A stretch of 64,000 nt of DNA from Chitinophaga agri. Lineage in GTDB: Bacteria; Bacteroidota; Bacteroidia; Chitinophagales; Chitinophagaceae. The notes beneath the pieces were generated by a model. That model searched no databases. It was not told the DNA's origin and saw nothing but the letters and a program-made list of their open reading frames with translations. This document shows positions 1-64,000 of the stretch, in pieces (within the stretch, counting starts at the first letter, position 1; the number at the start of each line of letters is the position of its first letter). A program made the position numbers and the translations under genes. The stretch spans positions 6,156,001 to 6,220,000 of the forward strand of contig NZ_CP048113.1 of NCBI RefSeq assembly GCF_010093065.1, read 5' to 3'.

Positions 1-1
1 G

Positions 2-259
2 CCGCATGTCAGCTCTACCAAGTCCATGACAGGGCATGAGTGCTGGATGGCGGGTGCGAGCGAGATAGTCTATTCTATGCTGATGATGCAGAATGGGTTT
101 ATTGCGCCGAATATCAACCTGGAAAATCCTGACGGCGCAGCTGCCCGTTTAAATATTAATAATACCACCATTAATAAAGATTTTAATATATTTTTGTCTA
201 ATTCCTTTGGCTTTGGAGGGACTAATTCGTCCCTGATAGTCAGGAAATGGACGAAATAA
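2..259 (+). CDS. Beta-ketoacyl-ACP synthase (FabF-type), C-terminal part only
   Basis: The reading frame is open from the window edge to a TAA at 257-259, giving the last 85 or so residues of a condensing enzyme. The motif STKSMTGH near the start carries the second active-site histidine of FabB/FabF-type synthases (usual form KSxxGH). The end, SNSFGFGGTNSSLI, is the classic glycine-rich C-terminal signature of the family. It would elongate the polyene acyl chain on an acyl carrier protein in the cytoplasm. It is the first visible gene of the pigment operon, and 237 bp separate it from the following ACP. The N-terminal half and catalytic cysteine lie outside the window. Confidence 0.9.
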   Translation, partial: PHVSSTKSMTGHECWMAGASEIVYSMLMMQNGFIAPNINLENPDGAAARLNINNTTINKDFNIFLSNSFGFGGTNSSLIVRKWTK

Positions 260-326
260 GTAGCTAACTGTCAACACTTTTAACATCACAACATCCGGCA
301 ATAGTTAATATCTGCCCGGATATTTT

Positions 327-334
327 TACCTTTG
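327..334 (+). promoter_or_regulatory. Candidate internal promoter (-7 box) before the ACP gene
   Basis: TACCTTTG matches the Bacteroidota -7 consensus TAnnTTTG. A TTA at 305-307 stands 19 bp upstream, near the expected place for the -33 TTG, with one mismatch. It lies in the 237-bp gap after the first ketosynthase, the largest gap in the operon, so an internal promoter is reasonable. Not proven. Confidence 0.35.
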
Positions 335-496
335 AGGGGAACTAAACATGCGCCAAGCAGGTTGATCAGGTGAACTATTTATTGGAAGACAACATTTGAA
401 GAAACATCAGTCCGGATTAACAGCCAGTCTAAGCGAGTATTTAATTTCTGAATAACAACGTATATAGTTCAACCTATATCCTAGAGTTACACTGAT

Positions 497-754
497 ATGG
501 ACAAACAAGAAATCATAAAAATCACGAATGCATTCCTGGTAGAGGAATTTGAAGCTGATGGGGACAAAATTACACCTGATGCCAATCTTAAAGCTACCCT
601 TGATCTGGATAGCCTTGACTATATCGATCTGGTAGTAGTGATAGAGAACAACTTCGGATTTAAAGTAAATCCTGAGGATTTCCAGGGAATAGCCACATTC
701 CAGAACTTTTATGATTACGTGGCTGATCGTATCAAACAAAAGGAACTGGTATAA
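497..754 (+). CDS. Acyl carrier protein (first of two)
   Basis: This 85-residue acidic protein has the size and helix pattern of an acyl carrier protein. The motif LDSLDYIDL around residue 38 contains the serine that receives the 4'-phosphopantetheine arm. It would hold the growing polyene or starter acyl group for the ketosynthases nearby. The stop codon and the next start overlap as TAATG (752-756), so translation of the acyltransferase is probably coupled to it. A second, differently sequenced carrier protein lies at 7392; such pairs are usual in aryl-polyene clusters. Confidence 0.92.
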   Translation: MDKQEIIKITNAFLVEEFEADGDKITPDANLKATLDLDSLDYIDLVVVIENNFGFKVNPEDFQGIATFQNFYDYVADRIKQKELV

Positions 755-1644
755 TGTCTTCCTGGGAGGGGAAATCCAAGGGAAATAAGCTGGGGTACAG
801 TATTTTTATAGGGACATTGCGTTACGGGGGCGTACTGCCTGCTTATGTATTATTGAGGTTTGTAGCCGCATATTATTTTTTGTTTTCCTATAGCTCCTCA
901 CGCCCCATTTTTCAATACTTCAGAACCAGGGTCGGTTACGGCTGGTGGCGTTCGCTGATAAGTGTTTACCGGAACTATTACGTTTTCGGTCAGGTACTTA
1001 TTGACAAGGTCATCGTTATGTCCGGTATCAGGAATAAGTTCACCTTTGAGTTTGAAGGTGAACAATACCTGCGGGAGATCACTGCCGCAGGTAAAGGAGG
1101 TATTATGCTCAGTGCTCACCTGGGAAACTGGGAAGTGGCCGGGCATCTTTTCCGTCGTTTGGAGACACGGATTAACATTGTCATGTTTGATGGCGAACAT
1201 GAGCGTATAAAAAAATACCTTTCATCCGTTACAGGAGAACGTAATGTGAATATTATTGTTATTAAGGATGATTTGTCGCACATTTACGCTATTAATGACG
1301 CATTAAGCAATCAGGAACTGGTATGTATGCATGCGGACAGGTTCCTGACTGGTAATAAAACAGTGACTGTTCCCTTTCTGGGAGCAGATGCCCGTTTCCC
1401 GGCAGGTCCTTTCCTGCTGGCTTCTACGTTCCGTGTACCGGTGTCCATGGTGTTTGCTTTTAAGGAAAGTAATACACATTATCACCTGTATGCGACCCCG
1501 CCACGGGAATATCATGGCCGCCGCAGGCAGGGCGTTGAGAATGCAGTGCAGGATTTTGTACAGGAGCTGGAAGGAATGGTGAAGAAATATCCTGCGCAAT
1601 GGTTTAACTATTATGATTTCTGGGAGATGCCAGAAGAAAAATAA
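754..1644 (+). CDS. Lysophospholipid acyltransferase of the LpxL/HtrB type
   Basis: This 296-residue protein has a hydrophobic N-terminal segment (about residues 25-47) and the HLGNWE motif at residues 122-127, the HX4E catalytic motif of LpxL/HtrB lipid A acyltransferases. Family members move an acyl chain from ACP to a lipid acceptor at the inner membrane. Next to a carrier protein in a pigment operon, it more likely transfers the aryl-polyene acyl group to its lipid or dialkylresorcinol acceptor than takes part in lipid A synthesis. It starts inside the ACP stop (TAATG) and ends directly against the next gene. Confidence 0.85.
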   Translation: MSSWEGKSKGNKLGYSIFIGTLRYGGVLPAYVLLRFVAAYYFLFSYSSSRPIFQYFRTRVGYGWWRSLISVYRNYYVFGQVLIDKVIVMSGIRNKFTFEFEGEQYLREITAAGKGGIMLSAHLGNWEVAGHLFRRLETRINIVMFDGEHERIKKYLSSVTGERNVNIIVIKDDLSHIYAINDALSNQELVCMHADRFLTGNKTVTVPFLGADARFPAGPFLLASTFRVPVSMVFAFKESNTHYHLYATPPREYHGRRRQGVENAVQDFVQELEGMVKKYPAQWFNYYDFWEMPEEK

Positions 1645-2073
1645 ATGGATCTTATGTTCATCCACACCGACGACATTACAGCATATATTCCGCAACGTAC
1701 GCCTATCGTTATGATCAGTGGTATATTGGAAGTAAGGGACAATATTACACGTACCGGCCTGCAGATTGCGGCCGATAATCTTTTTGTGGAAGATGGTGTG
1801 CTGCAATCCCCCGGATTGCTGGAAAACATGGCTCAGACGGCTGCTGCCCGTGTCGGATACATTGCGTTACAGGAAAACACGCCTGTTCCTATTGGCTTTA
1901 TCGGCGCCGTAAAAGACTTTGAAGTCTTTGCATTCCCACCTGCCGGTTCTTTTATCGAAACTACCACTGAAATACAAAGTCAGGTGTTTAATGCTACGAT
2001 GGTAGCAGCAAAAGTGACCCTGAACGGACAATTAATGGCACAATGTGAACTGAAAATTTTCATAAACCCTTAA
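1645..2073 (+). CDS. Hot-dog fold 3-hydroxyacyl-ACP dehydratase-like protein (ApeP-like)
   Basis: This 142-residue protein looks like a FabZ/FabA-related hot-dog protein. YIPQRTPIVM at residues 14-23 is the usual start of the fold, and LLENMAQTAAA keeps the Glu60 of the helix motif (E-x-M-A-Q) found in FabZ-type dehydratases. It should remove water from 3-hydroxyacyl-ACP to create the double bonds of the polyene. The start follows the previous stop with no gap. A second hot-dog protein of a different subtype is at 11927. Subtype assignment is by motif only. Confidence 0.75.
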   Translation: MDLMFIHTDDITAYIPQRTPIVMISGILEVRDNITRTGLQIAADNLFVEDGVLQSPGLLENMAQTAAARVGYIALQENTPVPIGFIGAVKDFEVFAFPPAGSFIETTTEIQSQVFNATMVAAKVTLNGQLMAQCELKIFINP

Positions 2074-2086
2074 AAATCCATTTGTA

Positions 2087-2791
2087 ATGACCACCTTAAA
2101 GAAATGCCTGCTGGCAAGCCTTGCGCTGATATTAGTATGCCTGTCCACAGGTAATAGCCACGCACAGACCCTGAAGGATTTTTTCAATGATGAGTCTACC
2201 CCATTGACTTACCTGGGTGTTGACTTCTCCGCTGTCAGAATAGAGGGAGAAGCCGCTACTGCCGCTGAAATTGTTAGCAAGTTTGAACCCATCAACTCAG
2301 TGATCCTTACAGAGTCCAAAAAGTATGATGTAGCCGGCAGTTTCAAAAGAGCCAGCGTTACGAACTCACTCGATGCTGTGAAAAAACTGAATGCTGGTGT
2401 AAATCCGGGTACTATTAAGACAGACAATGCCGGCGACCTTGATAAGGGTTTAACAACTGCTGATATCGATAGGCATGTGAAAAAATATGACCTCTCCGGT
2501 AAAAAAGGTATCGGGCTGGTATTCATTATGGATGGTATGAGTAAAACCAATAAGGAAGCATATGTCTATGCGACACTTATTGATCTTGCCAGCAAAAAAG
2601 TACTGCTGACAGAACGGATGACTGGTAAGGCACAGGGTTTCGGTTTCCGTAACTACTGGGCTTACACGATATATAAAGTGCTGCATTCCATAGATCATGG
2701 AAAATATAAAGAATGGAAGGATAAATCGGCTGCTACAGCAGATACAAAGGTAGCTGTAGCCGGTAGTCCCTCCAGGCAAATGACAAAATAA
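2087..2791 (+). CDS. Secreted protein of unknown function in the pigment operon
   Basis: I do not recognise this 234-residue protein. Residues 1-26 form a clear signal peptide (MTTLKKCLLASLALILVCLS, ending at SHAQ), so the mature protein is periplasmic or attached outside. It is lysine-rich, has no cysteine after the signal and no transmembrane segment. It sits 13 bp after the dehydratase and 15 bp before the thioesterase, so it is co-transcribed with pigment genes and may help carry or place the pigment in the envelope. That role is inference from position only. Confidence 0.65.
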   Translation: MTTLKKCLLASLALILVCLSTGNSHAQTLKDFFNDESTPLTYLGVDFSAVRIEGEAATAAEIVSKFEPINSVILTESKKYDVAGSFKRASVTNSLDAVKKLNAGVNPGTIKTDNAGDLDKGLTTADIDRHVKKYDLSGKKGIGLVFIMDGMSKTNKEAYVYATLIDLASKKVLLTERMTGKAQGFGFRNYWAYTIYKVLHSIDHGKYKEWKDKSAATADTKVAVAGSPSRQMTK

Positions 2792-2806
2792 TCAGGAAAA
2801 ATAAAG

Positions 2807-3256
2807 ATGATGAACCCTGTATTGACCGAGAGTGCGAACATACTTGTGAAGTTCAATGAAGCAGATCCGCTGGGGATCGTATGGCATGGACATTATGTAC
2901 GCTATTTTGAAGATGGGAGAGAAGCATTCGGTGAAAAATACGGGTTGAGATACCTCGATATTTATAACGAAGGATACACCGTACCCGTTGTGAATGTACA
3001 ATGCAATTATAAACGCTCTCTGCGTTACGGAGACCGTGTAATTGTGCAGACTAACTACGTTAATACCGCTGCTGCAAAAATTAAGTTCGAGTATAAACTC
3101 TACAATTTTGTAACCGGTGAACTGGTGGCAGACGGTACTTCGGTGCAGGTATTTCTTGATGTGCCTACATCTACCCTGCAACTGACCATCCCGCCGTTTT
3201 TTGAGAAATGGAAAACAACCCACGGTTTGATCCTTCCTCCTAATAATGTGAAATGA
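2807..3256 (+). CDS. Acyl-CoA/acyl-ACP thioesterase, 4-hydroxybenzoyl-CoA thioesterase (YbgC) type
   Basis: This 149-residue hot-dog protein begins with the pattern NEADPLGIVWHGHYVRYFED. The aspartate followed by GIVxHxxY is the active-site signature of 4HBT/YbgC thioesterases. It would release or proofread acyl groups bound to the carrier protein. Its last four bases overlap the start of the next ketosynthase (ATGA-type junction at 3253-3256), which implies translational coupling. A thioesterase of this type is a regular member of aryl-polyene clusters. Confidence 0.85.
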   Translation: MMNPVLTESANILVKFNEADPLGIVWHGHYVRYFEDGREAFGEKYGLRYLDIYNEGYTVPVVNVQCNYKRSLRYGDRVIVQTNYVNTAAAKIKFEYKLYNFVTGELVADGTSVQVFLDVPTSTLQLTIPPFFEKWKTTHGLILPPNNVK

Positions 3257-4404
3257 TGAAAAGTGTGTACGTAGTGGCGGATAATATTCTATCTCCGCTG
3301 GGCAGAACAACAGAAGAAAACTTTGCAAATGTGAGCAACGGGCAAAGCGGCATCAGTCTGCACGACGATCCCGGCATGTCCGCAGCGCCTTTCTACGCCG
3401 CTATGATGGCGGATGGCCAGCTGGAGAGCAGCTGGAATGAAGAAAGCCTGGACCAGTACACAAAGTTTGAACAACTGTTAATCCTGTCTGTACAGAATGC
3501 ACTGGACAGAACATCCATTGACATTACCAATGGCCGTACTGCCTTCATCGTATCTACTACGAAAGGGAATATCGAGCTGCTCGAACAACAGGAGCATCCT
3601 GCGAATGCGCCTTTGCAGGAAATGGAGCTGTTTACAACAGCAAAAAAAGTGGCGCGCTACTTCAATTACACACAAGATCCTATTGTAGTCAGCAATGCCT
3701 GTATCTCAGGGTTGCTGGCTATTTTAACAGCCAGAAGGCTGATATTGTCAGGTCAGTACGATCATGCGGTAGTGACAGGTGCAGATGTGGTGACCCGGTT
3801 CGTATTGTCCGGTTTCCAGTCGTTCCAGGCTGTCAGTAGTGAACCATGCCGGCCTTTTGACGTTTCACGTAAAGGGGTGACCCTCGGTGAAGGCGCCGCT
3901 ACAGTGATCATGACCAGTGATGAGCAGTACCTCACACCGGCAGCTATCCGCGTCGGAGCAGGGGCGGTGAGCAATGACGCCAATCATATTTCCGGACCTT
4001 CCCGCACCGGGGCAGAGCTAAGCGCTGCCATGCAACAGGCGATGAAGGGGTCGGGACTGACGCAGGCAGATATCGGTTTTGTTTCCGCACATGGTACGGC
4101 AACCCTGTACAATGATGAAATGGAATCTAAAGCATTGCATCTGGCCGGATTGCTGGATGTGCCGGTAAATAGTCTGAAAGGCTATTATGGGCATACCTTA
4201 GGGGCTGCCGGACTGATAGAGGCAGTGATCGGTATGCATGCCCTGCAACAACAATTAGTGATACCTACAATTGGCTTCCGTGAACTGGGTGTACCGCATC
4301 CGGTGAAGGTGAGCAATCAGATCAGCAGCAGACCAATGCAGCATTTCCTGAAAACAGTATCAGGCTTTGGTGGTTGTAATGCAGCTATGATATTTTCGAA
4401 ATAA
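3253..4404 (+). CDS. Beta-ketoacyl-ACP synthase (FabF-like, complete)
   Basis: This 383-residue condensing enzyme keeps the full Cys-His-His triad: Cys150 in VVSNACISG, His280 in SAHGTATLYND and His314 in KGYYGHTLGAAG. It ends with SGFGGCNAA, the glycine-rich C-terminal signature. It should catalyse decarboxylative Claisen condensation on ACP-bound substrates for the polyene chain. Two ATGs stand in tandem at 3253 and 3256; the first overlaps the thioesterase stop. At 383 residues it is slightly shorter than typical FabF (about 410). Which chain-extension step it handles cannot be told from sequence. Confidence 0.9.
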   Translation: MMKSVYVVADNILSPLGRTTEENFANVSNGQSGISLHDDPGMSAAPFYAAMMADGQLESSWNEESLDQYTKFEQLLILSVQNALDRTSIDITNGRTAFIVSTTKGNIELLEQQEHPANAPLQEMELFTTAKKVARYFNYTQDPIVVSNACISGLLAILTARRLILSGQYDHAVVTGADVVTRFVLSGFQSFQAVSSEPCRPFDVSRKGVTLGEGAATVIMTSDEQYLTPAAIRVGAGAVSNDANHISGPSRTGAELSAAMQQAMKGSGLTQADIGFVSAHGTATLYNDEMESKALHLAGLLDVPVNSLKGYYGHTLGAAGLIEAVIGMHALQQQLVIPTIGFRELGVPHPVKVSNQISSRPMQHFLKTVSGFGGCNAAMIFSK

Positions 4405-4421
4405 TCTAATCTTAATTCAGA

Positions 4422-5486
4422 ATGGAGTTTTTTACTAAAGAGACGAAAACAGCACTACAGGCACAGGAAGCAGCATTAAGACTGGCCTTTGCACCAATAG
4501 CATTCCAGGCCACCCGCGCGTTACGCGATATGGGATTACTGGATGCTATCAGTGACGCCGGACAAACAGGGCTGACCATCGATGAAGTAATAGAAAAAGT
4601 GTCCCTGTCCCGCTATGCCGTGCGCGTACTGCTGGAGGCTGGTCTGGGTATTGAACTGCTGATCATTAAAGACAACAGGTACATTCTGACCAAGACGGGT
4701 TATTTCATTCTGCATGACAAACTGACCCGTATCAACATGGACTTTACCCAGGATATCTGCTACCTCGGCATGAATCATCTGCAGGAGAGTTTACGGGAAG
4801 GCAAACCTGCCGGTTTGAAAGAACTGGGTCCATGGGATACCATCTACCCGGGGTTACCCCTGCTGCCTCCTGAAATAGGAAAAAGCTGGTTCGAATTTGA
4901 CCACTATTATTCCGATCTGGCATTCCCCCAGGCACTGCCGATCGTATTTGAAAATAAACCACGCAAACTGCTGGACATCGGTGGCAACACTGGTAAATGG
5001 ACACTGGCAAGTACCGCTTACGATAAAGACGTGCAGGTAACCATGTTCGACCTGCCGGGTGAAATCGCCATTGCACAGCAAAGAGCAAAGGAAGCAGGCG
5101 TCGCTGACCGCGTCTCTTTCCATGAAGCCAATATCCTGGATGAAAGTCTGCCTTTCCCTTCCGGTTTTGATGCCATCTGGATGAGCCAGTTCCTCGACTG
5201 CTTCTCTGAAGAGCAGATCGTGTCCATCCTGAAACGTTGCGGTAACGCATTAACTGCAGAAGGCACCATCTTTATTCTGGAACCTTTCTGGAATAAACAA
5301 CGATTCAAGGCTGCCGCTTTTTCATTACAGCAGACATCCCTGTATTTCACAGCGATGGCAAATGGTAACAGCCAGATGTACCATACCGACGATTTCTTCA
5401 AATGTATTGACGATGCAGGATTGCAGATAATCGGAGAACATGAGATCGGTCTGAGCTATACGCTGCTGCGATGTAAGAAAAAATAA
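4422..5486 (+). CDS. SAM-dependent methyltransferase (O-methyltransferase fold with winged-helix N terminus)
   Basis: This 354-residue protein has an N-terminal helical/winged-helix part (about residues 20-95), as in plant-type O-methyltransferases, and a Rossmann-fold catalytic part with motif I LLDIGGNTGKW near residue 184. The family methylates small aromatic molecules. Flexirubin-type pigments carry a methyl on the phenyl ring, and related xanthomonadins carry a methoxy group, so ring methylation is the likely job. It lies between a ketosynthase and the halogenase-like flavoenzyme, which also suggests a ring-tailoring block. C- versus O-methylation cannot be decided from sequence. Confidence 0.8.
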   Translation: MEFFTKETKTALQAQEAALRLAFAPIAFQATRALRDMGLLDAISDAGQTGLTIDEVIEKVSLSRYAVRVLLEAGLGIELLIIKDNRYILTKTGYFILHDKLTRINMDFTQDICYLGMNHLQESLREGKPAGLKELGPWDTIYPGLPLLPPEIGKSWFEFDHYYSDLAFPQALPIVFENKPRKLLDIGGNTGKWTLASTAYDKDVQVTMFDLPGEIAIAQQRAKEAGVADRVSFHEANILDESLPFPSGFDAIWMSQFLDCFSEEQIVSILKRCGNALTAEGTIFILEPFWNKQRFKAAAFSLQQTSLYFTAMANGNSQMYHTDDFFKCIDDAGLQIIGEHEIGLSYTLLRCKKK

Positions 5487-5508
5487 TCCATGTAACACTT
5501 CATATCCC

Positions 5509-6756
5509 ATGACCAGAGAAAAAGTAGACGTATTAGTAATCGGTGCAGGCCCGGCAGGTTCCGTGGCGGCTTCCATTATTCACCAGGCGGGTTATTCCGT
5601 TAAGATTGTGGAAAAGCTGACATTTCCCCGTTTTGTGATCGGAGAAAGTTTGCTGCCTCGCTGCATGGAAGCCCTGGAAGAAGCAAAATTCATCGATGCG
5701 ATCAAAGCACAGGGCTTCCAGGAGAAGTTTGGTGCTAAATTCGTCAAAGGTGATAAGGTCTGTGACTTCACTTTCAAAGAGCAGCATACCAAAGGCTGGG
5801 AGTGGACCTGGCAGGTAACAAGAGCTGACTTTGACAAGACCCTGGCCGATACGGTAGCATCAATGGGTGTACCAGTGTCCTACGAAACGACAGTAACCGA
5901 TATCAGGTTCAATGGATCAGATTCTGTAACGACCGTAGAAGACGTCAATGGTAATAAAAGTGAGATAGAAGCCCGTTTCATTGTAGACGGAAGTGGTTAT
6001 GGGAGAGTGATCCCACGTCTGTTCAACCTGGAGAAGAACTCAGTGTTACAGCCGCGTAAGGCGTTGTTCGCACATACAGTGGACGCTCGTCGTTCCATGG
6101 CGGACGAACCTAACCGTATCACTGCTGTGGTACATAAACCAGGTACCTGGATATGGATCATTCCTTTCTCCACTGGTATCACTTCTGTAGGCTTCGTAGG
6201 CGATCCGTCATTCTTTGATGGTTTCCCGGGTACACTGGAAGACAAATACCGTGCAATGCTGGAATCAGAGCCATTTACCAGAGAGCGATTCCGTGATGTG
6301 GAACTGGTGTTTGAACCGCGTGTACTGGAATCATGGTCGGCTACTACTGATAAGTTCTATGGAGATGGTTTTGTACTGACAGGTAACGTAACAGAATTTC
6401 TCGACCCTATTTTCTCATCTGGCGTAACTTTGGCCTGCGTTTCTTCGCAGACAGCGGCCAAACTGGTGATCAGTAAGCTGAAAGGGGAGAACGTGGACTG
6501 GGATAAAGAATACATGGAACCGACCATGCAGGGGGTGAATACCTTCCGTTCTTATGTAATGGCATGGTATGAGGGGACGCTGGATAAAATATTTTTCTCC
6601 GATGAGAAACGTCCGGACGTGAAAAACCAGATCTGTTCAGTATTGGCAGGATATGTATGGGATATGACTAATCCATACGTGAAAAATCATGATACTGCGC
6701 TGAAGCGTCTGGCACGTACGATTGAATTATCAGAAATCATAAAACAGGACCAATAG
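5509..6756 (+). CDS. FAD-dependent halogenase-like oxidoreductase
   Basis: This 415-residue flavoprotein begins with the dinucleotide-binding motif VIGAGPAGS (residues 10-18). It has GESLLPRCME at 45-54, typical of the halogenase/geranylgeranyl-reductase superfamily. It also carries WIWIIP at 214-219, fitting the WxWxIP motif of flavin-dependent halogenases, and FLDPIFSSG at 296-304, fitting the Fx.Px.Sx.G pattern reported for active halogenases. Lys73 in FQEKFGAKF is at the place where phenol/pyrrole halogenases have their catalytic lysine. Chlorinated flexirubins are known from Chitinophaga relatives, so chlorination of the phenol ring is plausible. A hydroxylase remains the alternative. 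Just upstream is the aromatic methyltransferase. Confidence 0.8.
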   Translation: MTREKVDVLVIGAGPAGSVAASIIHQAGYSVKIVEKLTFPRFVIGESLLPRCMEALEEAKFIDAIKAQGFQEKFGAKFVKGDKVCDFTFKEQHTKGWEWTWQVTRADFDKTLADTVASMGVPVSYETTVTDIRFNGSDSVTTVEDVNGNKSEIEARFIVDGSGYGRVIPRLFNLEKNSVLQPRKALFAHTVDARRSMADEPNRITAVVHKPGTWIWIIPFSTGITSVGFVGDPSFFDGFPGTLEDKYRAMLESEPFTRERFRDVELVFEPRVLESWSATTDKFYGDGFVLTGNVTEFLDPIFSSGVTLACVSSQTAAKLVISKLKGENVDWDKEYMEPTMQGVNTFRSYVMAWYEGTLDKIFFSDEKRPDVKNQICSVLAGYVWDMTNPYVKNHDTALKRLARTIELSEIIKQDQ

Positions 6757-6757
6757 T

Positions 6758-7369
6758 TTGTATAACGGCGAGGCATATATAACAGGTAGCTGCGTGATCC
6801 GGAACAACCGGGTTTACAAAGATGGCGCATTATTGTGGGAGGCACCGCAGGACCAGGAATTACCGGAATTTCTACGGGCAGGATATGATCATTTCGCTGG
6901 TCAGTATCCCAAGTTTCACAAAATGGACCCGCTGAGTAAACTGGGATGGCTGGCTACGGAAGTACTGCTGAAGGATCAGCCGTTGTCAGTCCCGCCGGAA
7001 AGAACAGGATTGGTACTGGCAAATAAAAGCGCCAGTCTGGACACGGATCTGCGGTATTTCGATACCGTGAAGGATATTGCCAGTCCGGCGCTTTTTGTAT
7101 ACACACTGCCTAACATTGTCATGGGCGAGATCAGCATCCGTCATGGTTTTAAAGGAGAGAATGCCTTTTTTACCATGGATACCTTTGATGCCGCATTCAT
7201 CGCAGGATATGTTACGCAGCTGTTTGCAGAAGGTGCTGTTTCAGCGTGTATCTGCGGATGGGTGGAGGTCATGGGGCCTGTGTATGATGTATTCCTTTAC
7301 AGGGTAGAGCAGCAGGGAGCAGGTGTTTTATTTAACACCGGCAATCTGCAAGAGATAATAAGCATTTAA
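6758..7369 (+). CDS. Half-length ketosynthase-like protein without catalytic residues
   Basis: This 203-residue protein resembles only the N-terminal half of a beta-ketoacyl synthase (opening AYITGSCVIRN; later GEISIRHGFKGENAFFTMDT). In place of the nucleophile-elbow sequence STACSSG it reads TMDTFDAAF, with no cysteine, and it stops before the region that would hold the two histidines. It cannot condense by itself and could be a structural partner or chain-length factor. The start must be TTG at 6758: a stop codon in this frame is at 6740 and no ATG or GTG is near. It begins one base after the flavoenzyme stop. It ends cleanly and is flanked by intact genes, so it does not look like a decayed gene. 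Confidence 0.75.
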   Translation: MYNGEAYITGSCVIRNNRVYKDGALLWEAPQDQELPEFLRAGYDHFAGQYPKFHKMDPLSKLGWLATEVLLKDQPLSVPPERTGLVLANKSASLDTDLRYFDTVKDIASPALFVYTLPNIVMGEISIRHGFKGENAFFTMDTFDAAFIAGYVTQLFAEGAVSACICGWVEVMGPVYDVFLYRVEQQGAGVLFNTGNLQEIISI

Positions 7370-7391
7370 ATCATTTAGAGTTAATATAATC

Positions 7392-7652
7392 ATGGAAAAT
7401 TTGATGGCGGCGCTGAAGGCGCAGATCGTAGAACAGCTGAACCTGCAGGAAGTAAAACCTGAAGATATCGGGGATGATCAACCATTGTTCAAAGATGGCT
7501 TAGGGCTGGATTCTATCGATGCGCTGGAAATCATCGTATTGCTGCAGCAGCATTATGGTATCCGCATTGCCAATCCTGAGCAGGGGCCGGAAATATTCCA
7601 TTCCGTGCGTACCATCGCTGAATTTATTACCGCCCACCAAACCAGTAAATAA
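7392..7652 (+). CDS. Acyl carrier protein (second of two)
   Basis: This 86-residue acidic protein contains GLGLDSIDALEIIVLL, with the phosphopantetheine serine in the DSIDALE core. It differs clearly from the ACP at 497, so the two probably serve different steps, for example starter loading and chain extension. Its stop overlaps the next ketosynthase start as TAATG (7650-7654). The holo-ACP synthase at 20591 in the same operon would activate it. Confidence 0.93.
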   Translation: MENLMAALKAQIVEQLNLQEVKPEDIGDDQPLFKDGLGLDSIDALEIIVLLQQHYGIRIANPEQGPEIFHSVRTIAEFITAHQTSK

Positions 7653-8866
7653 TGCATAGTGATGTATGGATTGCCGGAGGCGGCGTCATTTGTGGCATAG
7701 GCAATAACCTGTCTGAATGCCTGACTGCATTCAAACATATGGAGCCGGGCATGGCCCATATGGAGTATCTGCACTCCATACACCGCCATACATTTCCCGT
7801 AGTGGAAGTAAAAGCGGCAAATGAGACCCTGGCCGGTTGGACAGGTATGTCTGCAAAACTCAGCCGTACCGCGCTTCTCAGCCGAGTGGCAGCTGAGGAA
7901 GCCTGGCAAAGCACCGGTCTTGGAGATATACGGCAGTACCGGGTAGGTTTTGTTTCTGCGAATACAGTCGGCGGTATGGATAAGACGGAAGACTTCTTTG
8001 CAGACTATCTGCAGGACCCGTCCCAGGGTCATCTCAGTCAGGTCGTACACCATGAATGTGGCGCGATCACTGAACTGGTGGCCGATGCAATGGGCATCCG
8101 TCATCATATATCGACGATCAGCACCGCCTGTTCGTCAGGCGCTAATGCGCTGATGTATGGCGCAAGACTGATCAAAAATAACCTGGTAGATGTGGTCATT
8201 GCCGGTGGAACCGACGCGCTGACCCGTTTTACCCTGAATGGATTTAATACCCTCATGATCCTTGACCAGGCTGCCTGCCGCCCTTTCGATGATACGCGTA
8301 CCGGGTTGAACCTGGGAGAAGGTGCAGGTTATGTTGTGCTGGTAAGTGATGCACTGGCCGCTGAAATGCCAGTGGGCAAAACGCCATGGTGCAGATTAAG
8401 CGGATATGCCAATGCAAATGACGCTTATCACCAGACAGCCTCTTCTCCTGATGGTACAGGTAATTTCCTTGCCATGCAGGGGGCAATGGAAATGAGTGGG
8501 ATCAAACCGGAAGATATCAGCTATATCAATCTGCATGGTACGGGTACCCAGAATAATGACGTGGCAGAAGGCAGCGCTATTGCCCGCCTGTTTGCACCGC
8601 ATTATCCACCGGCCAGCAGTACCAAATCATTCACCGGCCATACACTGGGTGCCAGTGGTGGTATTGAGGCCGTGTTCTCTGCCTGGGCGGTGAAGGAAGG
8701 GATCATCTATCCGAATGCCAATTTCAGCAAACAGATGAAAGAGCTGCCATTTGCGCCGGAGACCAGATTTTCTACAGGCAATAAGATACAGCATGTGATG
8801 TCAAACTCATTCGGGTTTGGCGGTAACTGCTCCAGCCTGGTATTTTCAAAAAGCGCACAATCGTAA
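7652..8866 (+). CDS. Beta-ketoacyl-ACP synthase (FabF-like, complete)
   Basis: This 404-residue enzyme has a complete triad: Cys160 in STACSSGAN, His295 in NLHGTGTQNND and His330 in SFTGHTLGASGG. It ends SNSFGFGGNCSSL. It is flanked by a dedicated ACP upstream and a triad-less ketosynthase homologue 3 bp downstream. That arrangement resembles the KS-alpha/KS-beta (chain-length factor) gene pairs of type II polyketide synthases and of aryl-polyene clusters, so the two probably form a heterodimer. It would extend the polyene chain. Confidence 0.93.
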   Translation: MHSDVWIAGGGVICGIGNNLSECLTAFKHMEPGMAHMEYLHSIHRHTFPVVEVKAANETLAGWTGMSAKLSRTALLSRVAAEEAWQSTGLGDIRQYRVGFVSANTVGGMDKTEDFFADYLQDPSQGHLSQVVHHECGAITELVADAMGIRHHISTISTACSSGANALMYGARLIKNNLVDVVIAGGTDALTRFTLNGFNTLMILDQAACRPFDDTRTGLNLGEGAGYVVLVSDALAAEMPVGKTPWCRLSGYANANDAYHQTASSPDGTGNFLAMQGAMEMSGIKPEDISYINLHGTGTQNNDVAEGSAIARLFAPHYPPASSTKSFTGHTLGASGGIEAVFSAWAVKEGIIYPNANFSKQMKELPFAPETRFSTGNKIQHVMSNSFGFGGNCSSLVFSKSAQS

Positions 8867-8869
8867 AAT

Positions 8870-9934
8870 ATGAACATCTATATACAAGGAACGGGTTGTG
8901 TGTCACCACAGGAAACTGCCAATGGTGGTCCATTCCCTGAGCAGGTGCTTCCCTGGGAAGGTGCGCGTATGAAAGCGGCGGAGCCTGATTATAAGCAATG
9001 GATAGATGTAAAGCTCATCCGCCGTATGAGCCGTGTGATCAAAATGGGGGTTGCTGCTGCTCAGCTGAGCTTACAGGATGCCGGCATAGAGAAACCCGAC
9101 GCTATTATCACCGGCACCGCTTACGGCTGCCTGGATGATACCGGCGTGTTCCTCTCAAAGATGATCAATCAGCAGGAAGAGATGCTGACGCCTACGGCGT
9201 TCATCCAGTCCACCCATAACACCGTAGCCGGACAGATCGCCCTGATGCTGGGCTGTCATGGTTATAACAATACCTTCGTTCATAAAGGTTTTTCTTTCGA
9301 AAGTGCACTGCTGGACGCATCGATGATCCTGAAGGAAGGCCGCTCCGGCACCATCCTGACAGGAGCAATGGATGAACTGACCAATCATAGCTTTAACATC
9401 CTCTCCCGTTTCGATATATACAAAAAAGAGGTGGTTACACCTGCTGAACTGTTACATAGCCAGACGCATGGTACCGTGGCAGGAGAAGGCGCTGCCTGCT
9501 TTGTACTGGGAACGGAAAAAGGGGCGAATACGGCCGCAAAACTGACCGGAGTGACTACCTTGTACAAACCCGGAGGGAAGGCGGAAATTTCGGCAGATAT
9601 AGCCGCTTTTCTGGCCGCTCATAACTGTAGTGAGGATGAAGTCAGTCTGTTCATCAACGGGCGCAATGGTGATGCCAGTGGAGATGAGTGGTATGAGCAT
9701 ATGGAAAACAGTGCGTTAGCCGGTAAGCCGGTGGCCTGTTTTAAACATCTCTGTGGAGAATATCCGACTGCTGCAGCTTTTGGCATGTGGCTCGGTGCAA
9801 AGGTGATCGCTGCACAACAGGTGCCGGCAGCGGCCCTGTATAAAGGGACTGCGCCTGATGCTATTAAAAAGGTACTGATCTACAATCATTATAAACAAAC
9901 GCATCACTCGCTGATATTGTTATCCGCATGCTGA
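8870..9934 (+). CDS. Ketosynthase homologue lacking the catalytic triad (chain-length-factor-like)
   Basis: This 354-residue protein has the thiolase fold outline of a beta-ketoacyl synthase (MNIYIQGTGCVSP at the start, TGTAYGCLDDT at 82-92, GTVAGEGAACFVLG), but all three catalytic positions are changed. Gly140 in VHKGFSFESAL stands where the cysteine belongs, Asn263 in FINGRNGD replaces the first histidine, and Glu297 in LCGEYPTAA replaces the second. It begins 3 bp after the active ketosynthase, as chain-length factors do. It probably pairs with that enzyme to set the polyene length. Its last 7 bases overlap the deacetylase gene. Confidence 0.8.
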   Translation: MNIYIQGTGCVSPQETANGGPFPEQVLPWEGARMKAAEPDYKQWIDVKLIRRMSRVIKMGVAAAQLSLQDAGIEKPDAIITGTAYGCLDDTGVFLSKMINQQEEMLTPTAFIQSTHNTVAGQIALMLGCHGYNNTFVHKGFSFESALLDASMILKEGRSGTILTGAMDELTNHSFNILSRFDIYKKEVVTPAELLHSQTHGTVAGEGAACFVLGTEKGANTAAKLTGVTTLYKPGGKAEISADIAAFLAAHNCSEDEVSLFINGRNGDASGDEWYEHMENSALAGKPVACFKHLCGEYPTAAAFGMWLGAKVIAAQQVPAAALYKGTAPDAIKKVLIYNHYKQTHHSLILLSAC

Positions 9935-10704
9935 CACACCGTACTGCAAATATCGGCCTGATCGTGTTGCTTGCGGCGGCGTTACTGGTGCATAACCTGT
10001 GGACGGCGCTGCCCTGGTGGTTGTTTGTACTACTGCCGGTGCCTTATGTGGCCGCACTGGTGTGGGGTGCATGTAATATCGGGTCAGATTTTTACGTTCC
10101 GGTAGTATGTGCAGCAGAGACACAGGAAAAGAAGATGGCTATCACATTTGATGACGGTCCCCTGGAACAGTATACACCGGTTATCCTGGATATACTGCGT
10201 AATGAACGGGTGCCTGCTACCTTCTTTTGTATCGGTAGCCGCATAGGGGGAAAAGAAGCATTGTTGCGTCGTATAGATGCCGAAGGGCATGTGATCGGAA
10301 ACCACAGTTTCTCCCATCATTTCTGGTTTGATATGTTCGGGCCGGATAAGATGCTGAAAGAATTACAGTTAGTAGATGATACGGTGGAACAGGTGACCGG
10401 CAAACGGCCCCGTCTTTTCCGTCCACCTTATGGTGTAACAAATCCGAACCTCGCCAAGGCGATCAGAAGAGGACATTATACACCGGTAGGCTGGAATATC
10501 CGTTCACTGGATACAGTAGCAAAAGATAAACAGGCGCTGCTGGAAAGAATAAAGAAAGGTGTCCGTCCGGGCGCGGTGCTACTACTGCATGACTCCATGG
10601 AAGTGACAGTCCAGGTACTGCCTGCGCTGATACAATACCTGAAGCAGGAAGGATATATCATTGAAAGAATAGACAAATTATTAAATATACCCGCTTATGC
10701 GTAG
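9928..10704 (+). CDS. Membrane-anchored polysaccharide deacetylase (NodB) family protein
   Basis: This 258-residue protein starts with two hydrophobic stretches (about residues 7-25 and 30-48), followed by a NodB domain. Visible motifs are TFDDGP (the Asp pair, about residues 72-77), HSFSHH (metal histidines), RPPYG and LLLHDS. Such enzymes hydrolyse N- or O-acyl groups from sugars using a divalent metal. The metal ligands are intact, so activity is likely, but the substrate in a pigment operon is unknown; it may act on the product of the glycosyltransferase at 12292. It overlaps the preceding gene by 7 bp and the following one by 8 bp. Confidence 0.85.
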   Translation: MLTHRTANIGLIVLLAAALLVHNLWTALPWWLFVLLPVPYVAALVWGACNIGSDFYVPVVCAAETQEKKMAITFDDGPLEQYTPVILDILRNERVPATFFCIGSRIGGKEALLRRIDAEGHVIGNHSFSHHFWFDMFGPDKMLKELQLVDDTVEQVTGKRPRLFRPPYGVTNPNLAKAIRRGHYTPVGWNIRSLDTVAKDKQALLERIKKGVRPGAVLLLHDSMEVTVQVLPALIQYLKQEGYIIERIDKLLNIPAYA

Positions 10705-11329
10705 ATGGCTTTTGATATTGGGTTGTATGCTTTGCGTTCTCCCCGTGATGGCGCAGTCTGGTTTTAAACCGGTAGCCGACGTAGCCGCTTTCAAACAACA
10801 GTTTGCAAAGGCTTCTCAGGCGACGCAGTCCATACAGTGTGATTTTGTGCAGGAGAAGAATCTCAGTATGCTTGCTGATAAGATCGTGTCCAAAGGCAAG
10901 TTCTGGTTCAAGAAAGACAATAAGGTGCGCATGGAATATGCCCAGCCATCCTATTATCTGCTGATCATGAATGGTAAGGAGATCAAGGTGAAAGACGGAC
11001 AGAAGGAAAACCGCGTTTCTACAAAAGGTAATAAGCTGTTTGAGCAGATCAATAAGATAACCGTTGACTGTGTACAGGGCAATATTGTGAATAACGCTGA
11101 CTTCAACACGAAAGTGCTGGAGAACGGGCAGTCTTACCTGCTGGAAATGACGCCGGTCAATAGATCACTGGCGCAGTATTTTAAATCCATTCATCTGCTG
11201 GTAGACAAGAAGGATTACTCCGTATCAAAGATTGAAATGTATGAAGCCGGTGGCGACGATACCACTATCAGCTTCGTGCATAAACAACTGAATGTAAATA
11301 TTGCAGATGCGGTCTTTGCTGTTAAATAG
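10697..11329 (+). CDS. LolA-like periplasmic lipid/lipoprotein carrier
   Basis: This 210-residue protein has a signal peptide (MRRWLLILGCMLCVLPVMAQ) and the LolA-type opening of a half-barrel (FAKASQATQSIQCDFVQEK, GKFWFKKDNKVRMEY). LolA proteins carry lipidated molecules across the periplasm. Aryl-polyene and flexirubin operons regularly include a dedicated LolA homologue, thought to carry the hydrophobic pigment ester from the MMPL exporter to the outer membrane. It overlaps the deacetylase by 8 bp and the next lipoprotein gene by up to 29 bp. Confidence 0.85.
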   Translation: MRRWLLILGCMLCVLPVMAQSGFKPVADVAAFKQQFAKASQATQSIQCDFVQEKNLSMLADKIVSKGKFWFKKDNKVRMEYAQPSYYLLIMNGKEIKVKDGQKENRVSTKGNKLFEQINKITVDCVQGNIVNNADFNTKVLENGQSYLLEMTPVNRSLAQYFKSIHLLVDKKDYSVSKIEMYEAGGDDTTISFVHKQLNVNIADAVFAVK

Positions 11330-11927
11330 TATACTGGCCATGGGACTGTTGTCCGGCTGTTCTTCTGCTTATAAACACCTGCAGCCGGCTACGGCTGATG
11401 CAGCCTGTATTACGCAGTTCCGTCCGCAGTTCCGCAATACACTGTATAGCACACAGGTGGATGTGTTGAAGCATCATCTCAGCGGATTACTCTTCTTTAA
11501 GCAGATGCCGGATAGTAGTCTGCGGGTGGTATTCGCCAATGAAATGGGCTTTAAGTTCTTTGATTTTGAATTTACGAAAGATGGCGGTTTTGTAAAACAT
11601 TACATGCTGCCTAAGATGGATAAAAAAGCAGTGGTTAAAACACTGCGTGGTGATTTCGAGCTGGTACTGCTGCGTCCTGATCTGGCAAAGGCACATGTGA
11701 TGCAGGATAGCGGTTATCACTACACCGTCGTGCCGACGGAAAAAGGCAATAATTATTACATTACAGATGCTGCCTGTGAACGGTTGGACCGGATTGAAAA
11801 GTCTTCCAAACGTAAGCCGGTAGTAAAAGTATGGATGGAACATTATGCCGCTGGTGTACCCGATACGATCAATGTTCGGCACCAGGGTTTTAAATTTAAT
11901 ATTTCACTACAACGCGTACAGAAATAA
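11301..11927 (+). CDS. Outer-membrane lipoprotein of unknown function in the pigment operon
   Basis: This 208-residue protein has a lipoprotein signal ending at LLSGC, with the cysteine followed by SS. Start codons at 11301 (overlap with the previous gene 29 bp) and 11307 (MRSLLLNSILAMGLLSGC, overlap 23 bp) are both possible; the second gives a more normal signal peptide. The mature part has no motif I can name. Next to a LolA-like carrier, it may be the LolB-like acceptor at the outer membrane. Its stop overlaps the next start as TAATG. Confidence 0.7.
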   Translation: MQMRSLLLNSILAMGLLSGCSSAYKHLQPATADAACITQFRPQFRNTLYSTQVDVLKHHLSGLLFFKQMPDSSLRVVFANEMGFKFFDFEFTKDGGFVKHYMLPKMDKKAVVKTLRGDFELVLLRPDLAKAHVMQDSGYHYTVVPTEKGNNYYITDAACERLDRIEKSSKRKPVVKVWMEHYAAGVPDTINVRHQGFKFNISLQRVQK

Positions 11928-12292
11928 TGTTAGCAGGAAAATTATATACACTTGAGCAGGAGCAGACGGCAGGCGAAGCAGGCACTTACCAGGTGTTATG
12001 GAATGCAGCGCATCCCGTATTTGAAGGACACTTCCCGGGGCGTCCTGTAGTACCAGGTGTTTGCATGATGCAGACCGTCCAGGAATTACTGGAAAAACTG
12101 CTGCAAAAGAAAGTATTGTTTAAAAAGGCTTCCCAACAGAAGTTCCTGAATATGATCGATCCGCACGTGCACCCGCGTGTCGGGGCGACTGTTCAGTATA
12201 AGCTGCAGGATGGTGAAATAAAAGTGACCGCTTCCCTGAAACATGAAGACCTCACCTTCATGAAATTCCAGGGAACATTTGTTGATGCATAA
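11927..12292 (+). CDS. FabZ/ApeI-like 3-hydroxyacyl-ACP dehydratase
   Basis: This 121-residue hot-dog protein has FEGHFPGRPVVPGV at residues 32-45, the hallmark of FabA/FabZ dehydratases, with the catalytic histidine at position 35. Four residues after PGV, where FabZ has its catalytic glutamate, it has Gln49 (CMMQTVQE). That is a departure also expected in ApeI-type proteins, which may rely on a partner hot-dog protein. It complements the protein at 1645, which keeps the glutamate but lacks a clear GHFPG motif. It is joined to both neighbours by TAATG junctions. Confidence 0.85.
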   Translation: MLAGKLYTLEQEQTAGEAGTYQVLWNAAHPVFEGHFPGRPVVPGVCMMQTVQELLEKLLQKKVLFKKASQQKFLNMIDPHVHPRVGATVQYKLQDGEIKVTASLKHEDLTFMKFQGTFVDA

Positions 12293-13497
12293 TGACCGAT
12301 ACCATAACATATCACGATCAGTTCACTGCCCAGAAAACGGCAGTACTGGTGCCAACCTACAACAACGCAAAAACACTGGAAGCTGTTATAAGAGATGTGC
12401 TCTCCTATACTTCCCATGTGATCGTTGTGAATGATGGCAGCACAGATGGAACTGCCGCTATCCTGGATACCTTTCCGCAGATACAGAGAGTTGACTATAC
12501 ACCCAACAGGGGTAAGGGAATCGCGCTCCGCCGTGGTTTCAGATATGCTGTTGAACAGGGCTATGACTATGTGATCACCATGGATGCCGACGGGCAGCAT
12601 TTTGCGTCCGATCTGCCTGTAATGCTGGAGAAGCTGGAAACAGAAAGAAACACTATTGTCATCGGCGCACGTAATCTGCAACAGGAAAATATGCCCGGCA
12701 AGAACACGTTCGCTAATAAGTTCTCCAACTTCTGGTTCTATGTGGAAACAGGCCTGAAAGCACCGGACACACAATCCGGCTATCGCCTGTATCCGGTATA
12801 CGCCATGCGCAACATGCGTTTCTGGTGCACCAAGTATGAATTTGAGATCGAAGTGCTGGTGCGTAGCTCCTGGAAAGGTATTAAGATCGACTGGGCGCCT
12901 ATTAAAGTGTATTATCCACCTGCGGACGAAAGGGTCTCCCATTTCCGTCCGTTCCGCGATTTTTCGCGTATCAGTGTGCTGAATACGGTACTGGTGACGA
13001 TCGCATTCCTGTACATCAAACCAAGGGATTTCATCCGCTATCTCCTGAAACCGGAAAGCTGGCGCAGTATGTGGTATGACCATGTGCTTAATAAGGAAGA
13101 GTCTAATTTCAGGAAGGCGATCTCCATCGGCTTTGGCGTATTTATGGGCATTATACCGATCTGGGGTTTCCAGATGGTCACTGCTATGGCGCTGGCAGTA
13201 TTATTCCGCCTCAACAAGGCACTGGTATTTATGTCCTGCCATGTCAGTCTGCCTCCCATGATCCCTTTTGTCATCTTCGCCAGCTTCGCCACCGGCAGGG
13301 TATGGGTCAGGGATGGTAGCTTATTATTGCCATTCAGTACAGATCTCTCACTGGATATCATCAAACAGAATTTATTTCAATATTTAACAGGCGCCTGTAC
13401 ACTGGCGGTGGCAGCAGGTTTGCTGGTTACCCTGGTTGTATATGTGCTGCTGGCCATCTTCCGTAATGATCCGGCCAGACAGCGACAGGCACGCTAG
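12292..13497 (+). CDS. Family 2 glycosyltransferase fused to a DUF2062 membrane domain
   Basis: The N-terminal part of this 401-residue protein (about 15-250) is a GT-A glycosyltransferase: VLVPTYNNAKTLE, VVNDGSTDGT and the metal-binding MDADGQH. Residues 270-390 form a multi-helix membrane domain of the DUF2062 type (FGVFMGIIPIWGFQM, LPPMIPFVIF). The enzyme should transfer an activated sugar to a lipid-like acceptor at the inner membrane. The same fusion occurs in aryl-polyene-type clusters. With the deacetylase at 9928 it suggests the final product or its carrier is glycosylated, although classic flexirubins are not sugar esters. It starts in the preceding stop (TAATG). Confidence 0.88.
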   Translation: MTDTITYHDQFTAQKTAVLVPTYNNAKTLEAVIRDVLSYTSHVIVVNDGSTDGTAAILDTFPQIQRVDYTPNRGKGIALRRGFRYAVEQGYDYVITMDADGQHFASDLPVMLEKLETERNTIVIGARNLQQENMPGKNTFANKFSNFWFYVETGLKAPDTQSGYRLYPVYAMRNMRFWCTKYEFEIEVLVRSSWKGIKIDWAPIKVYYPPADERVSHFRPFRDFSRISVLNTVLVTIAFLYIKPRDFIRYLLKPESWRSMWYDHVLNKEESNFRKAISIGFGVFMGIIPIWGFQMVTAMALAVLFRLNKALVFMSCHVSLPPMIPFVIFASFATGRVWVRDGSLLLPFSTDLSLDIIKQNLFQYLTGACTLAVAAGLLVTLVVYVLLAIFRNDPARQRQAR

Positions 13498-13515
13498 TAT
13501 TCGGTATTTAAAAAT

Positions 13516-16500
13516 ATGGGTAAGTTATTCGTAAGCATATATGATTTCTTTAACCGGCATAAAGCCTGGCTGTGGATATGTACCATCGTCAGTTTTGCGC
13601 TGGCTGGTTTCTTTGCCTCCCACATTGAGCTGGAAGAAGATATTACCCGTATACTGCCGAAGGACAAAACACTGGATAAATTGCAGCAGGTCTTCAATGA
13701 CTCCCGTTTTGCAGATAAACTGGTGGTCGTGGTTTCTCAGGCAGATACTACGCAGCCTGCACAGCCGGATAGCCTGACCGCTTTTGCCCAGACGCTGACT
13801 GACAGCATAAATGCCAAATATGGCAGTCATATCAAATACCTGCAGGCACGGGTAGAAGATAATACTGTACTGGACCTGATGCAGGTGATCCAGCAGCACC
13901 TGCCCGTTTTCCTCGAAGAAAAGGACTACCGGCAGATAGATTCGCTGATCATGCCTGACCGGTTACAACAAACACTGGAAAGTAACTATCATACGCTGAT
14001 ATCTCCGGCCGGACTGGTCGTAAAGAAAGTCATTGCAGGAGACCCGGTTGGCATGTCCTGGCTGGGTATTAAGAAACTGCAGCACCTGCAGTATGATGAG
14101 CAGTTTGAACTGTATGATGGTTTTGTGATGAGTAAAGATCAGCGCCATCTGCTGCTGTTCATTACGCCTGCCAATCCACCCAGCGCTACCGGAAAGAACC
14201 TGGTCCTGCTGAATGGCTTACAGAAAGAAATAGCAACCCTCCAGCAATATTCACATGCTGCCAACGCCTTCTTTTATGGCGCCGCTGCTGTATCAGCTGG
14301 TAATGCCACACAGATCAAACAGGATTCCTGGCTGACTTTAGGCATCACCATCACTTTGCTGGTCGTACTGATCGCTTTCTTTTTTAAGAGAAAACGTGCA
14401 CCTATCCTGATCATGTTGCCGGTGGCTTTCGGTGGATTATTCTCCATCGCCATCATCGCGCTGACACAACATAGTATCTCCGGTATTGCTTTAGGTGTGG
14501 GCGCCGCCGTACTGGGTATTGCGGTGAACTACTCCATGCATATCTTCAACCATCATCGTCATGCGCCTGACATCCGTGAAGTGATCCGCGATCTGGCGGA
14601 ACCGATGACCATAGGTAGCTTTACAACGGTAGGCGGGTTCCTTTGTCTGCAGTTTGTACATTCTCCCATGCTGCGCGATGTAGGTATGTTCGCTGCCTAC
14701 AGCCTGATAGGCGCAGCATTGTTCTCCCTCATTATCCTGCCGCACTGGATCGTCATAGGACGTAATCCTGAACAGCACCACGCTCATTCAGACACATGGC
14801 TGGACAGACTGGCTGCTTACCGGCCAGAAAAGAATAAGGTACTGGTCTACAGCATCCTGGTGCTCACCGTATTCTTCTTCTTTACTTCCGGTAAAGTTGG
14901 TTTCGAAAGTGACATGATGCGTATGAACTTCATGCGTCCGGAACTGAAAGCAGCCGAGACAAAGTTCAATCAAATTAATGCATACACTGCACAATCCGTT
15001 TACCTGGTAACAGACGGAGCGGATCTGCAGGAGGCCCTGCGCAATAGCGAAAAGCTCTTACCGCTGGTTCACCAGTTACAACAGCAGGGTATCGTAAAGA
15101 AATACGCCGGCGTAAATACATTACTGCTCTCCACACAGGAGCAGGAACGCAGAATAGCACGCTGGAAAGACTACTGGACACCAGAAAAGAAACAGCTGGT
15201 CATCAACTACCTGCAGCAACATGGACCAGCCATCGGCTACAAAGCCGCTGCTTTCAACCATTTCGAACAGTGGTTACAGCAGGACTTTTCTGTTATTCCA
15301 GAAGAAGATTTCCAGTCACTCCGTTCCGGTAACCTGGGTGACTTCATTACAGAAAAGAAAGGCAATGTGTCATTAGTTACATTGCTGAAAATAGACCCGG
15401 CGCAGAAAGCGGCTGTGTACAACGCATTCGGTGAACTGGAACACACCACCATATTCGATAAACAGTATGTGGCCAACCGACTGGCAGTCGTGATCCGTGA
15501 TGAGTTTAACAGCATCGCCTGGATGACTTCCCTGCTGGTATTTGTAGCCTTGTTAATATCTTACGGCCGTATTGAACTGGCCCTGATCACATTTATACCC
15601 ATGCTCATCAGCTGGGTGTGGATACTTGGTATTATGGGACTGTTCGGTATCAAGTTCAATATTGTCAACATCATTCTGAGCACATTCATATTTGGTTTGG
15701 GTGATGATTACAGCATCTTTACCATGGATGGGTTATTACAGGAGTATAAATCAGGCAAGAAGGAGAATCTTTCCTCTTTCCGCTCTTCTATCTTCCTGTC
15801 AGCCATCACAACGGTCCTGGGCATAGGTGTGATGATATTCGCCAAACATCCTTCCTTAAGATCTGTTGCTTTAATCTCCATTATTGGTATCAGCTGCGTG
15901 GTGCTCACCTCGCAGGTACTCATCCCGCTGTTGTTCAACTGGCTGATCACGAACCGTGTGAAGAAAGGCAGAGCGCCATGGACATTACATGGCTGGGCGA
16001 AATCGGTGTTCTCATTCACTTATTTTACGGTAGGTTGCCTGGTGCTAACAGTGATCGGCTGGATACTCGTGAAGTTCAATCCTTTTAAGAGAAAAGAAAA
16101 AGCGAAATATCTCTATCATCGTATCCTGTCTGCTTACACAAAGTCAGTGATCTATATCATGGGCAATGTGAAAAAGAAGATCATTAATCCGTTGGATGAA
16201 CAGTTGGCGACGCCTGCTGTCATCATCAGTAACCACCAGTCTTTCCTGGACATCCTGATCTCTACCATGCTGCATCCGAAGGTGATATTACTGACGAGCA
16301 AGTGGGTATGGAACTCTCCGGTGTTCGGCGCGGTCGTGCGTATGGGTGATTACTATCCGGTAGCTGACGGCGCAGAGAACAGTATCGATAAACTTAGAGA
16401 GAAAGTAGCACAGGGATATTCCATTGTGGTATATCCTGAAGGTACCCGCTCCGAAGATGCTACCGTAAAACGTTTCCACAAAGGGGCGTTCTATATTGCG

Positions 16501-17391
16501 GAGCAGATGGGACTGGATATATTGCCGATCGTACTGCATGGTACCGCGTACACCATGAGCAAGAATGACTTCCTGCTGAAAGATGGTACTATCACTGTGA
16601 AATACCTGCCCAGGATCAAGGCCGGCGATAGTAACTGGGGAGATGGGTATGCCGCACGCACCAAACAGATCAGCCGTTACTTCAAAACGGAATACGAGAA
16701 GGTGCGCCAGGAAACGGAAACGCCTTTCTATTTCAGGGAACAACTTATTTACAACTATATCTACAAGGGCCCGGTGCTGGAATGGTACATGCGTATCAAA
16801 ACAAAGCTGGAAGGTAACTATGCCCTGTTCGATCAGTTGCTGCCTAAGAAAGGCCGCATACTCGATATTGGTTGCGGATATGGTTTCATGAGCTATATGC
16901 TGCACTGGTTATCCAAAGACAGGGTTATGAAGGGACTGGATTATGACGAAGATAAGATCATCACCGCACAGCATTGTTACCTGCGTAATGAACAGGTGAG
17001 CTTTGAACATGCCGATATAACCAACTATACCTTTGAACCTTGTGACGCCTATGTCATCAGTGACGTGCTGCATTATCTGCAACCGGCAGAACAGGAAAAA
17101 GTACTATCCGCCTGTATCAGTCAGCTGAATGAAAACGGAGTGATCATCGTACGTGATGGTGATGCCGATCTGGAAAAGAGACATGAAGGTACCAAGCTGA
17201 CGGAGTTCTTTTCAACGAAGCTGATCGGCTTTAACAAGACAAAAGATAAACCCTTGTCTTTCTTCTCATCTTCCCGCATCCGGGAGATCGTTGCTGCCAA
17301 TGGTGCAGTCATGGAGCAGATAGACAATACGAAGTATACCTCGAACGTAATTTTTATCATCAAAAAGTTATCCCCTGTACATGCAATATGA
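13516..17391 (+). CDS. MMPL-type exporter fused to a PlsC acyltransferase and a methyltransferase domain
   Basis: This 1291-residue protein has three parts. Residues 1-850 are an RND/MMPL lipid exporter with about 12 membrane segments (first at 16-36, clusters at 275-410 and 670-810; GLGDDYSIF at 727-735). Residues 860-1065 are a PlsC-type 1-acylglycerol-phosphate acyltransferase with NHQSFLD (906-912) and EGTRSE (975-980). Residues 1085-1285 are a class I SAM methyltransferase with ILDIGCGYGF (1115-1124). It probably exports the aryl-polyene lipid and may join it to its alcohol partner on the cytoplasmic side. The frame is continuous, so this is a true fusion and not an annotation error. Confidence 0.9.
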   Translation: MGKLFVSIYDFFNRHKAWLWICTIVSFALAGFFASHIELEEDITRILPKDKTLDKLQQVFNDSRFADKLVVVVSQADTTQPAQPDSLTAFAQTLTDSINAKYGSHIKYLQARVEDNTVLDLMQVIQQHLPVFLEEKDYRQIDSLIMPDRLQQTLESNYHTLISPAGLVVKKVIAGDPVGMSWLGIKKLQHLQYDEQFELYDGFVMSKDQRHLLLFITPANPPSATGKNLVLLNGLQKEIATLQQYSHAANAFFYGAAAVSAGNATQIKQDSWLTLGITITLLVVLIAFFFKRKRAPILIMLPVAFGGLFSIAIIALTQHSISGIALGVGAAVLGIAVNYSMHIFNHHRHAPDIREVIRDLAEPMTIGSFTTVGGFLCLQFVHSPMLRDVGMFAAYSLIGAALFSLIILPHWIVIGRNPEQHHAHSDTWLDRLAAYRPEKNKVLVYSILVLTVFFFFTSGKVGFESDMMRMNFMRPELKAAETKFNQINAYTAQSVYLVTDGADLQEALRNSEKLLPLVHQLQQQGIVKKYAGVNTLLLSTQEQERRIARWKDYWTPEKKQLVINYLQQHGPAIGYKAAAFNHFEQWLQQDFSVIPEEDFQSLRSGNLGDFITEKKGNVSLVTLLKIDPAQKAAVYNAFGELEHTTIFDKQYVANRLAVVIRDEFNSIAWMTSLLVFVALLISYGRIELALITFIPMLISWVWILGIMGLFGIKFNIVNIILSTFIFGLGDDYSIFTMDGLLQEYKSGKKENLSSFRSSIFLSAITTVLGIGVMIFAKHPSLRSVALISIIGISCVVLTSQVLIPLLFNWLITNRVKKGRAPWTLHGWAKSVFSFTYFTVGCLVLTVIGWILVKFNPFKRKEKAKYLYHRILSAYTKSVIYIMGNVKKKIINPLDEQLATPAVIISNHQSFLDILISTMLHPKVILLTSKWVWNSPVFGAVVRMGDYYPVADGAENSIDKLREKVAQGYSIVVYPEGTRSEDATVKRFHKGAFYIAEQMGLDILPIVLHGTAYTMSKNDFLLKDGTITVKYLPRIKAGDSNWGDGYAARTKQISRYFKTEYEKVRQETETPFYFREQLIYNYIYKGPVLEWYMRIKTKLEGNYALFDQLLPKKGRILDIGCGYGFMSYMLHWLSKDRVMKGLDYDEDKIITAQHCYLRNEQVSFEHADITNYTFEPCDAYVISDVLHYLQPAEQEKVLSACISQLNENGVIIVRDGDADLEKRHEGTKLTEFFSTKLIGFNKTKDKPLSFFSSSRIREIVAANGAVMEQIDNTKYTSNVIFIIKKLSPVHAI

Positions 17392-18886
17392 TGTAGTCAT
17401 AATAGGAAGCGGGCTGGGAAGTCTTGTGTGCGGAGCTATTCTCAGTAAGAACGGTTACCGTGTCTGTATCTACGAAAAGAACAGACAGATCGGTGGCTGC
17501 CTGCAAACCTTTTCACGCGACAAAGCTATTATTGATTCAGGTGTACATTATATTGGTGGATTAGATGAGCGGCAGACACTGAATCAGGTATTCCGTTATC
17601 TGGGCATCATGGATAGCATGAAACTGAAGCGACTGGATCTGGATGGGTTCGATCATATCCATTTCGGAAATGAAGAGAAAACCTACCGGCATGCCCAGGG
17701 CTATGATAACTTCATTAGTGAATTACTGAAAGATTTCCCTGATGAAAAGGATGCTTTACATGCCTACTGTGAGAAAATGCAGGACGTATGTAATAAGTTC
17801 CCGTTATTTAAGCTGCGGATGGGAGACTACCGGGAGAAGGAAAGTGTGATGGGGCTGGATACGCATAAATTCCTGTGCAGTATTACGGACAATGACAGGC
17901 TACGGCACGTACTGGCGGGTAACAACATGTTATACGCCGGTGAACAGGGTAAAACCCCTTTCTACGTCCATGCCCTTGTGCAGAACAGCTATATAGAAAG
18001 CTCCTGGAAATGTGTTGATGGTGGTTCACAGATAGCCCGCAGCCTGAACAGGATCATCAAAGACAATGGCGGGGTCATCATTCGTAATACAGAAGTAAAA
18101 CGTATCGTAGAATTTGATGGCAAGGTAGATCATATCGTACTGGGGAACGGTGAGGAAGTTTACGCAAGGCATTACATATCAGGTTTGCATCCGGCAGTCA
18201 CCATGCAGATGACAGACAGTGTGAGCCTGCGGGCTGCCTATAAAACCAGGCTACAGTCGCTGGAGAATACGCCGGGCACCTTCATGCTGAACGTGGTGCT
18301 GAAGCCAGGCACTTTCCGCTATCATAACTATAATTACTATCATCACCTGACAGATAATGCCTGGGATGGGGTGAACTATACGGATGCTAACTGGCCTAAT
18401 ACCTATGCGATGTTTGTATCAGCTGGTACTGGCAGGGATGTCTATGCTGATAACCTGTCTATCATGACCTACATGCGTTATGAAGATGTGGCGCCATGGC
18501 ATGATACCTTTAACACAGATTCCTATCCGGACGACAGACATGCTGACTATCAGTCATTTAAGAAAGAAAGGTCGGAGAGGCTCCTGGATGCTGTAGAGAA
18601 ACAGTTCCCGGGATTAAGAAACTGCATCCATGCCTACTATTCCTCTACACCACTGACTTACAGGGACTATCTGGCAATGCCGGAGGGAAGCATGTATGGT
18701 GTGTCTAAAGATGCCAGCGATCCACTGAGAACAGTTATCTCCGCTGCCACTCGTCTGCCTAATTTGTATCTTACCGGGCAAAATCTGAACTTGCATGGGA
18801 TTTTAGGCGTAACAATGACAGCAGTGATCACCAGTTCGGTGCTGCTGGGCATGGAAAAGCTGATAAACGATATTAACGCAGCATAA
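17381..18886 (+). CDS. FAD-dependent oxidoreductase of the phytoene desaturase / retinol reductase family
   Basis: This 501-residue flavoprotein begins with VVIIGSGLGSLVCGAILSK and IYEKNRQIGGCLQTF, the FAD-binding signature of CrtI-like desaturases, isomerases and saturases. It ends with LYLTGQNLNLHGILG, the matching C-terminal FAD motif. The family works on conjugated polyenes, so it may desaturate, saturate or isomerise double bonds of the pigment chain. It overlaps the MMPL fusion gene by 11 bp and lies 13 bp before the C45 protein. The exact reaction is not predictable. Confidence 0.85.
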   Translation: MQYDVVIIGSGLGSLVCGAILSKNGYRVCIYEKNRQIGGCLQTFSRDKAIIDSGVHYIGGLDERQTLNQVFRYLGIMDSMKLKRLDLDGFDHIHFGNEEKTYRHAQGYDNFISELLKDFPDEKDALHAYCEKMQDVCNKFPLFKLRMGDYREKESVMGLDTHKFLCSITDNDRLRHVLAGNNMLYAGEQGKTPFYVHALVQNSYIESSWKCVDGGSQIARSLNRIIKDNGGVIIRNTEVKRIVEFDGKVDHIVLGNGEEVYARHYISGLHPAVTMQMTDSVSLRAAYKTRLQSLENTPGTFMLNVVLKPGTFRYHNYNYYHHLTDNAWDGVNYTDANWPNTYAMFVSAGTGRDVYADNLSIMTYMRYEDVAPWHDTFNTDSYPDDRHADYQSFKKERSERLLDAVEKQFPGLRNCIHAYYSSTPLTYRDYLAMPEGSMYGVSKDASDPLRTVISAATRLPNLYLTGQNLNLHGILGVTMTAVITSSVLLGMEKLINDINAA

Positions 18887-18899
18887 ATATAACTGAGAG

Positions 18900-20588
18900 A
18901 TGTCATTGAATAAGGGGAAAAAACGGAGCGGATGGCGTAAACTGGGAAGGGCGCTGTTATACATTACTGGTACGATCATATTATTACTGATCATACTGGT
19001 TGTCTATGTAATGAGTGTATCACATATTGATCCACCCGAGATAGCGGATAAGTCATCCCTGCAATGGCAGCGTAAGCAGCTGGACAGTACCAGTTATACA
19101 CTGGGCAACAGCTGGTTCCGTAAAAGCGAAAGCGGACTGTATGAGCTGTATGTGGAAGGAAAACCTTTTGAGAGAGGTGTCGTAGAGGGCAAACTGGCAG
19201 CGGAGCTGATCCAGCGTCAGGAAGACCATTTCACGGATCAGATCAAAAAAATGATCCCTTCACAGTCCTACCTGAAATTCCTGCGTTATTTCGTGGGCTT
19301 CTTCAACAGGCACCTGGCTGATAATATTGCCGAAGAGAATAAGGAGGAGATCTATGGGATCTCTTTTTCCGCTTCCGATAAATACGATTTCATCGGTACC
19401 AACTATGAGCGTATCCTGAACTATCATGCCGCACACGACATCGGGCACGCCCTGCAGAACATGGCGCTGGTAGCCTGTACTTCCTTTGGTACCTGGGATG
19501 GCGCGTCTGCCGACAGTAACCTGATCATCGGGCGTAACTTTGATTTTTATGTAGGTGATAAATTCGCAGAAGATAAGATCGTTGCGTTTTATCGCCCGGA
19601 GAAAGGATACCGTTTTATGATGGTGACCTGGGGTGGTTTCACAGGTGTTGCTTCCGGTATGAATGAGAAGGGACTCACCGTAACCATCAATGCAGATAAA
19701 AGTGATATTCCTACCGGTTCCGCAACACCGGTATCACTGGTGGCAAGAGAGATATTGCAGTATGCACATAACATCGATGAAGCCTGGGCGATTGCCAACA
19801 GGCACAAGATGTTCGTATCAGAATCTTTCCTGGTAGGCTCCGCAGAAGATAACCGCGCGGTCATCATAGAGAAGACGCCTGAGAAAATAGGCATGTACGA
19901 TCCGAAGGACCAGTTTATTACTTGTACCAATCACTTCCAGAGTAAAGAACTGGGTACAGATGAAAAGAATATAGCACAGCGGGAGCAAACAGCTTCCGGC
20001 TACCGTTTCAACCGCTTATCTGAATTGCTGAAAGAGAAAGGCCCTAACACGGTACAGAAAACGGTGGACATCCTGCGTGACCGCAAAGGAATGAACGGAC
20101 GTAACATCGGTATGGGCAACGAAAGAGCGATCAACCAGTTCATCGCGCACCATGCGGTGGTATTTGAACCTAAAAAGAAGATGGTATGGGTGTCTACGGC
20201 GCCATGGCAGTTAGGTAAATTCGTTGCCTATAACCTGGACACTGTATTCGCGATGAAAGGACTGCAGTACGATCATGAGATATACGACAGCTCACAGACC
20301 ATTGCAGCAGACCCGTTCCTGCAAACACAGGACTACCAGGCTTTCGTCGCGTTCCGTAAGATCAAGACAGATATTATGGATGGAAAAGATGCCGATGTGA
20401 AGCAGCTGGTAAGTCTGAATCCTGAATACTATCATGCCTATGTACTGGCAGGTGACTATGCATTTAAAAGGAAACAATACGCTGCCGCCACCGGTTATTA
20501 TAAACAAGCGCTGACAAAGGTTATCGCAACAAAGGCGGAGGAAGATCATATCCGCAAACAGCTGGAGAAATGTGCTAAAAGTAGATAA
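18900..20588 (+). CDS. Membrane-anchored C45-type Ntn hydrolase / acyltransferase
   Basis: This 562-residue protein has one N-terminal membrane anchor (about residues 20-40). The large following domain resembles acyl-CoA:6-aminopenicillanate acyltransferase / phospholipase B-like C45 proteins. Cys193 in VACTSFGTWDG is the expected nucleophile, exposed after autoproteolytic cleavage; IIGRNFDFYVGD and VTWGGFTGVASGMNEKG follow, as in the family. The C-terminal 120 residues hold a short TPR-like helical stretch. It may form or cleave an ester or amide in pigment assembly, for example the flexirubin ester bond. That role is inference; the fold assignment is fairly secure. Confidence 0.82.
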   Translation: MSLNKGKKRSGWRKLGRALLYITGTIILLLIILVVYVMSVSHIDPPEIADKSSLQWQRKQLDSTSYTLGNSWFRKSESGLYELYVEGKPFERGVVEGKLAAELIQRQEDHFTDQIKKMIPSQSYLKFLRYFVGFFNRHLADNIAEENKEEIYGISFSASDKYDFIGTNYERILNYHAAHDIGHALQNMALVACTSFGTWDGASADSNLIIGRNFDFYVGDKFAEDKIVAFYRPEKGYRFMMVTWGGFTGVASGMNEKGLTVTINADKSDIPTGSATPVSLVAREILQYAHNIDEAWAIANRHKMFVSESFLVGSAEDNRAVIIEKTPEKIGMYDPKDQFITCTNHFQSKELGTDEKNIAQREQTASGYRFNRLSELLKEKGPNTVQKTVDILRDRKGMNGRNIGMGNERAINQFIAHHAVVFEPKKKMVWVSTAPWQLGKFVAYNLDTVFAMKGLQYDHEIYDSSQTIAADPFLQTQDYQAFVAFRKIKTDIMDGKDADVKQLVSLNPEYYHAYVLAGDYAFKRKQYAAATGYYKQALTKVIATKAEEDHIRKQLEKCAKSR

Positions 20589-20590
20589 TC

Positions 20591-20968
20591 ATGATTTACG
20601 GGATCGGTACCGATATTATTGAAGTAGACCGCATCGCGGTGAAACTCGGGAAAGGGAAAGGATTCCGTGATCTGGTATTTACAGCGCAGGAAATTGCTTA
20701 CTGCGAACAGCAGGTACATCCGGCACAACACTATGCTGCCCGTTTTGCTGCCAAAGAGGCTTTCCTGAAGGCCCTGGGAACAGGTTGGGGGCATGGTACG
20801 ATCAACTTCAACGAGATCGGGATTGTCAACAGTGAAACAGGAAAACCCCTGTTGCAGCTAACCGGCAACGCAGTGGCCAGTTATAGTGAATTACAGATTA
20901 AACAGATACATGTCTCTCTATCGCATGTGAAGGCTACCGCAGTAGCCATAGTGCTGATAGAGGTCTGA
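20591..20968 (+). CDS. acpS: Holo-[acyl-carrier-protein] synthase
   Basis: This 125-residue protein has the AcpS motifs YGIGTDIIEVDRI at the start (metal-binding aspartate at residue 7) and RFAAKEAFLKALGTG (metal-binding glutamate). It moves the phosphopantetheine arm from coenzyme A to the serine of acyl carrier proteins. Two carrier proteins are in the same operon, so this copy is probably dedicated to pigment synthesis. It follows the C45 gene by 2 bp and precedes the ligase by 12 bp. Confidence 0.93.
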   Translation: MIYGIGTDIIEVDRIAVKLGKGKGFRDLVFTAQEIAYCEQQVHPAQHYAARFAAKEAFLKALGTGWGHGTINFNEIGIVNSETGKPLLQLTGNAVASYSELQIKQIHVSLSHVKATAVAIVLIEV

Positions 20969-20980
20969 AAACCGACAACC

Positions 20981-22270
20981 ATGTACATACCCGACATAGA
21001 ACTGCAGTCCGGTGCAGCTATCAGAAAGTTCCAGGAAAAAGAAGTATTACACTTACTGGGTTATCTACGCCAGTTTTCTCCCTTTTACAGAGAATGGTTT
21101 GCACAGCATGGTATACAACCGTCCACTGTTAGATCACTGAACGACCTGTGGCTGATCCCGCCTGTTACCAAAGAACATCTGCAACAGCAGAACTGGGATT
21201 TCCTTTGCGTAGATAAGAGTAAGATCGCTGAATATACGACTACGTCGGGTACACTGGGTAACCCTGTTATCATTGCACTGACACAGAAAGACCAGGAGCG
21301 TCTGAGCTATAATGAATACATCTCCTTCTGCTGCGCAGGAGGCACGGAAAGCGATATCTATCAGCTGATGCTGACACTGGACCGCCAGTTTATGGCCGGT
21401 ATGGCATATTACAATGGCATCCGTAAGCTGGGTGCAGGTGTACTGCGTGTGGGACCGGGAGTACCTTCCCTGCAATGGGAGAATATCCGCAGGATTCAAC
21501 CTACCACGATTGTGGCCGTACCGTCTTTCATTGTGAAGCTGATCGCTTTTGCAAAGGAGCATAACATTGATATCAACGCCTCTTCCGTGAAGAGTGCGGT
21601 ATGTATAGGAGAGAACATCCGTAATGTGGATTTCTCATTGAATGTATTAGGAAAGAAGATCACCGAGCAATGGGATATTCAGCTGTATTCCACTTACGCG
21701 TCTACGGAAATGCAGACCGCATTCACGGAATGTAAAGCAGGGCAGGGCGGTCATCATCATCCGGAGCTGCTCTATGTGGAATTACTGGATGATAATAATC
21801 AGCCTGTTGGCCCGGGCCAGGATGGGGAGGTAACGATCACCACATTGGGCGTGGAAGGCATGCCGCTACTGCGTTATAAAACAGGAGATATCTGCCGGTA
21901 TTATGAGGAGCCTTGCTCCTGTGGCCGTCATACCATGCGCTTATCGCCGGTGATCGGTCGCCGCAAGCAGATGATCAAGTACAAAGGCACTACCTTATAT
22001 CCACCTGCGCTGTTTGACCTGCTGAATGATATGGAAGAGGTGAAGGAGTTTGTTGTAGAGGTCTTTTCCAACGAAATAGGTACAGACGAGATCCTGTTAC
22101 ATCTCTGGCCGGTAGCGGAGACAGAAGACATTGACCGGAAGATCCGCTCTTATCTGCAGGCAAAACTGCGTGTCATCCCGCAGGTGCGCTATTGTTCACA
22201 GGCCGACGTCATGAAGATGCAGTTTCCCGAAAGCAGCAGAAAGCCGATCAAATTTATTGACAGAAGATAA
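20981..22270 (+). CDS. Adenylate-forming ligase of the phenylacetate-CoA ligase (PaaK) family
   Basis: This 429-residue protein carries the adenylation P-loop-like motif EYTTTSGTLGNP (about residues 84-95) and later YASTEMQTAF and LLRYKTGDICRY, as in phenylacetate-CoA ligases. It should activate an aromatic or other carboxylic acid as AMP ester and hand it to CoA or an acyl carrier protein. In this operon the likely substrate is a phenylpropanoid starter such as 4-coumarate. It is the last gene of the operon, and its stop codon touches the stop of the convergent gene on the other strand, leaving no room for a terminator. Confidence 0.85.
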   Translation: MYIPDIELQSGAAIRKFQEKEVLHLLGYLRQFSPFYREWFAQHGIQPSTVRSLNDLWLIPPVTKEHLQQQNWDFLCVDKSKIAEYTTTSGTLGNPVIIALTQKDQERLSYNEYISFCCAGGTESDIYQLMLTLDRQFMAGMAYYNGIRKLGAGVLRVGPGVPSLQWENIRRIQPTTIVAVPSFIVKLIAFAKEHNIDINASSVKSAVCIGENIRNVDFSLNVLGKKITEQWDIQLYSTYASTEMQTAFTECKAGQGGHHHPELLYVELLDDNNQPVGPGQDGEVTITTLGVEGMPLLRYKTGDICRYYEEPCSCGRHTMRLSPVIGRRKQMIKYKGTTLYPPALFDLLNDMEEVKEFVVEVFSNEIGTDEILLHLWPVAETEDIDRKIRSYLQAKLRVIPQVRYCSQADVMKMQFPESSRKPIKFIDRR

Positions 22271-22756
22271 TCAGAAAGAAAAGTCAGCGTCTGCTTTCGG
22301 ATTGTCCAGTTTAGTACTTTTCCTGACACCATTGACGATCACGTGTATCATGTTGATCTGGTTAGGGTGTTCATCGTACAGTACATTATTACGGACGTGG
22401 GCACTTTTGAAAGCAGGCACTTTTTCGGCGGAGAGGAAGCACCAGGCAGCTTCTTCTTCTATTTTGTAACCCAGGTATTGGAGACGGATGGTCTTGCCAT
22501 CAGCGGTCACAAAAAGATGTTTCCGCAGGTACCCGGCAATCAGGCTGTCAGTAGCCGCCCGGTTAGCCGGGTGAATAATATCCAGTGAGCCTTTAGACTG
22601 CTTTTTCAGGGCACTTTCCAGGTCATCAGCAAAGATACGGCAGCTGACATGCAGTTCGTTATCAGACTTATCATGTTCGATCTCTGTGACACTGACGTAG
22701 AACGGATGCCATAAAATAGATGCCGCAATCAACCATTTATATAATAATACCCCCAC
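22271..22756 (-). CDS. DUF6702-like protein
   Basis: This 161-residue protein begins with a hydrophobic stretch (GVLLYKWLIAASILW) followed by HPFYVSVTEIEHD. That opening resembles the uncharacterised Bacteroidota family DUF6702. The rest looks like a small beta-rich periplasmic domain with no cysteine pair. It is divergent from the HupE-like gene with 70 bp between them and convergent with the pigment operon, with stop codons at 22268-22270 and 22271-22273. Function unknown. Confidence 0.7.
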   Translation of the reverse strand: MGVLLYKWLIAASILWHPFYVSVTEIEHDKSDNELHVSCRIFADDLESALKKQSKGSLDIIHPANRAATDSLIAGYLRKHLFVTADGKTIRLQYLGYKIEEEAAWCFLSAEKVPAFKSAHVRNNVLYDEHPNQINMIHVIVNGVRKSTKLDNPKADADFSF

Positions 22757-22826
22757 TTGCCTAAAAAATTTTAAATATTAAGATGACCTTTGTATAATTA
22801 CTAAAACTAGCAACAAATATAGGGTA

Positions 22827-23417
22827 ATGAACGAGTTTGTGATGTACTTCGAAATGGGTTGGCAGCATATTGTGGATTGGGAAGGTATGGACCACATATT
22901 ATTTATCGCAGCACTATGTGCCATTTACCTGCTCGAAGACTGGAGAAAAGTACTGGTGCTGGTCACCGCTTTTACGATCGGACACTCTATCACCCTGGCA
23001 TTGAGCGTAACAAATGTGGTGCATATCAGCAGCGATCTGATAGAATTTCTGATACCTGTGACTATATTTATCACCGCATTTTCCAATATCATCAGAAAGC
23101 AGGCTGTGCCTGGCAAATTACAGCTCAACTACTTTTTTGCAGGCTTCTTCGGACTGATCCATGGAATGGGCTTTTCGGGGTACCTTAAAAGTTTGCTGGG
23201 CGCACAGACAAACATTGTCAAACCCTTGCTTGCCTTCAACCTCGGACTGGAATTCGGCCAGATACTGATCGTTACAGGTGTTTTGTTGCTGGCAGGTATT
23301 ATTGTCAATATCACCCGGGTAAAACGGAGAGACTGGAATATGTTCCTCTCTTCGGCTATTTTTGGGATCGCATTTATGATGGCCGCTGAGCGGTTCAAAG
23401 AATTAATGGTTAAGTAA
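22827..23417 (+). CDS. HupE/UreJ-family membrane protein
   Basis: This 196-residue protein has about six hydrophobic segments. It carries WEGMDHILFIAALCAIY, TIGHSITLALS and LIHGMGFSGY, histidine-containing motifs of the HupE/UreJ family, which move or bind nickel or related metals. No hydrogenase or urease gene is near, so the metal and client are unknown. The neighbouring M1 metallopeptidase, 44 bp downstream, may be a client or may just be linked by chance. A weak -7-like box GACCTTTG is at 22785-22792. Confidence 0.82.
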   Translation: MNEFVMYFEMGWQHIVDWEGMDHILFIAALCAIYLLEDWRKVLVLVTAFTIGHSITLALSVTNVVHISSDLIEFLIPVTIFITAFSNIIRKQAVPGKLQLNYFFAGFFGLIHGMGFSGYLKSLLGAQTNIVKPLLAFNLGLEFGQILIVTGVLLLAGIIVNITRVKRRDWNMFLSSAIFGIAFMMAAERFKELMVK

Positions 23418-23461
23418 GCAGTATTCAACCAGCTGCGACCTTTGAAATATAGATTTTGTTT

Positions 23462-25798
23462 ATGACTAAAAAATCCTTCAGACTGGCACTCGGCCTTTGC
23501 TTCATGACGGCAATGGCACAAGCGCAGAATCCAGGCTCTAATCACGGTAACCGCTTTGAACAGCTGGGTACTATGCTGTCAGATCCGAATATGTACCGTT
23601 CTGCTTCCGGCGCTCCCGGACCTAAATACTGGCAGCAGCGGGCGGACTACGACATCACCGCATCATTGGATGATGAACAGCAGAAACTCACCGGTGCAGA
23701 GACTGTCACCTACTACAACAACTCTCCTGATCCGCTGAACTACATCTGGTTACAGCTGGATGAAAATGAGCATGACCTGAAAAGCGATAACAACAGCTTT
23801 GACGGGAGTAACATGTCAGAGAGAATGAGTATGCGCACTATCAATGGTTTGCTGGGCAATCCGGGTAGCAAGCAGTTCGGTGTGAACATCGTTAAGGTGA
23901 CCGACGAAAGCGGTAAAGCGCTGCCTTATACGATCAACCAGACCATGATGCGTATTGACCTGCCACAGCTCCTGCAACCGGGGCAGAAGCTCCGTTTCAA
24001 GGTAGAATGGTGGTACAATATCTCTGACCGTATGGTACAGGGTGGCCGCGGTGGTTATGAATATTTCCCGGAAGATAAAAACTACCTGTATACCATCACA
24101 CAATGGTACCCTCGTCTGGCAGTATACTCTGATTTCCAGGGATGGCAGAACAAGCAGTTCACCGGTCGTGGTGAGTTTGCACTGACCTTCGGTAACTTCC
24201 ATGTAAAGATGGACGTTCCTGCCGATCACGTCGTAGGTGCTACGGGTGAGTGTCAGAACTATAAAGAAGTACTGACAGGCGCACAGTATCAGCGCTGGCA
24301 GCAGGCCCAGACAGCGAAACAACCTATTGAGGTAGTAACACTGGATGAGGCGAAGAAATCATTGGCTGGTCATGCTAACGGTCGTAAGACATGGGTATAC
24401 GACGCGGAAAACGTACGTGACTTTGCCCTGGTCTCTTCCCGCCGTCTGGTATGGGATGCAATGGCTGCGAATGTAGAGGGAAAGAAAGTAATGACGATGT
24501 CTTACTATGGTCCTGAAGCATATGCACTGTACAACCGCTATTCTACGAAAGTAGTAGCACACACTGTTAAGACCTATTCCAAACATACGATTCCATATCC
24601 TTATCCTGTAGCGATCTCTGTAGAAGCTGCAAATGGTATGGAATATCCGATGATCTGTTTCAACTACGGCCGTGCGGATAAGGATGGTACTTATTCTGAG
24701 GCAACCAAAAACGGTATGATCGGCGTGATCATCCACGAAGTAGGTCACAACTTCTTCCCAATGATCGTGAACTCCGACGAGCGCCAGTGGACATGGATGG
24801 ATGAAGGTCTGAACACGTTCTGTCAGTTCCTTACAGAACAGGAATGGGATGCTAATTTCCCTTCCAACCGTGGACCTGCGTATAAGATCACTGATTACAT
24901 GAAGATGCCGAAAAATCAGCTGGAGCCTATCATGACAAACTCTGAGAACATTTCACAGTTTGGTCCGAATGCTTATGCGAAGCCGGCTACTGCACTGAAC
25001 ATTCTTCGTGAGACAGTAATGGGAAGAGAGCTGTTTGACTTTGCTTTCCGTGAGTATGCACGCAGATGGGCATTCAAACATCCTACACCGGCAGATTTCT
25101 TCCGTACAATGGAAGATGCATCAGCTGTTGATCTGGATTGGTTCTGGCGTGGATGGTTCTTTGGTACAGAACCTGTGGATATTTCCCTTGATAGCGTGAA
25201 ATGGTTCCGCCTGGATAATAAAGATCCGCAGATCTCCAAAGCAGAAGCGAAAGCAAAATACGATCGTGCGGCTGATCATATCTCCCGTGCACGTAACAAA
25301 GCCGCGGGTATGACTTACGAGGTAGATAAGGATACCAGCCTGCAGGACTTCTACAGTAAATGGAACCGCTTTGAAGTGACCGCTGAAGATAAAGAAGGTT
25401 ATGCAGCTTTCACTGCAGGTCTGACACCTGAGGAAAAGCGTTTGTACGAAAGTAAGAAGAACTTCTACGAACTGACTTTCTCTAACGTCGGTGGACTGGT
25501 AATGCCACTGATCGTTGAGTGGACGTTTGCTGACGGTACAAAGGAAACAGATCGTATCTCTGCTTATATCTGGCGTAAAGATGAAAACAGTGTTACGAAA
25601 GTATTTGCAAAAGATAAAGAAGTGGTAAGCGTGAAGCTGGATCCATTACGTGAGACAGCCGATATCGATGAGGCAAATAATAGCTGGCCGCGTGTAGCTG
25701 CGCCATCCCGCTTTGAACTGTTCCGTCAGGCACAGGGTATCCGTGGTGCATCCACTGGTGGTAATCCTATGCAGAAGGCACAGAAAGCCCAGAAGTAG
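23462..25798 (+). CDS. Secreted M1-family zinc metallopeptidase
   Basis: The ATG at 23462 gives a 778-residue protein with a signal peptide (MTKKSFRLALGLCFMTAMAQ). A TTG two codons upstream is less likely. The zinc site is complete: HEVGH at residues 425-429 and Glu448 in WMDEGLN, the HExxHX18E pattern. NGMEYPM upstream corresponds to the exopeptidase GxMEN loop in altered form. Homologues are aminopeptidase-like enzymes of the periplasm. Codons are strongly biased to CGT, GGT and AAC, suggesting high expression. A strong terminator follows at 25830. Confidence 0.92.
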   Translation: MTKKSFRLALGLCFMTAMAQAQNPGSNHGNRFEQLGTMLSDPNMYRSASGAPGPKYWQQRADYDITASLDDEQQKLTGAETVTYYNNSPDPLNYIWLQLDENEHDLKSDNNSFDGSNMSERMSMRTINGLLGNPGSKQFGVNIVKVTDESGKALPYTINQTMMRIDLPQLLQPGQKLRFKVEWWYNISDRMVQGGRGGYEYFPEDKNYLYTITQWYPRLAVYSDFQGWQNKQFTGRGEFALTFGNFHVKMDVPADHVVGATGECQNYKEVLTGAQYQRWQQAQTAKQPIEVVTLDEAKKSLAGHANGRKTWVYDAENVRDFALVSSRRLVWDAMAANVEGKKVMTMSYYGPEAYALYNRYSTKVVAHTVKTYSKHTIPYPYPVAISVEAANGMEYPMICFNYGRADKDGTYSEATKNGMIGVIIHEVGHNFFPMIVNSDERQWTWMDEGLNTFCQFLTEQEWDANFPSNRGPAYKITDYMKMPKNQLEPIMTNSENISQFGPNAYAKPATALNILRETVMGRELFDFAFREYARRWAFKHPTPADFFRTMEDASAVDLDWFWRGWFFGTEPVDISLDSVKWFRLDNKDPQISKAEAKAKYDRAADHISRARNKAAGMTYEVDKDTSLQDFYSKWNRFEVTAEDKEGYAAFTAGLTPEEKRLYESKKNFYELTFSNVGGLVMPLIVEWTFADGTKETDRISAYIWRKDENSVTKVFAKDKEVVSVKLDPLRETADIDEANNSWPRVAAPSRFELFRQAQGIRGASTGGNPMQKAQKAQK

Positions 25799-25829
25799 TC
25801 GCTGAAGGATGTAGATTACTTTATATAGC

Positions 25830-25861
25830 GAAGGCCTGATCTGTTTACAGATCAGGCCTTC
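25830..25861. terminator. Bidirectional intrinsic terminator
   Basis: Perfect 14-bp stem (GAAGGCCTGATCTG, then its complement) with a TTTA loop, between the M1 peptidase (+) and the ribbon-helix-helix gene (-), which run towards each other. A T-rich stretch follows on the plus strand (CTTCTTCGTTT). Confidence 0.85.
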
Positions 25862-25914
25862 TTCGTTTAATATCTGACTGGTGTGTCAACAGGTGGCCGG
25901 TCCACAGGGAAGAG

Positions 25915-26112
25915 CTATGCTTCCTTATCGCCTTTCTTCGGCTTTTCCGGCGCTTTCTTCACAGGGCGCCCTGCTTCTTTCAGTGCACGGTGAATGATCC
26001 ATTCCAGTTGACCATTGATACTTCTGAACTCATCCGCAGCCCATTTCTCAATTGCATCATATGTTTGGGTATCAATCCTTAGTACAAATGTTTTCTTATC
26101 CGCCATACCCAT
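25915..26112 (-). CDS. Arc-type ribbon-helix-helix DNA-binding protein
   Basis: This 65-residue protein has the ribbon-helix-helix pattern: strand TFVLRIDTQTYDAIEKWA, then a helix with FRSINGQLEWIIHRAL, as in Arc/MetJ-like repressors. The tail is rich in lysine and proline. A start at 26106 (MADKK) is also possible. It lies 11 bp downstream of the SPFH gene on the same strand, so both form one operon. It is a good candidate to bind the inverted repeat around the operon promoter at 27019-27046, as a feedback regulator. That is inference. Confidence 0.8.
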   Translation of the reverse strand: MGMADKKTFVLRIDTQTYDAIEKWAADEFRSINGQLEWIIHRALKEAGRPVKKAPEKPKKGDKEA

Positions 26113-26123
26113 TATTTACCTGG

Positions 26124-26999
26124 TTATTGATGTAGGGTACCTGTATTTACGACAGGTGAAACTTTAGATTCGCCGCAAAGTACGACTAATAAGTTAGACA
26201 CCATGGCCGCCTTTCTTTCTTCATCCAGTACGACGATGTCTTTCTGGGAGAGTCTGTCCAGTGCCAGCTCCACCATACCTACTGCACCTTCCACGATCTT
26301 CGTACGTGCCGCAACGATGGCAGTAGCCTGCTGACGTTGCAGCATGGCGCCGGCAATTTCAGGCGCATAGGCCAGGTGACTGATACGCGCTTCCAGTACA
26401 GTAATGCCAGCGGGTCCGAGACGCTCGTTCAGTTCTTTTTCCAGCATTTCATTCACTTTATCACCACCATCACGCAGGGTGATATCATCAGAAGATTCGA
26501 TCTCCTCCATTCTGTCATAAGGGTAGCTTACTGCCAGGTGACGTACAGCTGCTTCGCTCTGTACATTTACGTACTGCAGATAGTTATCTACTTCGAATGA
26601 GGATTTATAGGTATCCGTTACTCTCCATACCGTTACGGCAGCAATTTCAATAGGGTTCCCCAGTTTGTCGTTCACTTTCAGCTGCTGGCCATTGTGGTTA
26701 TGTGCTCTCAGGGACAGGTGTGAGGTTTTGTAGAAGGGGTTTACCCACATCAATCCATTCTCTTTTACACTACCGATGTATTTACCAAAGAAGGTCAGTA
26801 CGCGTGAGTGGTTAGGGTTTACGATGATAATGCCTTTTACGGTGAACAGTGCTGCTATAAAGAAAATGGCAGCCAGGAAGGTTAACCCTCCTCCTCCCGT
26901 TTCTGCTGACACAATGAAAAGTGCAATAGCGATAAGGAATTCGGCAACGGCAAGGACGGCAGCCAGATAACCGGAAACAGGTTTAATGATCTTTTCCAT
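26124..26999 (-). CDS. SPFH/Band 7 domain membrane protein
   Basis: This 291-residue protein has two hydrophobic segments (about 11-30 and 38-55) followed by an SPFH domain (about 58-250) that opens with IIIVNPNHSRVLTFFGKYIG and includes a coiled region with LQRQQATAIVAAR. Such proteins (slipin/prohibitin-like) oligomerise at the membrane and scaffold proteases or membrane microdomains. It is the first gene of a two-gene operon with the Arc-type regulator. A promoter with near-consensus boxes lies directly upstream. Confidence 0.9.
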   Translation of the reverse strand: MEKIIKPVSGYLAAVLAVAEFLIAIALFIVSAETGGGGLTFLAAIFFIAALFTVKGIIIVNPNHSRVLTFFGKYIGSVKENGLMWVNPFYKTSHLSLRAHNHNGQQLKVNDKLGNPIEIAAVTVWRVTDTYKSSFEVDNYLQYVNVQSEAAVRHLAVSYPYDRMEEIESSDDITLRDGGDKVNEMLEKELNERLGPAGITVLEARISHLAYAPEIAGAMLQRQQATAIVAARTKIVEGAVGMVELALDRLSQKDIVVLDEERKAAMVSNLLVVLCGESKVSPVVNTGTLHQ

Positions 27000-27018
27000 A
27001 GTGGTGATATTTTGGTAT

Positions 27019-27060
27019 CAATTTGATATCAAAAGTAATCAAATTGAATGAGACTGACAA
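27019..27060 (-). promoter_or_regulatory. SPFH operon promoter embedded in an inverted repeat
   Basis: On the minus strand, TTG (27058-27060) and TACTTTTG (27030-27037) are separated by 20 bp, matching the Bacteroidota -33/-7 arrangement. The -7 box lies exactly between the arms of a perfect 9-bp inverted repeat, CAATTTGAT (27019-27027) and ATCAAATTG (27038-27046). A second palindrome, TTTGATATCAAA, covers 27022-27033. A dimeric repressor bound here would block the promoter; the Arc-type protein of the same operon is the natural candidate. The remaining bases up to the esterase start at 27299 show no other clear element. Confidence 0.65.
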
Positions 27061-27298
27061 GTGCGCTTTTTGCTGCCTCCGGAGGTGAAAAACCAGGAGA
27101 ACGGTGCCTTTTCAGGAGGTGTTTACGTCGTAAGTGATTGATTGTTCAATAGTTGTTTGCATTATTGGATCATTTGTGGCATCAATACCTGGATCTTACC
27201 TTCTTAAATAGTAGTCATTTACCAGGCGTGACGGCAATAAGCCTGCATGAATTTGCAGTCATCAGCTAAACATCTTATTTTAAGGCAAAATTCACGAT

Positions 27299-28108
27299 AT
27301 GAAGTATCTATTAGGCAGTATGTTGCTATTGCTTGGCTTTTTCAGGGCAAACGCCGCACAGGTGGACACAGTAACGATCTTTAGCAAGGCAATGCACAAA
27401 AGTCTGAAGTGTGTGGTGATCACTCCGGATAGCCACAAGGATAACCAACAGCAATATCCCGTGGTATATATCCTGCATGGATACAGTGGTAATTATGCAG
27501 ACTATGTTCGTAAAATACCAGCTATCGCCGCCGTAGCGGACGCTTATCAGATGATACTGGTCTTTCCCGACGGCGGTTACAGCAGCTGGTACCTCGACAG
27601 TCCGGTGGACAGTGGTATCCGTTTCGAAACATATGTAGGCACGGAAATACCTGCTTATATAGATGAACATTACCGTACAATGCCATCCCGCGAACACCGT
27701 GCTATCACTGGGCTGAGTATGGGCGGTCATGGTGCCTTGTACCTGGCGATCCGTCATCAGGAGACATTTGGCGCTGCAGGCAGCATGAGTGGGGGAGTGG
27801 ATTTCCGCCCTTTCCCCAATAACTGGGACATTGCGAAGAGACTGGGGACTTTTAAAGAAAATAGTGGCAACTGGGACCAGAACGTTGTTGTAAATCAGTT
27901 ATCCCGCCTGAAGAATGATTCGCTTTCTATTATTATTGACTGTGGTGTGAAAGACTTCTTTATTGATGTGAACCGTCAGCTGCATCAGCAGATGCTGGAA
28001 CAGGGTATTTCACACGACTATATTGAGCGCGCCGGCGCTCATACCTGGGATTACTGGAGCAATGCTATCATGTATCAGTTGTTCTATTTCCATCGTTTTT
28101 TCAAATAA
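27299..28108 (+). CDS. Secreted esterase of the alpha/beta-hydrolase (esterase D) type
   Basis: This 269-residue protein has a signal peptide (MKYLLGSMLLLLGFFRANAA) and the fold marks of the esterase D / antigen 85 group: YILHGYSGNY near residue 57, nucleophile Ser140 in GLSMGGHGA, an aspartate in IDCGVKDFF and the histidine in AGAHTWDYW. It should hydrolyse carboxyl esters outside the cytoplasm, perhaps acetyl or feruloyl groups on polysaccharides. It stands alone between divergent and convergent operons and is followed by hairpins at 28114 and 28151. Confidence 0.88.
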   Translation: MKYLLGSMLLLLGFFRANAAQVDTVTIFSKAMHKSLKCVVITPDSHKDNQQQYPVVYILHGYSGNYADYVRKIPAIAAVADAYQMILVFPDGGYSSWYLDSPVDSGIRFETYVGTEIPAYIDEHYRTMPSREHRAITGLSMGGHGALYLAIRHQETFGAAGSMSGGVDFRPFPNNWDIAKRLGTFKENSGNWDQNVVVNQLSRLKNDSLSIIIDCGVKDFFIDVNRQLHQQMLEQGISHDYIERAGAHTWDYWSNAIMYQLFYFHRFFK

Positions 28109-28150
28109 GGTCATTACCTGGTAGCAGGTAACGGATATTAAATGTGGATA

Positions 28151-28181
28151 AAGAGCTGTTCGCCGCTGGCGGACGGCTCTT
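28151..28181 (+). terminator. Intrinsic terminator after the esterase
   Basis: AAGAGCTGTTCGCC pairs with GGCGGACGGCTCTT over 14 positions (two G-U pairs) with a 3-base loop GCT; TTCTAGTTT follows. It lies 43 bp after the esterase stop. Confidence 0.7.
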
Positions 28182-28421
28182 CTAGTTTACCGGGCATGTG
28201 TTATCCTGGTTTGATACACCGGGCCGTACTATTTCAGGAAAATGCTATTTAAGCTCCTTTTTCAGGGTAAACCAGCCCTGGACACTCCCAGTGCTGAAAG
28301 TTTTTTTACGGGGGAAAAGGGGGCGATTAAGCGGTGCGAATTTGAGATGAAGGGTTCCTGGAGTGAACCTGGCAAGTGAAAAAGGGCCGCAACACCAGTT
28401 GTTGCTGTCTGTATAAATGAA

Positions 28422-28447
28422 AAGCCGGATCTGAAGAGATCCGGCTT
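28422..28447. terminator. Intrinsic terminator after the SusC/SusD operon
   Basis: AAGCCGGATCT and AGATCCGGCTT form an 11-bp perfect stem with loop GAAG, 48 bp beyond the SusD stop. A T-rich stretch is present on both sides (TTTTTTT at 28460 on the plus strand), so it may work in both directions. Confidence 0.75.
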
Positions 28448-28495
28448 GTTATTGCTGCTTTTTTTATAGCGGTATAGATGGCTATACGAGAATTT

Positions 28496-30082
28496 TTATT
28501 GCTTATCCCACCAAACAGGGGTGGTCAAAGCGTTTGTGCCTTGTCTTGTAATGGCTTCCTGGTAATGAGTAGGGTTAGAGGCTGACTCTGTGGATGGATA
28601 CAGCATTCTGCGTGGTATCTTTCCGCCAGTGGCATTACCTACATAGTTAACGGGAGTGAGTAGCGGATAACCACTTCTGCGCCAGTTAGACCATGTTTCG
28701 TACCAGTCGAGCAGGCTTGCTGCCCAGTATTGTGTATTGATCTGATTGTAACCATCAGCGTCAACATATGGATGTGCTGTCAGATAAGTCTGGATATCAC
28801 CACTGCTGATGGCAGCATTAGCGCTGTATTGTGCCAGTTGCTCCATGGCTGCTTTTACACCATTGTTATAGTGAGTAGCGGCATCTGCACCTACGCTCCA
28901 GCCTCTTTTTGCGGCTTCAGCCAGCAAGAGTTCTGTTTGTGCATAAGTCAGCAGGAAGGTTGGCCCATTCAGTTTCAGTAACACATTTTTATTCAATACT
29001 GAATATTTCTTCAGATCGCCGGGATAGCCAGGCGCTTTGGTAATATCAGTAGGACTGCTGCTGCCATTGGTGTCATAACCATTCGGCATGCCCAGCTGGT
29101 CAGCAGGTACTTCACTGTTGCTGGCCGGAACCACAGCAATGTATTGCAGGCGTGGGTCGTTATTGTTTTTCAGGAAGTCCATGAACGTTTTGCTGATGCT
29201 GGCTTCACCTGGCGTATTGATCGCATTCCACTCACCGGAGAGGATATTGCTAACCCTGTTCACCGTAGTTCTGCCGCCTGTTGCATCATGTACGATAAAT
29301 GCATTTTCCGCATTGGACGTGATCAGGCCACCTGCGTATGCTTTCTCTGCCCATGTCTTTGCGATGGTTGCATCTCTTTTGGTAAGACGCATAGACAGAC
29401 GGAGCATCAGTGAATAAGCCAGTTTCTTCCAGTTGGTCACAACCTGTGTCGCGCTCTGGGAGCCGCCTTTGTTGTAGATGAGATCACCCTGTCCTGGTAC
29501 CTGTTTGGTCGCGTCCAGTGCTTTGGCTGCTTCATCCAGTTCTTTCAGCATATCCATGTAGATATCCTGCTGTGCATCATACTTAGGTGTGAAGATGCGA
29601 TCGCTGTAGCCTTTACCTGCTTCTGAGTAAGGAATGTCTCCATAAATGTCAGTCAGGCGGTGGAAGATCAGCACTTTTGCAATGCGGCTGATGTTGTAGA
29701 GGTTTGACTGGAAAGGATTGTCTTTCGTCACTCGTACCACATCTGCGATGTATTTGATCTGATCAGGGTAGGCACGTTCGAAGTATGCGCTGGCCCATCC
29801 GTCGTTCTGCTGATACTTGTCTCCTGCATACCAGGTAGCATTAGAAAGTTGTTGCATCATCATGGAGCAGTAGATGATATTTACGCGCCATGTTTCGTAA
29901 CTGTAGTCGCTGTTACCAGTGAATTCCAGTAGGGCACGCGAGAAGTTAAATTCAGGTACACCACTGGCTTCGCCTGATTTATTCTTGTCTGTATTGATAT
30001 CTTCGAAGTCCTTTGTACAGGCAGGCGCCAGCAATAAAGCAGGCAGGCACAGTACAAGTATGAGTTTATGCAGAGATTTCAT
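28496..30082 (-). CDS. SusD/RagB-family outer-membrane lipoprotein (pair 1)
   Basis: This 528-residue lipoprotein has the signal LPALLLAPAC with the lipid cysteine followed by TKDFEDINTDKNK, the usual opening of the SusD-like nutrient-binding group. The C terminus SNWRRSGYPLLTPV and TPVWWDKQ is typical. It forms the lid of the SusC channel encoded 11 bp upstream (30094-33213) and captures the ligand at the cell surface. The ligand is unknown; no carbohydrate-active enzyme is nearby. Confidence 0.93.
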   Translation of the reverse strand: MKSLHKLILVLCLPALLLAPACTKDFEDINTDKNKSGEASGVPEFNFSRALLEFTGNSDYSYETWRVNIIYCSMMMQQLSNATWYAGDKYQQNDGWASAYFERAYPDQIKYIADVVRVTKDNPFQSNLYNISRIAKVLIFHRLTDIYGDIPYSEAGKGYSDRIFTPKYDAQQDIYMDMLKELDEAAKALDATKQVPGQGDLIYNKGGSQSATQVVTNWKKLAYSLMLRLSMRLTKRDATIAKTWAEKAYAGGLITSNAENAFIVHDATGGRTTVNRVSNILSGEWNAINTPGEASISKTFMDFLKNNNDPRLQYIAVVPASNSEVPADQLGMPNGYDTNGSSSPTDITKAPGYPGDLKKYSVLNKNVLLKLNGPTFLLTYAQTELLLAEAAKRGWSVGADAATHYNNGVKAAMEQLAQYSANAAISSGDIQTYLTAHPYVDADGYNQINTQYWAASLLDWYETWSNWRRSGYPLLTPVNYVGNATGGKIPRRMLYPSTESASNPTHYQEAITRQGTNALTTPVWWDKQ

Positions 30083-30093
30083 GATTCCGGATT

Positions 30094-33000
30094 TTAGAAT
30101 TTAACATTCAGGTTCACACCGAAAGAGCGTGTAGTTGGCAGACCCGCATATTCCAGTCCCTGTGCATTACTGTTGCTGTAGTTGGATTCAGGATCGATGT
30201 TGGGTGTAGACTTCTTAATGTAGAACAGGTTACGTCCTACCAGTGAGAGGCTGACACCATTCAGTCTGTTACCCAGTGCTGCTTTAGAGAAATCGTAAGT
30301 CAGCGCCAGGGAGCGGAACTTAATGAAGTCTGATTTGTATACCTGCAGCGCAGAAATAGTAGCCAGTCTGTTGTAGTAGTCATCTGCCACGATGGTGGTG
30401 GTTTTTGCTTCACCAGTCTCAGTAACACCGGTTACCACCACACCGCCTTCACGTCCTGTTAAGGTTTCTTTGTGCAGACCGTAGCTGTATGCATTGGCAT
30501 TGGTGCCGGAATAGATCTTACCACCTGATTTGAAGTCAATGAGGAAGCTCAGGTGGAACTTACCGTAAGACAGTTCGTTGGTCCATCCACCGGTATAAGG
30601 CGCTACGCCTGTACCATGTGCAATGAGCGCATCTGTACGCTGTGGCACACCGGAAGCATCTACGATCAGGTCACCTTTGTCATTACGTTTGAAATCATAG
30701 ACCATGATCTGAGAATAAGGTAAGCCTACTACGTGGTTGATGAAGCCGTCTTCCGTACGGGATTCACCACCTTCTACCAGCATGGAGTTCTGTCCTTCCG
30801 CCAGTTGAACAACTTTATTTTTGTTGTGCGCAAAGTTGAATACAGTGGTCCAGGAGAATGTAGCTGATCTGACAGGAGTACCACCGATCATCACCTCAAT
30901 ACCTCTGTTCTCCAGTTTACCAACGTTCACCAGTGCACTTGTATAGCCTGATCCGGAAGATACAGTAGCCGTTACGATATCGTTAGATGCCTGTTTGTTA
31001 TACCAGCTGAAGTCTCCGAATAAACGGTTATCGAACAGTTTTACCTCAGCACCGATCTCCACCTCTTTTACCTTCAGTGGTTTCAGTTCCTTGTTAGGTA
31101 TTTTACCGTCTATCTCTCCTAACGGAACGCCGTTGACAGTGTTACCGAGTGTACTGTAGTACAGGGCGGTTTTATACTCATCAGCGTCACCACCCACCTG
31201 TGCATAACCAGCTCTCAGTTTACCAAAGCTGAGCCATTTGGTTTTGATGCTTTCAGAGAACACATAAGACCCGCTGATGGATGGATAGTTGTAGGCGTTG
31301 TTTTTCTTTGGCAGTGTACTACTCCAGTCGTTACGGTCGGTCACTGTCAGGTACAATGTGCTGTTCCATGCCAGTTCAAGCGAGCCGTATACGGATTGCA
31401 CTTCTTTGTTGTATTGTATAATATTACTGTTCTTGGTAGCAGCAGTAGATGGGTTATATACAAAAGGAAATGCGAAGTTGGAAGCAGTGACATCATTCAC
31501 TTTATCTGTTTTCTTCAGCAGGTTTGCACCGGCGTTGAAGCTCACACTTAATTTATCAGTGATGTCTTTGTTGATACCGAGTAACGCGTCGATGTTCGTT
31601 TCATTGAACTGGCGGTTACGTTCCAGGTCCAGGCTACCATTAGGACGGTAAGCAGTACCGGTAGGTGTGATGGAAGTAGCATTAAAACCGAAGTAGTCAT
31701 TGGCAACACGCGCCTGTACAAATAACCATGGAACGGGCGTGTAACGCAGGCTGGTTACACCCAGTACGCGGTCTTTCTTTGTGTTGTTCCGGAAGCGGTT
31801 CGCTGCGAAGAAAGGGTTTGTACTGAAGATATCACTGCTGTATACCTGTTCTCTGAACTGTCCGTCGTAACCCGGGTCCAGGTAGCTGGCAGCTACGTTG
31901 TTCGGCAGGAAGGCGATGGCGTAATTACCGTTACCGGGGGCATCACTCAGGTTAGAGCGGTTGTTAGTGACCTCTTTGGTGTAGATAACGTTTGTTTGTC
32001 CGCTGAATTTATCTGACAACTTGTAGTTGAGATCAATATTCACGTTGTCGCGGATATACTCTGTATTAGGGTAGATACCTTTACTGCGCAGGTCTCCCAC
32101 AGCGACACGGTAGGTTGTTTTGTCGCTACCGCCGGCGATGGAAAGGGTGTTGCTGTAAGTGGTACCTGTTTTATAGAAGTCTTTAACAGGATTGCTTTGT
32201 TTAGCGTAAGGGCGTGAAACACCATCAAACATAGGAGTGGAAGAACCATCCAGTTTGCTACCCCAGCTGGACAGGCCGCTGTTGAGCGCAGATTGTTTGT
32301 CAGTTGGTTTAGCGCCTTTAATACCCTGACCATATACGTCCTGGAAATCGAAGAAATCATTGGCTTTATCGATGGTCACGTTGCTGTTCAGTTCTACGCG
32401 CATCTGACCGGCTTTACCCGATTTGGTGGTAATGAGGATCACACCATTCACACCACGCTGGCCATACAATGCAGATGCCGCAGCACCTTTCAGGATGGTC
32501 ATATCTTCAATATCATCCGGGTTGATGCTGGAGATACCATCACCCAGGTCACTACCACCCCATTTACCAGCGGAACCAAGGTTTCCGTTATTCATTGGGA
32601 TACCGTTCACTACATATAGAGGCTGGTTATTACCACTTAGGGAAGAGTTACCTCTGATGGTTACGCGGGAGGAACCACCGGGACCGGTAGAAGGAGGCGC
32701 ACTGTTAACACCGGCTACGCGGCCTTCCAGTGCATTGGCCACACTGATCTCTCTTGCCTTGGTCATATCCGCACCCTGTACTTTAGATACGGCATAACCA
32801 TTGCTTCTCGCTTCTTTACGTATACCCAGTGCAGTTACTACTACTTCATTGATATTAGCGACATCTTCGAGGAGGGTGACGTCAATGGATGCCTGTTCAC
32901 CGGCAGGTATCTCCTGTGTGAGATAACCGATGAATCTGAATACGAGAATGTCTGTCGGGGATTTAACAGAGATAACAAACTTTCCGTCGGGACCTGTGGC

Positions 33001-33213
33001 AGTACCTGTCGTACTGTTCTTAACCAGTATGTTTACACCTGGGATGGGGTGGCCGTTTTTGTCCTTAACGACACCTCTCACCTGCTTCTGCTGCCTCATG
33101 GTGGAGAGGGGCATAGGAGCTGAAAATGCTGTCTGAGTGCCTTCAGTAAGCATCAGGCTAAGCATTACTCCTGCAGTAACGCATGCTTTGTTAAAGCGTA
33201 GTTTACGTCTCAT
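30094..33213 (-). CDS. SusC/RagA-family TonB-linked outer-membrane transporter (pair 1)
   Basis: This 1039-residue protein has an N-terminal signal region, a carboxypeptidase-regulatory-like domain (RGVVKDKNGHPIPGVNILVK), the SusC hallmark NEVVVTALGIRKE, a plug domain (VTIRGNSSLSGNNQPLYVV; LKGAAASALYGQRGVNGVIL) and a 22-strand barrel ending in aromatic residues. It imports a ligand through the outer membrane using TonB energy. There is no STN domain, so unlike pair 2 it is not wired to a sigma/anti-sigma pair. The 330 bp upstream are its own control region. Confidence 0.95.
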   Translation of the reverse strand: MRRKLRFNKACVTAGVMLSLMLTEGTQTAFSAPMPLSTMRQQKQVRGVVKDKNGHPIPGVNILVKNSTTGTATGPDGKFVISVKSPTDILVFRFIGYLTQEIPAGEQASIDVTLLEDVANINEVVVTALGIRKEARSNGYAVSKVQGADMTKAREISVANALEGRVAGVNSAPPSTGPGGSSRVTIRGNSSLSGNNQPLYVVNGIPMNNGNLGSAGKWGGSDLGDGISSINPDDIEDMTILKGAAASALYGQRGVNGVILITTKSGKAGQMRVELNSNVTIDKANDFFDFQDVYGQGIKGAKPTDKQSALNSGLSSWGSKLDGSSTPMFDGVSRPYAKQSNPVKDFYKTGTTYSNTLSIAGGSDKTTYRVAVGDLRSKGIYPNTEYIRDNVNIDLNYKLSDKFSGQTNVIYTKEVTNNRSNLSDAPGNGNYAIAFLPNNVAASYLDPGYDGQFREQVYSSDIFSTNPFFAANRFRNNTKKDRVLGVTSLRYTPVPWLFVQARVANDYFGFNATSITPTGTAYRPNGSLDLERNRQFNETNIDALLGINKDITDKLSVSFNAGANLLKKTDKVNDVTASNFAFPFVYNPSTAATKNSNIIQYNKEVQSVYGSLELAWNSTLYLTVTDRNDWSSTLPKKNNAYNYPSISGSYVFSESIKTKWLSFGKLRAGYAQVGGDADEYKTALYYSTLGNTVNGVPLGEIDGKIPNKELKPLKVKEVEIGAEVKLFDNRLFGDFSWYNKQASNDIVTATVSSGSGYTSALVNVGKLENRGIEVMIGGTPVRSATFSWTTVFNFAHNKNKVVQLAEGQNSMLVEGGESRTEDGFINHVVGLPYSQIMVYDFKRNDKGDLIVDASGVPQRTDALIAHGTGVAPYTGGWTNELSYGKFHLSFLIDFKSGGKIYSGTNANAYSYGLHKETLTGREGGVVVTGVTETGEAKTTTIVADDYYNRLATISALQVYKSDFIKFRSLALTYDFSKAALGNRLNGVSLSLVGRNLFYIKKSTPNIDPESNYSNSNAQGLEYAGLPTTRSFGVNLNVKF

Positions 33214-33543
33214 AGATACACCTTTTGGTTGATGTGATTTGTTTTAACCCATTGACATAGTAAGGGCGTCTGGATGCGGGATGCATCCATGCATGCTTGT
33301 TCCAGAAGCCATCTATACTATTGCTGTGATACTTGTTTACTTCGGTTGATGAACGGCATAACAATTCCTATCGATGCGTTTGCACGCCCGTGAATGTTGT
33401 GATCTGATTTTAATTGATGTTAATAGTTACATGTTCATTACGTGATGCGTGGTCTTGTCCCTTTGTGTCTCAAACAAGTATTCCCTGCGCATAAAAAGGT
33501 GTCGTGCGGAAATTAAAATGGTACCATGTGCTGTGAAAAAAAA
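33214..33543. other. Control region of SusC pair 1, no gene
   Basis: These 330 bp lie between the start of SusC pair 1 and the end of the SusD gene of pair 2, both on the minus strand. I found no exact TAnnTTTG box on the minus strand. GGGATGCATCCATGCATGC near 33278 contains nested ATGCAT repeats. No hairpin terminator for pair 2 is obvious, so read-through from pair 2 into pair 1 is possible. Confidence 0.5.
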
Positions 33544-35130
33544 TTATTGTTTGTCCCACCACAATCTGGTACCGCCGTTATCATCTCCCTTAAGCTTGCT
33601 CACAGCGCGTTTCACGCCGGCGGGATTTGTTGCATATTCAAACTGAATGAAAGGAATGCGGCGAATAAATGAGGCAGAGGAGATCTTGCCGCCGCTGTTA
33701 TTAATAACAACCGGGAACAATTTTGGATAACCTGTACGCCGAAACTCAGACCAGGCTTCCTGTCCGTCGGGAAATGCAGCGATCCATTTCTGTGTAATGA
33801 TACGCTCCAGCTTTTCATGTAAGGGTGCGTTGTGTGACCATTTAATCGTACACCTGCTCAGATAGAGACTACCGGCCGTGACATTATTGACAGCATTATA
33901 AGGGTCCGTATAGGGTTTGGGCGTGAGCGTGTCATTATTGATATATCCATTATAGGCGCCGGTAAGGTTATATTGTTTGAATGAGGCATAAACACCTTTT
34001 TCATAGTTCTCCCCGGCATCACCTGCGCCTTTCCATGAATACAATGCTGCTTCCGCCCGCAGGAACCATGACTCTGCTGCGGTGCAGAGTTGTATGCGCG
34101 AGGGCTGCCAGGCCAGTTTTGAAAATCCGGCGTAGATATCTTTACTGGTGATGATAATACCATTCCTGATACCATGATAAATTGAGTCTTTGCTATCCGC
34201 AGGAATGAAGTAATAAGGCAGCCGGGGATCACGATAACCACAGAGGAAAGACTCCATAGGCGCTCCCATTCTGATGTCATTCCAGGAATTGCAGATCACG
34301 TTCAGTGGGTGCGTAACAGGGGCGATATTAATATTAAAATTATCTTCATTTTCATTGAGCAGCCCATATGTCTGGTTCATCGCCGCTTCTCCTTCCTTTC
34401 TTGCCTTTGCCGGATCGGCGTTGGAGATACGTAGTGCCAGGCGCAGGCGTATCGTATTGGCCAGCCTGATCCATTTTATGTAGTCGCCACTATAGGAGAG
34501 ATCAAACTTTTTAAACCGGCTGTCGGTAGCTGAGGCGGCATATTGACTTAGTGACGTAATAGCAGAATCCAGGTCTTTAAAGAATGCATCATAAGCTTCT
34601 TCCTGTGAATCGTAGTCAATACTTCGGTCAGCATTGATCACAGCATAATTTGTGTAAATAATGGGTCCGTATATATCGCTGACCCTGTGCATGGCCAGCA
34701 CCCGTATGATCTGTGCCCAGGCGTAGAAGTCAGGGTACTTACCTCTGCACTTGTCCATTACAAACCGGCAGTTAGGCATCACGTTGCCGTAGGCAGTCAG
34801 CCAGGCATCATCATTCCAGGTATCCAGCAGGTCATAGGTAATGTTGTTACGGTTATCCTGAAAAGGGCTCGGTGTCATCATATACCCGGAGAAGACGTCT
34901 CCCATCAGGTTCTGCTGTAGTTGTGTGACGGACACGTCATTGCTGACGTAGATATTCAGCATGGATTGCACGAGCGGGTCGCCTATCAGTCTGAAGTCAC
35001 CCTGCAATTCATCATCATACACGTCATAGGGGTTGGTATTGATACGTTCAAAGTTGCGCGTACAGGCAACCGGCAGTATCAATAATGATAGCAGTATCAT
35101 TATTGCCGTAACAGATCTTCCTTTACTCAT
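33544..35130 (-). CDS. SusD/RagB-family outer-membrane lipoprotein (pair 2)
   Basis: This 528-residue protein has the lipobox LPVAC followed by TRNFERINTNPYDV and ends GGTRLWWDKQ, as usual in the SusD-like group with an SusC partner. It lies 13 bp downstream of the large SusC (35144-38608) and should be its surface ligand-binding lid. Induction would come through the ECF sigma/FecR pair upstream. It is only distantly similar to the SusD of pair 1 despite equal length, so the ligands probably differ. Confidence 0.93.
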   Translation of the reverse strand: MSKGRSVTAIMILLSLLILPVACTRNFERINTNPYDVYDDELQGDFRLIGDPLVQSMLNIYVSNDVSVTQLQQNLMGDVFSGYMMTPSPFQDNRNNITYDLLDTWNDDAWLTAYGNVMPNCRFVMDKCRGKYPDFYAWAQIIRVLAMHRVSDIYGPIIYTNYAVINADRSIDYDSQEEAYDAFFKDLDSAITSLSQYAASATDSRFKKFDLSYSGDYIKWIRLANTIRLRLALRISNADPAKARKEGEAAMNQTYGLLNENEDNFNINIAPVTHPLNVICNSWNDIRMGAPMESFLCGYRDPRLPYYFIPADSKDSIYHGIRNGIIITSKDIYAGFSKLAWQPSRIQLCTAAESWFLRAEAALYSWKGAGDAGENYEKGVYASFKQYNLTGAYNGYINNDTLTPKPYTDPYNAVNNVTAGSLYLSRCTIKWSHNAPLHEKLERIITQKWIAAFPDGQEAWSEFRRTGYPKLFPVVINNSGGKISSASFIRRIPFIQFEYATNPAGVKRAVSKLKGDDNGGTRLWWDKQ

Positions 35131-35143
35131 TCATAAGCTCTTT

Positions 35144-38100
35144 TTATAGAACCAGTTTAATGTTGGCGCCCATGCTTCGTAAGGCAGATACGCCAAATGC
35201 GTCTATTCCCTGCAGTCCGTTACCGCTGCTCATTGAGATCTCCGGATCGAAAGGTGAGTGGATGCTGAAGAAGCAGAGATTCCTGCCGATCAGTCCCACC
35301 TGCAGCTTATCGATCCATTTACTCTTTAACGGTAATTTGCAGGTAAGTGACATTTCTCTTAACCTGATGTTTGTGGCATCGTACATGTACATTTCTCCGA
35401 TGCCTGCCCGCCCGCCTATCGTAGCGTAGTATTTGCGTTCATCATATGTAGTGGTGAGCGGGGTGCCGTTTTCATATATTGCGTTGATAGTTACGCCGCC
35501 TGCATCTCTGGCTTTTGCACTGGCCTCACTGACACCATAGGCGTCCAGCACGGAATTGGTCACACTCATGACCTTACCGCCGAAACGCCCATCTATCAGG
35601 AAGCTCAATGAAAAACTCCGGTAGGTGAGTGAGTTGTTCCATCCCAGCATAAACCGTGGATTGGGGTTGCCCACCTTTTTAAATACATTGCGTGTTTCAA
35701 GATTTCCTCTGCTGTCAATTACATACTGACCTTTCTCATTCCTGTATAATTCCTTATTGGTATAGATATCTCCCCAGGAGCCACCTTCTTTGATAAATGA
35801 CCCGTACATGTTGGTCATGAAATCAGTCAGGATGTAGTAGTTATCAGGTCCTGCTCCGGGTATGCTGTTATTACTGAGTGTAACGACCTTGTTATTGTTA
35901 ATGGTGAAGTTGAACGTGCTGCTCCATTTAAAATGCGTGTGTTGTACAGGTACGAGATTCAGTGCAGCTTCCCATCCCTGGTTCTGGATATTGCCGAGAT
36001 TCAGGTAGTAGAACAGATAGCCGGAACCTGATGGCGCACGTACTTCCATGTACTGCTGATAGTTGTTGTTCTTGTACCAGGTAAGGTCTACACCTATACG
36101 GTCCTGCAGGAAGCGTACTTCAGCCCCGGCTTCCAGCGACCGGTTGTCTTCCGGTTTCAGATAGATACCGGGGTAGGGGGCGCGTGTATTGAAATTGACA
36201 CGGGTTACACCGCCTGTCGTCTGTAACAGAAAGCGCGCAGGGCGGGAGGCATAGGGGGCAATATCATTACCAGCCCTGGCATAGGAAACACGTACTTTGG
36301 CAAAGCTTACAGGTGCCGGAAGGGAGAACCACTCGCTTAGTATGGAACTGATGCCAGCAGAATAATAAAAATATCCTTTGGCTTTGATGGGTGTAAATGC
36401 GAAGGTGCTGGACCAGTCGTTGCGGCCTGTCAGGTCGAGGAAAAGCCTTTGCTTCCAGTTAAGCTGCGCACTGCCAAAGATGGCCTGTAACTGTTTTTTA
36501 TCTATACTCTGCTGGGCGTCTAAAGCACTGGGGGAAATATTGGTGACGGAGAAGATGTTGGGTACGATCAGTCCTTCCGCGGCGGTGGGGTTGGTACTGA
36601 TCAGGGAACGGTCGTGTGCCCTTACATCTGTGATGCTGACACCCAGCATGGTCTGTAGTTTGAACTGGGGCGACAACTGTTTGCTGGCGGTCAGCATCAT
36701 ATCCGCATACAGTTGTGTGTTACGTTCTGTTTCACGGGTAAATCTGCCATTCGGTGGACTTAGCACCTGTTGCGTACCCGCGTGTGCTGACATCTGATAG
36801 TGATCATCACTTCTGTCTATATTACCCCTGACCTGTAAAGACAGCCAGTCAGTCAGCCTGTATTTCATCGTCACGGAAAACATGCTGCGATACCTGTTTT
36901 CCTTCCGTTGTGTTTTGTATTGTATCCAGTAAGGATTCTGTTGATCGTCCATTCCCGGCCAGTTCAGGTCACTGTGGATGTTCCACCAGTTCTGTAAAGG
37001 CAGGTTACGGTTGGTATCAAAGTACTGGTATGTTTTATAGTTGTCGAAGTCGAGTCCGCGGGGAAGGTTGTACAACCCCGTTAATGCGTTGTAGTAAAGG
37101 CCGGAGGACGGTCTGTTCAGGATATCCTGAATGAGATAGGAGAAGTTTGCATCGACAAACAGCTTCTTTTTAAGCAGGTGGGCAGTTAAACGAGTATTAA
37201 ATGTGTGTCGCTGCAGGTGACTGGCCGGCAGTATGCATCTGTTCATGGTATTAGCATACGAGAGGTAGTATTGCGTGTGCTGGGTGCCACCACTGCAGGA
37301 GATACCGTTGGTAGAGGTCAGTCCCGTACGGAAGAAGTCTTTCACATGGTTGGGCGCATCTGCTTTACCACCCCAGCTATCAGCAGAGCCGGGCTGCAGG
37401 TTATCTTTATCATCTTTATAGGGACGGATGGTTTGTCCGTAGCGGAACTGGAGATCAGGCAACAGCATGGGCGCATCCACCATCAGATCAGAGGAGACAT
37501 TGATATGGGCCTTACCTGCCAGTCCTTTTTTAGTGGTGATCATGATCACGCCATTAGCCGCCTGACTACCATATAAAGCGGCAGCGGAAGCACTTTTCAG
37601 GATGCTGATGCTTTCAATATCGTCGGGATTTATATTAGAGATACCATCACCACCATCCCTGCCACCATTGCCTACAATGCCGGATGATTGTCCCCAGATA
37701 TCATTGGGTTGTGACGGCGTGAAGTTGGCCATAGGTACACCATCAATGATATACAGCGGCTGGTTCTCACGGGTGGATTTATTTCCCCTGAGTATTACGC
37801 GGGCAGAGCCACCTATACCGGAGGCGCTCCTGTTGATCATCACACCGGCAATCTTACCGGAAAGGCTGTTGATCACATTTGCATCTTTCACGGTGGCAAT
37901 ATCTTCACTCATGAGCTGACCGGTAGCGTAGGAGAGTTCCTTATTGCTTTTGGGAATACCCAGGGCAGTCACGACCTGTTCATTAAGGCCCTGTACACTT
38001 TCAGTGAGGGTGACATCTATCAGCTGGCGTTCACTGATACAGACCTCCTTATTCAGGAAGCCTACAGAGCGGAAGACCAGTACATCAGAGGGGGCGGCTT

Positions 38101-38608
38101 TCAGGCTGTAATAGCCTTCATCGTCGGTATGTACACCTTTATGGGAATCCTTGACGAGGATAGTGGCACCAGGCACCGGGCGGCCGTGAGCGTCCTGCAC
38201 GCGGCCGGCTATCTGGATGTGATCATTGCTGCTGCTGACGGTACTACCATGATCTGTTATTTCAGGCATATCGGCCCATACAATGATCTTGTCACCCTTG
38301 ATGAGGAAGGAGAGACCCGTGCGTACGGACAGTTTGGTCAGTACATCCTGTACGGGCAGGTCTTTGCAATGCAGGGATATCTTCCTGTGCAGGTCAATAG
38401 CTGTTTTGTCGTAGTGGAAATTGAGTCTGCTTTGCATGGAGATATCCGCCATGATCTCAGCAAGGGACTTATCGGCGGCGGTAAGAGTGATACACTGAAG
38501 GCAGGGTGTTGATTGTTGGGCACGCAGGGGAGTGATTCCCGTCAATGAGGCCATTAACAGGGAGCTGGCAATAATACATACTTTACAGAAGTATGATTTT
38601 CCCCTCAT
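35144..38608 (-). CDS. SusC/RagA-family transporter with N-terminal STN signalling domain (pair 2)
   Basis: This 1154-residue protein is longer than the other SusC proteins here because it has an STN domain (about residues 38-110, TAADKSLAEIMADISMQS and DVLTKLSVRTGLSFLI) before the regulatory-like domain (AGRVQDAHGRPVPGATIL), the SusC motif NEQVVTALGIPKS and the plug and barrel. The STN domain contacts the periplasmic part of a FecR anti-sigma factor, so import of the ligand can signal to the ECF sigma factor encoded just upstream (39761). This is a transenvelope autoinduction circuit. Confidence 0.95.
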   Translation of the reverse strand: MRGKSYFCKVCIIASSLLMASLTGITPLRAQQSTPCLQCITLTAADKSLAEIMADISMQSRLNFHYDKTAIDLHRKISLHCKDLPVQDVLTKLSVRTGLSFLIKGDKIIVWADMPEITDHGSTVSSSNDHIQIAGRVQDAHGRPVPGATILVKDSHKGVHTDDEGYYSLKAAPSDVLVFRSVGFLNKEVCISERQLIDVTLTESVQGLNEQVVTALGIPKSNKELSYATGQLMSEDIATVKDANVINSLSGKIAGVMINRSASGIGGSARVILRGNKSTRENQPLYIIDGVPMANFTPSQPNDIWGQSSGIVGNGGRDGGDGISNINPDDIESISILKSASAAALYGSQAANGVIMITTKKGLAGKAHINVSSDLMVDAPMLLPDLQFRYGQTIRPYKDDKDNLQPGSADSWGGKADAPNHVKDFFRTGLTSTNGISCSGGTQHTQYYLSYANTMNRCILPASHLQRHTFNTRLTAHLLKKKLFVDANFSYLIQDILNRPSSGLYYNALTGLYNLPRGLDFDNYKTYQYFDTNRNLPLQNWWNIHSDLNWPGMDDQQNPYWIQYKTQRKENRYRSMFSVTMKYRLTDWLSLQVRGNIDRSDDHYQMSAHAGTQQVLSPPNGRFTRETERNTQLYADMMLTASKQLSPQFKLQTMLGVSITDVRAHDRSLISTNPTAAEGLIVPNIFSVTNISPSALDAQQSIDKKQLQAIFGSAQLNWKQRLFLDLTGRNDWSSTFAFTPIKAKGYFYYSAGISSILSEWFSLPAPVSFAKVRVSYARAGNDIAPYASRPARFLLQTTGGVTRVNFNTRAPYPGIYLKPEDNRSLEAGAEVRFLQDRIGVDLTWYKNNNYQQYMEVRAPSGSGYLFYYLNLGNIQNQGWEAALNLVPVQHTHFKWSSTFNFTINNNKVVTLSNNSIPGAGPDNYYILTDFMTNMYGSFIKEGGSWGDIYTNKELYRNEKGQYVIDSRGNLETRNVFKKVGNPNPRFMLGWNNSLTYRSFSLSFLIDGRFGGKVMSVTNSVLDAYGVSEASAKARDAGGVTINAIYENGTPLTTTYDERKYYATIGGRAGIGEMYMYDATNIRLREMSLTCKLPLKSKWIDKLQVGLIGRNLCFFSIHSPFDPEISMSSGNGLQGIDAFGVSALRSMGANIKLVL

Positions 38609-38692
38609 ATAGCCCTATTTACGTTTAAATACAAAAGCAGCTTCAGTGATCAAGGATTGTGGGTCCGTTGCCGGACGATTATGCAATCAGCA

Positions 38693-39706
38693 TTATTTAT
38701 TTTTTAGTAGCACAGTGTCCTTTCCGATGGTATAGGAAAGTGATTCTGTCAGACAAATGGTTTCAATCACATTTGCCAGGGTTTCCTGTTTAAAATTGCC
38801 GGTATAGGTCCAGTCTTTCCTGCCGCTTTCATTGATGATCGTTACGCCATATCTGTTTTCAATGGCGATACGTACCTGTTCATAGGAAGCGTCTTTAAAG
38901 ATGAGGTAACCTTTTTGCCAGCCTATCGTTTCTTCCGCGTTAAAGTTTGTTTTAATGACATGGAGCGAACGGCGGTCAATGCTGGCCTGTTCACTGGGCT
39001 GTAAGATAACCGGCGGCTGGGATGTGGTGGTTACTTTTACCTTACCGGTCACGAGTGCGACGGTGATCTGTTGTTCGTGCGGATAGGCACGTACATTGAA
39101 TGTGGTACCGAGGGCGGTCGTGCTGACGTTGCCTGCGTGTACGGTAAATGCATTTTCAGGTACCGGGGCTGCGTCAAACCAGGCTTCCCCTTCTTCCAGG
39201 TAGATATCGCGGGTGTTACCAGTAAAATGCGCTGCGTAACGTATCCTGGTAGCGGCATTGAGCATGATCTTACTGCCGTCTTCTAATATGACCTGTTCCC
39301 GGTTACCTTTAGGATTGTTAATGGTGATAAAGCCATCAGCGACGGTACGGGTGCTTTCGATGATCTTTCCTGCCAGCGGCTGTTCAGGCGCGGCAGGATT
39401 GGCTGCACGTTGTTTTAACTGAAAGAACCAGGTAGCTGCTGCTACCAGCAGGGTAACGGCGGCGGCCACATAGTACCAGGAACGCGCGATGCTGCGTACC
39501 GGGGTGGCAGGTTGTATCTGGCTGATGAGCGTACGGTGTACTGTGGAGAGGTCCTGCCGGATCTCCTGCTCGCTTTTAGGCGACGTATATTGGTCTCCAA
39601 TGCTGTCGAACCACTGTTCGATGACTACTGTTTCTTCCGGGGTGCATTGGCCTTCGTTATAACGTTCTAATATTTTCCTGATCTGATCTTGCTCCACTGC
39701 TTGCAA
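38693..39706 (-). CDS. FecR-family anti-sigma factor
   Basis: This 337-residue protein has a cytoplasmic N-terminal part with WFDSIGDQYTS, one membrane segment (about residues 80-101), a FecR domain (DGFITINNPKGNREQVILED; FTVHAGNVSTTALGTTFNVR) and a C-terminal DUF4974-type domain (LIFKDASYEQVRIAIENRYG) that resembles STN. It should hold the ECF sigma factor inactive until the STN domain of SusC pair 2 reports ligand. It lies 54 bp after the sigma gene and 84 bp before the SusC gene. Confidence 0.93.
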   Translation of the reverse strand: MQAVEQDQIRKILERYNEGQCTPEETVVIEQWFDSIGDQYTSPKSEQEIRQDLSTVHRTLISQIQPATPVRSIARSWYYVAAAVTLLVAAATWFFQLKQRAANPAAPEQPLAGKIIESTRTVADGFITINNPKGNREQVILEDGSKIMLNAATRIRYAAHFTGNTRDIYLEEGEAWFDAAPVPENAFTVHAGNVSTTALGTTFNVRAYPHEQQITVALVTGKVKVTTTSQPPVILQPSEQASIDRRSLHVIKTNFNAEETIGWQKGYLIFKDASYEQVRIAIENRYGVTIINESGRKDWTYTGNFKQETLANVIETICLTESLSYTIGKDTVLLKNK

Positions 39707-39760
39707 TTTTGAAATGTCCCAATGATAATCTGATGTCGTACCAGAGAGCGATAGGTACCA

Positions 39761-40372
39761 TTACTCTGTAAAAAATGAGTACAGGGCCTGTGATGTGAGT
39801 AGAAACAGCACGAGGTCTGTTCTGGCATGATTAGCACGAAGTATCTTAAGGGCTTTGGTTATTTGATTTTTAACGGTTTGCTGTGAAAGTCCGAGTCTGA
39901 CTGCAATTTGCTCAACTGTCTGATGTTCAATGCGGCTGAGCATGAATATCTCTTTCATACGTTCGGGCAGATGGTTGATGGTCTCAAACACATCCTGCGT
40001 ACGGGCCTTGCTGTCAACCAGTTCGGCAATGCCGCCGGGTTGTACATCAAAGTGTTCAATCAGTTGCTGGAGATATTTGCGGTAGGTGGAGTTTTTACGG
40101 TAGATGTCGATGATCTTGTGTCTGGCAGACTGGTAGAGGTAAGACTTCAGCGATTCGTTAATGCTGATGGAATGGCGTCTTTCCCACAGGGAAGTGTATA
40201 GGTCCTGGAGGACGTCTTTACCGGCTTCAGCGCCGTCTATTTTGCTGAGAATGTAGAGGTACAGGGGATGACTATAACGCTCGTAAATAACGTTAAAAGC
40301 GTCTACACTGTCTTGTTGAAGCAGCAATAGTAATTCTTGGTCAGTATAATTACTATACATGGAATACAGCAA
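39761..40372 (-). CDS. ECF-type RNA polymerase sigma factor
   Basis: This 203-residue protein has region 2 (DAFNVIYERYSHPLYLYI; DVLQDLYTSLWERR) and region 4 (EQIAVRLGLSQQTVKNQITK, a helix-turn-helix) of extracytoplasmic-function sigma factors. Together with the FecR protein directly downstream it should switch on SusC/SusD pair 2 in response to the imported ligand. The C terminus has a short hydrophobic tail (LVLFLLTSQALYSFF), seen in some Bacteroidota members of the group. Confidence 0.93.
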   Translation of the reverse strand: MLYSMYSNYTDQELLLLLQQDSVDAFNVIYERYSHPLYLYILSKIDGAEAGKDVLQDLYTSLWERRHSISINESLKSYLYQSARHKIIDIYRKNSTYRKYLQQLIEHFDVQPGGIAELVDSKARTQDVFETINHLPERMKEIFMLSRIEHQTVEQIAVRLGLSQQTVKNQITKALKILRANHARTDLVLFLLTSQALYSFFTE

Positions 40373-40536
40373 ATAGATTTTGGTTGATAAATGGCTTATT
40401 ATCAGCGAATAACTCCATTTATGTCGGCATGTTCAGTTATCAGCCGCAAGGAAATTAATACATTTTAATCAATTACCAAACAATTTGCAATACGTTATCC
40501 CGGCCATGGTGCTTACCTGGCTGAAGATCAATCAAT

Positions 40537-40563
40537 AGCCTTACTGTTTTTAGCAGTAAGGCT
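40537..40563. terminator. Hairpin after the AraC-type gene
   Basis: AGCCTTACTG and CAGTAAGGCT form a 10-bp perfect stem with a 7-base loop, 16 bp beyond the stop of the AraC-type gene. The following tract on the minus strand is only moderately T-rich. Confidence 0.6.
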
Positions 40564-40578
40564 TTATAAGCGTATCTT

Positions 40579-41454
40579 TTACGCTTCTTTCAGTCTTAGT
40601 TCGTTCTTATATTCCTTTGGCGTTTTACCCACAATCTCTTTGAAGAAGCGATTAAAGTTGGACAGATTTTTAAATCCGCAGGAGTAGGCGATTTCCGCGA
40701 TAGACCAGTCTTCCTCTGTCAGTCGTTTACAGGCGTGCCCGATACGGACTTCATTCAGGAACTGCACAAATGATTTCTTTGTACGGTTCTTAAAGAAGCG
40801 GCAGAAGGATTGCGGAGAAAGGTTGGTAATACTGGCTACATCCTGGAGGGAGATCTCTTTCGAGAAATTTCCCATTACGTATTTAAATACCTCATCGATC
40901 TTGTGGTTATCTTTTGCATTGAATGCATGTGAGTAACCAGTGCTGGCAAGGTATTGTACGTCTTTGGTCTCTGCTAATATTTTAAGGATGCCAAGCAGGG
41001 AAATGATACGTTCCAGCCCTTCTTTTTTCGGCAGGGAGAGGATTTGTTCCTTCAGCAGGTCATAGGTAGGACCCAGTATCTTCATGCCTCTTTGTGCCCT
41101 GTGAAACAGATCGGTCAGTGATTTGGTCTCCGGCAGCCCATAGAACTTCTCACCAAAGATGTCTTTGGGAAAGTAGATCACGACTGAACGAGCCTTCAGC
41201 TGCTCATTGTTCTTGTGGTAGCTTTCGTCATTGTACCATACGTGTGGAATGTGCGGTCCCAGAAATACCATGTCGCCCACATCAAAACTCTCAATGCTGT
41301 CGCCAACGATTCGCTTACCATTGCTTTCCATGACAAATACCAGTTCACATTCCGGATGAAAGTGAAAAGGAGTATTAAAATAAGGATCACATCTCTCAAT
41401 GATGGTGATCTGATTGTCGGCAAATGCCCCCACTTTTATAAGAATGGGTTTCAT
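40579..41454 (-). CDS. AraC-family transcriptional regulator with cupin sensor
   Basis: This 291-residue protein has an N-terminal cupin-like domain (PYFNTPFHFHPECELVFVM, metal- or ligand-binding histidines) and a C-terminal double helix-turn-helix (ISLQDVASITNLSPQSFCRF; IAEIAYSCGFKNLSNFNRFF). Regulators of this design usually sense sugars. It is divergent from the LacI-type gene across 290 bp, and either could control the neighbouring SusC/SusD pairs. Confidence 0.92.
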   Translation of the reverse strand: MKPILIKVGAFADNQITIIERCDPYFNTPFHFHPECELVFVMESNGKRIVGDSIESFDVGDMVFLGPHIPHVWYNDESYHKNNEQLKARSVVIYFPKDIFGEKFYGLPETKSLTDLFHRAQRGMKILGPTYDLLKEQILSLPKKEGLERIISLLGILKILAETKDVQYLASTGYSHAFNAKDNHKIDEVFKYVMGNFSKEISLQDVASITNLSPQSFCRFFKNRTKKSFVQFLNEVRIGHACKRLTEEDWSIAEIAYSCGFKNLSNFNRFFKEIVGKTPKEYKNELRLKEA

Positions 41455-41538
41455 GTAATTATAGATTTAAACTTCCCTTGAACCCTTATGATGACTCTCG
41501 AAACAGTAGTATAAAACGATCCTGTGGCTATTATGACC

Positions 41539-41581
41539 CTGTCACAATTCATATGACAGCATTTGAAAATCCCCCTGACAG
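41539..41581. promoter_or_regulatory. Repeated TGACAG elements between the AraC and LacI genes
   Basis: CTGTCA (41539-41544) faces TGACAG (41554-41559), and a second TGACAG follows at 41576-41581, 22 bp from the first. The ATGAC core also occurs at 41533. Repeats with roughly two-turn spacing are usual for AraC-type binding sites. Which regulator binds is unknown. Confidence 0.35.
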
Positions 41582-41744
41582 AACTTTTTCTCAGAAAGTG
41601 CCAAATTATCAAATTTTGGTTAAAAAAACATCACATGTTCGTAATAATCACAGGCAAAAAATGGGGATGATAATATTATTTTATTTGGCAATCTGCAGTT
41701 AAGAGTCTAATTTTCTAACGAATATCAAACCAAATCTGAATTTC

Positions 41745-42782
41745 GTGAAAGGAATATCCATTAAAGATATTGCCCAAGAGGCAGGTGTTTCTCCTACAAC
41801 AGTTTCTTTTGTATTGAATGGTAAAGGAAAGGAAAAAAGAATCAGTGAACAGGTCAGCAAGAGGATCCTGAAGATAGCCGGAAAACTGAAGTATAAGCCC
41901 AACCAGCTTGCCAGGGGATTACGCACAGGTAAGACAAAAACGATCGGATTAATGGTAGAGGATATTGCCAACATCTTTTTTGCCAACGTGGCCAAGGTCG
42001 TGGAAGACGAAGCAGATAAGTTCGGTTATAAGGTGCTTTTCGGCAGCACGGAAGACAATGAGGAGAAAGCCAAGGGTTTGCTGGAAGTACTGCGCTATCG
42101 CCAGGTAGATGGATATATTATTACGCCTACACTCAATCTTGATAAAGAAATTGCCTCGCTCCAGAAGCCGGTAGTGCTGATGGACCGTTATTTTCCCAAT
42201 ATCGCAGATTCCAACTATGTAGTAGTTGATAACTTCCAGGGAGCCTATACTGCTGTAAGCCATCTTGTAGAGCAGGGATATAAGAATATCGGTATCATAA
42301 CCACCACCTCTGCTCAGATACAGATGCAACAGCGCCTGGACGGCTTTGTAGATGCCCTCCAAAAGCATGGTTTGCCGGCGGGTAAGGAGGTGATCAAACG
42401 ACTGCCTTTTGACCTGGACCGGGCTGGATTTATCCAGGAGATCACCCTGTACCTGCAAAACAATAAGAACCTGGATGCACTGTTTTTTGCCACTAACTAT
42501 CTGGGTATCTGTGGAATAGAAAGTATTCGCTCCATCGGGCTGCATATCGGCACAGATATCGGTATGGTAAGCTTTGATGATCATGATATCTTCCGCCTGC
42601 ATAGCCCGTCTATTACGTGCGTGGCACAGCCGGTAGAAGAAATTGGCCGCCGACTGATACATATGCTGATTGCAGAACTGGAACAAACCACAGAGACACA
42701 CAATCCACAACACGTAGTACTCTCACTTGAGCTCAGAAAAAGAGAATCTTCCACGCCAGCTGTTCATCATTTAAATGCCTGA
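41745..42782 (+). CDS. LacI-family transcriptional regulator
   Basis: This 345-residue protein starts at a GTG with the classic LacI helix-turn-helix ISIKDIAQEAGVSPTTVSFV and hinge region (KYKPNQLARGLRTGKT), followed by a periplasmic-binding-protein-like sensor (about residues 60-335). It probably represses the SusC/SusD module that begins at 43271: a perfect CG-centred palindrome of LacI type lies in between at 43013-43024. The co-ligand is unknown, though sugars are typical. Confidence 0.93.
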   Translation: MKGISIKDIAQEAGVSPTTVSFVLNGKGKEKRISEQVSKRILKIAGKLKYKPNQLARGLRTGKTKTIGLMVEDIANIFFANVAKVVEDEADKFGYKVLFGSTEDNEEKAKGLLEVLRYRQVDGYIITPTLNLDKEIASLQKPVVLMDRYFPNIADSNYVVVDNFQGAYTAVSHLVEQGYKNIGIITTTSAQIQMQQRLDGFVDALQKHGLPAGKEVIKRLPFDLDRAGFIQEITLYLQNNKNLDALFFATNYLGICGIESIRSIGLHIGTDIGMVSFDDHDIFRLHSPSITCVAQPVEEIGRRLIHMLIAELEQTTETHNPQHVVLSLELRKRESSTPAVHHLNA

Positions 42783-43012
42783 TCACGGCCTGTATTTAGG
42801 GTGCGAACTGATACTATGGTATCAATTACTTGATCATTTTTCAAAAAACAGGGCATTTTAAATAGTATTTTTTACGCTTATTGCATTCAATGGTCTTTTC
42901 ATGTGATGATTTTACACCTATTGTATGTTATCACGTATGAATATAACACCAACGTGTCATTTCATTGGTGGCGAACTACTGTATTTTTACCGAACTGTAA
43001 GCAAACGAGAAC

Positions 43013-43024
43013 TAAAACGTTTTA
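43013..43024. promoter_or_regulatory. Candidate LacI-type operator
   Basis: TAAAACGTTTTA is a perfect 12-bp palindrome with a central CG, the form bound by most LacI/GalR-family repressors. It lies 247 bp before the SusC start at 43271 and 231 bp after the LacI-type gene. Confidence 0.6.
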
Positions 43025-43052
43025 CAACCACTTGTTGAACGAAAAACGAACT

Positions 43053-43081
43053 ATCAACTAGCAATAAATACAATCAACTAG
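43053..43081. repeat. 9-bp direct repeat with 20-bp period
   Basis: ATCAACTAG occurs at 43053-43061 and again at 43073-43081, exactly 20 bp apart (about two helical turns), so both copies face the same side of the DNA. It may be an activator site for the SusC promoter. Confidence 0.5.
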
Positions 43082-43270
43082 AACATAATAATCCACTATA
43101 CAATTATTCAGGACTCGGGAAATTTCTAAATAATTAATTAAAAACAAAAAAGGGACAACACGGAAAAACAAACGGGAGCTGCTTAGCCGTATACCCACAC
43201 GTATACTGGTTTAACTGGTTGCATTGTCATATTTTTTTATATCCACATTCATCATCAATCTATTTGAACT

Positions 43271-46200
43271 ATGAGAAGATTACTGATCTTTTTATCGCTA
43301 TTCCTATGCGTATACATGAGTGTATCCGCCCAGGATAAACAGGCGGTATCAGGTACTATCAGAGACGCAGAAGGTAATCCACTGCCTGGCATTACGGTCC
43401 TCGAGAAAGGCACTAAAAACGGCGCACTTACAGATGCTGCCGGTTCCTTCAGATTTCAGGTCAACCCCAAATCTGTGCTGGTATTTTCCGGAATCGGATT
43501 TATCACACAGGAAATAGCTTTAAATGGCAATGGTTCTCTTAATGTGAGCATGGCTGTAGATAACAAGAACCTCGGTGAAGTAGTTGTAACGGCATTGGGT
43601 ATCAAACGTGAAAAGAAAACACTGGGTTACGCGCTGCAGGAAGTAGGTGGTGAACAACTGGTAGCCGCAAGAGAATCTAACCTGGCTAATGCCTTTACCG
43701 GTAAAGTAGCTGGTTTACAGGTATTACGTTCCAGTAACGGTCCTGCTGGTTCCACCAAAATTAACCTGCGTGGTAACAACTCACTGACAGGTACTAACCA
43801 GCCCCTGATCGTAGTGGATGGTATTCCACTGGATAACTTCACTGGTGCTACGAACAACGACTACTGGAACCCATCTAAAGACATGGGTAACGGTCTGGCA
43901 GATATCAACCCTGATGATATTGAATCTATGTCAGTGCTGAAAGGCCCTTCTGCTGCTGCACTGTACGGTTCCCGTGCTGGTAATGGTGTTATCCTCATTA
44001 CTACCAAAACAGGTAAAAAACAGAAAGGTGCTGGTATCACCTATACTTCCCAGGTAGGTTTCTCCGAAATCTTCGCAACGCCTGACAGACAAAACACTTT
44101 TGCACAGGGTGCTGAAGGTGTTTTCCAACCAGAAGGTACGAGCAGCTGGGGACCAGCTATCGCAGGCCAGAGCGTTACTGACTGGTCTGGTAAACAAGTA
44201 AACCTGCAGTCATATGATAACGTGAAGAATTATTTTGACAAAGGGTTTAACTTTAAGAATACGATCTCTTTCCAGCAACAGGTAAGTGAAGGTACTTCCA
44301 TCTATACTTCCATTACGCACCTGACTGACAAAGGTATTATCCCGGGTGCAAAATTAAATCGTACTAACCTGACTGCCCGTGCAGTATCGCGTTTTGGTGC
44401 TAACAAACGCTGGACAAGCGATACCAAGGTTCAGTACATCAATTCAAGAGCAAATAACCGTCCGCAGAATGGTGATAATACCAGCAACGTATTCCGTACG
44501 ATCTACATGCTGCCTGTAAACATCGATATCAGAGACTTCAGTGCGGCAAAAAGAGACAATGGTAAAATGTTATGGTATGGTTCCGGTAATGCGGTAAACC
44601 CATACTGGAGCAAACTGTATGACCTGAATGAAGACATCAGAGATCGTTTCCTGATGACGGGTTCATTAAAATATGACTTTACTTCCTGGCTGAATGCAGA
44701 GTTAAAAGCAGGTGCTGATATCTACGGTACTAATGCAGAAGCAAAACGTTACGCAGGTAGCCCTTCTCCTGCAAACGGAAGCTACAGCCGCAGCAAAGAG
44801 ACTTTCTCTGAGGTGAACTACAGTGCATTGCTCTCTGCCCGTAAAGACAACGTGTTCGGTAAACTGGGTGGTGCGATCACCGCTGGTGGTAACCTCATGA
44901 AACAACAGCGTGACCGTCTGGATGCAAGTGTTGGTGAACTGCAGATCCCTGACTTCTTTTTCCTGAACAACGGTAAATCTAATCCAAGCATTACACCGTC
45001 TTCTTCTGAAAAGAAAATCAACTCAGTATATGGTACTATCGGTGTAAACTGGGATGCTTACTGGTTTGTAGACGTAACACTGCGTAACGACTGGTCTTCT
45101 GCGCTGAGCAAAGCAAACAGATCTTACTTCTATCCGTCTTTCAGTACTTCCCTGATTGTGACTGATATGATCAGCCGCCTGGGTGGTGAAGTGCCTACCT
45201 GGATCTCTTATGGTAAAGTACGTGCATCTTATGCACAGGTTGGTAATGACCTCGCACCATACAGCCTGTACAATACCTATGAAGTAAGTAAAGACCCTAA
45301 CGGTAATACTGTTGTAAAAAGAAAGAACATTCTGTTCGATCCGAACGTAAGAAGTGAGTTGATCAAATCTGCGGAAATTGGTGCTGAACTGAAACTCTTC
45401 AACAACCGTCTGAGTGTAGATTTCGCATGGTATAAAACCAACGCTACCCGTCAGCTGATCGACCTGCCAATGGACCCACTGAGTGGCTATTCCAGCAAAA
45501 AGATCAACGCGGGCGATATCGAGAACAAGGGTATTGAGCTGATGCTGAATGCACGTGTCGTAGATAATCCAAAAGGTTTATCATGGGACCTGGGTGCTAA
45601 CTTCTCTAAAAACAAGAACACAGTTAATGAGATCGCACCAGGTATCGAACTGTATTCTTTAGGTGGATTTGACGATGTGCAGATCTATGCTAAAGCTGGT
45701 GAGAAATACGGTGAGATCTATGGTACTGCTTTCCAACGCGTAACTGACGCAAATAGCCCTGCTTACGGTAAGATGATCGTGAATGCAAGTGGTTATCCAT
45801 TAGCAACCGCTGGTAAAGTGAAACTAGGTAATCAGCAGCCAGATGCTATGCTGGGTATCACCAACACCTTCTACTATAAAAACCTGTCACTGGGCTTCCA
45901 GGTAGATGGTCGTTTCGGAGGTAAAATGTTCTCTGGATCCCTGTCTGGTTTACAAAGAGCTGGTGCCGCTGCAGAGACAGTTGTAAATGGCAAACGTGAT
46001 GATATTATCGTGGATGGTGTGATCTTCAACGATGTAACTAAAGCATACGATCAGAACACAGTTGCTGTAAGACCAGAACAATACTGGGCAAATGCACTGA
46101 ATGGTACTAACGTAGGTATCGTTGAGAACAACCTGTACGATGCATCTAACATCCGTCTGAGAAATCTGAACATCAGCTACAACCTGCCTTCTAAATTCCT

Positions 46201-46387
46201 TTCAAGAACACTTGTACAGAGAGCCAGTGTAGGTCTCTCCTGTAACAACGTTTGGCTGATCTCCAGTCACATGAAAGGTATAGATCCGGAGTCTGTATAT
46301 GCAACCAACACAAACGCGATAGGATTTGAAGCGGGTAGCGCACCTACTTCACGCACTTTCCTGTTCAATGTATCTGTTAGTTTCTAA
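43271..46387 (+). CDS. SusC/RagA-family TonB-linked outer-membrane transporter (pair 3)
   Basis: This 1038-residue protein has a signal peptide (MRRLLIFLSLFLCVYMSVSA), a carboxypeptidase-regulatory-like domain (VSGTIRDAEGNPLPGITVL), the hallmark EVVVTALGIKREKK, plug motifs (KINLRGNNSLTGTNQPLIV; LKGPSAAALYGSRAGNGVIL) and a barrel. It has no STN domain; control is more likely by the LacI-type regulator upstream. It heads a module of SusC, SusD, thioredoxin-like protein and copper monooxygenase. The next SusC (50903) heads a similar module. Confidence 0.95.
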   Translation: MRRLLIFLSLFLCVYMSVSAQDKQAVSGTIRDAEGNPLPGITVLEKGTKNGALTDAAGSFRFQVNPKSVLVFSGIGFITQEIALNGNGSLNVSMAVDNKNLGEVVVTALGIKREKKTLGYALQEVGGEQLVAARESNLANAFTGKVAGLQVLRSSNGPAGSTKINLRGNNSLTGTNQPLIVVDGIPLDNFTGATNNDYWNPSKDMGNGLADINPDDIESMSVLKGPSAAALYGSRAGNGVILITTKTGKKQKGAGITYTSQVGFSEIFATPDRQNTFAQGAEGVFQPEGTSSWGPAIAGQSVTDWSGKQVNLQSYDNVKNYFDKGFNFKNTISFQQQVSEGTSIYTSITHLTDKGIIPGAKLNRTNLTARAVSRFGANKRWTSDTKVQYINSRANNRPQNGDNTSNVFRTIYMLPVNIDIRDFSAAKRDNGKMLWYGSGNAVNPYWSKLYDLNEDIRDRFLMTGSLKYDFTSWLNAELKAGADIYGTNAEAKRYAGSPSPANGSYSRSKETFSEVNYSALLSARKDNVFGKLGGAITAGGNLMKQQRDRLDASVGELQIPDFFFLNNGKSNPSITPSSSEKKINSVYGTIGVNWDAYWFVDVTLRNDWSSALSKANRSYFYPSFSTSLIVTDMISRLGGEVPTWISYGKVRASYAQVGNDLAPYSLYNTYEVSKDPNGNTVVKRKNILFDPNVRSELIKSAEIGAELKLFNNRLSVDFAWYKTNATRQLIDLPMDPLSGYSSKKINAGDIENKGIELMLNARVVDNPKGLSWDLGANFSKNKNTVNEIAPGIELYSLGGFDDVQIYAKAGEKYGEIYGTAFQRVTDANSPAYGKMIVNASGYPLATAGKVKLGNQQPDAMLGITNTFYYKNLSLGFQVDGRFGGKMFSGSLSGLQRAGAAAETVVNGKRDDIIVDGVIFNDVTKAYDQNTVAVRPEQYWANALNGTNVGIVENNLYDASNIRLRNLNISYNLPSKFLSRTLVQRASVGLSCNNVWLISSHMKGIDPESVYATNTNAIGFEAGSAPTSRTFLFNVSVSF

Positions 46388-46406
46388 TTGCTGAAAAAAA
46401 GAATTT

Positions 46407-48299
46407 ATGAAAAGTATAATAAAGAGTGCTTGTATATTAATGGCCGGTAGCATGCTGTTTCAGTCATGTTCCAAATTCGAGGAGATTAATAATGATCCGA
46501 ATTCCGCAAACGAAAATCAGGTAGAAGTTGAATATGCCATCAATGGTTCCATTACAGGAGCACAGATGAATCCGGATGTGGCAGAACGTTCCTTCGTACT
46601 TTACTGGAAGACCGCAGGTCGTCAGCACAGACAGGGCGGTTTATCAAGCGGTGGCTATGATGATGGCTGGACAACAGCATATTACAACCAGGTATCTGGC
46701 TGGCTGAATGGTGTAAACCTGGCCGTGCAACTGGCGGAATCAAGAATTGCCAATAACACAGCGAAACCTCATACAAAAAACCTGTTGCAGGTAGCACGTA
46801 TCTGGAGGGCTTATCTGCTGAGTGAAGCATCTGATAACTTTGGACCAATGCCGATAGAAGGCTTCCAGGGTGTGAATCCTCAGTTTGTGAGTGTTAAGGA
46901 TGTGTATTATTACGCACTGAAAGAATTAACTGAAGCAGTTGCGGCGATCGATGAGTCTATTGCGAATGCAGATGGACTGAGCAGCTTTGATCCTGCATTT
47001 GGTTATAACTACAACAAATGGAAACGTTATGCTAACTCGCTGCGTATGCGTTTGGCAATGCGTTTATCAGAAGTAGATGCACAAAAAGCAAAGACTGAGT
47101 TTGAAGCAGCAGCGGCAAGTGGCTTGCTGATCACAGATGCTGATCATACATTTAAAGTACAGGAAAAACCAGGATGGGATGACCTGACGGGTGTCATGAG
47201 CCGTGAGTGGAATGCGCAGTTACTGTCTGCCACACTGAACAACCTGTATATTGGTCTGGGAGGCGTTACTTCTGAGCAACTGTTACCAGATTCGCTGCAT
47301 TCCCATATTAAGCCAGCAAATTATATCGGTCTGAAGTTTGCAGATCATATGGCATCTATGAGTAATGAGCCAACCATTGGATACTGGTTTGATGGTTTAC
47401 ATGCGGTGATCGACCCACGTGCTTACAAAACCTTCATTATTCCTGGTCAGTTCAATAATCCTGATTTCTCTCCGTATCCAACTTATACCAATGATGCGAA
47501 AACTGTAAAACGCAACATGGATGGTTATGGTGAGGTAGATGCATCATTTACCTGGAATGCCGCTACAACAGGTGACTGGGGTACAAAAGGAGCGAAAAAC
47601 TTCCTGTATACTTACCCAGGTACGAACCCTCGTCTGGCACAACGTTTCAGGAACAGCACTTCACAACGTATCTTCTTCGGACCATGGGAAACCTATTTCC
47701 TGCTGGCTGAAGGTGCTGTGAGAGGCTGGGCTACACCAGTAGCAGCACAGGCCGCGTACGAAACAGGTATTGCAAAGAGTTTCGAATACTGGGGCGTAAC
47801 AGATTATCTGTCTGCCTACCTGACTTCCGATTCATACAATAACGCGGGTACTTCTGTAAGATGGACACATACAGCAGAACCAGGTGCGTCTCATACAATG
47901 AATTATATTGATGCTTACACCAAGGCGCCAGGTACAGCGAATATCCTGTATCCTTCCAATACCCTGTATAAAGCAGGTGCTGTGAAGAATGACGCGTTGA
48001 CCAAGATCATCACACAGAAATTCATTGCTCAGGTGCCATGGTTACCACTGGAAGCATGGAATGATCAGCGCAGACTGGGCCTGCCATTCTATGAGAATCC
48101 GGCTATTGAGCGTCCGCTGCCAAATCTGCCAGGACTGACGGCGAGCAATTACATGACCAGTGATATTAAGTTCTTCCCACAGCGTATCAGATACCCAAGC
48201 AGCCTGGCTAACAGCAATGCGGCCGGTTATGAGCAGGCAGTATCACTCCTCGGAGGAGCAGATGCTGTACTGACACCGCTCTGGTGGGCTAAACACTAA
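46407..48299 (+). CDS. SusD/RagB-family outer-membrane lipoprotein, long form (pair 3)
   Basis: This 630-residue lipoprotein has the signal LMAGSMLFQSC with lipid cysteine followed by SKFEEINNDPNSAN, and ends TPLWWAKH. It is about 100 residues longer than the other three SusD proteins here; the extra sequence lies in the C-terminal half and may form extra ligand-binding loops. It lies 19 bp after SusC pair 3 and is followed by a strong terminator. Confidence 0.93.
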   Translation: MKSIIKSACILMAGSMLFQSCSKFEEINNDPNSANENQVEVEYAINGSITGAQMNPDVAERSFVLYWKTAGRQHRQGGLSSGGYDDGWTTAYYNQVSGWLNGVNLAVQLAESRIANNTAKPHTKNLLQVARIWRAYLLSEASDNFGPMPIEGFQGVNPQFVSVKDVYYYALKELTEAVAAIDESIANADGLSSFDPAFGYNYNKWKRYANSLRMRLAMRLSEVDAQKAKTEFEAAAASGLLITDADHTFKVQEKPGWDDLTGVMSREWNAQLLSATLNNLYIGLGGVTSEQLLPDSLHSHIKPANYIGLKFADHMASMSNEPTIGYWFDGLHAVIDPRAYKTFIIPGQFNNPDFSPYPTYTNDAKTVKRNMDGYGEVDASFTWNAATTGDWGTKGAKNFLYTYPGTNPRLAQRFRNSTSQRIFFGPWETYFLLAEGAVRGWATPVAAQAAYETGIAKSFEYWGVTDYLSAYLTSDSYNNAGTSVRWTHTAEPGASHTMNYIDAYTKAPGTANILYPSNTLYKAGAVKNDALTKIITQKFIAQVPWLPLEAWNDQRRLGLPFYENPAIERPLPNLPGLTASNYMTSDIKFFPQRIRYPSSLANSNAAGYEQAVSLLGGADAVLTPLWWAKH

Positions 48300-48315
48300 A
48301 AATATAATTTAGCAC

Positions 48316-48356
48316 AATAAAAAAGCCTCATGCTCGTTGCATGGGGCTTTTTTATT
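48316..48356 (+). terminator. Strong intrinsic terminator after SusD pair 3
   Basis: An 18-bp stem (AATAAAAAAGCCTCATGC against its complement, one G-U pair) with loop TCGTT, ending in a run of T. It separates the SusC/SusD genes from the downstream redoxin and monooxygenase genes. Confidence 0.9.
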
Positions 48357-48508
48357 ACATGTTTTAATTGTATCTTGCCCAGACGTGAAAAACTAAGGAA
48401 TAGTCAACCGGATCATCTTAATTTCTATGGAAGCCTGAGTACCAGTCATACCTACTCTGCATCTTCATTGACGATCTGATGTGCTGTTATGAGAAAACGA
48501 AAGTCACT

Positions 48509-49084
48509 ATGCCTAAAAAATTTGTGTGGGTCCTGTTATTTGGGCTGCTATCCTTACAAACCATTACGACACAACTGATAGCCAGCACCGGAGAGAACAC
48601 AGGCGGAAGATTAAAAGATTATAAGGGAAAGTTGCATACTATAAAGCCGAAGGGAAAAGCAGTGGTCTATCTGTTTCTTTCTCCGGAATGTCCGTTGTGT
48701 AAAAACTATGCACCGGTGTTACAGGCATTGCAAAAAAAATATCCTGAGGTGCAGTTCTACGGGATCGTTAGTGGTAAGACATTTACCAGAGCGCTGGTTG
48801 GCGAATACGCGAAAGATTATAAGATCACTTTTCCGATACTGATGGATCCTGATAAACAGGTAGCTGAGTATATGAGAGCGACCGTTACACCTGAAGCTTT
48901 GCTGATAGGAGAGAACGGAAAGGAATATTACCGCGGCCTGATAGACGACTGGGTAACTGGTTTAGGTACCAAGCGTGCAAAGGCGAGCAGGAAATACCTG
49001 GAGCTGGCAATAGAGAACCTGTTGTCCGGAAGTGAGTTGACTTATTCGACACAACCTATTGGTTGTCTTATCAGTAATTATTAA
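48509..49084 (+). CDS. Secreted thioredoxin-like redoxin
   Basis: The ATG at 48509 gives a 191-residue protein with a signal peptide (MPKKFVWVLLFGLLSLQTIT). An upstream ATG at 48479 would add ten residues that spoil the signal. The fold is thioredoxin/AhpC-like, with redox motif CPLC in LFLSPECPLCKNYAP and the cis-proline region ATVTPEALLI. It ends with STQPIGCLI, a tail I associate with redoxins fused to cytochrome c/copper monooxygenase proteins in other bacteria. Here the partner is the separate gene 22 bp downstream. It may keep cysteines or copper of that enzyme reduced. Confidence 0.82.
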   Translation: MPKKFVWVLLFGLLSLQTITTQLIASTGENTGGRLKDYKGKLHTIKPKGKAVVYLFLSPECPLCKNYAPVLQALQKKYPEVQFYGIVSGKTFTRALVGEYAKDYKITFPILMDPDKQVAEYMRATVTPEALLIGENGKEYYRGLIDDWVTGLGTKRAKASRKYLELAIENLLSGSELTYSTQPIGCLISNY

Positions 49085-49106
49085 TCAATACGCCAATCAG
49101 GTGAGT

Positions 49107-50432
49107 ATGCAGTGCAGGGTTGTCATCACATTACTTGTGATATTTTTATGGAGGATACAGGGTGCTTCGGCACAGAAAATAACGTGGAATCAGCACATTG
49201 CGCCGATCATTCACGCGAACTGTACACCCTGTCATAAGAAAGGAGATGCAGCACCATTTGAACTGGTGACTTATGATGATGTGGCCAAACGTGCCACGTT
49301 TATAAAACAGGTTACCCAAAGCCGGTACATGCCCCCATGGAAAGCGGATAGTCATTATGCCAGTTTTGCCAACGAGAGAAGATTGAAAGATGAGGAGATC
49401 GCTATGATCGCTGAATGGGCTGACAATAAAATGCCGAAGGGGAAAGAAGTGGCGGGACAGCCCGAACATTTCCTGGAGGGAACGCACTATCATCGTAAGC
49501 CTGATACGGTATTGCAGATGCCGCGTGCGTTTCATATCAAGGGCGACAACAAGGAACGGTTCATTGTATACAAGATACCGTATGAGATGGCGCAGGATAT
49601 GAATGTGGAAGCAATAGAATTTGTGTCTAATAACCGGAAGGTGATCCATCATGCGAACTATGAGATCGATGCCGTGCCTGATCTGGACATTTACGCAGGA
49701 ACAGATTATATCAACCTGACAGAAGATGACCGGGAAAAGTACATTCAGTATGTTCCTTTCCGGCAGCACATGATCTATTATGGAGGATGGATACCCGGAG
49801 CCACCTGTGAATCCTACCCTAAGAACATTGGCTGGATCCTGCCGAAACGTGGTGTCATCTTGCTCACTTTGCATTATGCACCAGTAGGAAAAGACGAAGA
49901 TAATATCAGTGGCATTCAGCTGTTTTTCACCAAAACGCCTGTAAAGAGGGAGATCAGAGCAGTGAGTTTCGGATCAGGCGGAGTAGGGCAGAAGGACATT
50001 GATCCCTACTTTTATATACCAGCGGATGCAGTAAAAACCTTCCGTTTGAAAGTTACAGTGCCTGAAGATCAATCAATTATGTATGTGTGGCCACATATGC
50101 ATTATATTGGAAAGACATTTAAGGCGTTTGGCGTTACACCCACCGGAGACACTGTTAAAATGGTATCAGTAACGGACTGGAGTTATAACTGGCAGGAGGT
50201 CTACTGGTATTCAAAGTTGTTAAAGTTGCCCAAGGGTACGGTCATCCATATAGAGGCGACATACGACAATACCGCTGCTAACCCGGCTAACCCATCGTCG
50301 CCACCACGGCTGATCTACTCCAGTGGAGATATGAAATCGACAGATGAGATGCTGACCTTAGTGATGCTTTATCTTACGTATGAGAAAGAAGACGAAACAA
50401 TTTCCCTGAAAAATGAAAACATTATGAAATAA
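49107..50432 (+). CDS. Cytochrome c / PHM-type copper monooxygenase (copy 1)
   Basis: Starting at 49107 the product has 441 residues and a signal peptide (MQCRVVITLLVIFLWRIQGA). Residues 25-115 carry one haem c site, CTPCH (39-43), with a likely distal methionine in YMPPW. The rest matches copper type II ascorbate-dependent monooxygenases: His181-His182, His256 (LHYAPVGK), HMH at 330-332 and Met415 in TDEML, which together supply all six ligands of the two-copper PHM/DBM site. It should hydroxylate a C-H bond outside the cytoplasm with electrons passing through the haem. The substrate is unknown. It is 22 bp after the redoxin. Confidence 0.82.
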   Translation: MQCRVVITLLVIFLWRIQGASAQKITWNQHIAPIIHANCTPCHKKGDAAPFELVTYDDVAKRATFIKQVTQSRYMPPWKADSHYASFANERRLKDEEIAMIAEWADNKMPKGKEVAGQPEHFLEGTHYHRKPDTVLQMPRAFHIKGDNKERFIVYKIPYEMAQDMNVEAIEFVSNNRKVIHHANYEIDAVPDLDIYAGTDYINLTEDDREKYIQYVPFRQHMIYYGGWIPGATCESYPKNIGWILPKRGVILLTLHYAPVGKDEDNISGIQLFFTKTPVKREIRAVSFGSGGVGQKDIDPYFYIPADAVKTFRLKVTVPEDQSIMYVWPHMHYIGKTFKAFGVTPTGDTVKMVSVTDWSYNWQEVYWYSKLLKLPKGTVIHIEATYDNTAANPANPSSPPRLIYSSGDMKSTDEMLTLVMLYLTYEKEDETISLKNENIMK

Positions 50433-50902
50433 GGTGTAATACTATTTTATTATTTCATTGTGTAAAATTCTCGTTTTAACCTGATTGTTAACAGGAACAC
50501 AAAAATCTGTTAAATCTTTCTTGTTGTTTCTGTTTTTATTTTTTAGCTTGGCATTCGAAAGAAAAATAAGAATATTATTTAATGTGTGAATTTGAGGAAA
50601 GCGAGAAAATAAATTAGGGACATGTAGAACAGTGGGAAGTATCAACAATGGAGGTAACTGGAATAAATACACCTATGCCGAATTATTTATCCCAGGTTAC
50701 CGTTTCGTAAGCTAATCATTGTAAGAAGAAGGAAACTGTGTTAGGCGGTATAACGAATCTGCTTTTTTTATCTCAGCATTGCAAGTAAATTTTTATGAAG
50801 GAACATAACAATGTAACCTCTTAATGGGAGAGGTGTATCTATACCTGTGTGTTTCATCTCGGACTAAACAAAACATAATAAACTAAAATCCAAAAGAAAG
50901 CT
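50433..50902. other. Control region of SusC pair 4, no gene
   Basis: This 470-bp AT-rich stretch has no credible gene. It contains the imperfect palindrome AGGTGTATCTATACCT near 50830 and ends in an A-rich leader just before SusC. I see neither an exact TAnnTTTG box nor a clear terminator for the preceding monooxygenase. Confidence 0.5.
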
Positions 50903-53900
50903 ATGCGAAGATCTCTCTTAGTGTGTACATTGCTTTTCTTATGCTGCTGCTTTACTGCGTTGGCACAGACTAAGATAGCGGTGACGGGAACTATCAAAGA
51001 TGCCAAGGGCACTCCTCTCCCTGGCGTAACCGTTAAAGAAAAGGGCGCTTCCAATGGCGCAATGTCAAATCCGGACGGAAGCTTCAAACTGTCAGTGCCA
51101 GGTGAAGCAACGCTGGTGATTTCGTATGTAGGGTTTGTTTCCCAGGAAATTCCAGTTGCAGGTAAAACATCTATCAATGTTACACTGCAGGAAGACAACA
51201 AAAACCTGAACGAGGTAGTTGTAACCGCGTTAGGTATTAAAAGAGAAACACGTGCACTCGGTTATGCAGTAAGCACTGTGAGTTCTAAAGATTTAACTCA
51301 GACTGCCAGCCCAACCATCGGTTCTGCATTGTATGGTAAAGCTGCAGGTGTGAAGATCGTTACTGCTCCAGGTGGTGCTGGTGGTGCGGTTTCTGTACAG
51401 ATCAGAGGTGTATCTTCTATCGGTCTGAACACACAGCCACTGTACGTAATTGACGGTGTGCCTATGAGAAACTTCAGCAACCCTGCGCAGAACTCCTTCG
51501 GTACCAGCAATGGTCGTATCGATGGTAACGGTGCGAATGACCTCAACCCTGAGGACATCGAGAGCCTGACCATCCTGAAAGGTGCGAGTGCAACTGCACT
51601 GTACGGTTCTGAAGCAACCAACGGTGTAGTAGTAATCACTACCAAGAAAGGTACTAAAGGTAAAAACGGTCTGGGTGTAGAAGCTAACTACTCTTACAAC
51701 CAGGAAAGACTGGCTCAGTCTCCTGATTTCCAGAATGAATATGGTCCTGGTTACAACCCAGCGCTGAACCTGTCTGCTACTGGCGGCCAGAGTGCGGAAG
51801 GTTGGTTCACTGAGGCAAATGGTGCTCTTCACCCTTACTATAGAGCTTATGGTCAGTTCGGTGCTAAATTCGACGGCCGTGAGGTTACTTACTGGGATGG
51901 TACTAAGAGAAAGTACGAAGCTCAGAAGAACAACTACAGAGATTTCTTCCAGACTGGTTACAACTCCCAGGCTAACGTAGCGATCTCTAACGCAAATGAA
52001 AAAGGTAGCTTCCGCTTCTCTTACACCCGTATGGACTATAAGAGCATCATGCCAGGAAGTAATCTGTATAAAAACAACTTCAACTTCAATGGTTCCCTGA
52101 AGCTGCACGAGAGAGTTACTTTAGATGTAATCTCTTCTTACAACAACTTCTTCAACCATAACCGTCCAAACGTACTGAACAACGTAACTAACTCTTACGG
52201 TGGTTATTTCAGCCGTTTTGATGATATGAACGTGTACAAAACAAGATTCCAGACCAGAGATGGTTACAAATATGTTCTGTACAACAACAACAGCTATGGC
52301 CAGGAAGATAAATTCCTGTACAATATCAGAGCTAACCAGCTGATGGACTACTTCTGGGATAACCTGCGTAACAGCTACGACGAGACCCAGAACCGTTTCA
52401 TCAACAGCGCAAGCCTGAATATTAAAGTGCTGGATAACCTGAACGTTAAAGGTAGAGTAGGTGGTGACTTCACTAACCTGTACGCTGCTGATATGAGACA
52501 TAACGAGCGTCCTGCCCGTCTTGGTTATTCTGGTATGTATGCTACTGAGAACAGAAACAACAACGTATTCTACGGAGACGTTATGGCTATCTACAATCCT
52601 AAGCTGACTAAGGATCTGGATATGACCATTACCGGTGGTTATACTGCACGTAAGACCACTTACAAATATGGTAAAACACAGACACAGGGTGGTCTGGTAA
52701 GCGAAAACTGGTTCAGCATGGGTAACTCTGCTCAACAGGTACAGGCTACTTCTACCCGCGCTACTCAGTACGATAACGCTGCTTTCGGTATCCTGAACTT
52801 TGCTTATAAAGGATTCCTGTATGTAGAAGGTACTGGTCGTTATGAGTCTACCAACACACTGGCGCCTGAAGTAAACTCTTACTTCTACCCTTCATTCAAC
52901 GCTGGTTTCGTATTCTCTGATGTAGTTAAGCTGCCTAAATTCTTCAGCTATGCTAAATTAAGAGGTGCGTACGGTTTCGTGGGTAACCACCCGAACCTGT
53001 ATCAGTCTAACATCCTGTACACTCAGTATGGTGCTGTTTACAACAACAACAACCTGCTGTACCAACAGCCTAATGGTTCTGGCTTCGGTAACAACAAGCT
53101 GAAATCTGAGAAAAAGAGAGAAGCTGAGATCGGTCTGGAAACAAGACTGCTGGATAACAAGATCAGCGTAGACCTGAGCTACTATAACAACAAAGTATCT
53201 GATCAGATCCTGTACAGATCCCTGGCATTATCTAACGGTGCTTCCAGCCAGCTGGTAAACGCCGGTGATATCGCTAACTACGGTTTTGAAGCTGCGATCA
53301 GCGCTACTCCGATCGAAAGCAAAGATTTCCGTTGGACTACCCGCTTCAACTTCGCTATCAACAGAAACAAACTGGTTAGACTGCCTGATGGTCAGACTTT
53401 CCTGGATGCAACCAACCTGGATAACGCTTATGTAGTTATTCGTTCAATGGTAGGTGAGTCCCTGGGTAATATCTATATCCACCCACACAACTACGATGCG
53501 AAAGGTAACAAGATGGTAGATGAGTACGGTCTGTACACTATCAATACCAACGAATACGTTCAGGCTGGTAGCATTCTGCCTAAACTGGTTGGTGGCTTCT
53601 CTAACACCCTGAGCTATAAAAACTTCTCCCTGGACTTCACACTGGATTACCGCTTTGGTGGTAACCTGATCTCTACGCCGACCTATTATATGCTCGGTGC
53701 TGGTATGTTCGAGTCTACCCTGCAGTACAGAGATGCAGCACGTGGTGGTCTGTCTTACAACCCAGTTGGAGACGAAGCTTCTCAGGATCCAAGCAAATAC
53801 ACTTACCAACTGGCTGCTAATGGTTCTCGTCATGACGGTATGATCCTGCCAGGTACTAAAGCTGATGGTACGCCAAACGACAGAGTTATCTCTGCTGCTG

Positions 53901-54211
53901 ACTACTATCTGAATAACTACACATGGGGTGGTAACGGCGATTATAGCGCTGCAATCTTCAAAAACAATTACATTAAACTGCGTGAGGTAGCGGTAACTTA
54001 CAACCTGCCACAGTCTATCTCTGACAAAATGCGTTTCCAGGGCATCCAGGTGTCTCTGATCGGACGTAACCTGCTGTACGTTTACAAATCTCTGCCTTAC
54101 GGTATCGATCCTGAGGTGGGTGTTGGTTCCAGCTGGTTATCTCAGGGTATCGACAACGGTACTGCTGGTCCTACAAGAAGCTTTGGTGCAAGCATTCGTG
54201 CTCGTTTCTAA
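50903..54211 (+). CDS. SusC/RagA-family TonB-linked outer-membrane transporter (pair 4)
   Basis: This 1102-residue protein has a signal peptide (MRRSLLVCTLLFLCCCFTAL), a regulatory-like domain (VTGTIKDAKGTPLPGVTVKE), the hallmark EVVVTALGIKRETR, plug motifs (SVQIRGVSSIGLNTQPLYVI; LKGASATALYGSEATNGVVV) and a barrel. Codon choice is very uniform (AAC for Asn, CTG for Leu, GGT for Gly, CGT or AGA for Arg), stronger than in pairs 1 and 2, which suggests high expression. It heads the second SusC-SusD-monooxygenase module. Confidence 0.95.
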   Translation: MRRSLLVCTLLFLCCCFTALAQTKIAVTGTIKDAKGTPLPGVTVKEKGASNGAMSNPDGSFKLSVPGEATLVISYVGFVSQEIPVAGKTSINVTLQEDNKNLNEVVVTALGIKRETRALGYAVSTVSSKDLTQTASPTIGSALYGKAAGVKIVTAPGGAGGAVSVQIRGVSSIGLNTQPLYVIDGVPMRNFSNPAQNSFGTSNGRIDGNGANDLNPEDIESLTILKGASATALYGSEATNGVVVITTKKGTKGKNGLGVEANYSYNQERLAQSPDFQNEYGPGYNPALNLSATGGQSAEGWFTEANGALHPYYRAYGQFGAKFDGREVTYWDGTKRKYEAQKNNYRDFFQTGYNSQANVAISNANEKGSFRFSYTRMDYKSIMPGSNLYKNNFNFNGSLKLHERVTLDVISSYNNFFNHNRPNVLNNVTNSYGGYFSRFDDMNVYKTRFQTRDGYKYVLYNNNSYGQEDKFLYNIRANQLMDYFWDNLRNSYDETQNRFINSASLNIKVLDNLNVKGRVGGDFTNLYAADMRHNERPARLGYSGMYATENRNNNVFYGDVMAIYNPKLTKDLDMTITGGYTARKTTYKYGKTQTQGGLVSENWFSMGNSAQQVQATSTRATQYDNAAFGILNFAYKGFLYVEGTGRYESTNTLAPEVNSYFYPSFNAGFVFSDVVKLPKFFSYAKLRGAYGFVGNHPNLYQSNILYTQYGAVYNNNNLLYQQPNGSGFGNNKLKSEKKREAEIGLETRLLDNKISVDLSYYNNKVSDQILYRSLALSNGASSQLVNAGDIANYGFEAAISATPIESKDFRWTTRFNFAINRNKLVRLPDGQTFLDATNLDNAYVVIRSMVGESLGNIYIHPHNYDAKGNKMVDEYGLYTINTNEYVQAGSILPKLVGGFSNTLSYKNFSLDFTLDYRFGGNLISTPTYYMLGAGMFESTLQYRDAARGGLSYNPVGDEASQDPSKYTYQLAANGSRHDGMILPGTKADGTPNDRVISAADYYLNNYTWGGNGDYSAAIFKNNYIKLREVAVTYNLPQSISDKMRFQGIQVSLIGRNLLYVYKSLPYGIDPEVGVGSSWLSQGIDNGTAGPTRSFGASIRARF

Positions 54212-54244
54212 TATGTAATTGTAAAATCGGATAAATAGAAAATA

Positions 54245-55852
54245 ATGAAAAAGATCTTCATAAATATAGCTCTTGTCTGCACGCTCGGTGGCTTATTCAG
54301 CTCCTGCGCCAAGAAGATGGAGGAAACATATACTGACCCGGAGAAAATCGTCGATGGTTCCCTGAGCAAACTGCTGTCAGGTATGTATCTGAACAAAAGA
54401 ATACACCCGTCTTACTACGATTATTATACATTCGTAATGCCTGTACTGGCTAACTACTCTCAGTTAGTAGCGACCGCTCCGGGTAACCAGATGTATTTCA
54501 CCAACCCATCTTATGTAGATGGTCGCTGGCAGGATTTCTACGCAGGTTCCCGTGCGAACGATGGTGATAACCCGGATTATAACTATAATGGTCCTGGTAT
54601 CATGAGTAACTACCGTGAGATGCAAACTACTCTGAGTTTAATGTCTGCTGAACAGCAGCAAAGAAACCAGGTGTTTGTGAAAGTTGCGGAGATCCTGGTA
54701 TTCGATCAGGCTGCCCAAATGGTAGACATGTGGGGTGATATCCCATTCAGCAAATCAAATGGTCTGAACAGCCCTGATCGTACGGCTGCCGACGTTCCTT
54801 ATGATGATGCGAAAACATTGTACACTAACATCATCGCAAACCTGAAAGCGATCAACACTTTCCTGGATACAGTAAATGTTGAAACTGATGTTAAGAACGA
54901 ACTGGCTACTGCTGACATTCTGCTGAAAGGTGACCTGGTTGCATGGCAGCGTTACGCAAACTCTCTGCGTCTGCGTCTGTTAATGCGTATCTCTAATGCT
55001 GATGAAGCGACCGCAAAAACTGAGGTGACTGCTATGCTGAATGATGCAGCTACCTTCCCGGTTATTGCTTCTAACGATCAGAACGTAACTTTCAAGAACA
55101 GCCCTACCCAGGTTAGAAGTGACCTGGTTGAAGTGTTCACTGGTTACCCATACGCTCCTGAATATCTGATCAACACTCTGCAGGAAGCTAACGGCGACCC
55201 TCGTTTAAGAGTAATGTGGGATCAGGATGATGTGAACGGTTACAAAGGTTTCCCATGGAACGGTAGTGTTGGTGACTACGATGACCAGCGTCGTTTATAC
55301 GCTGTATTCGATACTGCTACCTTCACTTACAATGATAACATCCCTGGTGTGATCATGACAGCTTCTGAAGTAAACTTCCTGAAAGCTGAAGCTTTTGAAA
55401 GATGGGGTCTTGGTGATGCAGCTGCTGCATACACTAACGGTATCAGACAGTCTATTGAGTTCTACTACGGTATCAACCAGTCTGCTATCAAGAGACAAGG
55501 TCAGAACAACTTTAGCCGTGCTGCACTGGCTTCTCCTGCTGCAACTGAAGTAGACGCATTCCTGGCTAAAGCACCTATTGCTTACACCGGTACTACTACA
55601 CAGAAACTGGAGAAGATCTACACGCAGAAATGGGAACACTTCTTCGTACTGCAAAGCGGTCAGGCTTGGTCTGAGCTGAGAAGAACAGGTTATCCTGCGC
55701 TTCAGTTCCCAACTGTAGGTAACTCTGCAGCGCCTAACGCGCCTAAGCGCCTCCTGTATCCAGCTAACGAAAGACTGTACAACCCAATTGAGTACAGTAA
55801 AGTTAAAGACAAGGATACCCGTGACAGGCCAGTATTCTGGGATGTTAACTAA
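54245..55852 (+). CDS. SusD/RagB-family outer-membrane lipoprotein (pair 4)
   Basis: This 535-residue lipoprotein has the signal CTLGGLFSSC with the cysteine followed by AKKMEETYTDPEK, and the C-terminal pattern LRRTGYPALQFP common in the group. It lies 33 bp after SusC pair 4 and shares its strong codon bias, so both are probably made in large amounts. A clear terminator follows at 55878. The ligand is unknown. Confidence 0.93.
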   Translation: MKKIFINIALVCTLGGLFSSCAKKMEETYTDPEKIVDGSLSKLLSGMYLNKRIHPSYYDYYTFVMPVLANYSQLVATAPGNQMYFTNPSYVDGRWQDFYAGSRANDGDNPDYNYNGPGIMSNYREMQTTLSLMSAEQQQRNQVFVKVAEILVFDQAAQMVDMWGDIPFSKSNGLNSPDRTAADVPYDDAKTLYTNIIANLKAINTFLDTVNVETDVKNELATADILLKGDLVAWQRYANSLRLRLLMRISNADEATAKTEVTAMLNDAATFPVIASNDQNVTFKNSPTQVRSDLVEVFTGYPYAPEYLINTLQEANGDPRLRVMWDQDDVNGYKGFPWNGSVGDYDDQRRLYAVFDTATFTYNDNIPGVIMTASEVNFLKAEAFERWGLGDAAAAYTNGIRQSIEFYYGINQSAIKRQGQNNFSRAALASPAATEVDAFLAKAPIAYTGTTTQKLEKIYTQKWEHFFVLQSGQAWSELRRTGYPALQFPTVGNSAAPNAPKRLLYPANERLYNPIEYSKVKDKDTRDRPVFWDVN

Positions 55853-56426
55853 TCTTAACTTCCTGTAATGATATCCGAATAGGGGCCAGCCTGAGTGCTG
55901 GCCCCTATTTATTTTTATAAAGTACCGTTATACTCCTGTACACACATATCTCTCCAAAGACAGTGTGAGGACGGTAATGCGGTCGCCTTTCATGTTATAA
56001 AAGAAGGCAGCAGTGGCAGTATCTACCTCGTCACGCTTACCAGAAGTGCAATAACCCTGTTAAATACAACGTCCCCGGCATTTCCTGTTTATCTTGAGCA
56101 GACATCATCAGGTACTTGTACATTACATGCACATGTATGCGCTTCTTCCCCCGTACTAATGGCTGGTGTAGTATGAGATCATTATAGCAGTGAAACCTAT
56201 GGTTGCGATGCTGGTCACGCGAATGGTATAGTGCATGTCGAGTTCTTTGGCGCATGTCAGTTGTACAATATCGTTTTTACCATCGAGCTCTCCGTTTGTG
56301 GGGTTTAAACCATTGTTCTGTTAACGGGTTTTCAGGCAGGAAAGAGCATTCCGGCCTGTTTTTACATCCTCTTTTGCAGCTTTTTATATACCTTACAGGT
56401 CTTAACTGATTCCTTATCCTGTGAAA
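55853..56426. other. Intergenic region before monooxygenase copy 2, no gene recognised
   Basis: These 574 bp begin with the terminator at 55878-55909. The remainder lies where module 3 has its redoxin gene. I looked for a redoxin remnant (CPxC motif, cis-proline motif) in all frames and found none; short open frames here resemble nothing. A weak hairpin CAGGC/GCCTG lies near 56333-56358. Confidence 0.5.
55878..55909 (+). terminator. Intrinsic terminator after SusD pair 4
   Basis: AATAGGGGCCAGC and its complement form a 13-bp perfect stem with loop CTGAGT, followed by TATTTTTA. Confidence 0.9.
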
Positions 56427-57743
56427 ATGCTGCACAAAGGTTTTATATCATTTTGTTGCGCCCTTCTGCTGATCCTGCCGGTACGTTATGTGCATGCACA
56501 GCAGGTGACCTGGTCCGGGCATATCGCTTCCATTATCCATACAAACTGCACTCCCTGTCATCGCCAGGGTGAAGCCGCTCCCTTTGCACTCGTTACCTAT
56601 GACGATGTGGCCAAAAGAGCCAATTTTATTAAGCGTGTTACAGAAAGTCGCTACATGCCACCGTGGAAACCTGATCCGCATTACGTGTCTTTCGCCAATG
56701 AAAGAAGACTGACAGAGGAAGAAATTAAACTCATCGGGGAATGGGCTGAAAATGGGATGCCTAAAGGTGAGGGAACTGTTAAAGAAATACCACAGCAATA
56801 TGTACAGGGTACTTCTTATCACCGCGCCCCCGATCTTGTACTCAAAATGAATTCGTCCTATACGCTGAAAGGCGATAACGTAGAACGCTTTATTGTGTAT
56901 AAACTACCTTTTGAACTGCCTGATTCTATGGCGGTAGAAGCTATTGAATTTACTTCCAATAATCGAAAGGTCATTCATCATGCCAACTATGAGATCGACA
57001 ATGTGCCTGAAGCAGACTTCCATAATACAGCCGACTATGTGGATAACACAACGTCACAACTGGACTACTATCAACAGTATGTCAGCTATCGTAAAAACAT
57101 GCAGTATTTCGGAGGATGGATCCCTGGCAGCAGTTACGAATCTTATCCGGAGAATATAGGATGGATGATGCCTAAACGGGGTGTCGTGCTGTTAAGTGTA
57201 CATTATGCACCAGTAGGGAAAGATGAAGAAGTGATCAGTGGTGTACATTTCTTCTTCCGCAAGAAGCCGGTAAAACGGATCATCAGAGCCACTACATATG
57301 GCTCCGGCGGAATAGGAGAGAAGGATATTGATCCATTTTTTTACATCCCGGCGAATGCGGAAAAAAGTTTTAAACTGAGTGTGAAGCTAACAGAAACCCA
57401 ATCGCTGATGTACGTGTGGCCGCATATGCACCTGCTGGGCAAGGCCTTCAAAGCGTTTGCCGTAACGCCCGATAAAGATACTGTCAAACTTGTCTCTATT
57501 CCACAATGGGATTTCAACTGGCAGGAAATATACTGGTTCCCAAAACTGGTAAAACTGCCTAAAGGTACCATCGTTACTATACAGGGTGAGTACGATAATA
57601 CGGTAAATAACGCCGTCAACCCGTCCTTCCCACCACAACTGGTTTATGGTGCGATGCGTACAAAAGATGAGATGCTGACAATGATCATGATGACGTTGTC
57701 ATATGAGAAGGGAGATGAGGAACAGGCGTTAAAACGGCCGTAA
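56427..57743 (+). CDS. Cytochrome c / PHM-type copper monooxygenase (copy 2)
   Basis: The ATG at 56427 gives 438 residues with a signal peptide (MLHKGFISFCCALLLILPVR); a GTG two codons earlier is possible. It is a close homologue of the protein at 49107: CTPCH at 41-45 with YMPPW, His184-His185, His259, HMH at 333-335 and Met416 in KDEML. All expected ligands of one haem c and two copper ions are present. It should be a periplasmic or surface hydroxylating enzyme. It follows SusC/SusD pair 4 but is separated by a terminator, so it probably has its own promoter. No redoxin accompanies this copy. Confidence 0.82.
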   Translation: MLHKGFISFCCALLLILPVRYVHAQQVTWSGHIASIIHTNCTPCHRQGEAAPFALVTYDDVAKRANFIKRVTESRYMPPWKPDPHYVSFANERRLTEEEIKLIGEWAENGMPKGEGTVKEIPQQYVQGTSYHRAPDLVLKMNSSYTLKGDNVERFIVYKLPFELPDSMAVEAIEFTSNNRKVIHHANYEIDNVPEADFHNTADYVDNTTSQLDYYQQYVSYRKNMQYFGGWIPGSSYESYPENIGWMMPKRGVVLLSVHYAPVGKDEEVISGVHFFFRKKPVKRIIRATTYGSGGIGEKDIDPFFYIPANAEKSFKLSVKLTETQSLMYVWPHMHLLGKAFKAFAVTPDKDTVKLVSIPQWDFNWQEIYWFPKLVKLPKGTIVTIQGEYDNTVNNAVNPSFPPQLVYGAMRTKDEMLTMIMMTLSYEKGDEEQALKRP

Positions 57744-57782
57744 GGAAATAATTAATAATTTGGGATTATCGTCTGCTATAAG

Positions 57783-57817
57783 AACAAGGACGTTTCAGTT
57801 AATGAAACGTCCTTGTT
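57783..57817. terminator. Bidirectional intrinsic terminator
   Basis: AACAAGGACGTTTCA and its complement form a 15-bp perfect stem with loop GTTAA, flanked by T-rich sequence on the plus strand. It lies between monooxygenase copy 2 (+) and mutS (-), which converge. Confidence 0.9.
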
Positions 57818-57882
57818 TATTTATGAAAATTGATGGTTCCCGATACCCTTCAACAATACCGGCTAACCAATTCCTGATTTAA

Positions 57883-60489
57883 TTAAAGCAGGTTCTTTAT
57901 TTCATTCAGCTTTAACAATGCCTCCACAGGTGTTAATCTGTTAATATCAACTTCTGCAAGCATTTCTCTGATCTCTTTGAACGTATCACTGTGTGCATCG
58001 AAGATACTCAGTTGTACTTTCTGCGCAGGACCGGCGATCTCTTTCACATGTTGCTCTAACGGCGCGTCGATATGTTTCTGTTCAAGATGTGACAGTACTT
58101 CATTCGCGCGCTGGATCAGCTGTGGTGGCATACCTGCCATACGTGCCACATGAATACCAAAGCTATGACGGCTTCCACCTGGCGCCAGTTTACGCAGGAA
58201 GATCACCTTATTACCGGATTCCTTGTTGGTAATATGGAAGTTCTTAATGCGCCCGTGCTTATTTTCCAGTTCATTCAGCTCATGGTAGTGCGTAGCAAAA
58301 AGTGTCTTTGGCTTATGTGGCGTCATGTCATGCAGGTATTCCACAATGCTCCACGCAATAGAAATACCATCGTATGTGCTGGTGCCACGGCCGATTTCAT
58401 CCAGTATTACCAGACTGCGTGGTGTGATATTGTTAATAATACTCGCTGTTTCGTTCATCTCGACCATGAAGGTGGATTCGCCGCCACTCAGGTTGTCGGA
58501 CGCACCTACACGTGTGAAGATCTTGTCAGTAAGGCCAATCTCTGCAGCTGTGGCAGGTACAAAACTTCCCATATGTGCCATCAGCGTAATGAGCGCTGTC
58601 TGTCTCAGTAACGCCGACTTACCACTCATGTTCGGTCCTGTCAGAATGATGATCTGTTGCTGGTCTTTATCCAGCACAATATCATTGGCTACATAGTTTT
58701 CTCCTGGTGGCAATCCTCTTTCTATTACAGGGTGTCTGCCTTCACGGATGTCAATATGATAGCCCTCTGTTACATTCGGACGACGGTATTTATACTGTAT
58801 AGCATTGTTGGAAAAACTTAGTAGGCAATCGAGACGTGCCATCAGCTGTGCATTCTGCTGGATGACCTGGATGTAGGGCTGCAGGGTTTGTAACAGTTCA
58901 TCGAACAACTGTACTTCCAGCGCAAGGATTTTCTCTTCCGCACCTACTATCTTCTCTTCATACTCCTTCAGCTCCGGTGTAATATAACGTTCCGCATTGG
59001 CGAGCGTTTGCTTACGGATCCAGGTATCAGGTACTTTATTCTTGTGTGCATTAGTGACTTCAAGATAGTAACCGAACACGTTGTTGAAAGCGACTTTCAG
59101 ACTTGGAATGCCGGTTGCGTCAGATTCTGTTTGCTGAATACGCAGCAGGTATTCTTTACCGGAGTGTGCGATCGTGCGGAGGCTGTCCAGTTCCGCATGA
59201 ATACCATTCTGTATTACACCGCCTTTGCTGACAAGCACAGGGGGTGTTTCTACTATCTGTTCCAGTATTTTACAGAGGATACCTGGACAAGGATCCAGTT
59301 TTTCACTGATAGCAGTCAGATACGGATGACCTGTTTTGCTTAGCAGTTGCTGAATACCTTCCACCTGTTGCAATGCTCTGGCAAGCATCATTACTTCACG
59401 TGGATTGATCTTGCGCAGAGGTATTTTGGAAACGAGACGTTCGAGATCGCCGGTTTGTTTCAGGTGTTGTACGATAGCTCCGGATAACTCGCTCTCCTTA
59501 ATGAAGTACTCCGTTATATCCAGTCTTTCGTTGATCTGTTTGATATCACGTAGCGGAAAGACCATCCAGCGTTTCAGCATTCTGGCACCCATGGGCGTAA
59601 CCGTGGTGTCCAGTGTTTTGAGGAGTGTATGGCCGTTTTCGACACTGCTGCCCAGGAGTTCCAGGTTTCGGATGGTGAAACGGTCCATCCACAGGAAATC
59701 ATCCTGGTCGATGCGCTGGATATTGGTAATATGCTGGAGGTGCGGATGTTCTGTATCCCGCAGGTAATGCATACAGGCGCCGGCAGCAATGATAGCTTCT
59801 GCAAGACCTTCTACACCAAAGCCTTTCAGACTATGGGTATCGAACTGTTTAAGCAGGATCTCTTCCGCGTAGTTGGTCGTGAAGATCCATTCTTCCAGTG
59901 TATATGTATAGAATTTGGAACCGAATTGTTCCTTGAAATGTTTCTGTTGCTGACGGGCGAAAATCACTTCCGCAGGTTTGAAGCTCTGCAATAGTTTATC
60001 CACATATTCCAGGCTGCCTTGTGCTACAAAAAATTCACCGGTAGAGATGTCAAGGAAGGCCGCGCCGGTCAGGTCTTTTCCGAAGTGTACGGCTGCCAGG
60101 AAGTTATTGTTGGCGTTGTCGAGGATCTTGTCATTCACCGCCACACCCGGCGTAACCATTTCTGTCACACCACGTTTAACGATGCCTTTTGCCAGTTTTG
60201 GGTCTTCCAGCTGATCACATACTGCCACACGATAACCAGCTTTCACCAGTTTATGCAGGTAAGTATCCAGCGAGTGATGAGGGAAACCTGCCAGGTCCTG
60301 TTGTGAGGCAGAGCCATTGGCTCTTTTAGTCAGGACAATACCTAATACTTTGGACGCGATGATTGCATCCTCATTAAAAGTTTCATAAAAATCTCCCACG
60401 CGGAACAACAGCACAGCGTCCGGGTAACGCGCCTTAATGGCCTTATGCTGTTGCATGAGCGGGGTTTCTACCGATTTGCTTTTTGCCAT
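57883..60489 (-). CDS. mutS: DNA mismatch repair protein MutS
   Basis: The start at 60489 (MAKSKSVETP) gives 868 residues, the usual MutS length. A frame extending upstream to 60576 is ignored because the promoter box at 60494-60501 lies inside that extension. Motifs seen: mismatch-reading FRVGDFYETF (the Phe-x-Glu element) in the N-terminal domain, Walker A GPNMSGKS, Walker B-like LDEIGRGTSTYDG, and TLFATHYHEL. MutS recognises mispaired bases and recruits MutL. It is divergent from the SpoU methyltransferase gene. Confidence 0.97.
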   Translation of the reverse strand: MAKSKSVETPLMQQHKAIKARYPDAVLLFRVGDFYETFNEDAIIASKVLGIVLTKRANGSASQQDLAGFPHHSLDTYLHKLVKAGYRVAVCDQLEDPKLAKGIVKRGVTEMVTPGVAVNDKILDNANNNFLAAVHFGKDLTGAAFLDISTGEFFVAQGSLEYVDKLLQSFKPAEVIFARQQQKHFKEQFGSKFYTYTLEEWIFTTNYAEEILLKQFDTHSLKGFGVEGLAEAIIAAGACMHYLRDTEHPHLQHITNIQRIDQDDFLWMDRFTIRNLELLGSSVENGHTLLKTLDTTVTPMGARMLKRWMVFPLRDIKQINERLDITEYFIKESELSGAIVQHLKQTGDLERLVSKIPLRKINPREVMMLARALQQVEGIQQLLSKTGHPYLTAISEKLDPCPGILCKILEQIVETPPVLVSKGGVIQNGIHAELDSLRTIAHSGKEYLLRIQQTESDATGIPSLKVAFNNVFGYYLEVTNAHKNKVPDTWIRKQTLANAERYITPELKEYEEKIVGAEEKILALEVQLFDELLQTLQPYIQVIQQNAQLMARLDCLLSFSNNAIQYKYRRPNVTEGYHIDIREGRHPVIERGLPPGENYVANDIVLDKDQQQIIILTGPNMSGKSALLRQTALITLMAHMGSFVPATAAEIGLTDKIFTRVGASDNLSGGESTFMVEMNETASIINNITPRSLVILDEIGRGTSTYDGISIAWSIVEYLHDMTPHKPKTLFATHYHELNELENKHGRIKNFHITNKESGNKVIFLRKLAPGGSRHSFGIHVARMAGMPPQLIQRANEVLSHLEQKHIDAPLEQHVKEIAGPAQKVQLSIFDAHSDTFKEIREMLAEVDINRLTPVEALLKLNEIKNLL

Positions 60490-60493
60490 TCGG

Positions 60494-60524
60494 CAAATAT
60501 ATAATAATGTCAGGATGTGCTGAA
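60494..60524 (-). promoter_or_regulatory. mutS promoter, possibly giving a leaderless transcript
   Basis: TATATTTG on the minus strand (60494-60501) matches TAnnTTTG. TTC at 60522-60524 stands 20 bp upstream in place of the -33 TTG (one mismatch). The box ends only 4 bp before the mutS ATG, so the transcript would have almost no leader. Confidence 0.55.
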
Positions 60525-60639
60525 GTCGAGATGTGCACATCCGGTGGGAGGCGAGTTTACCCGGACTTATCCACATTGCAGGTTGTTTGTTACCAATAAT
60601 CAGGCTGGCCTGTAGCCGGGAACACTTTACATTTTATCG

Positions 60640-60647
60640 TATTTTTG
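60640..60647 (+). promoter_or_regulatory. SpoU methyltransferase promoter -7 box
   Basis: TATTTTTG fits TAnnTTTG and ends 4 bp before the ATG at 60652. I see no clear -33 TTG at the expected place. Transcription would begin at or next to the start codon; the ATG at 60667 would then have a leader of about 15 bases. Confidence 0.5.
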
Positions 60648-60651
60648 CAAA

Positions 60652-61191
60652 ATGCGTAAACTTAGCATGGATGAACTGGGCCGTAAAACGGTTGATCAGT
60701 TCAAGGCGGCAGATAAAACTCCTTTGTTACTGATACTGGATAATGTGCGTAGTATGCACAACGTAGGATCGGTGTTCCGGACGGCAGACGGGTTCCTGTT
60801 ACAGGGCATCGTCTTGTGTGGTTACACACCCGTACCTCCGCACCGTGACATCCAGAAAACAGCTCTTGGCGCTACAGAAACGGTTGAATGGCAATACTTT
60901 CCGACTACTGTAGAGGCAGTGAATGCCCTGAAGGAAGCAGGATATACTGTGATGGCGGTGGAACAGGCGGTTGACAGTATCATGTTGGATCAGTTTACGC
61001 CCACTACTGATAAACCATTGGCGTTAGTATTTGGTAATGAGGTATCTGGGGTGGATGCAGAAGTGATGAAACTGGTCGAAGGGAGCATAGAGATACCACA
61101 GTCAGGCATGAAACATTCTTTAAATATATCTGTGAGTACGGGTATTGTGGTGTGGGATATCTTTTCGAAGCTGAAGAAGCAGTCGATATAG
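60652..61191 (+). CDS. SpoU/TrmH-family RNA 2'-O-methyltransferase
   Basis: This 179-residue protein has the three SPOUT motifs: NVRSMHNVGSVFRTADGF (motif 1), LALVFGNEVSGV (motif 2) and KHSLNISVSTGIVVW (motif 3), which form the knotted SAM-binding site. It should methylate a ribose 2'-hydroxyl in tRNA or rRNA; the exact target is not predictable. It lacks an N-terminal RNA-binding extension, so it is a minimal form. A second ATG at 60667 (MDELGRK) is an alternative start given the position of the promoter box. Confidence 0.9.
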   Translation: MRKLSMDELGRKTVDQFKAADKTPLLLILDNVRSMHNVGSVFRTADGFLLQGIVLCGYTPVPPHRDIQKTALGATETVEWQYFPTTVEAVNALKEAGYTVMAVEQAVDSIMLDQFTPTTDKPLALVFGNEVSGVDAEVMKLVEGSIEIPQSGMKHSLNISVSTGIVVWDIFSKLKKQSI

Positions 61192-61206
61192 CACGATCCA
61201 ATAATA

Positions 61207-61234
61207 GTAGCAGGCCGGTTTAACAGCCTGCTAC
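61207..61234. terminator. Hairpin between convergent genes
   Basis: GTAGCAGGC and GCCTGCTAC form a 9-bp perfect stem with a 10-base loop, directly after the SpoU gene and next to the end of the HEPN-like gene. No T-run follows, so termination is uncertain. Confidence 0.45.
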
Positions 61235-61237
61235 CGG

Positions 61238-61696
61238 TTAGGCCCGTTTAGCCACGTTTTGCGAATGACAATGCTGCTGGACTTGCTGTAAATACCGCCT
61301 GGCCGTCGTTGAATAGGAACTATCATGGCAGCCAAATTCATATCTAGATTTAAATGACATATCCAGTAGCCTGTCATACGTTTTACCAATTCCTTTACAG
61401 TGTTCATACACTAGTTCGGATAAAACCCTGTGTTTGTTGTTGTGTGTTGGAACAATCTCGCAATATTCCTCTACTGTATAAACAGTATGTAACCCTTTTT
61501 CCTCTCTGATCTCCAGAGGAAAGATCACCGAACTGACATAATGTAATGCGGAATAAAATGCAGTGTTAACAACCCAGTCAAAAAATTGACTGTCGTGGTG
61601 GAGGAAATTACAGGCGGCTTCATTGTGAATTGCCTGATTAAGATGCCATTGCTGCCGATTTTTCAGATGTTGGTTCATAATATTGTTTAAAGCCAT
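61238..61696 (-). CDS. HEPN-like small protein of unknown function
   Basis: This 152-residue protein (or 146 from the ATG at 61678, MNQHLKNRQQ) is helical. Its pattern resembles HEPN-like proteins: FDWVVNTAFYSALHYV, then THNNKHRVLSELV and YDRLLDMSFKSRYE. HEPN proteins are often RNases in toxin-antitoxin or defence systems; a clear RxxxxxH site is not certain here. It overlaps the upstream gene on the same strand by 59 bp (41 bp from the later start), which implies tight coupling and probably a complex. Function not known. Confidence 0.6.
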   Translation of the reverse strand: MALNNIMNQHLKNRQQWHLNQAIHNEAACNFLHHDSQFFDWVVNTAFYSALHYVSSVIFPLEIREEKGLHTVYTVEEYCEIVPTHNNKHRVLSELVYEHCKGIGKTYDRLLDMSFKSRYEFGCHDSSYSTTARRYLQQVQQHCHSQNVAKRA

Positions 61697-62105
61697 CTGA
61701 TATCATAATATCGATAAGCAGATTCTGTGTTTTGGGAATAAAATGAAAGTATACGAAAAACGTCTTGGTATTGCTACTTTTCCTAAGTTCATATGCTTTT
61801 TCATAAGCGAGATCAAGCTGGTCTGAAAGATAGTCGGCTTCATTGATCAGAAATGCAAAATCGAAAGAAGTTATGCTGTTTACTTTTAACATAACTTCTG
61901 AACATATACCCAGCGTCTGGAGATAATCCCTGAATTGCTCCGCCAACCCGGTAGCGAGATTAACATTATCAACATATTGACTGATGATCGGTTCCTGGCA
62001 GGCCTCATCATCACCAGCGGGAATAAACGCATTTTCTGCTGTTTTCCAGTTTTTAGGTATTGCTATAGCATTCATCTTAGCGTCCGGAATGTAAATGGTC
62101 GTCAT
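61638..62105 (-). CDS. Unknown partner protein of the HEPN-like gene
   Basis: I do not recognise this 155-residue protein. It is acidic in the middle (EADYLSDQLDLAYEKAYELR) and has a beta-rich segment TFFVYFHFIPKTQNLLIDIM. No signal peptide or membrane segment is seen. It is the first gene of a two-gene unit with its own promoter-like boxes at 62140-62170, and its 3' end overlaps the HEPN-like gene. By analogy with two-gene HEPN modules it could be an antitoxin or substrate-recognition partner, but sequence does not show that. Confidence 0.6.
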   Translation of the reverse strand: MTTIYIPDAKMNAIAIPKNWKTAENAFIPAGDDEACQEPIISQYVDNVNLATGLAEQFRDYLQTLGICSEVMLKVNSITSFDFAFLINEADYLSDQLDLAYEKAYELRKSSNTKTFFVYFHFIPKTQNLLIDIMISDGFKQYYEPTSEKSAAMAS

Positions 62106-62139
62106 TGTATAAATATTTGGGAATAACTGATTTATGCGG

Positions 62140-62170
62140 CAAACTAAAAGAATGTTTTTTTACCTTCCAA
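62140..62170 (-). promoter_or_regulatory. Promoter of the HEPN-like two-gene unit
   Basis: On the minus strand TTG (62168-62170, within a run of T) is followed after exactly 20 bp by TTAGTTTG (62140-62147), one mismatch from TAnnTTTG. The ATG at 62105 lies 34 bp beyond it. Confidence 0.5.
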
Positions 62171-62247
62171 AAAATAATCATATGTTGACCAGTATGATTG
62201 TGAGCCTGTCCTGATAATACGTTAAAGGCCTATTCTAAGGAAGATAT

Positions 62248-62255
62248 TATCTTTG
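62248..62255 (+). promoter_or_regulatory. Candidate upstream promoter of the prenyltransferase operon
   Basis: TATCTTTG fits the TAnnTTTG box. No good -33 TTG is at the right spacing. An ATG at 62270 follows, but the downstream box and start are preferred for the gene. Confidence 0.4.
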
Positions 62256-62334
62256 TAGCAAATTTGTAAATGAGCCCGGCAGTAATGGCCGGAGGAATGG
62301 ATAGGAAAAGACGTGTCAACAGCTATTCCTGTCA

Positions 62335-62342
62335 TATCTTTG
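62335..62342 (+). promoter_or_regulatory. Preferred promoter of the prenyltransferase operon
   Basis: TATCTTTG followed by C is a second TAnnTTTG box, 26 bp before the ATG at 62369. Its position inside the longer open frame argues that translation begins at 62369 and not at 62270. Confidence 0.5.
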
Positions 62343-62368
62343 CAAAACTGAAAAAAACAACAGCTATA

Positions 62369-63235
62369 ATGATCGCAACGGTTAATAAATATCTTTCACT
62401 GGTTAAATTCAGCCATACCATATTCGCGATGCCTTTCGCACTGACAGGCTTTTTCATTGCTACTACCAAGACTGACGCTACTTTCAGCTGGCAGGTACTG
62501 GTAGCAGTCATATTCTGTATGGTTTTTGCCCGTAGTGCAGCGATGGCTTTCAACCGTTATCTGGATGCCGATATCGACAGAAAGAACCCCCGTACCACAC
62601 AGCGTGAGATACCAAGAGGTGTGATCACAGAGAAGAATGCGCTGATATTTGTGATCGTGAACTGTCTCCTGTTCATGGCCACTACCTGGTTTATCAACCT
62701 GCTGTGCTTTTTCCTGTCGCCGGTTGCACTGATAGTCGTGCTGGGGTACAGCTATACTAAAAGATTCACAGCACTTTGTCACCTGGTACTCGGGCTCGGT
62801 TTATCACTTGCGCCGGTAGGTGCGTATATGGCCGTGACGGGACATTTCGCAGTACTGCCGGTATTGTTATCTGTACTGGTATTGTGCTGGGTGGCGGGTT
62901 TTGATATCATTTATTCGCTGCAGGACGAAGACTTTGACCGTTCTCTGGCTTTAAATTCTATTCCTACCTGGTTAGGTAAAGCGGGCGCACTGCGCTTCTC
63001 TGAAGGCTTACATGTGGTAGCAGGACTGCTGGCAGTGCTTATCGGTGTGTATGGACAATTTCACTGGTTATATGCTGCAGGTGCACTGATCTTTATTATC
63101 ATGCTGGTAACGCAGCATCTGCTGGTTAAGCCTGATGACCTGAGCCGCGTCAATATTGCATTCATGACAACAAATGGTATTGCCAGTGTGGTATTTGCCG
63201 TATTTGCCATTGCTGATATGTTCATCATCAGATAA
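62369..63235 (+). CDS. ubiA: UbiA-family prenyltransferase
   Basis: The chosen ATG at 62369 gives 288 residues starting MIATVNKYLSLVKFSHTIFA, the normal UbiA opening; the longer frame from 62270 would add 33 basic residues not usual for the family. Both prenyl-diphosphate-binding motifs are present: NRYLDADIDRKNPRT and DIIYSLQDEDFDRS. About eight membrane helices follow. It attaches a polyprenyl chain to an aromatic acid, typically 4-hydroxybenzoate or, in menaquinone-using bacteria, a related acceptor. It lies 9 bp before ruvX. Confidence 0.88.
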   Translation: MIATVNKYLSLVKFSHTIFAMPFALTGFFIATTKTDATFSWQVLVAVIFCMVFARSAAMAFNRYLDADIDRKNPRTTQREIPRGVITEKNALIFVIVNCLLFMATTWFINLLCFFLSPVALIVVLGYSYTKRFTALCHLVLGLGLSLAPVGAYMAVTGHFAVLPVLLSVLVLCWVAGFDIIYSLQDEDFDRSLALNSIPTWLGKAGALRFSEGLHVVAGLLAVLIGVYGQFHWLYAAGALIFIIMLVTQHLLVKPDDLSRVNIAFMTTNGIASVVFAVFAIADMFIIR

Positions 63236-63244
63236 AATCTCACT

Positions 63245-63655
63245 ATGGCACGTATCCTCGCAATTGACTACGGAAAGAAAAGAACAGGGCTGGCAGTAAC
63301 CGATCCGTTACAGCTGATAGCCACCGGCCTGACTACGGTCGCTACCCACGACCTGATCCCCTATCTCAAAAAATACCTGGTACAGGAACAGGTTGAACTG
63401 TTCCTGATCGGAGAGCCGAAGAACCTGGATGGTGGCGCGACAGATGCTACTGCACTGGTGACCGAATGTGTGCGTATCCTGCAGAAGAACTTTCCGCAGG
63501 TGCCTGTAAAGAAAGTTGATGAGCGCTTTACATCCAAAATGGCTTTCCAGACAATGATAGACAGTGGCCTTAAAAAGAAGGACCGCCAGAATAAGGCGCT
63601 GGTCGACGAGATCAGTGCGACTATCATTCTGCAGGAATATTTGCAGAATAAGTAA
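63245..63655 (+). CDS. ruvX: Putative Holliday junction resolvase / pre-16S rRNA nuclease YqgF
   Basis: This 136-residue protein has the RNase H-like fold motifs of YqgF/RuvX: AIDYGKKRTGLAVTD at the N terminus (catalytic Asp), LFLIGEPKNLDG, VDERFTSKMA (catalytic Glu) and DEISATIILQEYL (catalytic Asp). It takes part in 16S rRNA 5'-end processing and was first described as a Holliday junction resolvase. It is co-transcribed with the prenyltransferase and precedes the deformylase gene. Confidence 0.93.
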   Translation: MARILAIDYGKKRTGLAVTDPLQLIATGLTTVATHDLIPYLKKYLVQEQVELFLIGEPKNLDGGATDATALVTECVRILQKNFPQVPVKKVDERFTSKMAFQTMIDSGLKKKDRQNKALVDEISATIILQEYLQNK

Positions 63656-63670
63656 TTCCTAATTCATCCT

Positions 63671-63678
63671 TACCTTTG
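63671..63678 (+). promoter_or_regulatory. Candidate promoter of the deformylase gene
   Basis: TACCTTTG followed by CA matches TAnnTTTG and ends 21 bp before the ATG at 63700. A TTTG at 63640-63643 is too far upstream (27 bp) for a standard -33 element. Confidence 0.5.
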
Positions 63679-63699
63679 CATTTCTGAAAAAAATATAAA

Positions 63700-64000
63700 A
63701 TGATTCTACCTATAGTTGCTTACGGTCATCCGGTATTACGTAAAATGTGTGAAGATATAACCCCTGATTACCCTCAGTTAGAGCAACTGATCGCCAATAT
63801 GTGGGAAACCATGTATGCTTCCAATGGTGTAGGACTGGCTGCTCCGCAGATCAACAGGCCTATCCGCCTTTTCGTGGTTGATAGTGAACAGATCATCAAC
63901 AGCCTGGAAGAGGATGAGAAGAAAGACTATCCTGGCGATAATGGTATAAAACAGACATTTATCAATGCACATATAGTAAGCACCGGCGGAGAAGAATGGG
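63700..64000 (+). CDS. def: Peptide deformylase, N-terminal part (cut by window end)
   Basis: The frame opens with [20 protein letters not shown] and contains GVGLAAPQI, motif 1 (GxGxAAxQ) of peptide deformylase. The enzyme removes the formyl group from the first methionine of new proteins. About 100 residues are visible; the EGCLS and HExDH metal motifs would be beyond the window. An insertion-like stretch [13 protein letters not shown] follows motif 1. It lies 44 bp after ruvX, with its own promoter-like box. Confidence 0.93.

Follow-up and report, generated by a model that had tools for sequence, protein, structure and literature searches.

The window, that is, the whole stretch of 64,000 nucleotides of Chitinophaga agri that was analysed, contains two SusC-SusD importer pairs, each followed by a gene for a putative haem c / dicopper monooxygenase. 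The reading we prefer, with a probability of about 0.5, is that the two SusCD importers serve two haem-wired periplasmic copper monooxygenases, which would oxidise SusCD-imported compounds with electrons supplied via haem c and with the assistance of a redoxin. The genes of the two modules, with the regulator and the hairpins (the latter from a consensus scan only), are as follows.

41745..42782, + strand: LacI-family regulator (Pfam PF00356/PF13377), upstream of module 1
43271..46387, + strand: SusC1, TonB-dependent importer (TIGR04056 of NCBIfam, E 9e-189; also Pfam)
46407..48299, + strand: SusD1, surface lipoprotein partner (Pfam PF12741, E 3.8e-57)
48316..48356, + strand: terminator-like hairpin 3' of SusD1 (18 pairs)
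48479..49084, + strand: redoxin / AhpC-TSA-like thioredoxin-fold protein (PF00578, E 9.3e-10; CPLC and C-terminal GCLI cysteines)
49059..50432, + strand: putative haem c / dicopper monooxygenase 1 (60% identity to copy 2; ligands kept in 130/130 rows)
50903..54211, + strand: SusC2 (TIGR04056 of NCBIfam, E 2e-176; also Pfam)
54245..55852, + strand: SusD2 (Pfam PF12771, E 1.5e-62)
55877..55910, + strand: terminator-like hairpin 3' of SusD2 (14 pairs, followed by a T-rich tail)
56421..57743, + strand: putative haem c / dicopper monooxygenase 2 (AlphaFold model and Foldseek search, see below)

The order SusC, SusD, monooxygenase, all on the + strand, is common to both modules, as a first, sequence-only reading of this DNA had stated. 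That reading had overlooked the redoxin gene, which is present in module 1 only: when 84 redoxins were used as tblastn queries, the corresponding gap of module 2 (55853 to 56420, 568 nt) yielded no convincing trace of one (best E 0.045). The redoxin gene overlaps the ORF of monooxygenase 1 by 26 nt; inspection by eye places the start of this monooxygenase probably at GTG 49101 or ATG 49107, and that of monooxygenase 2 is GTG 56421 or ATG 56427. Because terminator-like hairpins follow both SusD genes, co-transcription of the monooxygenases with SusCD is not assured; overall, the scan returned 17 hairpins, compared to 12.9 +- 3.8 in shuffled sequence. No glycoside hydrolase was found among the genes of the two modules.

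The same order of genes had also been taken as a sign of a duplicated module, and this interpretation must be abandoned. Block duplication was rejected, as the monooxygenases are 60% identical, SusC1 and SusC2 only 29%; the two SusCs fall in different branches, and the redoxin is missing from module 2. Identity between SusD1 and SusD2 is about 28% over 146 residues. The best other match of SusC2 in the genome lies at 3.85 Mb (46%, 1001 bits), the values for SusC1 against SusC2 being 377 bits and 33%. In the SusC tree, the neighbour of SusC1 is a second SusC of a Pedobacter caeni monooxygenase locus (58% identity), and SusC2 groups with the SusCs upstream of the enzyme in loci L040, L041 and L044-L046, together with the second SusC of L032. 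The solved chains nearest to SusD1 are SusD homologues, including the chitin-binding AqSusD, and those nearest to SusD2 include the mixed-linkage-glucan SGBP-B.

A complete set of ligands for one haem c and two coppers (CxxCH, HH, H, HxH, M) had been read in both monooxygenases. This proved to be the case for both copies and for every row collected: the ten ligands (C43, C46, H47, M79, H186, H187, H261, H335, H337 and M418 in copy 2) are kept in 130/130 rows (127 distinct), of which 88 come from peptide patterns that include some of the ligands, and all ten are likewise kept in the 40 rows (40/40) that come from a profile search. In monooxygenase 1 (457-aa numbering), they correspond to C55, C58, H59 and M91 for the haem, H197, H198 and H272 for CuH, and H346, H348 and M431 for CuM. 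Their positions in copy 2 are given below; ligand roles are predicted.

56547..56561, + strand: haem c motif CTPCH (C43, C46, H47), 130/130 rows
56655..56657, + strand: Met79, probable second haem ligand, 130/130 rows
56976..56981, + strand: His186-His187, CuH ligands, in register with DBH H262/H263
57201..57203, + strand: His261, third CuH ligand, in register with DBH H333
57423..57431, + strand: His335-x-His337, CuM ligands, in register with DBH H412/H414
57672..57674, + strand: Met418 in DEM, CuM ligand, 130/130 rows, the DEM motif being as in PHM

The DBH numbering of the aligned histidines was obtained by hand, with a 39-residue offset, and agrees with the copper ligand numbers H262, H263, H333, H412 and H414 given in a passage of PMC4846438. 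The HxH pair lies within the profile alignment to DBH, Met418 outside it. On the haem side, the c-type cytochrome features are the CTPCH motif and the axial candidate Met79; 22/64 members match CBB3 and 19/64 match Haem_bd at E<=1e-3, and the genome has two matches to the cytochrome c assembly family PF01578. We read each monooxygenase as a DBM/PHM dicopper core to which a cytochrome c domain has been fused, presumably loaded with haem and copper.

DBH was the first hit in a profile search of the PDB (E 0.0018), and the alignment puts five histidines in register. The AlphaFold model of copy 2 (pLDDT 90.2, pTM 0.84) matches the tandem CuH/CuM beta-domain fold, and the top 31 PDB matches of this model in Foldseek were all DBH or PHM (E 3.5e-13 to 5.1e-9). 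PF03712 was matched by 43/64 members at E<=1e-3. No Pfam model reaches its own curated cut-off for either window monooxygenase (12.4 and 18.4 bits for PF03712, compared to 23), and the two proteins were therefore filed as remote DBM/PHM relatives, not as Pfam members, an assignment based on profile, ligand and fold evidence.

A relative is present in 146 of 296 genomes sampled from the window's class. In one clade, comprising Chitinophaga, Pedobacter, Ferruginibacter, Dyadobacter and others, SusD was upstream of 69/73 judged genes, compared to 0/49 in sister clades. On the enzyme tree, SusCD linkage requires 6 changes, compared to 38.1 in shuffles (0/500 as low). The co-occurrence of importer and enzyme, first proposed from this window, thus extends to many genomes. 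What stands of the proposed tie to a C-H hydroxylating enzyme is an outer-membrane importer repeatedly found beside a protein with a haem c motif, whose DBM/PHM class is predicted from fold and ligands. One apparent SusCD link outside the clade, L136, was discarded: its second gene is, by eye, a hydrolase and not SusD. The enzyme-linked SusCs are spread over several SusC branches, which we read as partner exchange. The redoxin adjoins the enzyme for 66/73 genes of the clade versus 26/49 sister genes; among 84 redoxins of the loci, Cys71 is kept in 84/84, Cys74 in 65/84 and Cys196 in 83/84.

Action at the cell surface or in the periplasm had been envisaged. A T9SS tail match was found in none of the 71 SusCD-linked enzymes, compared to 33 of the 59 unlinked ones, a contrast that suggests a move away from secretion towards action in the periplasm. 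The window monooxygenases have no such match, and they have a signal peptide without lipobox (by eye); the periplasm is therefore favoured for these two copies, and the surface is less likely.

Some relatives' loci also hold ROK, FG-GAP/UnbV, PAP2 and GH29 genes, which points to a glycan or glycoside as substrate. Sugar-type regulators were found in the clade loci (ROK in 26/60, LacI in 12/60, the latter recurring upstream in related Chitinophaga loci). The named-family neighbours are mainly GH29, PAP2, UnbV and GH3. GH29 is present in 17/60 clade loci and absent from 43/60, its background being about 2 per Mb (115 in 53.9 Mb, 9 genomes). UnbV and PAP2 were rejected as partners of the monooxygenase alone, since elsewhere in the window's genome, at 3.27 Mb, both also adjoin a SusCD that lacks the enzyme. 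N-glycan as a general substrate, an idea prompted by the Flavihumibacter soli locus, was likewise rejected: PNGase F matches were found in 29/40 genomes, and in that genome alone (1/29, positions compared by hand) does one lie within the stretch around the enzyme or at its edge.

In an imported glycoside, the target of oxidation could instead be the non-sugar moiety (plant aglycone, phenolic or saponin), with GH29, GH3 and GH78-type enzymes stripping the sugars. The small aromatic dopamine is the compound hydroxylated by DBH, according to part of PMC4846438, some record names of relatives carry plant hints, and one locus holds a GH78-type rhamnosidase. However, the GH92/GH125 mannosidases and GH20 present in some loci suit a glycan better, and we consider the aglycone unlikely. 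It is less likely again that the redoxin and haem-copper protein form a general redox or copper-handling unit, with SusCD a chance neighbour or a copper/haem supplier. SusC partners vary, and in sister clades 26/49 genes have the redoxin beside the monooxygenase and no SusCD, so that import may not be part of the core function; but the marked difference in SusCD linkage between the clades, across several SusC branches, and the sugar-type regulators and glycosidases of part of the loci argue against such a unit. Least probable, by a little, is that SusCD imports peptides which the enzyme modifies in the manner of PHM: fold and six copper ligands are those of PHM, and SusD1 and SusD2 both also match SusD BT2263, which we take to be part of a peptide importer, but of R240, N316 and Y318, presumably the peptide carboxylate-binding residues of PHM, the equivalents were found in 0/130, 2/130 and 17/130 rows, with no row having more than one of them (W/T/I and W/T/V in the window copies), which weakens the earlier idea of peptide amidation, and no lyase (PAL) gene was noticed by eye among neighbours that are mainly of the families named above.

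Under the preferred reading of periplasmic oxidation coupled to SusCD import, the ligand that SusCD carries through the outer membrane would most likely be an oligosaccharide or a glycoside. The CuM site would then bind O2 in the periplasm and hydroxylate a C-H bond of this ligand; our guess is that this step brings about an oxidative dealkylation or an activation. The fused haem c, and not ascorbate, would pass electrons to CuH. The redoxin, probably translationally coupled to the monooxygenase, may feed electrons in, or keep the metal-binding residues reduced and loaded. More broadly, and at somewhat less than even odds, we propose a widespread bacterial branch of the DBH fold with fused haem c electron entry, one lineage of which dropped T9SS export, turned periplasmic and came to provide the first, oxidative step in SusCD uptake systems. 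Loci of this sort would make up a new, oxidative class of utilisation locus, one that exchanges its importer but retains its monooxygenase.

A large clade thus ties a DBM/PHM-fold relative, with the haem motif in 40/40 profile-found rows, to nutrient import. If the enzyme is active, the known enzymatic repertoire for imported glycans or glycosides would gain copper oxidation, and the electron supply of the DBM/PHM fold would become open to study in a bacterial protein with a built-in donor domain. The open-licence papers searched do not contradict the initial statement that no such pathway is characterised in Bacteroidota.

The DBM/PHM enzymes that have been solved and studied come from animals and are fed by ascorbate, according to parts of PMC4846438 and PMC6123673. 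Dopamine beta-hydroxylase and tyramine beta-monooxygenase (DBM, copper type II ascorbate-dependent) share with the present proteins the two-domain CuH/CuM fold and the HH-H and HxH-M ligands, at 16% identity in the structural match; here, an N-terminal haem c domain takes the place of their DOMON, and the proteins are bacterial and adjoin SusCD and a redoxin. PHM has the same ligands, the same DEM motif and a similar fold (TM, normalised by target length, up to 0.67), whereas here a haem c domain is added, the peptide-carboxylate residues are not conserved and no lyase partner was noticed by eye. The P450 that oxidatively demethylates 6-O-methyl-galactose in porphyran utilisation, as described in part of PMC10033563, is likewise a monooxygenase within carbohydrate utilisation; its enzyme class differs, and the analogy is mechanistic only. 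With SusCD polysaccharide utilisation loci, the loci have in common the SusC-SusD pair, a sugar-type regulator and, among some relatives only, glycoside hydrolases; the window modules lack a glycosidase, however, and the conserved downstream products are here a redoxin and a haem-copper monooxygenase.

The genes concerned are arranged as follows.

41745-42782, plus strand: LacI family gene (family by Pfam)
43271-46387, plus strand: SusC1 (family search)
46407-48299, plus strand: SusD1 (family search)
48479-49084, plus strand: redoxin (family search)
49059-50432, plus strand: monooxygenase 1 (ORF; profile and ligand evidence)
50903-54211, plus strand: SusC2 (family search)
54245-55852, plus strand: SusD2 (family search)
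56421-57743, plus strand: monooxygenase 2 (ORF; profile, ligand and fold evidence)

A mutS-like gene (judged by eye) comes after monooxygenase 2 on the opposite strand. A search of the genome, a single 7.97-Mb contig, matched the enzyme twice at E <= 0.001, at the two window copies; the closest named relatives are from Chitinophaga. Outside this finding, two more SusCD pairs lie on the minus strand at 28496-40372, accompanied by two genes judged by eye to be FecR-like and sigma-factor-like.

Neither monooxygenase reached any Pfam cut-off, PF03712, Haem_bd and Cytochrome_CBB3 appearing below threshold only. In a 64-sequence alignment (A1), built from both window copies plus 62 of 88 full-length rows obtained by a peptide-pattern scan, the invariant columns include C43, C46, H47, M79, H186, H187, H261, H335, H337 and M418. 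The sequence-only reading had stated that every ligand for a haem c and two coppers is kept; indeed, all ten positions are present in both copies and in 130 of 130 collected rows of at least 380 residues (127 distinct). The patterns that yielded 88 of these rows overlap some of the ligands; the full set was also found in 40 of 40 rows from a profile search whose criteria do not require them. The best PDB match of the A1 profile was human dopamine beta-hydroxylase (DBH; E 0.0018), and a profile comparison with that DBH stretch gave E 2.2e-6 and a probability of 89%. The A1 histidines align with DBH 262, 263, 333, 412 and 414 (39-residue offset; the first three counted by hand, the last two computed), which are copper ligands according to PMC4846438. 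An AlphaFold model of copy 2 (mean pLDDT 90.2, pTM 0.84) was compared with known structures by Foldseek: among the best 50 of 1433 matches (E <= 10), ranks 1 to 31 were all DBH or peptidylglycine alpha-hydroxylating monooxygenase (PHM), and the next rank had E 6.1e-6 and TM 0.15. From ligand conservation, the DBH profile match and the Foldseek ranking, the enzyme core is a predicted DBM/PHM fold with an N-terminal haem c domain. The case for fold and ligands is strong; haem and copper loading we infer.

Linkage to SusCD was counted for 75 enzyme genes in 60 loci of one clade (Chitinophaga, Pedobacter, Ferruginibacter, Dyadobacter and others), within five same-strand genes upstream. SusD was found upstream of 69 of the 73 judgeable clade genes, compared to 0 of 49 in sister clades, with a SusD model that was built from this locus set and may overlook other SusD types in sister loci; the expected co-occurrence in other genomes is thus borne out. 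A redoxin was upstream of 66 of 73 and 26 of 49, respectively. The sister loci were mostly shorter stretches (about 15 kb) picked from the best profile-search matches (40 stretches). Among the six clade genes where no SusD was seen, SusCD is apparently upstream in L065 and L081, masked by a wrongly called reverse ORF, and adjoins the enzyme on the opposite strand in L072 and L110; L083 lies at the end of its contig, and L039 contains an odd, long ORF. On the enzyme tree (115 rows, that is, the 130 minus 15 near-copies), the SusCD label required 6 changes, compared to 38.1 for shuffled labels, and none of the 500 shuffles went that low; clade support was SH-aLRT 93, not starred. From the SusC-family count in the genome itself (the 56 best of 167 candidates scored), we estimate chance adjacency at roughly one gene in twenty at most. 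The association is strong. Elsewhere on the tree, apparently the same gene pair (about 632 and 649 residues) precedes the enzyme in two sister-clade genomes (L114:3019-6937 and L131:2393-6330), and a redoxin and enzyme from an uncultured Latescibacteria chromosome (L095) fall inside a Bacteroidota sister clade, a possible inter-phylum transfer or binning error.

A T9SS sorting domain occurs in 14 of the 64 A1 members. With a tail model built from the C-terminal 85 residues of the long enzymes themselves (up to 30 of them), matches were found in 33 of 59 enzymes without SusD upstream, compared to 0 of 71 with it; these totals include a few near-copies omitted from the linkage count, and the six clade genes without SusD are counted among the 59. 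Judged by eye, each window copy carries a signal peptide and lacks a lipobox. We read this as relatives that are often secreted, whereas the importer-linked clade would be periplasmic; we consider it plausible to likely that an imported compound is oxidised in the periplasm.

The two modules had been described as a duplication. A block duplication of the whole is rejected: the monooxygenases are 60% identical, whereas the SusCs are only 29% identical (SusDs about 28% over 146 residues) and fall in separate SusC branches. In the enzyme tree, copy 2 belongs to an 11-row branch and copy 1 to a 6-row branch, both inside a single Chitinophaga group of 22 rows, in which the inner branching is partly open. 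In three genomes (L040, L041, L044), the two enzymes are adjacent with no SusCD in between. In the SusC tree (68 rows above 700 residues, eight loci being omitted as near-copies), SusC2 clusters with the SusC of L040, L041 and L044-L046, and SusC1 clusters with a second SusC of Pedobacter caeni (58% identity). In our reading, the enzyme was probably duplicated in tandem, and importer pairs were inserted or exchanged; since the tree is restricted to SusCs from these loci, partner exchange is likely, not proven. The closest in-genome paralogues of SusC2 and SusD2 (46% and 36%) lie at 3.838-3.857 Mb (L157), and a gene that looks sialidase-like by eye comes after them. In Chitinophaga sedimenti (L080), the SusC that precedes the enzyme appears as five ORFs, through decay or sequencing error.

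All 84 redoxins of these loci have Cys71, 83 have the C-terminal Cys196, and 65 have Cys74, which is Ser in 17; the nearest solved chains are of thiol-disulfide isomerase/thioredoxin and ResA types. In ten two-module loci, the end of the redoxin ORF ranges from 26 nt inside the enzyme ORF to 23 nt ahead of it, which suggests translational coupling. As a guess, the redoxin would serve as electron donor or metal-site reductant. Terminator-like hairpins follow SusD1 and SusD2, with another at the matching place after SusD2 of L032 (by eye), and enzyme 2 may be separately transcribed. The gap between SusD2 and enzyme 2 is 568 nt, compared to 35 to 186 nt in nine relatives; its middle (55912-56347) had no blastn match in the loci compared except the window's own copy.

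Many Pedobacter and Ferruginibacter loci carry ROK, SusC, SusD, redoxin, enzyme, FG-GAP/UnbV and PAP2, often with GH29 and GH3. Pfam was run on 10 + 46 neighbour proteins; among the 46, Alpha_L_fucos was found in 21 and PAP2 in 17, matching the numbers submitted from the GH29 and PAP2 clusters. In the 60 clade loci, ROK was present in 26, UnbV in 21, PAP2 in 19, GH29 in 17 and LacI in 12, compared to none in the 49 sister loci with models built from clade loci. GH29 is present in 6 of the 9 enzyme loci of nine background genomes, where 115 in 53.9 Mb would give about 0.05 per 21-kb locus; the loci being related, this enrichment is no independent count. In Flavihumibacter soli (NZ_JAAFZB010000086.1; L047, L147, L148), a large PUL-like region around the enzyme operon holds GH3, GH92, GH20, a PNGase F-like gene, a GH125-like gene (by eye; resembling one Pfam-tested in L066), each of the four GH29 genes detected in that genome, and L-fucose uptake/oxidation-like genes (by eye; Pfam giving general families only). 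In the other 28 genomes with PNGase F matches, none fell within an enzyme-locus stretch. A SusC-SusD-UnbV-PAP2 cluster without monooxygenase at 3.266-3.284 Mb of the C. agri genome (L156) indicates that UnbV and PAP2 accompany SusCD independently of the enzyme. That the substrate is a glycan or glycoside is a reasoned guess.

In the open-licence papers searched, we found no description of a DBM/PHM-type core in this architecture and genetic setting. PHM differs in its R240, N316 and Y318 (residue letters confirmed), which clamp the peptide carboxylate: their counterparts are kept in 0, 2 and 17 of 130 enzyme rows, never two in one row, and are W, T, I and W, T, V in the window copies. Because these residues are mostly absent, we do not class it among the peptide-amidating enzymes. 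DBH differs at the N-terminus, where, according to PMC4846438, it carries a DOMON domain in place of the haem c domain. The parts are thus of known kinds; what is new, as far as found, is the haem c/DBM-PHM architecture and its genetic setting.
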